A stretch of DNA of 64,000 bases from Diphasiastrum complanatum (lineage: Eukaryota > Streptophyta > Lycopodiopsida > Lycopodiales > Lycopodiaceae). How positions within the stretch are numbered: the stretch's first letter is position 1; each line of letters starts with the position of its first letter. Below the pieces are notes generated by a model that had not been told where the DNA came from, searched no databases, and saw nothing but the letters and a program-made list of their open reading frames with translations. A program made the position numbers and the translations under genes. The DNA is taken from contig CM055095.1 of assembly GCA_029204225.1 (NCBI GenBank), positions 67,605,940 to 67,669,939 of the forward strand. The letters are read 5' to 3'. Shown piece by piece: positions 1-64,000 of this stretch.

Positions 1-85
1 ACGTCGGATCTCATCAAGATTTTCTTTAACAGAGGGCCAATCTTCTTCTACACGTTTCTCAAGGTTCTTCAAAAACTCCAAGTAG
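1..85 (-). CDS. PREP: PREP exon 14, cut by the window edge
   Basis: Encodes YLEFLKNLEKRVEEDWPSVK and ENLDEIRR in the phase left by exon 13, after the acceptor TGGCAG. The exon runs off the left end of the window. Confidence 0.9.
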
Positions 86-3000
86 CTGCCACATAATATT
101 ATAACAGTTAGGACCTTGTATGCGAGATAAAGCTTCCGTAGAGATATGAGACTTTGTGTACGGGAAAGGAACTATCACATATAGGCCCTTTATTATTGGA
201 TCAAGGCTTATACTTGAGCCAGAAATTGCACAAGGGATATACCTCAAGCCTCCCATCTGCTCACTCACCCAGCCTGCTACATTTATCTTAGCATCCATTC
301 TGGATGCTGAAATGGCATGACCGCCTCCAGTTAAGCGACTCTGCATGCTAGAATAACACGCATTAGAAGAAAAAGATCAGCTTTCTTCTTTCATTGAACT
401 AAACCACCCATTTAGGGTCTTGTAGAGATTCCACTCATTTACCTCCATCCGCGATTTGCTTTGTGCAACAAACTGCTTAAAGCGCTGTTGGTCCTCAAAT
501 TGGACATCTTGAAGCACCGTGCGGATCTATATACAACATTTCCAAATGCAACAATATAAGAACATTTCAGAGAATCACAAATCTAGAACCTTTCCAAAAA
601 GCAAAAGCACACTTATATTCACTTTGTATTTTGCATCTACATTTTGGAAAAACCTTTCGATCAACATTTATTCAGCTTCACTTATCGAGAGTATCTGACA
701 TTGTAAGAAAACAGCTTTTAATAATTCAATATCACAAGCTAATCTTACAACTTGTGTAAACCAATGTTGTTCAACAAATATTATTCACACACGCGTAGTA
801 CGCAATATTTGACTAATTTATAACATATGGCATTTGCATTCACATTACTCATTACAAATAAGAGTATGGAAATCGTTACATCTCCAGAGTTATGGAAGTG
901 ATATAATATGACCAATGCTTTGAGCCTTTGATGGGTTAAGAGCATGAGCCTTTATGGGTTAAGAACATATCATCTAGATGTCTTTAATAATGATTTTTAG
1001 GCCTTTGGTTTGAAGCATATGCAAGGAATACTTAGATGGTTTATTATGGCATGTTAGAGCCAGCTCAGGAAGCCATAACATATAAATGATATCTCTTTAA
1101 TCCATAGTTCTGGAGAACACATTCCTCATGGTTTTGGGCGGGAAGATATGTGTCCCATTCACATTTCACTGGTATAGACAACCAGTGCAAGAAATGCATA
1201 TGGAAAAGATGTCCCCAACAACGAAACACTTTTCCCCAAATCAAGGAAGGTACTGCTCAGATTGTCTGCCATCAGTAGTCTTTATGATTAACTTGAGATC
1301 TATTTGCTTCTATCAAGAACTCTATGCCTATTCTTATGACACACTCCTAGTCAATACGGCTTAAAGTACCTCTTTCATCATGTCATCTTTTACTCCATTC
1401 AGGTTGGGATACTAGTCTTCACAATTTGCTTAATATATTACAAGTACTACATAACATTCTTCAAATATGCAAGTCGCTTGGATATAAATGTTCTCCATGC
1501 CATTACAATTGCTATCAAATGGCATTCACTGTTCATATGGCTGGGGTTCATTTGTATGTGCCAAATCATCTTCTCCTACTTGCAGGTAGCCCATCTTGGT
1601 TAATAGAGTTAGCTTGACCATTATTGGTACATTTCAGCCTACCTTCATAAAGTGCACATGGTCTACATATACACATTCAACTTTCTTGGTTGCTTCAAGT
1701 TACATGGAACTTGGATGACTTATTTCATCATTGTACACACCACACTATGTTCTATCTCTGTCACTCGCTTCAATGCTTCACTTGGCTATAATTTTCTGTA
1801 CTTTCGGACGTCTACTACTACTTTCATGTGTTATTATTGGTCTCTGGATTTGGTTTGCAATATCTTCGTGCGCCTTGGACCTTTTACTCTTCCCCTTACG
1901 AGCCATTTCTCAACCACGCCATCTGCTTAGTATTGAAGTATATTGGAGTCTAATATTTGCTCCTTCAAGCAATGTTATGGCTAGCATATGTTTCATGGTT
2001 ATCGTGCTTATGTGCCAGTCTTGGTTTCATGACATTGAAAATGGCAAAATATTTACTCAAACTTGAACCACTATATCAATCAACAACTTTACTATGTTTA
2101 CTGACCAGAGGTGATGTCACGAGATATTCCTAGTACACATGCATTTGATGTTCTTACCTTATTGTTGCACTCCTTTATGTCATTCTGACACCAGTGTTGG
2201 AATTACATGATCGCTAGGATGTTACTGCTTTTGTGCTTGGAAGCTTTTCCCAATTTTACTTTCCCGTGTAACCTCATGGTTTTTCTCAAGTGGTACAAGT
2301 GGTCCATACAGTTTGCAGCGTATCTATTTCTATATGAAAACATTGTTGCTATGAATTCTATTAGCATGACAACTATTGTACCAACATGGAGCATGGGTAG
2401 ATCTTGCAAGAATACACCACATCATGGATTGTGCACTTAGCAGTATGAAAACTCATCTGCCAATGCCAATTCTTAGGGAGAACTGAAAATCTACTACTCA
2501 ACAAAAATCCAACTTGTTTGTTATAGAGATTGGCATGCCCACGAAGCTTTGACCCTAGATTTATATCCCGTAAGGGGGTAAGAGGGCCTATCTGGACCCA
2601 TAAATTAGTTATGATTATGCAGGGTTGGTGCGTTCATGGTATTTAATTACAATTAGTGGTTAGAGGCCTAAAACTCATGATGGTGGATTTGCATGGTGCT
2701 AACAGTGACTCATAGGAGGGTGTGGCTAATGTGGCCCAGTTAGGCTGCTGAGGTGTCACAGTTTACTCCCAGTTGAGAAAGAGTCTTGGAGGGTATACAT
2801 ATACCCATAGGCTTACTCTTGGTGCATGCTTGATTGGGAGATTCTAGCTACATGTTGTTGGATTGATACCTCTCCCTCATATTGAGAAACTGCTAGTGGT
2901 CCATAGCTGGCTAGATCTAATTGATCTAGGTTTGGTTGGGTTGGTTTTGTCCACCACCATGCGTTCCCTAGGTTCTCTTGTATCAGCATCCTAGGCCTTG

Positions 3001-6000
3001 ATCCTTGGAGGAGGATATTAAAGACACAGAATTCAATACTTCCTCTAATACAATTATATGAGTATCTATTATTTTATGTTTTAAACCACTCCTTTTTTGG
3101 ACACGACTATTGAAAGTTTTATTAGTTGGAGACTAGCAACTCTTGATAGTACTAGCGCTTGTAATATTTTCCATGTCAATTTGTTTCGTTCCATTTTTTC
3201 CCCATGCACCATACAATCCCAACCTTCCTACTAATCCTAAGCCTCTTCTGGTCCTTCCTACTGTCATGTCAGGCTCTCCCTGATCTTCCTACTGACACAG
3301 GTCTAAACATGCACTGATCGCCACAAATTTCCAGCCTTTCTGATTCCCTGCAAGCACATAGCATCATACACAAACACAGTGGAGCTGGCTGCGTCGTCTC
3401 CTCCTAGCCTTTGCTGCATAGATTATGATGAGGAATGCCTCTCTCTAGGCTCACTTATACACAATCCTCAAGCACCCCTTAACCCTGACCCTTCCTAAAT
3501 CTCGACACATGGCCAACTCCATGCACAGTCGACACTTGCCACTTGGCAATACCCTAACACATAGGCAAGTGAGTAGGCTGACATGTGTCACTCATCCATT
3601 GGACCAAGTGTCCCAGTGAGCATGTGACACGTCATGTTTGACCGGTCAACCCTGACATGTCACTCATTCACTGGACCAAGTGTCCCAATGAGCATATGAC
3701 ATGTGTCACGTTGACTAGTCAACTCTCCTACTTTTTAGGAGGTCAGTCCAGCCACTCCGAATCAATGACCCCGTACCCTATACCCAAGCAACATGCGACT
3801 CTGAGGCTCAGAAACATCATTAACAGCTTTATTTACTTTTTTGTTACAAAGGTCACTACAAGCCGGTGACTTAGCCATTTCTGTATCTACAAGAAGTACA
3901 TCTATAAGTAAAACAGTAAACAACCGGGACAGGGAGTAAAAGCTGTAACACCCCTTCCCCCCTCAGGTAACATCGTCCGCGATGGCAAAGCTAGGGTACT
4001 GTGCACGCAGACTGTGCGCGGTCTCCCAGGTAGCATCAGAAAGAGACCTACCATGCCAAGCAACCAAGTACTCACGGATCAGACGGTTGCGTAAACGCCT
4101 CTCCCGCCTATCCAATACCCTCGCTGGCCCATGGGTTACTTCTCCCTGCTCCTGGAATGCAAACAAACCATCAGACAACAAGTTATCACCGTTATGTAAA
4201 ACCCGTTTCAATCTAGAAACATGAAATACAGGATGCACTTTACAAGTTTTAGGAAAATTCTAACTTATAAGAAACATCACTGATTCTTTTAACAATTTTC
4301 CAGGGTCCACAATAACACGGGGACAACTTGTAACATTTGCCCGTCTAAGGGTCTTAGAGTCCTTGGGTACTTGGAGAAACACCATGTCTCCTACCACAAA
4401 CTCTCTAGGCGTGCAATGCTGATCAGCGTAAGACTTAGCTCGATCTATCGCTTGCCTAATATTAACCTTCGCTAACTCAAGCATTTCATTCATTTGAGTT
4501 AGAAAATTAGCCGCACTAGGCACTCTCTGAGGAATTCCTACCGTAACAGGGCTAGCTGGCCTAAAACCATAATTAAGCTCAAAAGGACTCATCTTAGTCC
4601 TCACATTTTTCTTGTCATTGTAAGCAAAGTCCAACAGTGGCAACTACTTCTCCCACTGAGTTTGCTTATCCCCAACAAATGCTCTAAGCATATCCTCTAA
4701 GGTCTGGTTGACTCTCTCAGTTTGGCCATCCGTTTCAGGATACCTGTACTGCTCATTCTCAATTGGACTTTAAGTTTGGCCATAACTGCAATCCAAAAGT
4801 TTCCAGTGAATCGAGTATCCCTGTCAAACACTATGGATGACGATAATCCATGAAGTCTGAACACGTGCTCGATAAACAGATTAGCTACTCCAGCCGCATC
4901 AATCTTTTTACGCGTTGAAATAAAATGAGCCATCTTAGTGAGTCTGTCAACTACGACCAAGATAGAATCATGTTGTGACTGTGTACGAGGTAAGTTAGTG
5001 ATAAAATCCATGAGATACTCTCCCATCTACCACCTGGTACCAGTAGAGGGTATAAAACTCCATGAGTTTTAATCCTTTCAGCTTTATTGACCCGGCACTT
5101 CAAACAGTGCGTCACATAATGGTAAACATCTTTTTTCAATTTAGGCCACCAAAAGTTACGTAAGATCAACTCATAGGTCCTATCCACACCAAGATGACCT
5201 GCACTAGGGCTATCATGACATAAATGGGCAATCTTCCTACGCAGCTCCTCACAAGCTGGAACGAGAAGTTTGCCATTTCTCTTAATCATACCATCTTCTA
5301 TGGTATATTTAAGGTAAGTGTGAGCAAAGAGACTAGAACTCTCATCTTGAGACTCTACTTGCGCAAGATTTGCCTCTCTCACAATTCCTTGACAATGAGG
5401 ATCCTCTTGTTGAGCCTGTCTAATCTCAGCAATCAGGTCATTTTCTATAACCACAAAAGACATCCGATACAATATACGAGACAATGCATCAGCCACACGA
5501 TTTTTGGCACCTTTCTTGTACCGAATTTCCATGTGAAATTCCTGCATCAACTCAGCCCACCTGGCTTGCCGCCCTCTTAGGTCTGGCTGGTTGCAGAAAT
5601 ATCTCAAAGTGTTATGGTCGGTGTACACATAGAATTCTGCACCATACAAATAATGCCTCCATGCCTTCAAAGCGTGGATAATGGCATACAACTCTTTCTC
5701 ATGAGTTGGATAGTTCTTCTGTGCAGGGTTGAGCTTCTTGCTCTCAAAGGCCACAGGCCTACCCTCTTGCATCAGAACTGCCCCAACGGCGATGTCACTT
5801 GCATCCGTTTCTACGACAAATGGTTTTTGAGGGTCAACAATTTTTAAAGTGACAAAGTCTGCCACAGCTTGTTTCAAAGCATCGAAACTTCGCCGCTGAA
5901 CTTCCGTCCACTCTTTCCATTTATTTTTCTGTAACATATCAGTCAATGGTGCAGCTACGTGTGAATAATTCTTCACACCTTTACGATAAAACACAGCCAA

Positions 6001-9000
6001 CCCTAGAAAGCTTCTTAGTGTCGTCAAGTCTGTAGGAACAGGCCAGGCAAGAAGAACAGCAACTTTTGCGGATCCGGTTTTATTCCATCTGCTAACACTA
6101 TAAAACCCAAATATGTTATTTCTTTTTTAAACAATTCACGTTTTTTATCATTAGCGAACAATGTATTTTCCCACAATTCTACACCCTTTCCATCAGCCAT
6201 TTCGACTGTGTACTGGTACAGGGATGGTTGTGTGCTCACTCTCAACCGTTTAATCAAAGCGGAGTTAATGATGTTATGTGATGACCCAGTGTCAAATAGA
6301 ATCAAAACATCTCTACCACACAGCTGTCCACGCATAACAATCAAAGAAGTGCAAGGAAACTGATACCCGTGTTGTGCCGCTCTAGACAACTGTGGCAAAG
6401 GAACCGAGTCCACCTTCCGAATCACCGACACGTTCATCAACCGTGGAGCATCAAGAGGTTCTTCTTGTCTCAATTCCTCAATTTTCATAGGATTTGCCTC
6501 CTCAACTTGCAAACTATAGGTGGTCCGTGAGGGATTGCGAGGACACTCCTTCCACCTGTGCCGCCCTAGACAGCCAAAGCAAAGGTTCTCTTTCTTTGCC
6601 CGCTCCAAGTCCTGCGGCGATAACATAGAAAAGCGCTGGCCCCCTTGGGCATTGGACGTCCCATACCGCCCTTTGCCTTTTGAGGTGCCCGCACCTTTAC
6701 TCTTTTTCACACTCTAAATTTGCTCTTGCGAGGATTGACCCTTCCATTTTTTAAACTTTCTTTTCCCCCAAGGCTGAAACCCTCCTGAAGTAGGTGTCTC
6801 AGACTCCTTGGCCTTTTTTCCATCTTCGTAATATAGGGCCATCTGCAAAGCCCTATGGAGGCTTGGAGCCTGCTCCTTCCTTACAAAAGGACGAAGGCTT
6901 TCACGCAAGCCCTCCACAAATTGAAACACTTGTAAAAACATCGACACCTCCTCAGGTATCCGCATCAGTGCTTCTCTGTACTTGTCCACATATTCTTGTA
7001 CGGACGCATTGCCTTGTTTGAGACTTGACCATGCTTGCATCACCTGGTTTTTCTCATCTAATGGTATCCAATTCTCGGCGAACATCCGCTTGAACTGATC
7101 CCAAGTTGCAGGCACCAAATTGTCCTTCTCGATTTCACGCCACCAGCGTTGTGCCGTCTCTTGCAAGCGATATGTGGCTTTTGCAATCTTCTGTTCATCA
7201 TCATCAATACCACACATCTAAAAAGCCTTTTCCCACTTCTAAATCCAATTCTTGACTGCAATGGTGTTGCGTACTGCAACTGCTCCTATATATTTTGGCG
7301 GTTTCAAATCTTTAATTGTGGCAATTTCCGCATCTTTGATGGTTGTTCGGCTTCTTTCTCAACTGTCACAAGCTCAACGGCTACCATAGCCGTTCCACTA
7401 ACCCTTTCAGGTTCCTGTGGAGATTTAGCCGACTTTAGTTGGTCGAGAATTTGTTGTAAAATCACCTCCATGGCATCCACCTTAGCTGCCACTTGTTCGA
7501 TTCTCAAGATTTCTGTGCTTGCACCTCCTAATGGATCCATATTTGCAATGTTGGAGGCTGTCCACTTGTTTAGCAGTCGAAATTACCGGCAAAAATGACT
7601 TTACAACTCTCAAAACCCTTTTCCCTTGTATTATGGCCCAAAAAATCAAACCGACTTTGAAATGCAGGATTGCCCAATCATCAAGCAATTTCTACTCAGC
7701 TGGTTTTGCACCTATGTATGAGAACCAAATTTTGAAAAAACACCATAGGACTCTGTTTTCTTTGCTGTAAATTGCATGCTACAGCCCTTGAGGTCTGCCT
7801 AGAAAACTCCCAAAATTTGAGGATGATCCAAGAACCGAGCGGAAAGATATGAAGAAAAAACTCTTCAGCCTGCCAGCGCCCACCAGCTACAAGAAAATTC
7901 TCAAAATCACTTGGATTTCGCTGTTGGGGTTGGTTTCTGTGACTAATCTATTGTGCCTTGGCAATAGGAACATGTTTGTTTTTTGCTGTCCCAAGCTTCC
8001 AAAACTGACAAACCCTTGCTCTGATACCAAATGTCAGGCTCTCCCTGATCTTCCTACTGACACCCGTCTAAACATGCACTGATCGCCACAAATTTCCAAC
8101 CTTTCTGATTCCCTGCAAGCACATAGCATCATACACAAACACAGTGGAGCTGGCTGCGTTGTCTCCTCCTAGCCTTTGCTGCATGGATTATGATGAGGAA
8201 TGTCTTTCTCTAGGCTCACTTATACACAATCCTCAAGCACCCCTTAACCCTGACCCTTCCTAAATCTCGACACATGGCCAACTCCATGCACAGTCGACAC
8301 TTGCCACTTGGTAGTACCCTGACACACAGGCAAGTGAGTAGTCATCCATTGGACCAAGTGTCCCAGTGAGCATGTGACACGTGTCATGTTTGACCGGTCA
8401 ACCCTAACATGTGTCACTCATTCACTAGACCAAGTGTCCCAGTGAGCATATGACATGTCTCATGTTGACTAGTCAACTCTCCTACTTTTTAGGAGGTCAG
8501 TCCAGCCACTCCGAATTAATGACCCAGTACCCTATACCCAAGCAACATGCGACTTTGAGGCTCAAAAACATCATTAATAGCTTTATTTACTTTTCTGTTA
8601 CAAAGGTCACCACAGGCCGGTGACTTAGCCATTTCTGTATTTACAAGAAGTACATCTATAAGTAAAAACAGTAAACAACCGGGACAGGGAGTAAAAGGGT
8701 CACCACAGGCCGGTGACTTAGCCAATTCTTGTATTTACAAGAAGTACATCTATAAGTAAAAACAGTAAACAACCGGGACAGGGAGTAAAAGTTGTAACAA
8801 CTGCCATATAAAAGTTCATACAACGACATCATCAAAGACTTGTACAGTTTTTGGTACAATGTGATGGTCGTCCTATTGATGAAGCCACTCGGGAATCTTT
8901 GGATGAATTCGCACACAGCTCGTGCTCTTCATGCTACTGTCAAAGATTGTCCTGTACCTCCTTAGAATATATCTGTTTCAGATAATGTTTTTAAAGAAAA

Positions 9001-12000
9001 CATTAATTTTTTTTTAATATGTATCATGTTACTAAAAGTTGAATTTTGGAAATAGGGGCTTGGCTTTTGAATTGACACCATTAACACGAGATATTTAACC
9101 AAGAAAGAAAACTACGAACAATGGTACAAAAGTAGCTCCAATAACTAAAACTAAAGCCCATATTGCAAACAATGTTTTTAAGTGGTGAGTGTTGTGGACA
9201 CACAAATTCCATGGTTCTCTAATACAGTTATGTGAGTTCCCCCTCATTTTTGGACTCAACTATTTTATGGTAGCATATTATCAAGTTCACCCACCCCCCC
9301 CCCCGCCCCCCCATTGCCCAAACACCTTTTCTTAAACATTAGGTTTAAGGGTCTTTCAACGGGTTGGTCGTATCGTAGCATCCACTACCTCTTCAATGGG
9401 AGTATTGTTATGTCCCTAATCGATTGGCCCTTGATTTGGGCCAATGACCATGAGACCTCATCAGTCCACCTACTTCATTAGTAGTTCCCTTACATTAGGA
9501 GAACTCAAACCTACACAAGCACGCCAAGCCTTGAGAGAACATTCATTGGGCTATGGAGCAGGCCAAGAGCCCACAATTCATGGTCATGCCAAAGTCATTC
9601 TCGTATTTGTGAAAATCCAGTACGATAGGTGGTTAAGAAGCTACCAAATAGAGCACCAAATAAGGAAGTAAGCTGCCCAAGAACAACAAAAAATCCAGCA
9701 AGCGATAGGTGATGAAGAAGGTTCCCAAAAGTGAGTGAAGTAGGGCGCCACTTCGAGATGTAATATCTTGAGAAAGAGATACCCCATTGGTGAACAGTAA
9801 ACTGCAATGAATTTTTTAAGAAACAAAGAATGTAAAGATCCAAAAACAGAATCTAAAACAAAACTTTTCAGAACAGGAAACTGAGTATTCCAATTTGAAC
9901 AAGCTTTGACTTATCGAAAAACTTCACTTCTAAAAGGTCAAACTGGATAGAAAACAGATCTTAAGATCAAGGAATGATAGGAAATAACAAGATCCAATCA
10001 CTTGCAAAAAGAACAACTAAAAAATAAATTAAAAAAAAAAAAACAACGATTCTCCAAACCCTAACCCAAATCGTGAATCATGATTTGAACAGCAATTCGT
10101 GGTTCTGCAAGTATGATCTGCACTGAAGAACATCAGATTGAAACCTTATTACTTAAAAATGTAATTTTTGAACACCTTTCTTTGAGCTCACTTCTGTTTT
10201 CCAAGCAAACATTTTGCAATCTTGGGTCATTCTTGTCTTTAATCAAGCAGAATTAACTACGTTCTTAAACGTATGTGATTCTATTGACGTGCATAGAAAT
10301 GAAAGTTTCTTTCATAAGGAAGAATGTGAGGTATAATAGTTTCACAAAGACCTGTGCAAATCACCTTATATCAAGCTCAATTGTGAGCAAAAATATAAGA
10401 TCCTTGTTAACATTGAGATGTTGGATCTTCCACCGATTTTAGTCTGATCAGACACTGATTAGAAATGAAACAATTAGTCTGTTCATGCTCGCTTGAGGCC
10501 CATAGTTATATGCTGAACCAAATTGTGAATCCAAAGCACTTCAAGGCAGAGTTAGCCCGACTGAAGTAAGGCCATCTGCTAAGAGCTCGAGTTTGAGGCC
10601 AATCACTTTTTAGGGAATAGAGATATTAGGTGAGGCCAAAAAACACAAGCATGACTTCCACGTGCATGCTAATTTTGGTGTCTCAAAAAATGAGTTGCTT
10701 CGCAACATCATTAAGGTTCTGTCACTGATGCATTGATAGTAGATATTGATTCAATAAAGTCGTTCATGCAGCCTTCTCATAAGTCAAATCCTTGCATTAC
10801 AAATGTAATCTCTGTAAATTTTAACCACTTTGAATGTTGGTCATTTGTTAATGCGTTGAAGGCACATTTCCTTTTTTTATTATCAATTCTCAAGATTTCG
10901 TATCCTACAGTCAGTATTAGAAATGCACTCATGCATGAAGAGTTTCACTATGAAACTCTACATGTAACCAATGATTCTTTAAGTTGGTATAATTTTTTGT
11001 GAATCTGCCCTGCATGGATTTTTTTGTAAAGTGATGTTGTACATAAGTACTGCATGTATTTCTACTCAAAGGTTTTGTGCACAGGATGACTTATACACAG
11101 TCTAAAACTTTGTTCCATCCATGCACGGCATGGATGTTGTGACCACACAAGAAACTCTTGAAACCAATCCTAACCAGTAAGGAGTCAAGTAATAATGGCA
11201 GATTTTGGCTAATAAAAGCAGTGTCTGCTTGTTCTTATATAACAGAGTACATGTATTTCGAACAAACTAGGGGTTGGTCTGTTATGGCAGTGGTTCTTTT
11301 GACTAAGACTGCAGATTTGCACAAATTGAGTTCCACAGCTGTGATTGACGAACTGTAAATTGGAGCTGCAGTGTGCCAAATTAGAAAAGACAAAGAACCA
11401 CTTTGATTTTGAACAAAAAAACTTGAAGCATGAAAAAGAAGAATGCCCTATTTTGAACAAGCATTTGACTTGGTGATCGCTTGAGTTTTCAGAATTCCAT
11501 GGGATGAACACTATGTTGCAACAGATGTGCCCCATTGTGGCATCCACAATGATGTAAAAACTACTCAATTCAGTGCCAAAAAAATCAAAATTGACAGCAT
11601 TGGCCAAAGCTAGAAAATTAACTGTGTTGAACAACCCCCTTTGTAGGCCTATAAGACCAAAAAAATATGGTGACTGGATGCTAGGTGTGCATACAATTGA
11701 GTCTTGGCAAAATGATAATCTCACCACAAAATGACAACCAAGCGTAATCTAGTGATGCTTAGATATGGATCACATCAAAAAAAGACAACAACAAATTGAT
11801 GTATTGAGAAGAATTGCATATTCTTTGGCAAAATCAATACTCAAATCCATACGATGCTTACATGATCCCTCTACCTGAGGGTGTTCGCATAATATATTTA
11901 CATGCTGAATGATCTCAATCCGTTGACCATTAGACAAAAATGTTCTTAATAAACAAATACTTAGAAACAAAAACAAAATTAAGACCAATTGTGCAATAGT

Positions 12001-15000
12001 AAAAGCGAAAGACTATCGGAGTAGCTGTACACATGAAACCTGATTGACAAATGCACAGTTTTAAATTAGAGTAGATGCACATACAAAAAGAAGACTTAAA
12101 TAGATTTTACCAGACTGAAGAGATCGGCTGTTTGAGACACCATTGCTTTAGCACGAACTATTATGTGACTGGATGGTTCCACTTTGCCCCTCAAGGATGA
12201 TGTGGATGGATACACTGAAATACCCCCCGTTTTACGTCCAATAAGTTGACTCAGTTGCACAAAATCCATGCTTTTCGTTCCCATCTCAAGTAGTGACTGA
12301 CTGAATAAAAGCACACAAGGTTCTAAGGAAATTTCATATTACCTCATACAATATAGCAATAGTCAAAAATTAGATATCACGAACTTGAAAACTCGAATTT
12401 GCAACCAGATTACTGAAACAATTAGATATACCAGAAAAGAGGCACAAATGGAAGTAGGTCACTTCGAACGGTACGCAGGTCAAAGACAACCTCTGTGTAA
12501 AGCACATCATTGGTAAAAAGATCATGGCACAAAATAGTTGAGCCACATAGTTCCCCGACCTGTGGATGCAAGAAAAGAAAAAAAATTTAGAATCAATTCA
12601 CTAGGAAAATGTTCATGTAATGCAATAAGTATTGAATACATGAATAACTCAAGTCTGTCGGGCCAAAACCCTAAACTAACGTAGTGGTTTATCTGCCTGA
12701 CTGACGGATTCAATTTAATGACATTTGTTTTATATATCTAAAAATGCCAATGAAAAATAGCACGCAGCAGAAGAAAGAAACAAACAAAACAGGTTTTAAA
12801 ATAGTGACTGTCCTCAAAACAAGATTATGATTTCTCAGGAAAATTTCGATCCTAATAAAGAAGGGGATATGAACCTCCAAAATAGCGGAACTGTTCCAGA
12901 AACTTACTTATACAGAGGGTTCAAAACCATATATCAAACCCACTGTATTATAGAATAGCACCTGACATAACAATGGAGGCATGGCAATCTTCAACCGCAT
13001 AGAGTCTGCTCAGAAAGTCTTAGACCCTCGGCTCCATGCATAGCACAGACCAAATGCTACAACATTCCCACCCAATTAGTCACATGCACAAAAGTAAAAT
13101 GCACTAAGAAGACAGAAAAGATTAAGCACAAACAAGCTAGCAACTTGGACAAAGATCTTAAACGAGACCCATATGTTCACTAATACAACAAAAATCATCT
13201 CGATGCTGATTGTAGGATAGTGGTAGACGTATCAAAGGACACATTCAATCCTGAACTTCTTAGAGTCCACTAAGAAAGTCTTGGAAAATCAACTCCATCA
13301 TGTATATATAGCACATGCCAAATGCTATGACATCCTCACTGACTCCAGTGGCTCTGAATAGTAGAGATATAGGTGAAGGTACAGTTGATTGTCGTACCGA
13401 GTTGATATCGCTTCTCCGCAGGTGAAGGGCACATGTAGTCATGATGAAGACTGGCACTAAAAAGCAAAGCCAATAACATGAACTCCCTTCTTCTTCGTGG
13501 AAACAAGGGATATATAACTTTCATCACTTGGGCTTGCTCAGAACCTTATTACCAAGCTAGTTGGCAGGCAAGATGGAGCAACATAACAGCTAGATGCAGC
13601 TTAGGCAAATATCTCAAACAAGGACAACATGATCACAATATGGCAAATAATATCCACGTTACGTCTCAGATAGTATCCAACAGCACTGAGATTTCAACTT
13701 TGCCCGCCCTAGAGGCAACGCAAAGCCTAGGACATAAGCTTGTGTCTCTTCCATTGGTCAGAAACAAGCAGGTGATCTTTACACCTGCACCAAATACTTG
13801 CAGGTGTAAAGGCACACTGAGGTTCCCGGACTGCCGTGTGGATGTATTGGAAAGTACAACAAGAGGCATACATTATACTCCTGGGGCAGAGAAACTGGAG
13901 ATATAAGAACTCATGCTCCCATGTTTTGGAGATCAATGCCAATCTTCCGAATTGTCACATTCACAACATGGCGTTCCTGGTCCCAAGATATTTGAAATAC
14001 CTGGCATGCCTAGAAAGTCACATTCCCACATTCAGCCATCACTAATAATATTCGGAAAATGTTTCCCACCCGGAAAACGAGGCCCCGGAAAACGGGGAAC
14101 CACAATTGAGAAATGGGATGGGGAAAATGGGGAAATGCCTTGTCATTACGAATGCAAACTAATGCAAGGTAATCAGGGAACATCCAGGGGGAAAGTGATT
14201 CACATTGAAAGAAAGAGAAGTACTGTTGAAATGAAGTCAACAAGACTCCTTGAAACTGCTAAATTAAGGTCAAAATTTAAACTTTAAATGAATAATATGC
14301 CACTTTTTATGGGAAATATTTCTAGGCATTTTCCCATGACATTTCTCCGAAACATTTCTTCGGGATCTTTCCCAAATTGGGGAAGCTTAGAGTTGGAGGA
14401 AACGCATTTCCCCATAACTATGCGATTCAACATGCTCCCATACTGTTTCATCAATCTCTCTTTAAAGTAGGAGACCTCAAAGATTATTCAGGTGCAAGAC
14501 ATGTTGCTTACTTATCAAATAATTTTCACCCACATGGTCTTGCAACATTCATCTTCCACTATCCAAGCACGAGTTTAACATCATCAAGGTTCTGAACACA
14601 TTTTTTGTGCTTCCTAACATAGGTTATTAAAGGATCTACCTTTGATTTTTTATTCAGGTGCATGGAAGTTCATTAATTGAAGATCCAATTTTTCAGCTCT
14701 TCATCTTCTTTGATTGTCGGAGAACAGATTTTTACCTTTTCCCGAACTCAGTCCACATCTTCTGCTTCTCGATAGTGTTTTCCTGGCATTCTTGGCAACT
14801 ATGGTTCAGAAGGAACTAGTATTGGGTTGTTGTTTTGAGTCATTCATAAGTCATAATGGTGAACTTCATCTCTTTCATTCACTACTGCAAAATTTGTTAT
14901 CTCTATGCAGTAGCTTTCAACAATGACTGGCAAATCCTTCTATTTACAACTTGATTGGTGCTCCAACACACTTCAGAAGATGTTCTTTACGAACTCCAAT

Positions 15001-18000
15001 TCTCTAAAACCTTAAAGCCACCAATTGCTTATATTTAGGTCCAAAATTCCTAAATTTGACTCACATTTCATATCTGCTTTACAGCTTGATGGGGGATCAA
15101 ACAAGCATCCAGCAACATGATTGTTGCTTTCTGGCTAGCTTAGACTTACTAGAGAAAAATTCAAAATGGGGTCAATCCATTTTTTCTCTACACATTAGAG
15201 GTTTTGGCTCACTTTTGGAACATCCTACTGCTGATACCTCCTCTTACTTCATATCTTGCAGTTTCCATATGACGTCATGCCAATTACTCATTCTACCACT
15301 ATTTAGATGCCTTCATCTTCTTTACAGCATTGTAGTCTCTTTGGCAGCATCTCCAGCTAACACAAACGATATAGTAAACAGTATGGGAGGCATGCTTCGA
15401 TGCAGTCATGTCTCACATAAATTCTATGTAGGTCAACTTCATATCACCACTTTGATCTCTACTTCTATCTCACCCAAGCATGTTCGATCTCTAAGCACCC
15501 TCTTCCATCGTGGCTTGTTCTTTCTCTATCATTGTGGAACATACTATTTGTAAGCCTTGTTTTACAAGGTCTGGCTTCCAAGTTCCATCCCCAAACATCT
15601 CTCCTTATTTTTCTACTCTAGCTAAACTTGAAGATGCTTCCCATTCTTTCTTTTTCATATGCCATTCACATGATTTGTGCATATTTAACTCAAGTCTCCA
15701 GTTCTCTATAAATCTTTGTAAAAATCTCCTAGTGTTTGCTCTTCATTATCCATGCCATCAACTATTTTCATCATCCAGCGAAAATGAACAGGCTCCTACA
15801 AGAGAGTTGTCAACTTATTCTTGAGGACAATTATGCTTCAATGCTAGCATAACATTCTTTCTAGTATGCTGCACACTTGCCTTTGTGCTTTAAGTTTCAC
15901 AAATCCTGCTACGGCCACATTATGGAATTATGCAACATCAAAGGGTGTACAGCTGCTTTTGTAAAACAATATCGCTGTATACGTCTAGCCTGGGGTGCGT
16001 ACTTATTTTGTCAACATCATAGGATCATTTGAAAATCTGGTTATCTTATTCATTAGCCACGCTGCTCACTAATTCTCTCATGTGGCATTCTTATTGAATG
16101 TGCATGGCTTGGAAGAGTGTCCTCAACCAACTATTTTCATTCACATCATCATTGAGCAGCCATCCTTGTCAATTTTCAATTTTTGCAGGTTATTTTTCAT
16201 TTTGCCATATCACGACTTCTGTGGCATTAGCATCCTCGTTATTGTAACATCAGCATCTTCATTTTGTAGCATTGACATCTCCATATTGCAATATCAGCAT
16301 CCTTATTTCGCGGTCCACTTTCAGTATTTTCATTTTACAACATCAGCTTTCAAAGATTCGTCCTTATACTGACAATGAGTACACTATGTGTTTTGAATTG
16401 GGAAGATTTGTAGGCAAGTCACTTGTAAATTTTATGTAGAGTACCTGGACCCATGGGGTCACACAACTTAGCATCATTTAAACCTCCTAAAATACAACCT
16501 GAAAAGAAGGTATCAAGGTTGTGGCAGAGTTGGGGACTTAATCGATAGAACTGCAAGTGTCAATTAGTGAGACGGGTAAATTATTTGGGAGAGTAGCTCA
16601 ATAGCATAGCAAGCTCAGCATAGTGAGATATTATTTCATGATTTTGTCATACAGCAAGAGCTCTTTTTATCAATGAAGCTTCATTTCCTTTGGTTTTCAA
16701 TGTCTCTCTTTCTCGTTTCACTTTCTATGCTCTGTGAGATTTTGTTCATAAGTTAAATCTAATTGCAAAAGCCCAACCTATCCTTGTGCCATAGTTGTAG
16801 CGGATTACAATCCGCTGCAGTTGCAGAAATTAATCTTGGAGTATTTCCTACCACAAGGGGTAGGATACAAGAAAGCAACCGTGAAACAAGGATAGCACAA
16901 TGAATCTATTCTCTATAGTTTCTCCATGTCCATGATGATGAAAGCAAGATTTTTACGGTCCCCCTTAGAGAATTTCAAGGCAAAGCAAAAAAATTTCAAC
17001 GAAAAGTGATAAAAAGAACCTTTTTCTTTTTGAAACCCAAACCTTGATTTCCGTAGTGCGTTCTGGATCAGGGTTTGCAACCATGCCTTGTCGCATGTGC
17101 TTGTGAGGAAGAACTAAAAATTTGATGAGCAAAACAGCTGTAACCCCCTCCTTTGAGTTTCTACTTCACCCTAATTGAAGTGCTTCATCTCTTGGGTACC
17201 TTAATTCATCAGTAAGATTTCTTCACTGTAAGGCCTAATCTTCAAAAGGCTCCTGCTTTTCTACTTGCATGATTGAAACTTCCAGCAATCTTCTTCCCCC
17301 TTCCATCAGTTCTTGCTGTCAATTGTCCCTTACGCAGTTAGCATTCTCTGTCTGGATTTCATTTATTTACCAAGTTCAAGACATGTGACCTATTTGTTAT
17401 ATCTCGATAAAGGTGAGTTGAAATGTTGTGGTAGGTGCTAAGTGGCTGTGCTCAGAGTAGGATATCATTTCACCTTCTCAACTCCATCAAAAGCTGAGTC
17501 TTTTACCCAAAAATTGATCAGATGTAAAAGCTTTATTAAAAGGGTGTAGTGGGTGGCTCCAATCATTTCATCTTCTTAGGTGACCCATCAATTATTAAGC
17601 AGCAGCAGCTTCACCAGAGTCATAATGATAATGAACACAGCTTTGGGTAGATAAGCAAGTAAAAAAAATGAAGGCTCCTTCATAAGTTATAACTAATCCT
17701 TCAATAACAGAGAATTACTCACAAAACTTGGAAAGACTTACTTCATTTGGAACACTAATAGGCTCCTTTGGAATGTCGGACAGAGAGAGACAAGGAACAG
17801 CCTTCAGCGCTTCAGGAGGATCAGGAGTTTCTTGTCGTCTCCTAAGCTCTTCTGTTGCACGGGCTAACTCTGCAAGGTCCTCCTCGGTCATACTTGCTTT
17901 CACTTGCTCAAGTCGTTTGCGTTCAAAATTTTCATCTTGTGCTGCTTTCTCTCCATCTGGCTGAAACATTCCAAAAATAATTTAGATCCACCTCTCCCGA

Positions 18001-21000
18001 GTACTATCTGAGAAGAACAATTCGTAAAAACTTCACTCCAATCTAAGTTAGGATTAAATGGCAGCTGAACCTGGTGGAGAGGTCAAACTCAAGATCTCCC
18101 TGATTACCATACCTGTAGCTCTACAGTCACACGATGTTGATTATCCAGAATGTACGTTTGAATTAATGGTGAGAAAACTGCCTTTGTGCCCTCTGCTGCC
18201 AAACGTGCTTTCAACGCAGCTAAAGGCTGGGAAAATTTTAAAGGCTCAAATGGATCTCCACCATACAACCATTTTCCCTGCATAAGCAAATAATACGAGT
18301 CAATGTATGTATGCTCACTGCCAAAGAAAGGTGTCTAGCATATTTTGAGGTTGGAAACACAGATACAGGTTGGTCGTAGAATAACTCGCACACTAGATTG
18401 ACAATAAGGGTACAAGGGATGAGTAGAAAGAGGATGAAGACAAAAATGAATGTACAACAAGACATCAGCAAGCCAAAATAGTCTTGATTGGAAAAAAAGA
18501 GAATATTACGGACCACAGAACGAAGCATCAGCGACAAGCCTCTTGGAAAAGAGCCTGTATTGTTTTCTCGCAATGAGAACTCAATTGTGTTCATTGACGA
18601 CTCCACAGCTTCATCCGTAAAGCCCTCCTCTATGAGCCCCCTTAAGGTTGAAAAGATTAACTCTTCAACACGGGGAATATCATCATGGGAAACACCCTTA
18701 AGTCCCACACTGAATTGTGGCTGAAGCAACTCATCTTCGATGCCACCACCTACAAGGGCTTCTCCTAACCCACTTTCCAGCAATGCTTTCCTCAAAGGAG
18801 ATGCGGGAGTCCCCAGCATCAAATGATCCAAAAATCCCAGTGCTAACTCTGTCTGCAGATCCAGAGGGTTTTCTGAAAGCAACCAATTTAAACATACCAT
18901 GTGCTTTTTCTTGGTGTCACCAGCCTCACCTACAGGAAACTTTGCCACAACCCTTTTGGGTTCAGAAAACAGCTTCTGAACCTTCACTTCTGAATCCTCG
19001 GCTGCAGAATTCCTTTGGAACTCCCTTAAGTAACCTGGACTTAACATTTTTCAACAGTCAGTCACCAAACGTCAACAGCAAAGCAGAATAAGGCCGAAGT
19101 ATTAACCTTAATGCAGTCGATCACAAAGTGACACAAGGATAAGTGTAGGAGGAACAAAAGTTTAGTTGAATGTTCAAGTGCAAAACAAGTTTGTCTATGG
19201 ATCTCATAATAACAAACATTTAAGCTCATTGACTTGAGTGTCTTTCCAGGTTTACCTGCCAAGATTCACAGCCAGATTTTTTCAACTTTTTGTGAGAAAC
19301 TCTAACATGAACAAATTACAAGACTAAGTGGTCAGTAGTAATGCTTTAGAATTTGCAGTGCCGATTATCAATTCAAAAATATTGTACAGACCCAAAAATC
19401 TCCATATTATAATGAATAAAAGTGTCAAGTACAGTCCTACTTGTCTTGACAAAGCCAAACTGGCTACACGGCATTCCTAAATCATGTAAACAAGTGTGTG
19501 TGTCTATCCAAACCTAGTGAAAAACAATTGGCTAGTCTTGATACCACATAGTACTTATACACCTTGAGCCAGTTGTGGGATGAACAAAGCTGGAGTGGTA
19601 AAAGCCACTCTAAAGTGCAGGAAGAATTTAGAAAGCTGAAAGAATAAGAGCCAATGCAGCCAAGAATGAAAGTATTTTTCTGTACCCATTAAACTGATAT
19701 ATGCTTGCATGAGCTTTTTGAGGTGTACACCTCAGTCATCAGAAATAGAAACTTTGTGGTCTTCCAGTGTTGTCACTTATGCTCCCACAAACTGATTGTT
19801 TTCATTGAAGAGCGACATTGCAAAAGAGCTCTTATCCAGTACAAGCGACATTGCAAAAGAGCTCTTATCCAGTACAAGTGAAGTAAAACAATGCGGATTC
19901 CGGAAAATCATGAGTACAAACCACTCTGTCATTGCAGATGGCTCAACAAAATATTTACAAATTGTTAGATGCTCGCTTTGATTGGAAAAACTCCATGCAT
20001 TGCATGCCTTCAATCTTCAATGAGGTAAGCTGCAGATGGCTGACTTTGAGCTTACCTTATCACAGCACAGTTTGTGCATACCAACAATAACGACAAAAGA
20101 CATTCAGTGGCAAAGAAATCGTAAAAGATTCAAACAATTTGATTCAGGAATGTTCTGGCCACCACAATTGTTGATCTCAAGATGCAGAATAGGAAAAGAT
20201 GTGTTCTTTGAAAAAGTGGAACATGGACGTTGCCAGATTGGAAAGAGAGCAGTTCGGCATTGCTGGCAGCTCAAACAGATCCTATGAAAGTGAAAAGCTC
20301 AACTTTCTTTTCTATCAAAAACCTTCTGAACTTTGCTGCTATATTCAAAACAAAATTGTCTGCATGTTTGGACATTCACTAAGTCATGGCTTCAACGATG
20401 TGGCATATCAAAATTGTGGTGCTTGGCTTCTCTCCTCAGTAATATATTTTTCAGCTGTCTCATGATCAGGATTCAGCTAATATACTTTAGTGTTTGATTG
20501 AAATAAAACACTTTATCAACAACCTCTGTAATACATTAACCTGTGAAATTCATTTGAAGCAATAGAACTGACGTAGGCATATTGAAAGAAGATTATGGAA
20601 CAACATAGGATCAAAAAGCAACGCACCACTGATTATCCTCAACCTCTCATTTGGATCATCATTTCCGTAAAACCATATACGAGCATTACTAGGATGATAA
20701 AACTTCCGGTGAAAATCCTGTAAATCGATCAAGTAAAGTTAAATGCAACAGATCATCACAAAGATATGATTCCTCCAAATTGCACAGGACTCAATACATA
20801 TTTCATACACAGAATTGAAATATGTTATTCCAAATTCAATCAAGTATGCCTGTAGCCCATAGTCTACAACACCAGCATTTCTCTTCATGTAAATTTTTCA
20901 TCCAGCTTAAAATTTGTACCCTAAACCATCGCAAACTATTGCATCAATACCCAAAAATAATTGCTATCATAGTTTTCAGAACTTGCTTAAGTTGGTGCTA

Positions 21001-24000
21001 CAAAAGACAAAAATCAGAACCTATCAGCAACACTCAAATTCAAGAAGATAAAGTTAAATGTGAGCACGGTGTATAAGTGGCAATGTATTGGGGCCAAGTA
21101 TACAGATTTGTCAATGGAGGCGGAGGGGCACAAGAAAGGCCTTCGCATTAGAAGGAACCCCATGGAGAGTTGTATAGGAAGAAGGTCAGGAAGTCTCCTA
21201 TTCTCAACTTCCATATAAGCTCTCTTCTTGCAACGAAGTAAGGAGTAATATTGCTTCTTGGTCTCTTGAAAAAGATGTGGAGAGGAGGTTTGAGTGTGGA
21301 TGATTTCCTAAGGAAATTCCTTGCATACCGCACCATATCAAGTATTACGAGGAAAAGTGCATCTTCGTTTCAAAAGGTGTCTTGAACTTGGGACCAAAGA
21401 AACTTCGGATACCAACCTAACCAACTAACCAACCTCGGAGATACAAGGGAAAGTGAAGCAAGATGGCTTATAAGACTTAGAAGGGAAGGAGATGGATGTT
21501 GCAATATGGGTAAAGATGCAAGTAAGCAGCCTGTGTATCCAAGGAGCTTTCATAAGGGGGAAAGAAGGGAACAAAGAGAGTCCCAATATAAAGGGGGGGT
21601 GTACGAGGAACCAAACGTATATCATGCCATGCAATCAAATCAAAGGAGGGGCTGATGGTGGATGCAAAGAAGAAAGGCCAAGTCAGAATGAGATACAAAT
21701 GATCAGATAGGGTGGCAGGAGAAATTGTGAAATCTGAGATGTGGAATGAAAAATAGTGATCCCACAGGGTAGTTAACTACACTATGATACACTGTGACCT
21801 CCACTATGTGGGTGACAAGTGAAATCACTTGATATCCAAAAAATTGCACGCGTATACTTATGGAATCCAATGTTAAAATACACCAAATCAAAAGATCGAC
21901 ATGCATTGTTTACTAGACTCTAGAGTCTCGGGAAAGAGAACAATATGAATAGGCAAGCATAGAATTCAATGGATCCACAACCCTAGCAAACGCATGCAAG
22001 ATCCTCAAGCTAAGAAGGACTGTTGTTCTCAGTGCCACAATGTCACAAACCTACAACATCCAAGAGCAATGGCCATCTCAAAGATTAGAGAAGAAACTAC
22101 CTTGACCCATAAGTTAATTATGATTGTAAGGGGTTTGGGGACCTCATGTGCATATGGTCATAATTAATGGTTGGAGGCCTAAAACTCATGATGGTGGAAT
22201 TTTATGGGTCTATCAGTGAATCATAGGTGTTAAATTTACACAAGCTAGTTTGATTTTTCCACTTGTAAATTGTAATGTGGCCATGTTGTGGGATGTCACA
22301 CATGCCAAAAAGTATAGGATACTCTTCATAAGTCTTATTCCTAACCTAGCTTTGGAATGGCACCTTTGAAATGAGGCCAAATTGTGCATAGATAGGCTAG
22401 AGAGATTCTAGGAGCTAAAAATAGCAGTTTTTACATTGTTTTGGATCTCAAGATCTCGACCCCCAATTAGGGCGGATCTTATGAGAGAACCAAAGTCTCC
22501 AAACAAGCTGCCATCTATAAGCTTCCTCTCTAACTGTATGCCATGTTGGAATATCAATCCACACTCTAGAGAGAACTGTCAAACAGGGCGGATAGCTCAG
22601 TGGTAGAGCATCCCATCCGGTATGAGGGAGGTCCTAGGTTCGAATCCTAGTCTGTCCATCCATATTATGATTTATGGATTTCTAACATGGTATCAGAGCC
22701 AAGTTAGACCTAACAGTTCATGGTGTCAAAGCCATGGTTAGGTGGCCCAAGTTGTGGGGCAGGTGACAGCTAGGACCCCAACCCAGTGTGGCTTGAGGGG
22801 GGGTGTTGGAATATCAATCCACACTCTAGAGAGAACTATCAAACAGGGCGGATAGCTCAGTGGTAGAGCATCCCATCCGGTATGAGGGAGGTCTTGGGTT
22901 CGAATCCTAGTCTGTCCATCCATATTATGATTTATGGATTTCTAGCATGCCAAAGTTCAAAGACATCATCTCTCGTATCATCAAGGCTACACAACATGGG
23001 TCTTCATATGTGATTAGAGAATGATGTGTCATGTATGTGTCTCGATATAAGCAATAGTAACTTCCCCTGATCATGTAGTATGTTGGGAATCCAAACATGG
23101 AATGGTTGTCATGATTCATCCTTAATTTCTCCAAGTGTACAGATCTGACAGATCTTGCCCTCTCTGGATAAAAACGTCCTATCTCAATATGTAGCCGATG
23201 TCTAAACTATCCTAGTATAAATCGAAAGCCATGTGATAGACCAATATTTAGGTATCTAGGGCAAATAGGACAGCCCGCAATCAACCTCCAAAAACAAGAT
23301 TTATAGTAGAGAGGTTCCACCCCAAACTGTCCATCCCAAACTTTATGCCAATACGACCTGTATATACGTTGGTGAATATGGTGGTGCATGCCCTTTAGAA
23401 ACAATGATAAAGAGATACCAAGAGAGTCAAGTATAGGTACTGCCTAGGAATACCATGAGAGATGGAAACACTGACTATGCAATATTCGTGATGACAGGCA
23501 AGCCGTGTAGGGATATTTGGTCTCATTGATATCCATCTGTGCCACCATGAAAAGGACTTCAAGGTACGCATATGAAGAGACTACCTCCAAGGTGTGGCCA
23601 TCCCATAAAAGCTCATGTCTCTGCATGAATGCAGGTGAGATATTGAAGACCATAACTTGGTCTTCGCAATGTTCACTGTCAATCCCTAATGTGAACAAAA
23701 ATAACATAGTACATCCAAGTGTCTCTGTAATCCATCTCTAGACCTCAACATGTGTACTACATCACTGGCATAAAGCAAAATAGAAATCAACAGATCATAT
23801 AAAATACATCCCTCTCCTCCATCCTGCCAATTTTTCCTCTCCAGCTCATCAAGATAAAGTCCAAACAAGGTAGGAGAGAGTGAGCATCCCTACTTCACTC
23901 CAATGGTACTATCAACTGACAGTGTGATAACCTCCTCTGATTGGAATCTCTCACATAGAACCATAATGGCCAATAATGTATGTGATTGGAAATCAAGGTC

Positions 24001-27000
24001 CTCTAATCTCTAGATAAGTAAATGTCTCGAAACAGAATCAAAAGCCTTTCGAAAATCCACAAAACAACAATATACCTGCTCACATCTGGATCTAGCCTCC
24101 TCAATAATCGATCTCACTGTGAAAACATGGTTGGTACACGGATAGAAAAAGACTAGCAAGAAGCAAAGAAAAATGTTAAAATGACTCCTAACTAGAAGGA
24201 GCCCATGAGGTAATCTACCACAAAATCATCAACGGCCGCCACTGTGTGGGTGACAGGTGAAAACACTAGATGAAGGCCACTGAAGTAGACCATTGAAAAT
24301 GGCCAGCTCATGAGCTTCTCCTAGATGTAAGAAATGCTCGCCATGATCTTTAATAGGCATGTCCTCTTCCGCAGAGTGCCTCAAAACACCTAGCTCATCA
24401 GCTCATCATTGTCTGAAAAGATGCCCTCTATCAGAGAATCTGATAATATATGTTGAAAGGTTTGTGTACGGTGAGTCATTTCTATCTATTGAGTGAGAAG
24501 ATGTGCATGGTGGAAAATAGCACACTACAGTATGATATCTCTATCTAAGTCTATATTCGTCCTTTGAGTCAAATCCAACGGTATATGGCTTGATTTTCCC
24601 CTTACACTATCTCTAGGCCACTCTGAATAACATTTCTATATAACTCTCATGTGTCTTTGTGAGAAATAGAAGATCTCCACTATCTATGAACTCTATCAAA
24701 ACACCTGCTGAGGATGAGGTATTCTTTCCGTTATAGTTCCAAACACCAAAACATAATGAAGATGGGTGGGTCTCCAGGTTGCTCCCACAGCCAGAAGACC
24801 CAAAACCATATTTCTTACCATCAATATATTTTACTTGGCCATCCTTGTAAAATACTTTCCTTCCTGATGGTTTGGCTTCTTTAAACAGATTTTTTCCGTT
24901 CTGACACTTGAAAGAAAGTAAGATCGCCATCCAGTGTTACGAGACCGTAACAGTACCGACCCAACAGTACTTCTAGGTGCAGCTAACCACCGGAGGCAGA
25001 GGACAGTGTGAGTCAGAGGCATGCATGCATACCATGCAGTAGGTATGAGGGCCATTAATGCCCATGCAGACACATGCGTGATAGTAGGGGGCCATGCAGT
25101 CCTTCAGTGATGGGTTAGGACCCCACATGTATCAATAACCCATGCATGCAACATGAATGGTGGGTGTCAACAGCAACTACCACCTACCACGTCCATGCAA
25201 CCTCACACTGGGCTAAAGGGGGAAACTATAAGAGAGTGCATTGGCTGGGTGGATCAGACTAGCTTTGCCTTCTTCGTGGTTATGTTGTTCCTAACATCTA
25301 AGAAGACACGGGTGCGTTTCAACTTGTTCTTTAACCTCAATGTTGATCGTCTCTCCTCGAGGTTTTTAGAGCAAATGATCAACGTGACTGGATGACTCCA
25401 TACCTACCTAACACTAATCTACACCGCAAATAAGTATTGGGATGATTAGAGATACCAATTTCTAAACTAGTGGAATTGTCCTCGATAAGTTCAATTTTGT
25501 AGTATTAACAAGAAATATAAATTGTGTGAAAGTTGTCACGGTACATTAGTATTATTTTCCACAATATTAGTATTATTTCCACATCAATTCACTATTGAGC
25601 TCTGTCTGTTCTTGAGCTATTTGATGGTAAAAGTATGAGTTGAATGAAGTTGGTACAACACCATTCTCAGTTTATACACTTTTTTTGTGAATTTATTGAT
25701 TATTGTAGTGATTAAGACATTGTGTACTACGACCATACAAATTCATGTGATGTTGTTAACCAAATCTCGTAAAGGGAGCATTGTAGACTTGGAATTTCTA
25801 CAACAAGGAAAATGAATCAAATAAAAAAGCATTCACACCTGAAACTCATGAAAAGTAAGATCTGGAATTGCATTAGGATCCCCTCCACTATCAACACTGT
25901 AAGCATTTTCTGGAAATACAGCCTGCAAGTTACCCGATTTAATACATTAGTTGTCAATTGTCAAACAAATGAAATAGCAATTGTGATACATCGCTCAATT
26001 TTTGTGATATGCATAAGTTGTTAAAGCCCACGGACTGGAGGATTACTCTAGGGCAAGCCTTAATAATCACCAAAAAGCGTGAAGTAAATGCAAAATGAAT
26101 CACACAATGTGAAAGAGAAATATAAGGAGAAGAGGTATGCAAGCATTACTAATGACCAAAATGCATGGAGTAAATGCAAAATGAATCGCACAATGTGAAA
26201 GAGAAATATAAGGAAAAGAGGTATCGCTAAATGATTCCATGTCAATGGTCCAAATTGCTTTGACAACACACTATTCTCCATACTCATTTATGCACTTCTT
26301 CATTGAGACTCCATAAGAAATGAGATTTTTGGGATATGGGCATTTTTCAAGCAAAAATCTGTTATTTCAACTAGCATCAAAACAGTAAAAAAAACACTTC
26401 CACAATGTACACAAAGACTACTCCTTAACTGGCGGAGATGGCGGGGGTGCCCAACCTCAAACAACCTGTAAAGTACGTTGGGTAAGTTATGTGTCCTTCA
26501 TCACGATTCGATGCAACATTGGGCTTGACCAGAAGACCAAGAGATGGCTCATCCATAGCAGAATTCTTGACCAAGCAAGCTCAAAAAACTAAAAAGAAAT
26601 TACAATATCTTGCAAGGCTTTGAGACCAGTTTGAAATGGATATACGCATTGAACCCTTCTCCAATCAAACTCTCCGAATTTATGGATGAGTATAATCATC
26701 AGAAGATCATGAGACATGCCAAAGACATTAAGAGTTGGCTTCAATAAAAAAACATTTCATCCAAACATCAGAAGCAAACGAATGAGCCATTTACAAGAAA
26801 AACTTCATATGCTAGACCTCTAGTGTGCAAAATGCTTATTAGTGAGCTGAAACAGTGCCAATTCAGTAATATCGAAGTTAAATTAAGATAAAGCCCAAAA
26901 ATAAACACGTAAAGTGAAACATTTATAAGGTCCACTCACAAGAAATCAAAAAAATACAATTTTGATTTCTTCTCCCACTTCTCCAAAGGCTTGGGAGTAG

Positions 27001-30000
27001 AGCCAATCAAATGCAGTAAGATCAAGACCAAGTAACCAATATACTATCACAAACTTGATTTCAGAAGTCAAAGATGATATGTATCAAAATGTTATCAACA
27101 TATTGACCGAAAAAGTCCAACTTTCTAGGAATAGCATATACTTTTCAATTTGTCTTTCCAACATAGCAAAATTAGTCAATACCTGTTGGCAAACACGCCC
27201 AAGAACATTGTCAGGTTGCGAATAAACACCTTTCATCTCATTAAAAACTACCCCTGCACCAAGATAAATTACTTGATAATAAGCCACAAGAAAAACTCGT
27301 ATAACTCAACAAGATTCATGTGAATAACATGCCTCTCAAGTTGAAGAATGCTTGTTGAAATTCAAGGAACATGCATAAGACAAACTTTTATAACTTTTTC
27401 CTCTTTTGATTGCATCGAGAATATGCAAACATTAATCCAAGATCTAAGAAACCTAAAAAAACTTCTTTATCTACTCAAATGCTACAGGGGGTGTTTCACA
27501 ACATATTCTAGCATTAGTCAGCTAGCCGATGTTGATCCCATCACTTGATGAGAAAGAAATCCAAAACACCCACATGCTTGTCATAGCTGTGATGGAATCT
27601 CACATGCAAATACCAAACTCAACTGGTTTCCTTATGTATCATAAAGTAAGTAACAAACTCATGACAACTCATTAGAAATCTTCAAGCATATAAAAGAGGA
27701 TTTGTAGAGATAGAAGAAAGAGAGACACAGAGACAGATTTGTTGATGTCTTTTAGGTACCCAAAGCTACATAAGAATGAAAATAGTACATTTCAAGTTTG
27801 TTCATGATATGGGAGTATCGAACATCTTTAAAACAAATCATAGTTGCAAGCCGATTCGAATCGGCCGATTCGTCCCGATTTGTACCAGCTAGCTCGGTTC
27901 GAATCGGGGAACGGTTCGAACCGTTTGTTTTTGTTTTTTCTAGGGGCAAAAAGGGGTTCTAACCAGTTCCAAACAGTTCGATAGTTCGAACCGCGGTAGG
28001 CGGTTCGAACCATAGTTTGATGCAACTATGAAACAAATAAAGTTGATCTAAACAAAAAGCGGCATGAAAAGCCTATAGTACAATAATAAGATAAAAAAGA
28101 AGAAACTAACTAGTCTATAAGTAAAAGCATAAACAAACATTTTGTTTTACGTTTGCCCAAGTACTATTGTTTTAGTAATGGCATATATTTGACTCTTTTG
28201 AACGTTCCTAGAAGATGATTCATAAGGAAAGCTTGAAACAAGCCAAGAAAATGAATTTAACTACAAATAGATAACATAGTTTTCACATATCACAAGTTAA
28301 TCACATCTCTAAAAGAGTGAATGCTCAATCGTCCTATACTCGGAATGCTTTCTCATCTCTTGTTTCTTCATCTGCTTATTATTGCCTATCTTTCAATTGT
28401 CCGATCACAAGATTCAATTCACTAACTAATTAATCATGTCATGTCATGGTGACATTAATGCGCTCAGCCTATTTCACCTAAGTAGCTAAAACTATGTTTC
28501 TCCTGAGGTTCTTATATCTTGGGACCTACTCTTGACAAAACTCCCAATACAACTAGTCTAGAAGGTGCTATGATACCAGGTTATGAATACAATATCCCAT
28601 GGAGCAACATGTAAGACTAATGGATAGCAACCTCATAACCATATAACAATCTTATGTATAATCAAAGTGTTAACGTCAAAGAACTAAGCACAAAAAGAAT
28701 TGCAAACCCTCTTCTCAAAAGAATTGCATATGAGTCTCTTGCAAAGAGCTGAAGAACCAAATCAATCATTTGTAGAGTGCTTGCAAACTACTCTTCTTAT
28801 AATGTTTTGAGAACCCTTAAAGAATCATTCTAGAAAGGTTACGACATACTCTAGCTTCTTTAGCATGTCACGAGTTCCAAGGGACCCATGGGCCAACTCA
28901 ATAAGTGGCCACATAATTAACAATATTTAAACGCTCCAATTAGATAATGCCCCTAAAGAAGGCCCAATCATATGTCCATGATTATGACCAAATAAATGTC
29001 TTGAATGGAACCGAGTGACCAAATACATGGACGCCATGTGATTAAATCCTCTATTGAAATGTTGCAGTCAAAACATAGTACTAGAATCTCATTTATTTCC
29101 ACAACACAAGTACTTCAAGAAGAGTTGCAAATACTAATTATCACTAATTCTCCTCATTGATTGTGCTGCTTGTGATTTTTCTTTATGTTGGTTAGTTTGA
29201 TATATGTTTCATTACTAATCACTTATTTAGGTGGCCATTTCAGTATATGATGACTCTAGATGTACCTTTTGCTATTTGTTGACTCAAATTTGCACTTTTG
29301 GCACTTCATTGCCCCCAGCAGAAAAAAGCTCATAGCTCCTCCCATGTAAAAGGACAATAGCGTAAACTCTCCGCTGTTGCTCTCTTTCTCTTTCATGTAT
29401 ATTTTGTGAAGTGAGGCTGGATGGCAATGTACTTAAAACTCATAGGTTTTGCAAAATTTGAATCAATTGATGAAATATTTTCCGCATTAGGAACAATTTG
29501 TTCCAAAAATGGGTGGTTCCAGCTATCATTTTGGAAACACTATGTTTCCATTTTTGTGTAAAGGAGCTGATTTGAACCGGACAGCACAATTCAACTGAGA
29601 CAAGTACTTGGCTGCAGATTATTGTCTAACACCAAAGGCTGATCAATCGAACATATGAAAGCTCTTTGTTTCATCTCAAAATTTTGAAAGTTACCCCCCA
29701 ACCCACAAAATTCCAATACCCAACTTGCATAACAGAAAATATTTCTCTCAAATCAACATTATGGCCTTCAATGGATCAACAACTCACTCCAAAATTGAAG
29801 ACTATGCCACTCTTCGACTGTGTTCAGCCAACTCACAAAAATATTTCCATAACTTGCAAATACGAATAGCATGGAAAGTGTTGATTTTGAGTAGACGGCT
29901 AAGAAGCTGAAGCAAATAATGAACACATCCTACAGAAATCCTCAAAAAGTAGCAGACATGACGACAAAACAGAAAAAATTTGTGAAGCTCAAATGTATTG

Positions 30001-31382
30001 TACTGTCTAAGGCTGCTACATGGAGAAATACCCAAGACCTAATAAACGATGAGGACAACCAGAATGGAGGAGCCAAGCAGCCATTGATGCAAACAATGGC
30101 TAGAACAGAAAGGGGAGCCAAGTTTGAAGATGTATCCATGTGTTTACATGCACAAAAAGCATGGTCAAACAATAGTTGCAAATTTACACAAACCTTTCAA
30201 AGTTAAATCTTCGGATGGATCGTTGAGTTCGTAGTGCCATCCCTCTTGCTGAAAAGTCTGAACTTCATCTATGCAGCGTGGATGAAAAACAGCATCCAAA
30301 TATACATCCACCAAATTATAAAAGTCCTGCACGATGCATCAGATGTATGGTGGGGATGTTAATACTTGAGACAAGCCAAACAATGGGGCAGTATGATTTG
30401 CATACCCCACCTAGGAATGTTACACGGGCTCAAAGTAGACTGCCTTATGACCGAATTGCAGACTTTAGTCACTTACCTTGATGTTTGTGGATGCAACCGG
30501 ATAGCACGTCCGGTCAGGGTACGTAAACGCATTCAAAAATGTGTGTAGGCTCCCTTTCAAAAGCTCAACAAAAGGCTCCTTCAAAGGATACTTTCTAGAT
30601 CCACAAAGGACACTATGCTCGAGAATGTGTGGTATGCCCTTTGAATCTTTGCTGTGAATACCAGACGAAAAGTTTAGATCATTGTAACACGTTAAGGGAC
30701 AATGGCATTCCCAATTCCAACGCCAATGTGTTGCCTAGTCAAGCTCTTAATCTCATAGTACTAGTTCAATCTTTATTAAGTCTTGTGTATAGTTTTGGAT
30801 TACATAGCAGTCCTACTAATGATAATTACCCAGCTCATAATCTTTCAATAAAAGCATGTCAAACCATTGCACACATAACAGGTGAAATTTGAGAGGAGGA
30901 ATATGGCACACATTATCATTGCCCCAGTAAAGAAAATCATGAGATGTGGCAGCAGCAATTTTCCAAACTAGCAAAATTGGCATAAGATTATCCACTTACG
31001 GTGGCGTTCGAAAAACAATCCCAAAGACCTTATTTTCATCCTCATTCACAACAGAAATCACCTCCGCTCCTGTATCTTCGTGGCGATATAAAATCGCAGT
31101 TGATTTGTATTCCTCAATAAACTGTTCTTCAATTTTTGCAAAGCCAAGTTCCTTGGCAACATCGGCATTGGAGTCTGTCAATTTCAGATCAAAGTGAAAA
31201 AAAGGATCCTTAAGCCAGAGCTTGCGCAATTGTACATCAGGGTCTACTTCGGCTATCTCAAACCTACTTGAAAATGGAGCAGCAAACATAGAATTTGTGT
31301 ATCTGGACTTTGGAGAAATTCCCGAGAAAGTAGAATGTATAAAGAGTGCATGCCCTTGTGAATCCAATCTACAAGCATTCAT
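1..31382 (-). CDS. PREP: Presequence protease PreP, 14 exons, 3' end beyond the window
   Basis: Zinc metalloprotease of family M16C. Known plant members degrade cleaved targeting peptides and other short peptides in the mitochondrial matrix and chloroplast stroma. Exons in transcript order: 31382-31000, 30651-30477, 30326-30194, 27253-27183, 25922-25839, 20717-20627, 19034-18514, 18277-18113, 17960-17742, 12559-12432, 12300-12111, 526-443, 340-243, 85-1. All 13 junctions are GT-AG, and joining them gives 809 codons without a stop. The inverted zinc motif HILEH lies at about residues 136-140 and the distal glutamate ligand (NEMKG) near 236, the same 96-residue spacing as known for Arabidopsis PreP. 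About 270 C-terminal residues are expected beyond the left edge. The start is the only ATG after an in-frame stop in exon 1; a further upstream exon cannot be excluded. Introns total about 29 kb and carry transposons. Confidence 0.95.
243..340 (-). CDS. PREP: PREP exon 13
   Basis: A 98-nt exon encoding SRLTGGGHAISASRMDAK and NVAGWVSEQMGGL. The acceptor is CATGCAG and the donor GTATAT. Confidence 0.94.
443..526 (-). CDS. PREP: PREP exon 12
   Basis: An 84-nt phase-0 exon encoding VLQDVQFEDQQRFKQFVAQS and KSRME, which continues exon 11 across the 11.6-kb intron. The acceptor is ATATAG and the donor GTAAAT. Confidence 0.93.
527..3266 (-). other. PREP intron 11, part downstream of the gypsy element
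   Basis: AT-rich intronic sequence with no supported gene. From 2571 to about 2760 it holds one copy of a dispersed repeat that recurs at about 22100-22310. Near 2965-3050 a tRNA-Met primer-site-like string (tgtatcagcatcc) lies close to a purine run (ggaggaggata), suggesting the remains of a small LTR element. Short repeats resembling 3029-3110 recur near 9193-9300. Confidence 0.6.
3267..3952 (-). repeat. 3' LTR of the chromovirus (686 bp)
   Basis: Matches the right LTR over its length. It contains an internal, roughly 73-bp imperfect tandem duplication (about 3578-3725) in which the phrase gaccaagtgtccca occurs twice. It has one copy of the terminal 92-bp segment that is duplicated in the right LTR. 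Confidence 0.92.
3953..3966 (-). other. Polypurine tract of the chromovirus
   Basis: On the minus strand this reads TGAGGGGGGAAGGGG and directly adjoins the 3' LTR, the expected place for plus-strand priming. Confidence 0.8.
3963..4643 (-). pseudogene. Gypsy integrase C-terminal region and chromodomain, broken
   Basis: The first reading frame (4643-4260) encodes integrase C-terminal sequence (LPLLDFAYNDKKNVRTKMSP, FELNYG, VGDMVFLQ). The second (4238-3963) starts HPVFHVSRLKR and runs into a chromodomain-like segment (RVLDRRERRLRN, REYLVAWHG, ATWE). The two frames are separated by a frameshift and stop near 4240-4260. In chromoviruses the chromodomain directs integration to particular chromatin. 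Confidence 0.88.
4644..5026 (-). pseudogene. Gypsy integrase catalytic core, frameshifted
   Basis: Encodes MDFITNLPRTQ, the first catalytic Asp, and VFDRDTRFTGNFW, the second. The region with the catalytic Glu (ETDGQTERVNQ) lies in another frame after a one-base shift near 4740. It is then followed by a stop near 4642. The core fold is recognisable but not encoded in one frame. Confidence 0.88.
4951..6027 (-). pseudogene. Gypsy RNase H and integrase zinc-binding domain
   Basis: The frame opens in the RT-RNase H connection (LRSFLGLAVFYRKGV, PLTDML). It continues through RNase H (VVETDASDIAVGAVL, HEKELYAI, YTDHNTLRYF, VADALSR) and the integrase HHCC finger (HLCHDSPSAGHLG, HCLKCRVNKAER). It ends at the frameshift leading into the integrase core. 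RNase H is the best preserved part of the element. Confidence 0.92.
6024..6710 (-). pseudogene. Gypsy zinc knuckle and protease fused to the RT thumb remnant
   Basis: Encodes the nucleocapsid knuckle CFGCLGRHRWKEC (CX2CX4HX4C) and an aspartic protease with LILFDTGSSHNIINSALIK. About residue 180 the reading passes directly from post-protease sequence to RT-thumb sequence (KKEITYLGFIV, ADGIKPDPQK). The fingers and palm of RT, including the catalytic YxDD block, are missing. The junction is near 6165, and the frame stays open across it. Confidence 0.88.
6714..7540 (-). pseudogene. Gypsy gag, frameshifted
   Basis: The start at 7540 encodes MDPLGGASTEILRIEQ with a short helical region. After stops near 7300 a second frame from 7217 carries the gag core (KATYRLQETAQRWWREIEK, FAENWIPLDEKNQVMQ, YREALMRIPEE). 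The two parts are out of phase by one base, so no full gag is made. Confidence 0.85.
7541..8031 (-). other. Untranslated leader and primer binding site of the chromovirus
   Basis: No reading frame is supported here. At about 8015-8031 the minus strand reads TGGTATCAGAGCAAGG, complementary to the 3' end of initiator tRNA-Met, directly next to the 5' LTR. Confidence 0.85.
8032..8799 (-). repeat. 5' LTR of the chromovirus (768 bp) with an internal tandem duplication
   Basis: Matches the left LTR. It is longer because a segment of about 92 bp (about 8606-8697) is repeated at about 8698-8790. The unit contains caggccggtgacttagcc and ends in the terminal phrase gggacagggagtaaaag. Some 20 bp present in the left LTR near 3578 are missing here. 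Confidence 0.92.
8800..12110 (-). other. PREP intron 11, part upstream of the gypsy element
   Basis: No gene is supported. A C-rich run lies at 9291-9314 and a short A-run near 10030. The 9193-9300 stretch resembles 3029-3110, so it is probably another repeat fragment. The rest is AT-rich intronic sequence. Confidence 0.6.
12111..12300 (-). CDS. PREP: PREP exon 11
   Basis: A 190-nt exon encoding QSLLEMGTKSMDFVQLSQLI, GRKTGGISVYP and SSHIIVRAKAM. The acceptor is ATTCAG and the donor GTAAAA. The next intron, 11.6 kb long, contains a gypsy element. Confidence 0.95.
12432..12559 (-). CDS. PREP: PREP exon 10
   Basis: A 128-nt exon found by reading the strand for the missing segment between exons 9 and 11. 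It encodes CHDLFTNDVLYTEVVFDL and LLPFVPLF, as in plant PreP. The acceptor is CCACAG and the donor GTATAT. The phase matches both neighbours. Confidence 0.92.
12560..17741 (-). other. PREP intron 9 (5.2 kb)
   Basis: No gene or intact mobile element is recognised. Related stretches occur at 13010-13070 and 13267-13340. The segment 16140-16370 is repetitive around the phrase catcagcatc. Reading frames here are short and carry no known domain. Confidence 0.6.
17742..17960 (-). CDS. PREP: PREP exon 9: helical hinge between the two halves
   Basis: A 219-nt exon encoding a charged helical segment (ASMTEEDLAELARATEELRR) followed by QETPDPPEALKAVPCLSLSD and IPKEP. In PreP this region lies between the two M16 halves. 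The donor is GTAAGT, followed by 5.2-kb intron 9. Confidence 0.95.
18113..18277 (-). CDS. PREP: PREP exon 8
   Basis: A 165-nt exon encoding GKWLYGGDPFEPLKF and KAVFSPLIQTYILDNQHRVT. It is separated from exon 7 by 236 bp and from exon 9 by 152 bp. The splice sites are ATGCAG and GTATGG. Confidence 0.94.
18514..19034 (-). CDS. PREP: PREP exon 7, largest exon
   Basis: Contains 521 nt. It encodes KKKHMVCLNWLLSENPLDLQ, LGFLDHLMLGTPASPLRK, SGLGEAL and FSLRENNTGSFPRGLSLML, which follow plant PreP closely. The acceptor GTCCAG has a weak polypyrimidine tract. The donor is GTCCGT. Confidence 0.95.
19035..20626 (-). other. PREP intron 6 (1.6 kb) with a 33-bp tandem duplication
   Basis: Intronic sequence without a recognised gene. 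At 19812-19877 a 33-bp unit beginning gcgacattgcaaaagagctc occurs twice in a row with no visible change. Confidence 0.75.
20627..20717 (-). CDS. PREP: PREP exon 6
   Basis: A 91-nt exon encoding DFHRKFYHPSNARIWFYGN, typical of the M16C family. The donor GTGCGT and acceptor TTACAG fit the phase of the neighbouring exons. Confidence 0.93.
20718..22440 (-). other. PREP intron 5, part downstream of the LINE
   Basis: No gene is seen. The stretch 22095-22310 is the second copy of a dispersed repeat also found at 2571-2760; both copies contain gaggcctaaaactcatgatg and end near a tgtcaca phrase. Confidence 0.6.
22544..22687 (+). repeat. 5' LTR of the TRIM
   Basis: The LTR has 42 nt before the tRNA-like module, 72 nt of module and 30 nt after it. 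The tail contains a perfect 7-bp hairpin, ATCCATA (22658-22664) pairing with TATGGAT (22673-22679) around an 8-nt loop. Confidence 0.93.
22586..22657 (+). tRNA. tRNA-like sequence in the TRIM 5' LTR (probably a tRNA pseudogene)
   Basis: The acceptor strands GGGCGGA and TCTGTCC pair over seven positions with two G-T wobbles. The D arm is GCTC-AGTGGTA-GAGC. The T arm CTAGG-TTCGAAT-CCTAG pairs perfectly. The A box TAGCTCAGTGG and B box GGTTCGAATCC fit the polymerase III consensus. The anticodon arm is abnormal: the best fold is CCCAT-CCGGTAT-GAGGG, with one A-A mismatch, C instead of U at position 33, and one extra nucleotide before the stem. A working tRNA is therefore unlikely. No T-run terminator follows within the LTR. 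Confidence 0.55.
22688..22700 (+). other. Primer binding site of the TRIM
   Basis: TGGTATCAGAGCC is complementary to the initiator tRNA-Met 3' end and directly adjoins the 5' LTR. A degenerate second copy (tggtgtcaaagcc) lies about 30 bp downstream, at about 22720. Confidence 0.88.
22795..22803 (+). other. Polypurine tract of the TRIM
   Basis: GAGGGGGGG immediately precedes the 3' LTR. Confidence 0.85.
22804..22947 (+). repeat. 3' LTR of the TRIM
   Basis: Differs from the 5' LTR at four transition sites: one before the tRNA-like module, two in its T stem, and one in the terminal TCTAGCA. It is followed by the target duplication TGCCA. Confidence 0.93.
22846..22917 (+). tRNA. tRNA-like sequence in the TRIM 3' LTR (probably a tRNA pseudogene)
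   Basis: Same module as in the 5' LTR. Two transitions in the 5' side of the T stem replace Watson-Crick pairs by G-T wobbles (TTGGG facing CCTAG), so pairing is retained. The A box and B box are unchanged. Confidence 0.55.
24931..25838 (-). other. PREP intron 5, part upstream of the LINE
   Basis: No gene is supported. It includes a local run of catgcatg-like motifs around 25020-25150 and AT-rich sequence up to exon 5. Confidence 0.6.
25839..25922 (-). CDS. PREP: PREP exon 5
   Basis: An 84-nt exon in phase 0, encoding VFPENAYSVDSGGDPNAIPD and the start of the LTFHEFQ segment. The acceptor is TTGCAG and the donor GTGTGA. It is followed by 5.1-kb intron 5. Confidence 0.94.
25923..27182 (-). 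repeat. PREP intron 4 with an 86-bp tandem duplication at 26053-26224
   Basis: The intron holds no gene. Inside it two adjacent copies of an 86-bp unit (26053-26138 and 26139-26224) begin gcaagc and share the phrase gtaaatgcaaaatgaatc; they differ at several positions. Confidence 0.75.
27183..27253 (-). CDS. PREP: PREP exon 4: distal zinc ligand
   Basis: A 71-nt exon encoding GVVFNEMKGVYSQPDNVLGR. The Glu of NEMKG is the expected third zinc ligand. The acceptor is GTGCAG and the donor GTATTG. Confidence 0.94.
27839..28030. mobile_element. hAT-type MITE in PREP intron 3
   Basis: A 192-bp non-coding element with perfect 10-bp terminal inverted repeats CATAGTTGCA and TGCAACTATG. It is flanked by a perfect 8-bp target duplication AAACAAAT (27831-27838 and 28031-28038). 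An 8-bp duplication together with a CA-start terminal repeat is diagnostic of hAT elements. The interior is crowded with the palindrome TTCGAA in gattcgaatc and ggttcgaacc contexts, so it should fold on itself. Confidence 0.88.
28564..29100 (-). repeat. Possible decayed LTR with primer site in PREP intron 3
   Basis: On the minus strand TGGTATCATAGCACC (28578-28564) resembles a tRNA-Met primer binding site. Sequence upstream of it (28579 to about 29100) looks like an LTR, with a TATATAAG-like box near 28800. No partner LTR and no coding region were found, so limits and identity are tentative. Confidence 0.35.
29101..30193 (-). other. PREP intron 3, part nearest exon 3
   Basis: AT-rich intronic sequence. 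Short reading frames occur on both strands but none carries a recognisable domain. Confidence 0.55.
30194..30326 (-). CDS. PREP: PREP exon 3
   Basis: Encodes DFYNLVDVYLDAVFHP and TFQQEGWHYELNDPSED, both PreP signatures. The acceptor is GTGCAG and the donor GTTTGT. It is followed by 2.9-kb intron 3, which contains a hAT-type MITE. Confidence 0.95.
30477..30651 (-). CDS. PREP: PREP exon 2: catalytic zinc-binding motif
   Basis: Encodes the inverted zinc motif HILEH, followed by HSVLCGSRKYP and KGSLHTFLNAFTYPD, the most conserved stretch of the family. The two His are expected to bind zinc and the Glu to be catalytic. The acceptor is CACAG and the donor GTAAGT. Intron 1 is 348 bp and intron 2 is 150 bp. 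Confidence 0.95.
31000..31382 (-). CDS. PREP: PREP exon 1: transit peptide and N-terminal strand
   Basis: Contains 127 codons plus 2 nt. The first ~55 residues are rich in Ser, Arg and small residues, as expected of an organellar targeting peptide. They are followed by conserved PreP sequence (ELGFAKIEEQF, NEDENKVFG, FRTPP). An in-frame TGA lies just upstream, so the ATG at 31382 is the first available start. The donor is GTAAGT at 30999. Confidence 0.88.
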
Positions 31383-32985
31383 GGAGGTTACAAAAGATAG
31401 TCTCAATCTTCAAAAGCTTGTTTGAAAACCAGCAAGTAAATTAGTACTTGTGAATCCAGTTGCACCAACCTACAGGCTACAAGCAAGCGTTCATGGTAGT
31501 TTTTCCAAGCTCAAGAAAATTCTTTGGCATACAGAATTTGGAAGAAATCAAACAACTAATCGACATCTTCAGGTTTTAGTCTCAGACTGTTTAGGCTTGG
31601 ACATTTTGCGATTTGCAAGTTCGCTCACAAACTCACAAAAAGAGTATGGTCTCTTTTTTTGCTACTAGGTATCAATGCAGATTCCAAGCAAGATATAATC
31701 AATTGTGGACACAAGGTTCCTGGCAAAGTTTGTTGAATCAGCTGTATCTAGCAAATCTTTCTATACACTAGGCCCCATTGCTATACCACAAGGCATTTTA
31801 CCATACTTGTGACATGAAGCCCTTCAAAGTTTTGAGCTATAAGGTTTCCAATCAAATCAGAATAGGACAATTAGGAATTGATGAAATGTTGTTTAATACA
31901 ATTCATGACCAGGCCCTGCCGATTCAAATCAGAAAGAATTAGTCGGAAAAAAAGATTAATTTTTTATGCATTTGATTAGTAAAATAAAAAAATACTTCAT
32001 ACAGTGTACAATTCGTGCAATACGGACAATGCCGTGCTTATGATTGCATGCTTGTGACAATAAGATCAAACTTGAAGAGGAAATAACATACTATACAGAT
32101 CTATTGGAGAAGACTTCAGTTATGTTGTCAACGATGCCTTACAATCCATGCTCTAACAAACCTCCTCTAGTTACTTTTTCTTTGCAACAGTATTTGATAA
32201 CACAAGTCTTCAATACGCATAATGTTGTGATTTTCATTTACATAGTTACCAACAAACACGTTCACAATGGATTGCAAACTCGTTGCAAACTTCAGTGCTT
32301 AGGATAGAAAGTTTTGTATAAATTGCTTTTAATTAGAATTCTTACAAAAATTGAGGTGCTGTGCAATATAATGTTTCAAATTTTGACGTCAATGGAATAT
32401 TTTGAAGTTATTATGTCCTAAAACTTATGGAAAAATGCCCATCTTAATGTAGTTCCATATACATTTGCAAACTTCTTGACTTTCTTGCAACTTGTGGACA
32501 CGTTTGCAAACTCAAACGTTTGCTGGCAACTACATCCATGTATAGGCCAAGAAAAGAATGGAGTACAAGACTCCCAAGTATCCCTTTACTGAGACAATTG
32601 GAATTTGAGCCCACATCCTCAAGGATGCGGCAACCATTCTTATCCAACTCAGCTACTGTGGGGGACTCTAGGACCTTTCTCAAAAACAACCGCCAGAAAT
32701 TATGGGTCACATCATTTGCTACATTGTTTTTTTTTTGGTTCAAAAACTGCAACTGATATACAAAATTGTGGTCCTAATTGGAAGTAAAGCTAAGTGGCAA
32801 GGTATAATAGGCTACCAGTTCTAGGTGAGGGTGTTGCCACCACCGCTTGTACAGCACTTGTCCGTCTCGAAATAGCCAAAGAGCAAGGCAAAGATTTGAA
32901 CACCGAACCAGCTTCGTTGCCACCAAATTCCCTCCAACCAAAAGCTGTCAAGGCCGAAAATGACTTGCGACCCGCCAAATTTGGT
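31383..32985. other. Upstream region of PREP, no gene seen
   Basis: Presumably holds the PREP promoter and 5' untranslated sequence close to 31400. No TATA box could be assigned with confidence, and no coding region with a known domain is present. Confidence 0.5.
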
Positions 32986-33123
32986 GATGAGGACCACCTC
33001 TTTGACAAATTTGGAGGCCTCTGAGATGATGCCCATCTCTTTGCCAAATTTGGAGGCCTCTGAGATGACGCCCACCTCTTTGCCACATTATGAGGCCTCT
33101 GAGATGATGACCACCTCTTTGAG
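32986..33123. repeat. 39-bp minisatellite, about 3.5 copies
   Basis: Units start at 32986, 33025, 33064 and 33103. Each begins gatga and contains cacctcttt or catctcttt followed by gaggcctctga. Period 39 is a multiple of three, which creates repetitive open frames on both strands; these are not taken as genes. Confidence 0.88.
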
Positions 33124-33219
33124 ACTACATGACCATTCAGTCTGGTCCATTTGCTAGTAAGCCCTGCAAATTGTTGAGCGGCCTGTATAGAGGTGAGGGT
33201 ATGCATCATCCCTTAGCCT

Positions 33220-33600
33220 CTGCAACCACCAAATCATTTGGTCATTCAAGCAATGACATTTCATATATTGATTCAAGTACTCAGTTATATGAACTGAAAT
33301 CCACTTGAGACTTAGTGTCTGCAACCACCATAAGCATTTCGTCATTCAAACAATATCATTAAAAATATTGATTCAAGCAATCAGCTTATCAAAACCCAGT
33401 TGAAACTTAGTGTCTGAGGCCACCATAAGCATTTGGTCATTCAAATAATAACATGTGATATATTGATTCAAGCAATCAGCTATATGCAATAAAACCCACT
33501 TACAACTTAGTGCTTGCAACCACAATAATTAAGGCCATTCAAATTATACCATTTCATGTGTTGATTCAAGCAATCAGCTGTATTAATCCAAGGCCACTTA
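33220..33600. repeat. Tandem repeat with a period of about 97 bp, four copies
   Basis: Copies start near 33224, 33321, 33418 and 33516. Each contains a gcaaccaccata-like start, then cattcaa, then ttgattcaagcaatcagct and acttagtg. Copies differ by many substitutions and small indels. Confidence 0.8.
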
Positions 33601-38243
<4,643 letters not shown>

Positions 38244-38267
38244 TAGCATTCAGACAAACACCCATCA

Positions 38268-39320
38268 ATGAGCGAACAGACTTCAGAAGCAATGGCTTCA
38301 ATCAGCAGCATGCAGAGCAAGATCTGCACAATGCTTGATTCCTCGGGATCTAACTTTCTAGCCTGGAAAGTTAAGACATCACTCATACTCAAGGGTGAAG
38401 GTTTATTCTCCTGGGTGGATGGCACAGAAGAGATGCCTACAACATCAGGCAAGGAGCTACGCGAATGGAGGGAGAAAAATGACAAGGCAGTAGCCTTGCT
38501 ATCATCTTCCATCGAAGATAGTCTCACACTTGACCTAGCTACACTCTCCAAAGCTAAGAAGATGTGGGATGCATTGCTCACCAGATTTCAGACAAAATCA
38601 AGAAGTCAAATCATGATGCTGGAAGATCAACTGACAAATCTACAATGGGATAGAAAGGACCTTACCTCTTTCATAAGAAAGACGAAGGATCTGTTTCTAT
38701 CACTACACAACTCTGGAGCGGAGAACGTTGTGTCAGCTGAGAAGTAGCTCACGTACCTGTTGAGAGCCTTTCCCAGATCATTCCAGACAACGAGAACCCT
38801 GCTCGCGAAAGATCCTACCATGAACCTCGAAAAGGCGATTGTCGAGATTCGAGAGGAAGTCGAGGCCAGAGAACATCTTGATCACAAAGATGGTTCTGAC
38901 CAGGCCCTCCATGACAACAAAGAAAAATCCAAGAAACAATTTAAGCCTAAGAGGGAGTCAAATCAGAGGCAGGATCGTGACCAGAAAGCAGAGGGAACAA
39001 GCAAAAGCAATTGGAAGAGCAAAGGGAGGTCGAAGCAGCAAGGTGTAGACAAGAAGACTTGCGTGAGATGCAGAAGAGACGGGCATACAATTGATACATG
39101 TTGGCTCAATCCCAAGATTGAGTGTAACAGCAACAGTTCATCCTATGTCGAGGAGCCCGAGAGCTCGAAGATGGGTGAAGAAAGAACGAACAAAAATTGT
39201 TCGACCGCCTACATCTGTGAAGACGTGTGGCAGCATCAACATCTGACACACATGAGGTGATCCTAGACTCAAGAGCCACCTAGTCAATGTCTCCTGCCCA
39301 ATATGAGTTTCTGAATTTCG
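38268..39320 (+). pseudogene. Ty1/copia gag and start of protease, broken
   Basis: The frame opens MSEQTSEAMASISSM and carries copia gag sequence (GSNFLAWKVKTSLILKGEGL, SKAKKMWDALLTRFQ). An in-frame TAG at 38745 interrupts it. The same frame continues LLRAFPRSFQTTRTLLAKDP and ends with the zinc knuckle CVRCRRDGHTIDTC. After a one-base shift near 39255 a decayed protease motif (VILDSRAT then a stop, then SMSPAQYEFLNF) can be read. The element then stops abruptly near 39320. Confidence 0.88.
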
Positions 39321-39429
39321 TAGAATCATAGATATGTCTTGATTGCCATTATAGTAGAGTCCATCTTGTCTTGTTACTTGAATGTACTTCAAGCTTTTCA
39401 TTGGGCTTTTCTTGAGTTGGACATACATT

Positions 39430-39960
39430 GAATTAGCATGCTGATTTTAAAGGCCAGTACCTCTAGTTTTCAAGTACATTTCATAAGAACCATTATCGAC
39501 TGAAATGATAGTCCTCTTGGATCTGTCTCTCAAGATCTAGATCCCAAAAAGGTAATGGACAGGTCCGAGATTTGTCATGTCAAAACTCACTTGATAATTG
39601 ACTCCTAGTCTCTTGTAGAGCTACAACAAAAATTTGATTAATACTTGAAAACTAGGCCATTGGGGCCTTGAAAATCTTGTAGACTTGACCCGTACATTCT
39701 GGATCATTGACCCCCTAAGGCCTCATCTCTTCTTGAATAAAGCCATTCAAGAAGGTAGTTTGAACATCCATTTGATGGACTTCAAGATCTATAACTACAA
39801 TGGCAATAAGTAGCCCTATAGAGGTAACTAATTTTGACTATTGGACTAAAGGTCTTAGTATTGTCAACTATCGAATCCTTTGAAAACCAATCTTGCCTTC
39901 CATTTTGAGATAAACCTACCTACAATGGACATGGCAGGGTACTCTTGGGACTAAGCTAGA
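39430..39960 (-). pseudogene. Ty1/copia reverse transcriptase fragment, opposite orientation
   Basis: Read on the minus strand in shifting frames, it gives conserved copia RT blocks: WKARLVFKGF, NTKTFSPIVKIS, VHQMDVQTTFLNGFIQEEM, and NLGPVHYLFGI followed by ILRDRSKRTI. Several stops and frameshifts are present. It faces away from the gag fragment just to its left, so the two come from different copies or from a rearranged one. Confidence 0.78.
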
Positions 39961-40299
39961 TTTCTTTTGTATCCATTTTCTCGAGTTGGACATTATTGGT
40001 GTACCAGTATTATGCTGATATGTGGATAGTGGTTTCTCACATGTTTACGATTAACACTGAGACAGTTGCGGGTTTTCTTGCACCAGCTTTATGTGAAGAC
40101 ATGACATTTTCAAGGCATTCCTTGAGAGAGCAAGATTTGTCGGTTATGCACATTAGACGAAGTGGAGTCTTGGGAACATCTTTATTTCAAGTGTCATCTA
40201 TATTACGAGATCAAAGGGCGTAATCATTTCCTCTTCAATGATACCCCAGTCACCTTACGCTCTCTTATTTCATATGTGAACCCACGCTATGTTGCTTTA

Positions 40300-40463
40300 A
40301 ACGCCCATCTATTGTGCCAACCAAAGCACAAGGGTAATTTCTTTGGTTTACTGCAGGACAGAGTCTATGGCAGTAGATTACTTCACCAAGGAGCACCATC
40401 TCAGATTTAACAATCAACTAAATCTGAAGATTGAATTTTTCCACGATCCACATTAAGAAGGAG
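40300..40463 (+). pseudogene. Likely copia polyprotein C-terminus and polypurine tract
   Basis: One frame reads YCRTESMAVDYFTKEHHLRF and NNQLNLKIE, resembling the C-terminal tail of copia RNase H, where a Thr-Lys pair after Asp-hydrophobic-Phe is typical. A purine-rich string attaagaaggag follows directly before an LTR-like TGTTAAAT. Confidence 0.5.
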
Positions 40464-41160
40464 TGTTAAATTTTAATGATCAGGACCAAATCCATGGAGT
40501 AATGAGCATCCTGAAAGATTCAGCCAAAGTCCACTCCATCGACTTCGAAGTCAGCGAAGTGTCTGAAGTCCGACTTCATCGACTTCGACTTCTCCATGTA
40601 TATAATCAAATGTTAACCTCTGAAGTGTCCGACATCGAAGTCATCGACTTCCTCCTGTATACTCATCTGATATATACAACATCGACTTACCCAACATCGA
40701 AGTCATCGACTACTTCGACTTCGACTTCTCCCATATATATATTCAACTGACTTCACCCAACATCGAAGTCATCGACTTCATCGACTTCGACTTCTCCCAT
40801 ATATATATTCATCCGACTTCATCAACATTGAAGTCATCGACTTCGACTTCTCAAATGTATATACTCAACTTACTTCATCAAGGTACCCGACATTGAAGTG
40901 TTCGAAGTACCCGACTTACTTCATTCCATCAACTTCGACTTCTCATGTATATACCCATCAACCAAATTCATCATCATCTCAACACTAACTCCATCAACCG
41001 AACTCATCTCCATCAACTGAATCAGCCGACATGTCCGACTTCGTCAACTTAACCGAATTCGTCATCAACCAAAATTTATCGATTCTTTCCCATCAGGGAA
41101 AAACTGATCCAAATAAACTGTCAGAGTCTTTATGGAAGTTCACCTACTATTGTATAGACA
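40464..41160 (+). repeat. Putative copia LTR with ~68-bp internal repeats
   Basis: Starts TGTTAAAT after a purine tract. About 40540-40960 consists of imperfect tandem units of about 65-70 bp built from catcgaagtcatcgacttc and cttctcccatatatatattc. Each unit carries a TATATA run. The right limit is uncertain, and no matching 5' LTR is present in the window. Confidence 0.55.
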
Positions 41161-41229
41161 GTTATTGCTCTAAGGCGGTTGTAATAAATACTAATTAGAT
41201 ATTTTTGCAAACAATTATTTTTAAGTAGG

Positions 41230-42274
41230 ACAAACCAGCATGAGTACCTTCAATATCAAAAACCAAAACATCCGCAGACCTATCAACAAAAACAACCTCA
41301 TTCTCCTAGACATCGTCATCCAAGTTCACAACGTTATCTGTAGTCTTTGTCGGTACGTCTTCTTTATGCTGTGTGTCTGCTTGCTCAGAAGCACGCACAT
41401 GGGTGCTCACATATGAATATTGATCAGCTTCACCATCAGGATCGGAGTCTGGTTCAACAATTCAGCGCTTGATCTTTGATTTAGACTGAGTAGGCAGCTT
41501 TCTTTTGGCCATTACTTTCATCTTGGACCTGCACGGCTGGTTCAGATCCTACAGGTTAGCAACAACTTTGAGTACATCATCTGAATCCACACCGTTAGCT
41601 TCTAAACCTCTTACAACAATACCTCCAATGCCTACTACTTGGAAAACGTGTATATTCAGCCACATGACAAGCATTTTGTTCAGTGGCAATGCAAATTCAA
41701 GCCTTTTGCTCTTGCCTGATACAAAGTGATTTATATCTCACTTGATCCATTTGATTGTCCATTCTGCCAAGTTTAAAACAACTCAGTTGTAATCTTTAAC
41801 AACTGCTTGAACCAAGGCTCCGCTCAGGAACTTGGGATGGACCCTCCAAGTGAGAACCTTTGCTACCCAGGTCAAGAACTCCATTAAATTAGGATCTTGA
41901 CATTTTTCCAGCGCAAAACCTGATTCGAGGGTTGGCTTCTCACCTCCGAAATGGTCTTTCAAAGCTTCTGCCTCTCTAGCATCATCCAACCACTTCTTCA
42001 CGGATTCACCACAAGCATGAAGCGTTAGTGATTCAGAGACCCATGCTGTAGAGAGCATTCTGGTTCTGCCATCAGGAATCTGCATCAGCCAATTAGTCCG
42101 TTCACAATCCTTGGCAAGGGGTTCCAGCACCTAGGGAATAATAGCAGGCCACGACTGCACAACAAGGGCTAGAAGTCCTGTTGCTTTCAGTTTCTTCCAT
42201 CCCTTGCCAGATACATAATTGAAAATTTTTCTTAGATCGCGCTTAGCTATGGAGTTCACCTTCCCTTTGCTCAT
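41230..42274 (-). pseudogene. Unrecognised ~350-codon reading frame with six stops
   Basis: From an ATG at 42274 a single frame runs to about 41230 without any frameshift but with six in-frame stops. Legible pieces include SKGKVNSIAKRDLRKIFNYV, GWKKLKATGLLALVVQSWP, WLMQIPDGRTRMLSTAWVSE, CGESVKKWLDDAREAEALKD and MEFLTWVAKVLTWRVHPKF. Near the C-terminus is a basic stretch, KRKLPTQSKSKIKR, followed by acidic sequence. The protein was not recognised. It lies between copia fragments, so it may be an extra or antisense frame of a retroelement, or a captured host gene. Confidence 0.5.
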
Positions 42275-42349
42275 GCACAAAAGAATGTCGCAACAATGGT
42301 AAAGAGACAACTCTATGGCATATTGTCATGATATTCACCACTCGTCATC

Positions 42350-42838
42350 GATGGTATGATTGACGATGACTGAAGTATTAATCTTAAAGATTCAAAAATA
42401 GCTCATGTACCAAATTGTTCTTGCTCGAAAGAAGCATGGGACATTCTTTCTAGTCTATATGAAACAACAGATGTGTCTCTTCATGAGACAAAAGTTCTTG
42501 TCGCTCAAGATGAGTGAAGGAACCTTAGTCACTGATCATCTAAATGAATTTAACAGTTGCTCAATCAGCTAGCTGTAATATATTCGCCAGTATCGGATGA
42601 AGATGCTAACATGTCTCTTATATCCAGTCTTCCTCCCTCTTATGACAACTTAGTATTGCTCTTAAGCAATGCTTCTGACCTGTCTCTACAAAAGTTGACA
42701 GCAAATTTATTGCTGGAAGAAGTAAGAAGGAAAAGCCTATCCACATCAAATACAAAGGCAATTGCTCTCTATTCGAATAAGCAACAATTCCAGAAAAAGA
42801 GATCTTTAAAGGACATGAAGGCTAAAGCTTAGCAGACT
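42350..42838 (+). pseudogene. Ty1/copia gag fragment
   Basis: Reads INLKDSKIAHVPNCSCSKEA then WDILSSLYETTDVSLHETK, followed by a frameshift and NQLAVIYSPVSDEDANMSLI with SSLPPSYDNLVLLLS. These are typical copia gag (UBN2-like) blocks. It is truncated on both sides and belongs to the same broad family as the fragment at 45950. Confidence 0.8.
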
Positions 42839-44340
42839 GATTCAGACCAACAATCACAAGTAGGTGGCTTCTCTGATTTTGGTGTATTTCCAGCCTATTG
42901 GTCCTGATTATGGACTTTTTTCATAGAAATTGATGGAAGTCAATGAATTTTTGACGATTTTTTGAGATTTTTCAACTAGTATTCAATGTTTTTGCTTGAA
43001 ATTTATCAAGGCTAGTAGTTCATAAACGATTTTCAGATTTGTACTTGCTGTTTTCCAGTCATTATGATTGATTCTAATGATTGCATGTTAGTGGAAGAGT
43101 CAGAAGCGGGCCTAGATAGTGATTTTTATAGTGCTTTCATGTAGTTGAATTACAGTAGATTTGACGTGATTGCACTTGCATCTGGGTTTGATCCACAGAA
43201 ATTGCCAAAAAGTTGAAAATTAGTATAAAAAAAAAACATGACTTTTTGGAGGTTTTTTTAATGTTTTTGGAGATATTCATAAAATCCATGGCTAATACAT
43301 TGCATTCATTTTTTTAAAGGTGTAATGATGCTTTCCTAAGGCTGTCATAAAGTTTGGTAGGGATTGGACACCATTAAGGGTCTCAAAAGGTTAAAAAATA
43401 GTATTTTTGTGGTTTTTTGAGCATAAATAACTCTTAATTGGTGGTCTGAAACCGTGGGATCTTTTTACAAGCTGAAAGATATAATGGATATCCTCTGATT
43501 TGATCCATCATGCACCCAATTTGGAGTTGGGGGGCTTAGGCACCAGTATCTTGAAGTTTTGTTTGTTGAAGGACTCCATAAATGCAAATTTTGCATGATC
43601 TGAGCGTATGATTGCTTGCTGGATCTGATGGAAGCCTTTATGCCTCTTTACTAAACCTTATAAGAGTGCTTGTAACCTCTGCTTGGATTCATGTGGGGCT
43701 GAAGTGGATAATTTGATTGTATCACCTTGAGAAAGTGCGCCCTCCTACTGCAATTTAAGTCATTTTACTGCTCGCATGTGTGAAGCCTACAAGGCATGGT
43801 GACATGGCAAGTGTCTCACTAACCCCCTCTCCCTCTGTACTATGCTTTATAGTGACCAATCTGGTGTCATGTAGCAAAAGTTATGGCCGTTTGAAGTATG
43901 TTAGTTTTTTGAACAAAACTTGCAAAATTTCCGTAATGTTCTAATTGCATGTCAGTGGATAAAGCAGTAGTGTGCATGTCCAGTGTGAAAATCATTGTTT
44001 GAACATGTATGCATGTTTGGATACATGGTACTTGGTGGTATAGTAGGTTGATCGGAATAAAAAATGATTTTTTGGAAAATCAATGCATGTCAATTCAAAT
44101 GCATGCTGGATGTTTGAAATAAGTTTAGAATGGGATGGCACTCGTGAAAGTGAACGATCGATTCTTTTTATCGATTTTCACAATCTAGGTCCATGACAAA
44201 TGGAATTCGAAACCTCCTAGTTTCATAAATTTTTGAATGATCTGTAAAAATTCGACATTGTTCTAAATTAGTTTGATATTGTACTGATGTGACAACGATT
44301 TTAATGAGCGCCGCACAGAATCCTCACACGAGTGAGAAAA
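42839..44340. other. Unannotated sequence between copia fragment and duplicated segment
   Basis: No coding region is supported. Many short T-rich runs such as attttttgaga and ttttttggag occur. It may be decayed retroelement interior, but no motif could be assigned. Confidence 0.5.
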
Positions 44341-45949
44341 ATCTCCGCATGTGCCAAATTGCTGGCTCCTCGAGGTATGGGCAAAAAGGGCACCTGCCTT
44401 AGGAATAGACATGCCCTTAATAGATCACTTGGCTTCTCAAGGGCATAAACCCAAGAATTACCAGCTCAATCTAATAATAAAGTAACTAGAACGTGACCTT
44501 ATCAGACAACTTTCAACCTGCAAAAGTCACTAAAAAGGGGTACATTTTTCTTCCAACATACGTTCATGTAAGTGAATTGAATATTTTGAAGAAATATTTG
44601 GCAAAAATATTCTATCATATTCCATTCGACAATATATGATATCATTGATTGTTGTAACTAGCAGATAATATTCAAGGAAACTTGCAAAATTTGCAAATAT
44701 TCACTTGCATATATTTTTTGCGAACGTATATTGTCTCACTATTTTTGTTATGGTGGGCAAGCAAGGTAGTGCTCGGGAAAACCCTTTTGAGTTATCCTCA
44801 AAAAACCTACATTCTATAAAATTACTTAGTTTTTTGAGAACTTTTACTCATAAAATCGTCAAATATCTTATGATACCAGTTTTTGAGAAAACTTGCCGAT
44901 TCCATTCCTATACTTTGTTGGTTTTCTCGAGCATTGACGCAAGGTAGTGATGATTGTGATCATCAATATGATATTGATGACAATGAGCATAGTGGTGCCT
45001 TCATGGAGAATGAGGGAAGATACAATGGTGGGCAAGAGCAAAGATGGTAGTGATGGGTGAGCAAAGAGAAATCGTGGCAACCATGGTGAGTAGGAGCAAG
45101 GATGGTGAGTAGCTAAGGTGGACCAATGACTAGCTACAATCCAAGATGTGCATTTTTGTAGAGCTAGAAATTGGCTGCCTCGTTGATGTTGTTTCCTGCA
45201 AGCGGAAATCGTATTAGCTGCAAGAAATTTTGTATTAATATGTAATGAGTTAAAACGGTTATCTATAATCACATATATGGAAATGTAGATGGCAACACAC
45301 ACTTATTGGGTTAGTGATCATTGCAGAAACTTCGCGTTTGAGAATCTCCAAAACCGTGTCAATTTGAATCGGGCCATCTGTTAGCTTTGTACCGTCATCT
45401 GACAAGTGGCACAATTTTTTTCCCAAATCCATTGTGATTGCGTTCAGTTCGGCATGACTCATGTCTTTCCAATAATCAATTGGAATCTTGTAGCCGAAGT
45501 AAAGATTTCTCGTTGTGTAGTAGTTGTTATTTAACATAGCATCGAAATGTTGTATTGTTGGTCGATTTGTTGTGATTGTTGCAGGGATGTTTATGGAGAA
45601 TATGTTATATAGATGTTTTAAAAACCCTGAAATAAGAATGGCATTTCAAAAGATGTATTTAACATTCATAGTTTTTGTAGTAGGTGATTAAAAAATGGAC
45701 ATTTAGAAAAATAGAATGTTATAAAATTATAAAAGAATAAGAATAGAATATACCTTCAATTGGATCTCCATGATATTGATTGATGTATTGACCTCTTTCG
45801 TGCTTCTTTTGTTCAATGAATCTGCTTAGAACTAAATTTGTTTGGAAGCCTTCCTTGTATGTGTTTGGATCAATACCACAGGAGTTCAATAAGAACATCT
45901 GTTTTGTTGTTGGGAATATCTTTTTTGTGGATGATGGTATTTCAGGTCA
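44341..45949. repeat. Duplicated segment, copy A
   Basis: Collinear with 46942-49112. Shared blocks: 44341-44463 with 46942-47064, 44589-45180 with about 47068-47661, and about 45182-45949 with about 48370-49112. Copy A lacks about 710 bp that copy B has (47660-48370) and has about 125 bp (44464-44588) that copy B lacks. It contains one truncated copy of the GIY-YIG gene. Confidence 0.88.
45301..45949 (-). pseudogene. Copy A of the GIY-YIG gene: exons 2 and 3 only
   Basis: Exon 2 (about 45949-45754) encodes MFLLNSCGIDPNTYKEGFQT and SRFIEQKKHERGQYINQYHG and ends at the donor GTATAT. Exon 3 (45626-45301) begins after TTTCAG in matching phase, is fully open over 108 codons and encodes NIFSINIPATITTNRPTIQH, NLYFGYKIPIDYWKDMSHAE and LSDDGTKLTDGPIQIDTVLE. 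The 5' end is cut at the junction with a copia fragment. The exon encoding the nuclease domain is deleted except for its first bases. The N-terminal region matches no family that I recognise. Confidence 0.7.
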
Positions 45950-46941
45950 AACCAGAGGCAGATGCAACCAGCATCACCAAATGGAGACAGAGAGATGACA
46001 AGGCATTTGCCTTGATCACTCTCAATATCAAAGACTCTCAGATCAGCCACATACGTGTTGCTCAGACCTCTAAGGATTCATGGGACATCCTAGCAACACT
46101 CTACGACATCAGAGATGTCACTTCCAAACTACATCTGAGGAAAAAATTCTTCACTCTCAAAATGTCTGATGCAGATAGTGTTTCTAGCCATCTCAACACT
46201 TTCAAGAACCTTATGGAGCATATGACTGCAACAGGATCAGTCATTGAAGATTCAGATGCAGTAATGACTCTATTATCGAATCTCCCTAATGCCTACGAAA
46301 CTTGGGTCATGGGTATTTTGACCTAGGAGCATCTCACTCTTTCAAGAGTAATTTTGATGCTTCTACAAGAGGAGATCAGAAGAACTGCATCATCCTCAAG
46401 CTCAGAATCGGATCCTTAGGCTCTATATTCAAAAAATCAAAAGTTTAGATCGAAGTGATCTACACAGTCAGATTATCCTGACAAACATGCAACGACTTGT
46501 ATCTAATACACCATGAACATCAGAGTTTCATCATTCCAGCTAAGATAGAATCTATTCTGTAAGTACTTTAAGAGGACTGGTCACCTTATCAAGGATTGCA
46601 GAACGTTGCAATACAACAACGAAAAGAAGCAACAGTTTCAACAACAAGCAAATGCTGCTTCTACACAAGAGGAAGATGAAGTTGCCTTCTTGACCAAAGT
46701 AGAAGAACAACAGGATATCGACTCATGGTATTTGGACTCAGGTGCACAACACATGACTCACCATCGACACTGGTTCCATGACTACAAGTCATACATCTAT
46801 TCTATAGTTGTGCAACTAGGAGACAACTCGGTCCATACTATCGAGGGAGTAGGAACAATCAAAGTCGAATTCCAGAAAGGTGATGTAATATTTTCGTCCA
46901 ATGTTCTTCACATTCCAAATCTTACCAAAAACTTGCTCTCA
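45950..46941 (+). pseudogene. Ty1/copia gag-protease fragment between the two duplicated copies
   Basis: Gag blocks (ITKWRQRDDKAFALITLNIK, SKDSWDILATLYDI, LLSNLPNAYETWVMGIL) are followed by a stop, a degenerate zinc knuckle (GHLIKDC) and an intact-looking protease start (WYLDSGAQHMTHHRHWF, HIPNLTKNLLS). Sequence beyond LTKNLLS switches at once to duplicated segment B. Confidence 0.85.
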
Positions 46942-49112
46942 AGATCTCCGCATGTGCCAAATTGTTGGCTCCTCGAGGTATGGGCAAAAAGGGCACATGC
47001 CTTAGGAATAGACATGCCCTTAACAGATCACTTGGCTTCTCAAGGGCATGAACCCAATAATTACCAGAAGAAATATTTGGCAAGAATATTCTATCATATT
47101 TCAATTGACAATATATGATATCATTGATTGTCGTAACTAGCAGATAATATTAAAAAAAACTCGCAAAATTTGCAAATATTCACTTGCATATATTTTTTGC
47201 GAAAGTATATTGTCTCACTATTATTGTTATGGTGGGCAAGCAAGGTAGTGCTCGGGAAAATCCTTTTGAGTTATCCTCAGAAAACCTACATTCTATAAAA
47301 TTACTTAGTTTTTTGAGAACTTTTACTCATAAAATCGTCAAATATCTTATGATACCAGTTTTTGAGAAAACTTGCCGATTCCATTCCTATACTTTGTTGG
47401 TTTTCTCGAGCATTGACGCAAGGTAGTGATGATTGTGATCATCAATATGATATTGATGACAATGAGCATAGTGGTGCCCTCATGGAGAATGAGGGAAGAT
47501 ACAATGGTGGGCAAGAGCAAAGGTGGTAGTGATGGGTGAGCAAAGAGAAATCGTGGCAACCATGGTGAGTAGGAGCAAGGTTGGTGAGTAGCTAAGGTGG
47601 AGCAATGACTAGCTACAATCCAAGATGTGCATTTTTGCAGAGCTAGAAATTGGCTGCCTCTTCGAGCCAATTCATGTGTGTGAGGTCATGGCACACACAA
47701 AGGAACTAGCTACGCAATTCTAGCCTTGCATTGAGTTGAAGAAACGTTCTATTGACACATTGTAAAAGTTACAATTGGCTACACAATTCTAACCTTGCAT
47801 TGAGTTGCAGAAAACGAGGCTATTGAATTATTTGTAAGAGTCACAACAAAAATCAAGAACGTTGAAAGCTTAAAAAAATTGTATCTAAAATTGTTAGAAT
47901 TACAATACGCAAAAAACCAAGTTGTTGTAACATATAGCATAAGAACAAAGAAAAATTTGAAATTAACAAGCCAAAAGCTTAATTGGCAGGCATACACGAA
48001 AGGCATGTGAGAAATGTATTATGAATAGAATTATAGGAGCTTGTGTCTCTTTAAATACAGTATGCCTTTGAATTTATAGGATTACATCTTAGTTTGTTGT
48101 ATCCAGACTCGCTTGTTGATTTGTAATGTCGAACATAAAACCTTTCGATTCTGTTAGCTATTTTTCTATCTTCAACAACATCTAAAACTTGAACATGAAA
48201 CTACTCATAAAAAGATCGGTCCATAGAATAGTGTTTTCTCATTTTTTTTGGGTGGTAGCTTTGCATGCTGTTGAAATCGGCGTCGTAGATTGCATGTTTG
48301 GCCGATGTAGACACCATGGGTTTCTTTGCATTCTATTCTGTAGATTGAATATTTGATCTTGGACATTTTTTTGTTGATGTTGTTTCCTGCAAGCAGAAAT
48401 CGTATTAGTTTAATGGAAAGCTTATAAATAAAGAAGAAGATCATTGTATGGTTCAAATTCACCTGCGTACTAGATGCATATGGCAATGCCGATGGAGAAG
48501 TTTCTTCCTGCAAGAAATTTTGTATTAATATGTAATGAGTTAAAACAGTTACCTATAATCACATATATGGAAATGTAGATGACAGCACACACTTATTGGG
48601 TTAGTGATCATTGCAGAAACTTCGCCTTTGAGAATCTCCAAAACCGTGTCAATTTTAATTGGGCCATCTGTTAGCTTTGTACCGTCATCTGACAAGTGGC
48701 CCAATTTTTTCCCAAATCCATTGTGATTGCGTTCAGTTCGGCATGACTCATGTCTTTCCAATCATCAATTGGAATCTTGTAGCCGAAGTAAAGATTTTTC
48801 GTTGTGTAGTAGTTTTTAATTTAACATAGCATCGAAATGTTGTATTGCTAGTTGATTTGTTGTGATTGTTGCAGGGATGTTTATGGAGAATATGTTATAT
48901 AGATGTTTTAATAGAATATACCTTCAATTGGATCTCCATGATATTGATTGATGTATTGACCTCTTTTGTGCTTCTTTTGTTCAATGAATCTGCTTAGAGC
49001 TAAATTGGTTTGGAAGCCTTCCTTGTATGTGTTTGGATCAATACCACAGGAGTTCAATAAGAACATCTGTTTTGTTGTTGGGATATTTTTTCCGTGGATT
49101 ATGGTATTTTAG
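46942..49112. repeat. Duplicated segment, copy B
   Basis: Collinear with copy A at 44341-45949 but with an extra 710 bp that includes the nuclease exon, and without most of intron 2 of the gene. Order in the window is copy A, copia gag-protease, copy B. Confidence 0.88.
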
Positions 49113-49274
49113 GAGAAGTTTTCGAAGAGGACACCTCGGCTTTTAATTTTCGGAATAACTGAAACAATGAATTTGATATTGTAGTTATTCTGAGAAAGGA
49201 CATTTATGAGTCCAAAGTGGAAATGAAATTTGTATAATTACCTCTTTTGGATCATACTCAATTTCGGATGCCAT
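48051..49274 (-). pseudogene. Copy B of an intron-containing gene with a C-terminal GIY-YIG nuclease domain
   Basis: Proposed exons: 49274-49242 (MASEIEYDPKE, donor GTAATT), 49158-48922 (acceptor TTTCAG, donor GTATAT), about 48911-48591 and 48507-48051. The last carries a GIY-YIG fold: KYSIYRIECKETHGVYIGQT, then NLRRRFQQH, and after a one-base shift in an A8 run near 48250 HVQVLDVVEDRKIANRIERF and YKSTSESGYNKLR. The spacing of the YxIY, GVYIGQT, R, H, E and GYN elements fits the superfamily. Exon 2 has a nonsense codon and a frameshift, exon 3 a one-base loss, and intron 2 has lost its acceptor. It is thus inactive. The N-terminal part is unrecognised, and no reverse transcriptase is present. 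Confidence 0.72.
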
Positions 49275-49524
49275 TTCTTTTTCTGATAATTTGCAAATAT
49301 TAGAAAGACATGTTTAAAAATAAAAATATAAAATCATATATGAAGACAAAATAAGTGGGTAGAAATGATTATAGTACATCTATGAAGATATGACAATATT
49401 TCGGATATTTATGTTTTAGACGGAAATTAATATCGGTTGGAAATGTTCTGGTGTCAGTTGTTAACAACAAATTTTCACGTTTTGTTACTCGAGATAACAT
49501 GACACAGACCCAGCTTCGTAATAA

Positions 49525-50868
49525 AGCCCACTTTATGAATCACAATAAAGTTATTACGAATCATAAAAAAGTTAATGAGTTGATAATATTAGAAATATGA
49601 AATTGTAAGCATGTGTTGTAATTGAAATATGAAATACAAAATTGAAATGTACTAAATCACATAGAAAAATAAAAACATATACTAAAAATGTTAAAATTGA
49701 AACATTTATATATTTTTAAAATCTTCAAGCAACACAGTCATAGAATGCACACAATTATTTAATAATAAATATCCAACAGACAACCATGATAATTATGCAT
49801 TCATCAATAGCACCTACCCAAACAAATGGCCATGCACCAAAAATGAATCGACAATTAGCAGATATAGAAAGGATTATTGGAAATTCATGAGCAACACCTA
49901 GTCAAGTAAATGGCCGTGCACCAAAAATGAATTTAGAATATTCAAAAACTGAAGAGTAATCATGCAACAAACAAGCATGGTAGTTATAGATTCATCAATA
50001 GCACCTAATCAAGTAAATAGTTGTGCACCAAAGATGAATCAATAATTATCAGGTACACAAATGGTTATTGAGATTCATCAATAGCACATAGCCAAGTGAA
50101 TAGCCGTGAACCAGAAATGAATTCAAAAGAACCAGAAATTGGCGACTAACCATGCAATAAACAACCATAGTAGTTATGCATTAATCAAAAACAGCTAGGT
50201 AAATGAATAGTTGTGCACCAAGGAGAAATCAGTAATTATCGACACAAAAGTGGTTATTAAAAATTCATCAATAGCACATAACAAAATAAATAGCCACGGA
50301 CCAAAAATGAATATAGAATAAGTACAAACATGGAAAAGCGATATTAAAAATTAAAAGTAGGAAATTGAAAATTAAACTACGTTGGATTACAAATGTGTGC
50401 AAATATAATCGCTATCAATAAGATTAAAAAACAAATATTATGAAGCAAGAGGATTAAAAAACCTTCACAAAATATCATGAAGTATCCTAAGTTGTGTTAG
50501 AATCTAGTAGAAACACGATCCATGTCCTATTGCTCAATACATATGGCAATCTACAAGGCACAACAATTCTATCTATTTATGATTATACAAAGCTATGTGA
50601 TTATGTTGTAAATTAAATCTGAATTATATGTGTTTATTCGCACTTGTATGTGATCTCATGATACATACATTTATAATCCTTTTGCATCTTAAGATGTGAA
50701 AGATACAAACAATCATAATATATCCATTTTAAAATGATGAAATAATGTCGATTGGATGCGAACATCCTTTTCCACATTGTTAGTAGTTGTTATAAGTTAG
50801 AAATGTTAGTATTGTGTTGTTGACATGTTGCCATGAAGAGGTGGCAATTGTCCTCTTCCAATTTTTCA
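49525..50868. repeat. 1.34-kb direct repeat, left copy
   Basis: Matches 52419-53760 almost end to end. It contains imperfect subunits spaced about 85-110 bp, each with atagcacctacccaa or similar followed by tggccatgcaccaaaaatgaat. Very AT-rich, no coding signal. Confidence 0.88.
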
Positions 50869-52418
50869 AGAAGGAGATTATGCCTATCTCCGTACAATTT
50901 CGCAGTATGAAATTTGAACTTTGAAGTTTGCCAAAGAAAAGATCGTTCGCATCTAATTGACATTATTTTACCAATGTGAAATGCATATAAATAACTTGTA
51001 CAATTCTTCTGGGAAAAGTCAGTAGAGCTTTTCAAAGTTGAATGATATATGCAAGTAAAGTTTCGTGAACTTACATCATATATTACAAAGAAGGTAGATC
51101 ATGCCTATGTGATTCATATCTCGTTCATTTTGCAAACTCTTGGTTTTTCTAAGTTTTTGTCATGCTGAAGCATTTTCTTGGTTTCAATCGAATCCGCTGC
51201 TTGTCACTCTCAATGCGCGTGTAAAAATTGGTCAATCGCAAAGTCGCGACAAGAAATAGTTCAAAGATCTCTACTAAGAGATCTCAAAAGACGAAGAAAA
51301 CAAAGTAAAAGATATTTTGAATTGGAAAGAAAGAAATTGGAGAGCGAGAGCCAAAGGATGGAATGTAAGCTCAATCAAATTTCGATTTTCCACTCCAACT
51401 TCAAATCGGAGAGGACTTAAAGATGTTGAACTATTTCTTGACATCTCTAAAGCTAGAACCTAGACTCTATTAAGATTGAATTTGAACGCCACACGAATTC
51501 AATAAACCAGCCTCAGTCCATCGGTGCATTTCGCAGAGCGCCACGTGGCATCCTTTGCCAAGTCGGAACCCATGTTCCAAAAAATGCGGCTCCTAGATCG
51601 TCTCAATAACAAGTAGCATTTACATGGCTTCTTGGACGATTTTGCCGTAACTATTATTAAGTTATGGGTTGATTCAATCAAAGAAAACGAAGAGTTTAAT
51701 CGGCTGATGACAACGCCCACACAACGCTGCTACAACAAAAATTAATTGAAACTGAATTCCAACCATTTACAAAAGTCCAAATGTTTTGCTCTCAGAATAC
51801 TATAGATAACAATTTAATCCTAAATCAGTAGCAAATGTCATGCCTGAGACTCTAATAGTTAGTAAGGAGTCCGCTGTTCGTTACCCTCAATTCTCTTATC
51901 TTCGCATCGACAATCATATATTTTTGTCTCTCAACCAGTTCACACTTTCTACAATTGTTGTTGTGAGGTGATGCTATGCATGAACTTTTGGCCCACTAGG
52001 CTCAGTCCAACCGCAAGATTTTTGGCTGCTTATAATAGCCTATTGCTATATGCAATATTTGGATTATTAATCGACGGACCAAGAGTGATACTCTACGAAC
52101 ATGCACCAAAGATGTATCAATAATTATCAGGTACACAAATGGTTATTGAGATTCATCAATAGCACATAGCCATTACAAAGAACTTATTGTAACTGAATGT
52201 TGTTGAAACCACTTATTGGTCGGCAAATAGATATACGTAAAGATTTGAGAAGAATTTTTCTTTAGTCGCCGATAATTTTTGCGGAAAAACTTAACGGTTA
52301 CTAGTGCCGAAATATTGAATTTACAATAACAAATTTGATTGCAAAACAACTGTTAAAACAACAAATTGCATATAATAAAAAATCCTTTTTACTAGTTAGA
52401 AATAACAATTTACAGACA
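50869..52418. other. Spacer between the two 1.34-kb repeats
   Basis: No gene is supported. A short basic reading frame at 51178-51420 has no recognised domain. At 52104-52173 a 70-bp fragment of the flanking repeat (cf. 50033-50095) is present. Confidence 0.6.
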
Positions 52419-53760
52419 AGCCCACTTCATGAATCACAATTAAGTTATTACGAATCGTAAAAAAGTTAATGAGCTGATAATACTAGAAATATGAAATTGT
52501 AAGCATGTGTTGTAATTGAAATATGAAATACAAAATTCAAATGTACTAAATCACATAGAAAAATAAAAACATATACTAAAAATGTTAAAATTGAAACATT
52601 TATATATTTTTAAAATCTTCAGGCAACACAGTCATAGAATGCACACAATTCTTAAATTATAAACATGCAATAGACAAACATGATAATTATGCATTCATCA
52701 ATAGCACCTACCCAAATGAATGGCCATGCACCAAAAATGAATCGACAATTAGCAGGTATAGAAAAATTATTGGAAATTCATGAGTAGCACCTAGCCAAGT
52801 AAATGGTCGTGCACCAAAAATGAATTTAGAATATTCAGAAACTGAAGAGTAATCATGCAACAAACAACCATGGTAGTTATAGATTCATCAATAGCACCCA
52901 ATCAAGTAAATAGTTGTGCACCAAAGATGAATCGATAATTATCAGGTACACAAATGGTTATTGAGATTCATCAATAGCACATAGCCAAGTGAATAGTCGT
53001 GACCAGAAATGAATTCAAAATAACTAGGAATTGGCGACCAACCATGCAACAAACAACCATAGTAGTTATACATTCATCGAAAACAACTAGGTAAAGGAAT
53101 AGTTGGGCATCAAGGAGAAATCAGTAATTATCGAAATAAAAGTGGTTATTAAAAATTCATCAATAGCACATAACAAAATAAATAGCCACGAACCAAAAAT
53201 GAATATAGAATAAGTACAAACATGGAAAAGCGATATTAAAAATTAAAAGTAGGAAATTGAAAATTAAACTACGTTGGATTACAAATGTGTGCAAATATAA
53301 TCGCCATCAATAAGAATAAAAAGCAAATATTAGGAAGCAAGAGGATTAAAAAACCTTCACAAAATATCATGAAGTATCCTAAGTTGTGTTAGAATCTAAT
53401 CGAAACACGATCCATGTCCTATTGCTCAATACATATGGCAATCTACAAGGCACAACAATTCTATCTATTTATGGTTATACAAAGCTATGTGATTATATTG
53501 TAAATTAAATTTAAATTATATGTGTTTATTCACACTTCTATGTGATCTCATGATACATACATTTGTAATCCTTTTGCATGTTAAAATGTGAAAGATACGG
53601 ACAATCATAATATATCCATTTTAAAATGATGAAATAATGTCGATTGGATGCAAACAGCCTTTTCCACATTGTTAGTAGTTGCTATAAGTTAAAAATGTTA
53701 GTATTGTGTTGTTGGCATGTTGCCATGAGGAGGTGGCAATTGTCCTCTTCAAATTTTTCA
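52419..53760. repeat. 1.34-kb direct repeat, right copy
   Basis: Starts at the shared phrase agcccactt and ends at tttttca, like the left copy. The ends are not TG...CA and there is no primer site, so it does not look like a pair of LTRs. Confidence 0.88.
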
Positions 53761-54746
53761 TGCGTGTTGCTGTCGCGACTTCAATTTCAATCAGAATGTT
53801 GGGTAGTTTCAAAACGACATACATCAAAAATTGAAAAGTGACAAGTTATAAGGAAGGTAACATGAGCAGAATGGAAAAGATCGAATCTTATTTGCGAAGT
53901 CTGAAGACAGATGAGCCACTTGATTTCTGTAAGATTTCGAAAGTTTTGTAGGAGTGTTTTCCAACTCCCAACTAGCAATGATTTTGCTCTCCCAACACGC
54001 GTAGGATCCTTCCAACAACGTTTGATTTTCGTAGCAACCAACAATGATTATGCTCTTCTGTTGATGATCAAAATCATAAAAGGATCTTGGGTTAGAAAGC
54101 TAGCAAATCACCAATCTTGCCAATGTAAAAAAAGCAACATCTACACTATGAATGAGATGTCAGGATACAGCTGCAGGAGCTGCGATGGAGCAGAGGCTCC
54201 CTTAGGCCATTTTTTAGTAGCGTTTGCCGAGGGAGCAGCCATTGGAGGCAGAAACTCCAGTAAGGCATTAAATTTTGGTAGTAGCATTTTTTCATAAGGT
54301 AGTCTCTAGAGCTGCGACGGAGCTTGCAGAGGCTCCCTTTTGCCATTCATCACAACTTTTGGCTCATAATATAGACATTGGAACAGTGATAGATAGACTA
54401 GATGCTCCATCAGGCCATTTGATAGTAGAATTCTGCTCACGTTACAGCTACTGATGCTTTTCTAATGTAAAGACATGAAAAAAGCTTCGCTCCTCCCCAC
54501 AAACACAGAAGGAAGTGCTGTGAAGATGCAATGCAGATGGAACTGCACTGGCTGTTGCAACCCGAGTTTTGCTCTTGTACTGATCAGTATGGCTTGTGCC
54601 CTGATACGGCTTCCTTAAAGGGTGGAATGTATTGCTAAGTGATGAAGTTAATGATTTGGAAGCTTGGATGTACTTGTTATAAATCCAATTTAGCTGATAA
54701 AGTAGTGAATCTTGTTTCGGACGTGGATAACAACTGATGCTCAGCT
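53761..54746 (+). other. Region upstream of the DUF3444 remnant
   Basis: Two to three diverged repeats occur here: 54165-54220, 54300-54350 and 54385-54430 share forms of gagctgcgatggag and gctccctt...ggccattt. They may be decayed coding repeats, but no frame is maintained. Confidence 0.45.
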
Positions 54747-55827
54747 ATGACACTTGTCTTCCTTACGCGACCAACTTGTGCAGTTCCAAGTGTTGCTACA
54801 GGAAGGGACACTATGAATAAAGTATTTGGAAGCAGCAATTTTTCAGGGTCTGATATTGCTCAGATTGCAATAGGAAATGCAGTTCCAGGTGCCGCTACAG
54901 GAACAGACACTATGAATAAAGGAGGTCGCAATTTTCCAGGCTCTGGTTTTGCTCGGGTTGCAACAGGAGGTGCAGTTCCAAGTGCTACTACAGGAAGGGA
55001 CACTGCGAATGAAAGAGGCAGCAACTTTCCAGGCTTTGCTACTGCTGAAGTTGCAACAGGAATTCCGAGTGCTAGTACAGGAAAGGACACTATTAATAAG
55101 GTTCACTCTAACCGTAAGGTAGAAGATTTCCAAAGTCGAAAAAGATTGAAGAAAGCTACACCTCGTGATGAAGATGAGTATGAGCATGAAGAAGATAATG
55201 ATGAAGAGGTTAAGAAGCTGAACAGATTAGTGTCAGACAACCAAGAGGGCCCACATGATGCTGCTATGGAGTGTGAAATTCGAAGATCATCTAGGAAAAA
55301 AAACAATATTGATTATAATTTTGATGGAAGTGATGATGATGATCTGGTAGCTTTCCCATGTTCAAGAAGAGGTAAAGCTGATGTACGTGCTACTGCAGAG
55401 TTGCAGAATTGAAATATGGTACCAATTGAAGTGCATCAAAGCCCGAAAAGGCAACTCGATGAACAAGATGACAATGATGACGAGCCTTTCAGTGATGTCG
55501 CCTGACAGTGATGATGAGCAACATGGAATTCCTGTACCTGATCCAGATTTTTATGTATTTGATCAAGATCGCTTGGAGAAGTGTTTTAGTGTGGGACAAA
55601 TATGGGCAGTATATGATGATTTGGATGGAATGCCGAGGTTCTATTGTCGTATCATGAAAGTTATCAGTGGTGATAAGTTTGGTGTATCCATGAAATGGCT
55701 AGAGGCTCTACCTGCCTTAAATGAGATAGTTGAGGTTTTTACAGATTTCTCAGAGAAAACCTGTGTAAATGTTCCTCCTGCACCAGTTCTAGTGCGTGAA
55801 TCATTTAAAGACATGAAGCCTGGATGA
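54747..55827 (+). pseudogene. DUF3444-type J-protein remnant without J domain
   Basis: The first frame (54747-55412) has about 3.5 repeats of ~32 residues built on PSVATGRDTMNK followed by a Phe-Ser/Pro-Gly motif. Then come a basic stretch (RKRLKK), an acidic run and RRSSRKK. It ends in a stop. After a one-base shift near 55490 a second frame (to 55827) carries the start of DUF3444: VPDPDFYVFDQDRLEKCFSV, GQIWAVYDDLDGMPRFYCRI, then FGVSMKWLEA. A stop truncates the domain at roughly half its normal length. In plants DUF3444 normally follows an N-terminal J domain; none is seen upstream. It looks like a decayed partial copy. Confidence 0.78.
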
Positions 55828-56516
55828 TATGTTTGGGAAATACTGTACGAGCAAACATCTTCAACGTTAGAAAAGGTGGAAAAGTGTTACCACAATAGAC
55901 AATTCTCTGTCACGTAACTGGACCTCCTCGCAACACGATCTCTTCAACTGTTCTGTGTAGCGATACCTCCTCGCAACACGATCTCTTCAGTAGATGCAAG
56001 CGTCTGTCTGAGCAGCAAGATACAGGTTGTGCTCTGTCTCAGTGTCTCAGCAGCAAGATAGAGGTTGTGCTCTGATCGTTATCACTTATCACCTTATCAC
56101 GTGCAGCATGATGGGGTCACAATGACCACATAATGATTCACGTGGCCTTCACGTGGCCTTCACGTGGCCTTCATGTGCACGTCCAATAATATCATTAATA
56201 AAAAGTTTTGCAAAATTGGGAAATAGCTTTTGTCCCCAGATGAACGGGATGCTAACACGTCATCAGTTGGTGAAACTGTCACAGTATCCCTGCCCAACAA
56301 GGGCAGGGCCAAAAATCTTGTGCAAAACTGAAGAATAGCTTTTGTCCCCAGATGAACGCCCAAGAAGAGCAAGGCCAACAAATTAATGGCACGTGATTAG
56401 CATAGCCTCAACGTTGCATGGCCAACAAACGGATGCCACGTGGTTAGCCTCAACGTTGAGGAAAAGTTGCTCATGGCATAGGCTAAAATTGGGAACAAGA
56501 GAACAAAAAGCCCCTT

Positions 56517-56553
<37 letters not shown>

Positions 56554-56720
56554 TGTAATTATTATATGTATGAGCAATATTAGGGTTTTGCAATGCACGA
56601 GGGTTTGATCGCTGCATAGGAGATACTCCTTCTTTGCTATTGCTTCATCACACTTATTTACTTTGTGCGATGATCGATCGAAGCTGATAAAGAAAAGAAA
56701 AGATAAGAGATATATTAGAT
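55828..56720 (+). promoter_or_regulatory. EFL1 upstream region with six CACGTG G-boxes
   Basis: CACGTG occurs at 56098, 56139, 56150, 56161, 56390 and 56437. Three of these lie in a perfect 11-bp tandem (cacgtggcctt, 56139-56171). Two lie in a ~45-bp imperfect duplication (56374-56459) that also repeats cctcaacgttg. A (GA)15 run sits at 56521-56551, about 170 bp before the start codon. G-boxes bind bZIP and bHLH factors in plants; a role here is inferred only. Confidence 0.5.
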
Positions 56721-59700
56721 ATGGAGGAAATGCCTCAGCCGGACTTGAGGGCGGGGCAGCAAGATGGGGAGGCAAAGATGGAAGAGCGAGCTGCAAAGAA
56801 GATCAGAAACATATGCATATTGGCTCATGTGGACCATGGAAAAACCACGCTTGCTGATCATTTGATCGCTGCGGCGGGCGGCGGGGTGCTTCATGCCAAG
56901 CAAGCCGGCAAATTGCGCTACTTGGACTACAGAGATGATGAGCAGCAAAGAGCCATCACAATGAAGAGTTCTTCCATTGCTTTGCGCTTTCGGGGTTACA
57001 TGATTAACCTAATTGACTCCCCTGGTCACATTGATTTCTGCAGTGAGGTGTCGACGGCGGTGCGCCTGAGCGATGGCGCACTGGTGCTGGTGGATGTGTG
57101 TGAGGGGGTTCATATCCAGACACATGCGGTGCTGCGACAAGCCTGGACAGAACATGTTGCCCCTTGCTTGGTTCTTAATAAAATAGATCGTCTGATCACA
57201 GAACTGAAGCTTACTCCGGTAGAGGCATATATGCGGATGCAGGTAGACAATCGATACTCTTTTCCGCTAAAATCCAATTTTTGTGCAGCGTATGCATTGA
57301 CTAATAAAAAAGAGTACACGAATGAAACGGTGAAAAATTAGATTAGAGGAAGATCCCCGAAACTGCCCCGGGGAGCCAACTTGCAATCTCAGAGTGATCT
57401 AACTTGGTTGTTTGGCATCCAAACCGGCACATCCATGACGACCGCCTATCTAATTTTGACTATCAATCGATGTTTCTGTTTTTTCTGATTCATTGAGATT
57501 CAAATCACAATTTTCATGAGGTTCATACGAAATCAATACCTTATCAATCCTGAATCTCATTCTAAATGAGTGAAATCGACTGTAAACTAGACAGTGCCTG
57601 ATCTATCTGTATTCAATTTTCCTGTAATAGAAAAATTGATATTTCAAAAACCCTACATTTGATTCTCCAATTCTTCTGGGAAGGCTTAATTCTGAACCAC
57701 CAGAACGGCCAATTCTTCCAATCTTGAAAAGCATCAATCCATTGTGGACAGGACATGGCTAAATTGCATAACGTGCATCAATCAATTTGTTAGATCTTGA
57801 TGGCTTTGCTGCTTATTTACTAATTTAATCTAGGAGTTTCAGATGGCAATGAGAAAAGGCTGCTGTTTATTCTTGTTGTTTATTCTAATCAAGCATACAA
57901 TTAGGGACATTCATTATACGCCTATGATGTTTTGGCAATTGTTTTGCATCATGATCTGTAGGCATGCGAGCTTACTAGAAGTCATATGAAAATTTTCTGG
58001 TGAGCTTCATCGGCACCTGTGAGACATTTAGCAAATCATGGATTATTCTTGAGTTTGTTTGTCAACATATCTTGTGCGGAACACTGAGATTTAAGATATT
58101 GACTTTATAATGCTTCAAGCCTAAGCTTGGGAGGGGACCTGACCTATATAGATAAGGCCTTTTAAGTTAAGCTGTTTTAACAACACGATGTATAGAAGGC
58201 TCACGTAGTTGAACTGTTCCTTTTTTTATTCAGAGTCATAGTGGTTGCTAGCACTTTCTTTGTATGCTCCGTGCAGGCAGGTAAGTTATAGGAGACTCAT
58301 TGTCATATATTGTTTTATGAGTTGAAGTAAGAGAATGAAAAGTCTGTATTAATGGTAAAATTCTTCATTATCAGCAGTTGTTTGTAATTTTCAGTAGAGA
58401 GGGCTGCTCTTGAGCAAACATCACTTGATCATTATGTCCCATCCAGAATATTGTTGCGGAGGTGAACAACATCATCAGTGCTTTTCGCTCAGAGAAGTAT
58501 TTGTCAGATGTGGACTCCATTCTTGCAGGCCCCAAGGAAATCTTGGAAGACAGTTCTCAAGAACAGGATGAGGTGGATGAATTTTCTGTGGAGAAAGGAA
58601 ATATTGCATTTGCTAGTGCGGGGGATGGGTGGGCATTTCGCATTGAACAATTTGCAAATCTTTATGCTGCTAAGCTTGGAGCTAGTGGGTCGGCGTTGAA
58701 AAAAGCATTATGGGGAGATTTCTTCTACTCTCCTAAAACAAAGAAAATCGTTGGGAAGAAGGCATCAGGTGGGAAGCTAAAACCGATGTTTGTTCAATTT
58801 ATTCTGGAGCCGTTGTGGCAAGCATATGATGCAGCTTTGCAAAGTTTGGAAGGGGTAGATGTACTGAGCAAGATAATCAAGTCCATGAACCTTACTATTC
58901 CTCCTCGTGACTTACAGCACAAAGATCCCAAAGTTGTGATTCAAGCTGTAATGAGTCGGTGGCTGCCACTTGCAGAGAACATTCTGTCTATGGTGGTTGT
59001 TGTCTTACCTGATCCTGCAACAGCACAACCAACACGTATGACACGTCTGCTTTCAAACCCAAAAGTACCATCTGATGTGAATGATGACCTGCAAGCGGAA
59101 CTGGAGGTGGTGAGAAGAGCTGTTGAAACTTGTGATGAGAGTATCGAAGCTCCGTGTGTGGTGTTTGTTTCAAAGATGTTTGCTGTGCCTTTGGAAATGT
59201 TGCCACGATATGGTCCGCACGGTGAACTTTTCACTAATTTTGAAAACGAAGTTAATGAAGGGGATATAGATGCAGCACATCAAGAGTGCTTCCTAGCATT
59301 TGCAAGGGTATTCAGTGGTGTATTGTCGACGGGGCAAACATTACTGGTACTTTCAGCTCTTCATGATCCCACTGAGAGGGAAGTGGACGAGAGGAACATT
59401 CACTATGCGACTGCCGATGCCTTGTATATGATGATGGGAAGAGGTCTAGAGCCTAAGTCTGTCGTTTCTGCTGGGAATGTTGTTGCTATTCGAGGCCTGG
59501 GGCAACATATTTTGAAATCAGCTACGCTGTCCACTACTACACGTTGTTGGCCTTTTGCAAGCATGAATTTCCAGGCTGCTCCTATTGTACGGGTTGCAAT
59601 TGAGACTTCAGATCCTACAGATATGGGTGCCCTTGCAAGGGGATTGAGGCTCTTGAACAGAGCAGATCCTTTTGTAGAGGTAAGCTTGTCGGCCTCTGGG

Positions 59701-61137
59701 GAGCATGTTATAGCAGCTGCCGGGGAGGTACATTTGGAAAGATGTATAAAAGATCTCAGAGAGAGGTTTGCTCGTGTGGAACTGGAAGTTTCTCCACCTT
59801 TGGTGGCTTTTCGAGAAACTATCGAGGAAGAAGATGTGAACCAGATCGATGGCAGTAAGCCTACACCTGTGCCAGCTGAGTATGTGGAATCTACTACCCC
59901 TAATGGAAGATGTACTGTACGTGTGCATGTTACAAGACTGCCGATAGGTCTAACTCAGATGTTAGATGAGCATGCTGATTTGTTGAGGCACGTGGTGGTT
60001 GAGAAATCTGGCTCTTCTTTCTGGGAAAGAAGGAAAGGAGTGCTAAGAAATGGAGCGGGAAATTTTGAAGATCCAGTTGCAGTCCTCAAGTCACGCTTGG
60101 TTGCTGCCGTTGATACTGAGAGTGCCAGCAACAACTCCAGGGATGACAAACCTAAAAGGAGTGAAGATACCAAATGGAGAGAAAAACTTGAGCGCATCTG
60201 GGCACTTGGGCCACGGCAACTTGGACCAAATCTACTCCTTAAACCCAGTTCTGAAGTTCTTGAAAGGAATCCTACAGTATCTAACAATCTTCTTAATGTA
60301 AGTGTTTTTCGAGCTGAAGTTGCTGTAGTAAGAGGATCTGCACGTATCTCTGAAAAATTAGGGCTGATTGCTCCAACCGAACATGAGGGTTGCAGTCAGT
60401 CATGGCAAGCAGCCTCTGCATCACTTTTGATGGAGGCAGAAAGTCTTGAAAACAGTGTGGTTTCAGGATTTCAACTTGCAACAGCTGCAGGACCACTTTG
60501 TGAAGAGCCTATGTGGGGATTAGCATTTGACATTGAAGCTTTTATAACAGGCAGGGAGGATGGGGCTGTTCAAACTGCGAATGGGATACATGAGGAGTCT
60601 GGACAAGCAAAGAACTCTGGAGTAGATAGATATGGCCCTTTTTCTGGGCAAGTGATGACAGTAGTGAAGGAAGCTTGTCGCTCTGCGATGCTGGCAAAAC
60701 AACCTCGTATTGTGGAAGCAATGTACTTCTGTGAGTTGAGTACAACTGCTGAGCATCTGGGTCAGTCCTATGCTGTGTTGGGGAAGAGGAGAGCGCACAT
60801 TTTAAAAGAAGAAATGCGAGAGGGCACAGGAATGTTCACTGTTCATGCCTTCATGCCAGTAGCTGAAAGCTTTGGATTTGCAGATGAATTGCGAAGGAAA
60901 ACATCTGGTGCTGCTAGTCCTCAGCTAATGCTCAGTCACTGGGAACCGTTATCTCAAGATCCGTTCTTTGTCCCGAGAACCGAGGAAGAGCTTGAAGAGT
61001 TTGGAGATGGATCCAGTGTCCCACTTAATACAGCCCGGAAGCTTATTGACGCTGTGAGGAGGAGGAAGGGCCTACCTGTCGAAGAGAAGGTTGTACCACA
61101 TGCAACAAAACAAAGAACTCTAGCCCGAAAAGTCTAG
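56721..61137 (+). CDS. EFL1: EFL1-type ribosome-assembly GTPase, two exons, complete (1070 aa)
   Basis: A GTPase related to EF-2. In yeast (Ria1/Efl1) and animals it works with SBDS to release eIF6 from late pre-60S ribosomal subunits in the cytoplasm. Exon 1 is 56721-57242 (174 codons) and exon 2 is 58447-61137. Exon 1 encodes the G domain: G1 AHVDHGKT at residues 35-42, the RAITMKSS switch near 77-84, G3 DSPGH at 99-103 and G4 NKID at 153-156. Exon 2 holds the insertion typical of EFL1, EF-2-like domains II to V ([81 protein letters not shown]) and the conserved C-terminus [12 protein letters not shown] to RTLARKV. Length and ending match plant homologues, so the gene appears functional. 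Confidence 0.95.
57243..58446 (+). other. Single EFL1 intron (1204 bp)
   Basis: The donor is CAG|GTAGAC at 57243 and the acceptor TCCAG ends at 58446. Splicing joins MRMQ to [13 protein letters not shown] in phase 0, as in plant homologues. No other feature is seen inside. Confidence 0.9.
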
Positions 61138-62729
61138 ATATTGTTCCAATGGGGATTAACCAAATTGTTTTAAATACAAAATTATTTTGGATGCTGCAGA
61201 AATGCATGTCCCCATTGAGAATGATATGTACTTGTTATGAAGTTTTTCTCGGCATTAATTATTTATTAAACTGGTTACTGAATGAAGACTTGAGGACGAA
61301 AAATGCCCATGCCTGTTCCCTTGGAAGAGTCTATCTCAAAATTGTTTTTGATACGAATATGTAACTGGTTTTCACCTTGGGGGCGCTTCTCTTAGAGCTG
61401 AAACTGGATCCAACTTGAATATATTTTAATAAGATTCGCATTTAGATTTGAGAAGTTCAAGGTTTGTCAAATGATTTGAATTGAGCAAAGCATGAGAAGA
61501 ATAGAGTTCACGAGAAACACGACACCATGTTTTTTACATAGATTTTTATAAGAGACTATGAGATCACCTCTCAGCTTCATAACGTTCTCGGAAACATGAC
61601 ACCATGTTTTTACGTATTGTGGGGGCAGATGATAGTCTGTCTGGTAAGGAGTCACAGGCTTGTCCTGGAGTGGCCCCTGTGACTCCTTACCAGGCTGCTC
61701 GGGCTACTTCCATTTTGTATGGGCATTGTGGCCTTTTTTCACACGACCTTTATGAAACGGAATCGGCATCTGAAAAATAGAATCATCATAAGCAATTGTG
61801 GTGCTCATGTTGCTTTTAAACAGACTGAAAAATGGGCAGAAAAAACCTCATCTGCCCATTACTGAGATTTCTTGTAAGAGACCTTTAGATTACCTCTCAG
61901 CTTCTAAGACATAAACATTGAATGCTATGTCTGAAAACTTATTCAAAGAAGCTTCAAATTCTGGTTTCATTTAGAACAATGATTCGAGTCTTTCATCAAT
62001 TCAAAAGTTTGAAAACAGTTCAAATTCCATGCGAATCGCTATTCTTTTGTTAATTTTGTCAATATTGTCACCATCTACAAGTGTTTTGTGCTAAGAATTT
62101 ATTTGTTTGGAAACAATACAAGAGACAGTGGGAAAATTTGTGGAAGGCTTTCCCAAACACCAATCTACGGACAAGAAACTTAAGTTGACATGTTGCCATT
62201 TCATAAATGCTCCTATTGTAAAAGTGTTCATGATTGTCAAGGTATTGCAATAGGTTGAAGTGGGTAAGAATTTTTACTGAAGCCACATTGGCACACACTC
62301 AAGCCCTGACCAGAGTGTTGTTTACGTTGGCAGGCTTGTGCTCCTTGTTTAGACTAAGCCTATTACTCAATGTAAAGTGTATACTTAACAAATGCTACCT
62401 AGTATCACTAGCTGTTATATCAAAAAAATGAAGGAAAACCAAAGGAAGGAACAACCTGAAGTCGATGAGACTGCGGATATTCTTAAAACCAAAGGTGGAA
62501 GTATAAAAAGTACGTCCTGATGATGTTTTTATGACCTTACTGCAGCCACAATACTTCATTCATATTGTATGCTTAAAACTTGTTGTGTTACTTAAGCTCA
62601 ATAATTTGTTTGTCATACTTTCTTTAAGAAAATGTTTGTAACTTTTTTTGTTCCCATTGCTCTTACGAATCACAAGATGTTGGTGTTAAATAAGTTCGTT
62701 ATTACCCCCATTGTCAAGATTTGAATTAC
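61138..62729. other. Region downstream of EFL1
   Basis: Presumably begins with the EFL1 3' untranslated region. No clear AATAAA signal was found close to the stop. Two related stretches, 61500-61620 and 61860-61930, share acaccatgttttt or ttacctctcagcttc-type phrases. No gene is supported. Confidence 0.5.
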
Positions 62730-63000
62730 CCTTTATCTACTTTTGGATAGGACTGTCAAGGTTTGTGTTCCGGATAGGGAGGACTCGCGGGCCCAAATCC
62801 TGCAGCAGTGTCATGACAACCCTTGTGCTGGTCACTCAGGCATACAGAAACACTTGACCTTGTTAGGCAAACTTTCTTCTGGCCTAAGATGAAAGGTCAT
62901 GTGGAGGCATACGTTCAAAGTTGTGAACAATGCTACCTCGAGAATCCACGTCGTAATAAGGATTTGTGGATGACTCTTCGGTAGGGGCCGCCGCTTGTGG
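62730..63000 (+). pseudogene. Gypsy integrase zinc-finger fragment
   Basis: Reads PDREDSRAQILQQCHDNPCA then GHSGIQKHL. After a one-base shift it reads FFWPKMKGHVEAYVQSCEQC. The His-His-Cys-Cys spacing and the FWPKM motif identify the integrase N-terminal domain of a Ty3/gypsy element. No other part of the element is present nearby. Confidence 0.82.
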
Positions 63001-63530
63001 CTATCTCTATCCTTCATCCCATAGCCCACCTCGTGGAGGAGATACCTCACGTAGTCCAAAAGATCCAATAATTGTTCTCATCAATTTGGGCCACTATTAA
63101 TTCTAATGTCTCACTAAATGCCCAACCACTCACTAATCTATCCACAACCCAAAGCCACATATCATCAGTACGTATCGGGCAACTTCTCCCACATCCAGTC
63201 TAATTCTTCACTTAATGACTTAGGGCCACCACTTTGGTCACAAATTAACTATAATCGTCTAAAATTGTTACCTTCATAGTACATATATAACTTAAACTTC
63301 CCATAACTTTCCTTAATATAGCGAGCCTAGACAATGACTAATCCTTGTTAATGACATAATAGTTTTGTCTTCTCCAAATTACTCGAGTATATGTATTTCC
63401 AAAACCTTGTCATGGTCCTAGTTTTGACCTTGTTGCCACTCCCAAGAAGATTTTTGTAACATCCCTTTTAGAATTTTTATGATGATGCCACTTCGAATAC
63501 TTATTCATACAACTTGCATTGTTGCTCGTT

Positions 63531-63600
<70 letters not shown>

Positions 63601-64000
63601 CACACATTTTTTATTTTTATTTAGCCCAAGTTCACTTTAGCACTACCATAAATATATGCTTGCAACGAATTGAGTCCCTTCCTAGCCATATTTTTCTTTT
63701 GTCTTGAGAAGCGTTAAGTTATGATTGGAGTTCGTTCATATCAATAAAAGTAAGGAAAATAGAAACCAAATCTTTGTTTGCTATCAATATGGGTGAAAGA
63801 CCGATTTAAACAAACATTTGCCTACAAGCAAGATAAGATTAGTATTATTCAATGTTGTTGTTACAACTTTCCCAAAGAAGTGATCGATTCGAACTAGATA
63901 AGATCCTCTTAGTTTTTAATGTGCACATTTTAATTAAATTATACATCATGTGTTATTGACATGTTCGTACAAGAGTAAACACGAGCTTCATCACATGTCA
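63001..64000. other. Right end of window, no gene seen
   Basis: Contains a (GA)n tract at 63533-63598 (33 repeats) within AT-rich sequence. No coding region with recognisable features is seen. Confidence 0.6.

Follow-up and report, generated by a model that had tools for sequence, protein, structure and literature searches.

The window, a 64-kb stretch of genomic DNA from the clubmoss Diphasiastrum complanatum, contains a presequence protease-like (M16C) gene on the minus strand at positions 12431-30272. Within one intron of this gene, between the coding blocks at 25925-25839 and 20726-20610 (both on the minus strand), the sequence at 22544-22947 is a 404-bp TRIM in plus orientation, antisense to its host gene. 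By BLAST of the element against the window we found no second copy within it. The window also contains a broken Gypsy-type LTR retrotransposon (4951-6713, minus strand; protease, RNase H and integrase zinc-binding domains by Pfam) and an EFL1 reading frame (58429-61137) that is 100% identical to O6H91_04G126800 of D. complanatum.

The two LTRs of the TRIM, at 22544-22687 and 22804-22947, are each 144 bp long, with TG...CA ends on the 5' copy, and they differ at four LTR positions (35, 91, 93 and 142). They enclose an internal region of 116 bp (22688-22803), too small for a protein gene, which begins with a primer binding site (PBS), TGGTATCAGAGCC (22688-22700), and ends with a polypurine tract (PPT), GAGGGGGGG (22795-22803), directly 5' of the 3' LTR. 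We take the PBS to be of the initiator tRNA-Met type. A perfect target site duplication (TSD), TGCCA, flanks the element at 22539-22543 and 22948-22952. The sequence thus bears out the original prediction as to the element's length, its LTRs, PBS and PPT and its perfect 5-bp TSD.

Each LTR contains a tRNA-like module on the plus strand, at 22586-22658 in the 5' LTR and 22846-22918 in the 3' LTR. ARAGORN calls both as tRNA-Thr(ggt), and they score 53.0 and 46.6 bits respectively against the Rfam tRNA model RF00005, above its gathering score of 29, so the tRNA likeness proposed in the original prediction passes the covariance-model check suggested there; its length of 72 nt for the module is corrected to 73 nt. 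These two are the only Rfam matches at gathering score in a cmscan search of the whole window. The boxes of the window element were assigned by the full box A and box B consensus sequences. A box A-like sequence, TAGCTCAGTGGT, lies at 22593-22604 and a box B-like sequence, GGTTCGAATCC, at 22637-22647 in the 5' LTR, and their counterparts in the 3' LTR are at 22853-22864 and 22897-22907 (all plus strand; cores as in PMC10886601).

The element is not a chance arrangement, because it recurs at 98% identity and nearly full length in at least 40 other places among the matches listed. The whole-element search of the genome listed at least 47 matches, which is a lower bound as the best 40 of 1,483 candidates were scored. 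A 21-base pattern from the start of the LTR, with up to three mismatches allowed, occurs in 1,940 places genome-wide (968 + 972), as against 31 (16 + 15) for a reversed control, and a search for the 11-base sequences on either side of the module, matched exactly and 60-90 nt apart, identifies 1,102 LTRs (548 + 554), as against none for the control. We fetched the sites from the whole-element search together with 19 C1 regions, hand-picked from the first 100 LTR-start places. Before counting, we dropped loci that were the same places as others (L009 and L010, which are L003 and L004), nested or overlapping loci (L006 and L012, inside L043 and L044; L045, which overlaps L043), loci with duplicated flanks (L002, L013, L019, L035, L038 and L039), and L061, whose flank resembles that of L060 as judged by eye. 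Subtracting 12 partial LTRs from 110 LTR hits leaves 98 full LTRs; the set of 105 modules used for covariation includes L061 and excludes the duplicated loci.

Perfect 5-bp TSDs flank 30 of the 37 single elements fetched. Six pairs have common flanks and so are duplicated loci; counting each pair once gives 31 independent single elements, 24 of which have perfect TSDs. The two LTRs of an element differ on average by 3.17 of 144 bases (35 pairs), which fits recent copies. The family is real, well-formed, abundant and recent. It also forms tandem arrays with shared LTRs, at L023, L043 and L044. In the L044 array (4626-5765), a deletion of approximately 16 bp on the 3' side of the module is common to three LTRs and absent from two, so that different LTR variants occur together in an array. 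At L060 and L061 (C1:38.305M and 38.468M) there are single LTR copies that are cut at the same end and whose flanks look alike by eye; the region seems to have been duplicated.

The tRNA-like module is a feature of the whole family. All 75 LTR modules at 34 close-copy loci pass the RF00005 gathering score (34.6-53.0 bits), ARAGORN called a tRNA in 86 of 87 LTR modules in the 40 close-copy loci scanned, and the module was matched in 18 of the 19 hand-picked C1 loci. Among the first 100 listed LTRs, chosen by their flanks alone, 94 have an intact box A, 71 an intact box B and 67 both, and a regular-expression search found both boxes intact in 81 of the 98 aligned LTRs. Rather than being confined to one copy, the module is present in nearly all LTRs examined, and most copies retain both boxes; the original prediction had named the opposite outcomes as fatal to it. 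The exceptions are broken LTRs: in L059 the truncation point is LTR position 46, only a few bases inside the module; in some other LTRs it also falls within the module; and one middle LTR of the array L053 has lost most of the module by an internal deletion. No LTR in which the module's flanks are neatly joined was found among the LTRs of the fetched loci.

Using a module pattern that excluded the upstream bases of this first family, we reached a sister family of tRNA-LTR TRIMs, which forms arrays at two loci: C2:74.60M (L092 and L095, the latter at C2:74597500-74603500) and C7:6.11M (L096, at C7:6109500-6113500). In its majority sequence the LTR is 153 bp and the internal region 73 bp, and the PBS is the same as in the first family. 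The tRNA model makes seven matches to L095 and L096, at 27.2-45.7 bits, of which three reach the gathering score of 29; ARAGORN called no tRNAs in these two regions. One LTR of L096 is inverted relative to the others. Between the two families the module is conserved better than any other LTR segment, with 62 identical residues in 71 aligned columns and an identical box A in the two majority sequences. Aligning the LTR upstream of it takes many gaps (score 3.3 sd above that of letter shuffles) and the LTR downstream is barely alignable (1.7 sd above shuffles); the internal regions align at 6.2 sd above shuffles.

The search for module relatives outside the first family listed 100 of 105 pattern hits, and we read the surroundings of about 45 of these 100 (30 loci and 11 regions; L095 and L105 overlap L092 and L077), the view of the rest being of 27 letters each. 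They comprised first-family copies with altered flanks, the two sister loci and, in two places, a satellite-like repeat with a first-family fragment; no SINE or source tRNA was found among them. The satellite-like arrays, at C10:31626000-31635000 and C1072:42000-47500 (L097 and L098), have a unit spacing of 971-997 bp, and each unit contains part of a first-family LTR including the tRNA module, most also with the start of the PBS.

TRIMs of this kind have been described before, although the original prediction was aware of no TRIM family with a tRNA in its LTRs. Kojima 2024 (PMC10886601) named TRIMs with tRNA-like LTRs Helenus and reported the arrangement in fungi, animals and one plant host, the lycophyte Selaginella moellendorffii; according to that paper, Pol III transcription of Helenus itself is not validated. 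The clubmoss element has the structural features by which Helenus, or TRIMp3, elements are recognised (PMC10886601). It is a short TRIM with two LTRs and no coding capacity (404 bp, with LTRs of 144 bp and an internal region of 116 bp); each LTR carries tRNA-derived sequence (RF00005 in 75 of 75 modules) with box A (TRGCY..YGG) and box B (GGTTC), which occur together in the 67 of 100 and 81 of 98 LTRs mentioned above; the PBS and PPT stand at the ends of the internal region; and it makes the 5-bp TSD seen in plants and fungi (perfect in 24 of 31 independent single elements). High copy number, reached by Helenus in some hosts, and tandem arrays, as in LTR-11_DR among Helenus, are further likenesses (PMC10886601). 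The clubmoss element differs from Helenus-1_SMo in the lengths of its LTR and internal region (144 and 116 bp, as against 120 and 85 bp) and in its host family, Lycopodiaceae; the comparison is one of structure.

Other known elements are less similar. Cassandra TRIMs also have a small-RNA-derived Pol III module in the LTR, the analogy drawn in the original prediction being supported, and PMC7215508 reports the same PBS, TGGTATCAGAGC, and tandem arrays; Cassandra's module is 5S rRNA, whereas that of the clubmoss element is tRNA-like. We rejected a relationship to Cassandra or 5S because the window has no 5S match at gathering score, only RF00005. Ordinary plant TRIMs and SMARTs are alike in size, structure and shared-LTR tandem arrays, and in their enrichment in or near genes, as set out in Gao et al. 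2016 (PMC4717578), in whose main text 'tRNA' and 'polymerase III' occur zero times. In Culex, the term 'tRNA-like' in an LTR context refers, in PMC3286476, to tandem tRNA copies at the PBS, which is a different thing. A bacterial or plasmid origin was set aside; one weak plasmid match (Curtobacterium) covers 15% of the element, at its tRNA part. In the open-licence literature searched we found no other report of a tRNA-LTR TRIM in a plant, and no title or abstract on Diphasiastrum TRIMs. The Helenus-type family of D. complanatum is new, and its host is the second in the lycophytes, the kind itself being already known. Also new is the presence in one genome of two diverged families in which the module is the most stable part of the LTR.

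The anatomy of the element, its recent dispersal with 5-bp TSDs and the occurrence of the module in both LTRs, across a large family and in its diverged sister, are direct observations. Pol III transcription from the module is plausible, and we think that the element is probably a non-autonomous miniature LTR retrotransposon of the Helenus or TRIMp3 kind with a Pol III-driven cycle. Pol III would assemble on boxes A and B of the 5' LTR, start near 22586, read through the 5' LTR and the internal region, which contain no TTTT, and then through the 3' LTR, and stop at a T-run in the flanking DNA 3' of the element. With such a start and such read-through, R would extend approximately from the start of the module to the end of the LTR, leaving just some 42 bp for U3. 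Reverse transcriptase and integrase would come in trans from an autonomous LTR retrotransposon; initiator tRNA-Met would prime at the PBS, the strong-stop DNA would jump to the 3' LTR, the PPT would prime the second strand, and integration would generate the 5-bp TSD.

TTTT is absent from the window element and is found inside one of 40 two-LTR elements. The first TTTT downstream of these elements is at a distance of 2-883 bp in 35 cases, and there is none in the fetched flank in five. The absence of TTTT permits a full-length Pol III RNA but does not prove it, and it is unremarkable by simulation (P ~0.55). Against simple read-through, the majority LTR of the sister family has a TTTT between the module and the PBS, where Pol III would tend to terminate prematurely. 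We identified no autonomous partner. A candidate beside the array at C5:69.59M (L043, L045) was rejected, as by eye the neighbour looks to be an independent Gypsy element having LTRs of its own. The array there is a 5'-truncated TRIM array, and it is adjoined in L045 by a Gypsy-type gag and separate reverse transcriptase/integrase fragments (377-2500 and 3832-5494).

It is fairly unlikely that the module is instead a passenger, that is, a tRNA-derived piece such as a SINE head that an LTR acquired by chance and that was then amplified, transcription being by Pol II from the LTR as in an ordinary TRIM. What speaks for a passenger is that we detected no constraint on the module within the first family. 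Among the 98 full LTRs, sites of the module in CG or CHG context have approximately 0.065 changes per site per LTR, and outside these contexts the rate is higher in the module than in the flanks of the LTR (0.0088 versus 0.0054 per site per LTR). The original prediction saw a hint of constraint in two T-stem changes that it assigned to one LTR. There is in fact one in each: relative to the family majority, the 5' LTR has G93A (position 22636) and the 3' LTR has C91T (22894). Each change occurs in 11 of 98 LTRs, the window element's included, and both are deamination-type changes at CHG sites that happen to keep G-U or A-U pairs. In the set of 105 modules (69 distinct), 97.0% of stem cells are paired, compared to 96.9% after shuffling, and 113 of 500 shuffles score at least as high in covariation, so the aligned copies have no compensatory changes beyond shuffles and we rejected compensatory evolution within the family. 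Pairing is kept by 61 of 77 stem deaminations, compared to approximately 63% expected from sequence context, an excess that is confounded by shared ancestry. The LTR flanks are depleted in CG, but we do not take this to prove that the module is under selection, because a recent capture would look alike and because the sister family's internal majority sequence contains CGs. However, the copies examined are mostly young, and young copies changing without visible constraint is what is expected after insertion whether the module is a promoter or a passenger. A passenger also fits poorly with the module being the best-conserved LTR segment between the two families, identical in box A, and with the same arrangement having been reported in fungi, animals and Selaginella (PMC10886601).

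Comparison between the families bears on a further reading, that the present role of the module is chiefly that of a folded structure in the RNA, serving for instance RNase P/Z processing or packaging, and not that of a promoter, which we consider very unlikely. In 10 hand-picked modules, five per family, analysed without the anticodon stem, 93.0% of stem cells pair, a value equalled or exceeded by four of 500 shuffles, and the covariation score is reached by nine of 500; at pair 7-66 one family has A-U and the other G-C. These figures are inflated by there being two related groups only, and one inherited change is counted many times; with two such groups the between-family signal is weak. Pair 3-71 is broken in all five sister rows, the count of pair types is below that of shuffles, and single sequences show no excess fold stability in either family (z of -0.96 and -0.54 in the first family and 0.06, an ordinary value, for one sister module). 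An apparent covariation in the anticodon stem between families was dropped, the stem being shifted by one base in the alignment. Still less probable, to the point of being hard to credit, is that the LTR reading is accidental, the modules being working tRNA genes or the repeat being a SINE or a tandem tRNA cluster. ARAGORN and Rfam do call tRNAs, and tRNA-derived SINEs have a tRNA-like head with boxes A and B, but the clubmoss element adds LTRs, a PBS, a PPT and constant 5-bp TSDs, its 144-bp TG...CA direct repeats recurring with these at many independent sites. Nor do the modules have the canonical arm lengths and stable isotype of a functional tRNA gene: there are 24 nt between the D and T arms (counted by eye), where 23 is usual, and the isotype called by ARAGORN shifts among Thr, Pro, Ile and Arg with small changes between copies.

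The clubmoss TRIM is a second plant example of an LTR retrotransposon with what looks like a tRNA-type Pol III promoter and, in the open-licence literature searched, the first from a host other than Selaginella. Both plant hosts so far known to us are lycophytes, and at least two sister families in this genome keep the module where the rest of the LTR has turned over. One can imagine a lycophyte-wide Helenus lineage that dates from the last ancestor shared by Lycopodiaceae and Selaginellaceae and is maintained by selection on the Pol III promoter, an idea that we regard as unlikely at present. The family is abundant and recent enough for tests in living tissue, and its modules can make tRNA gene counts too high, as shown by the ARAGORN calls in 86 of 87 LTR modules.
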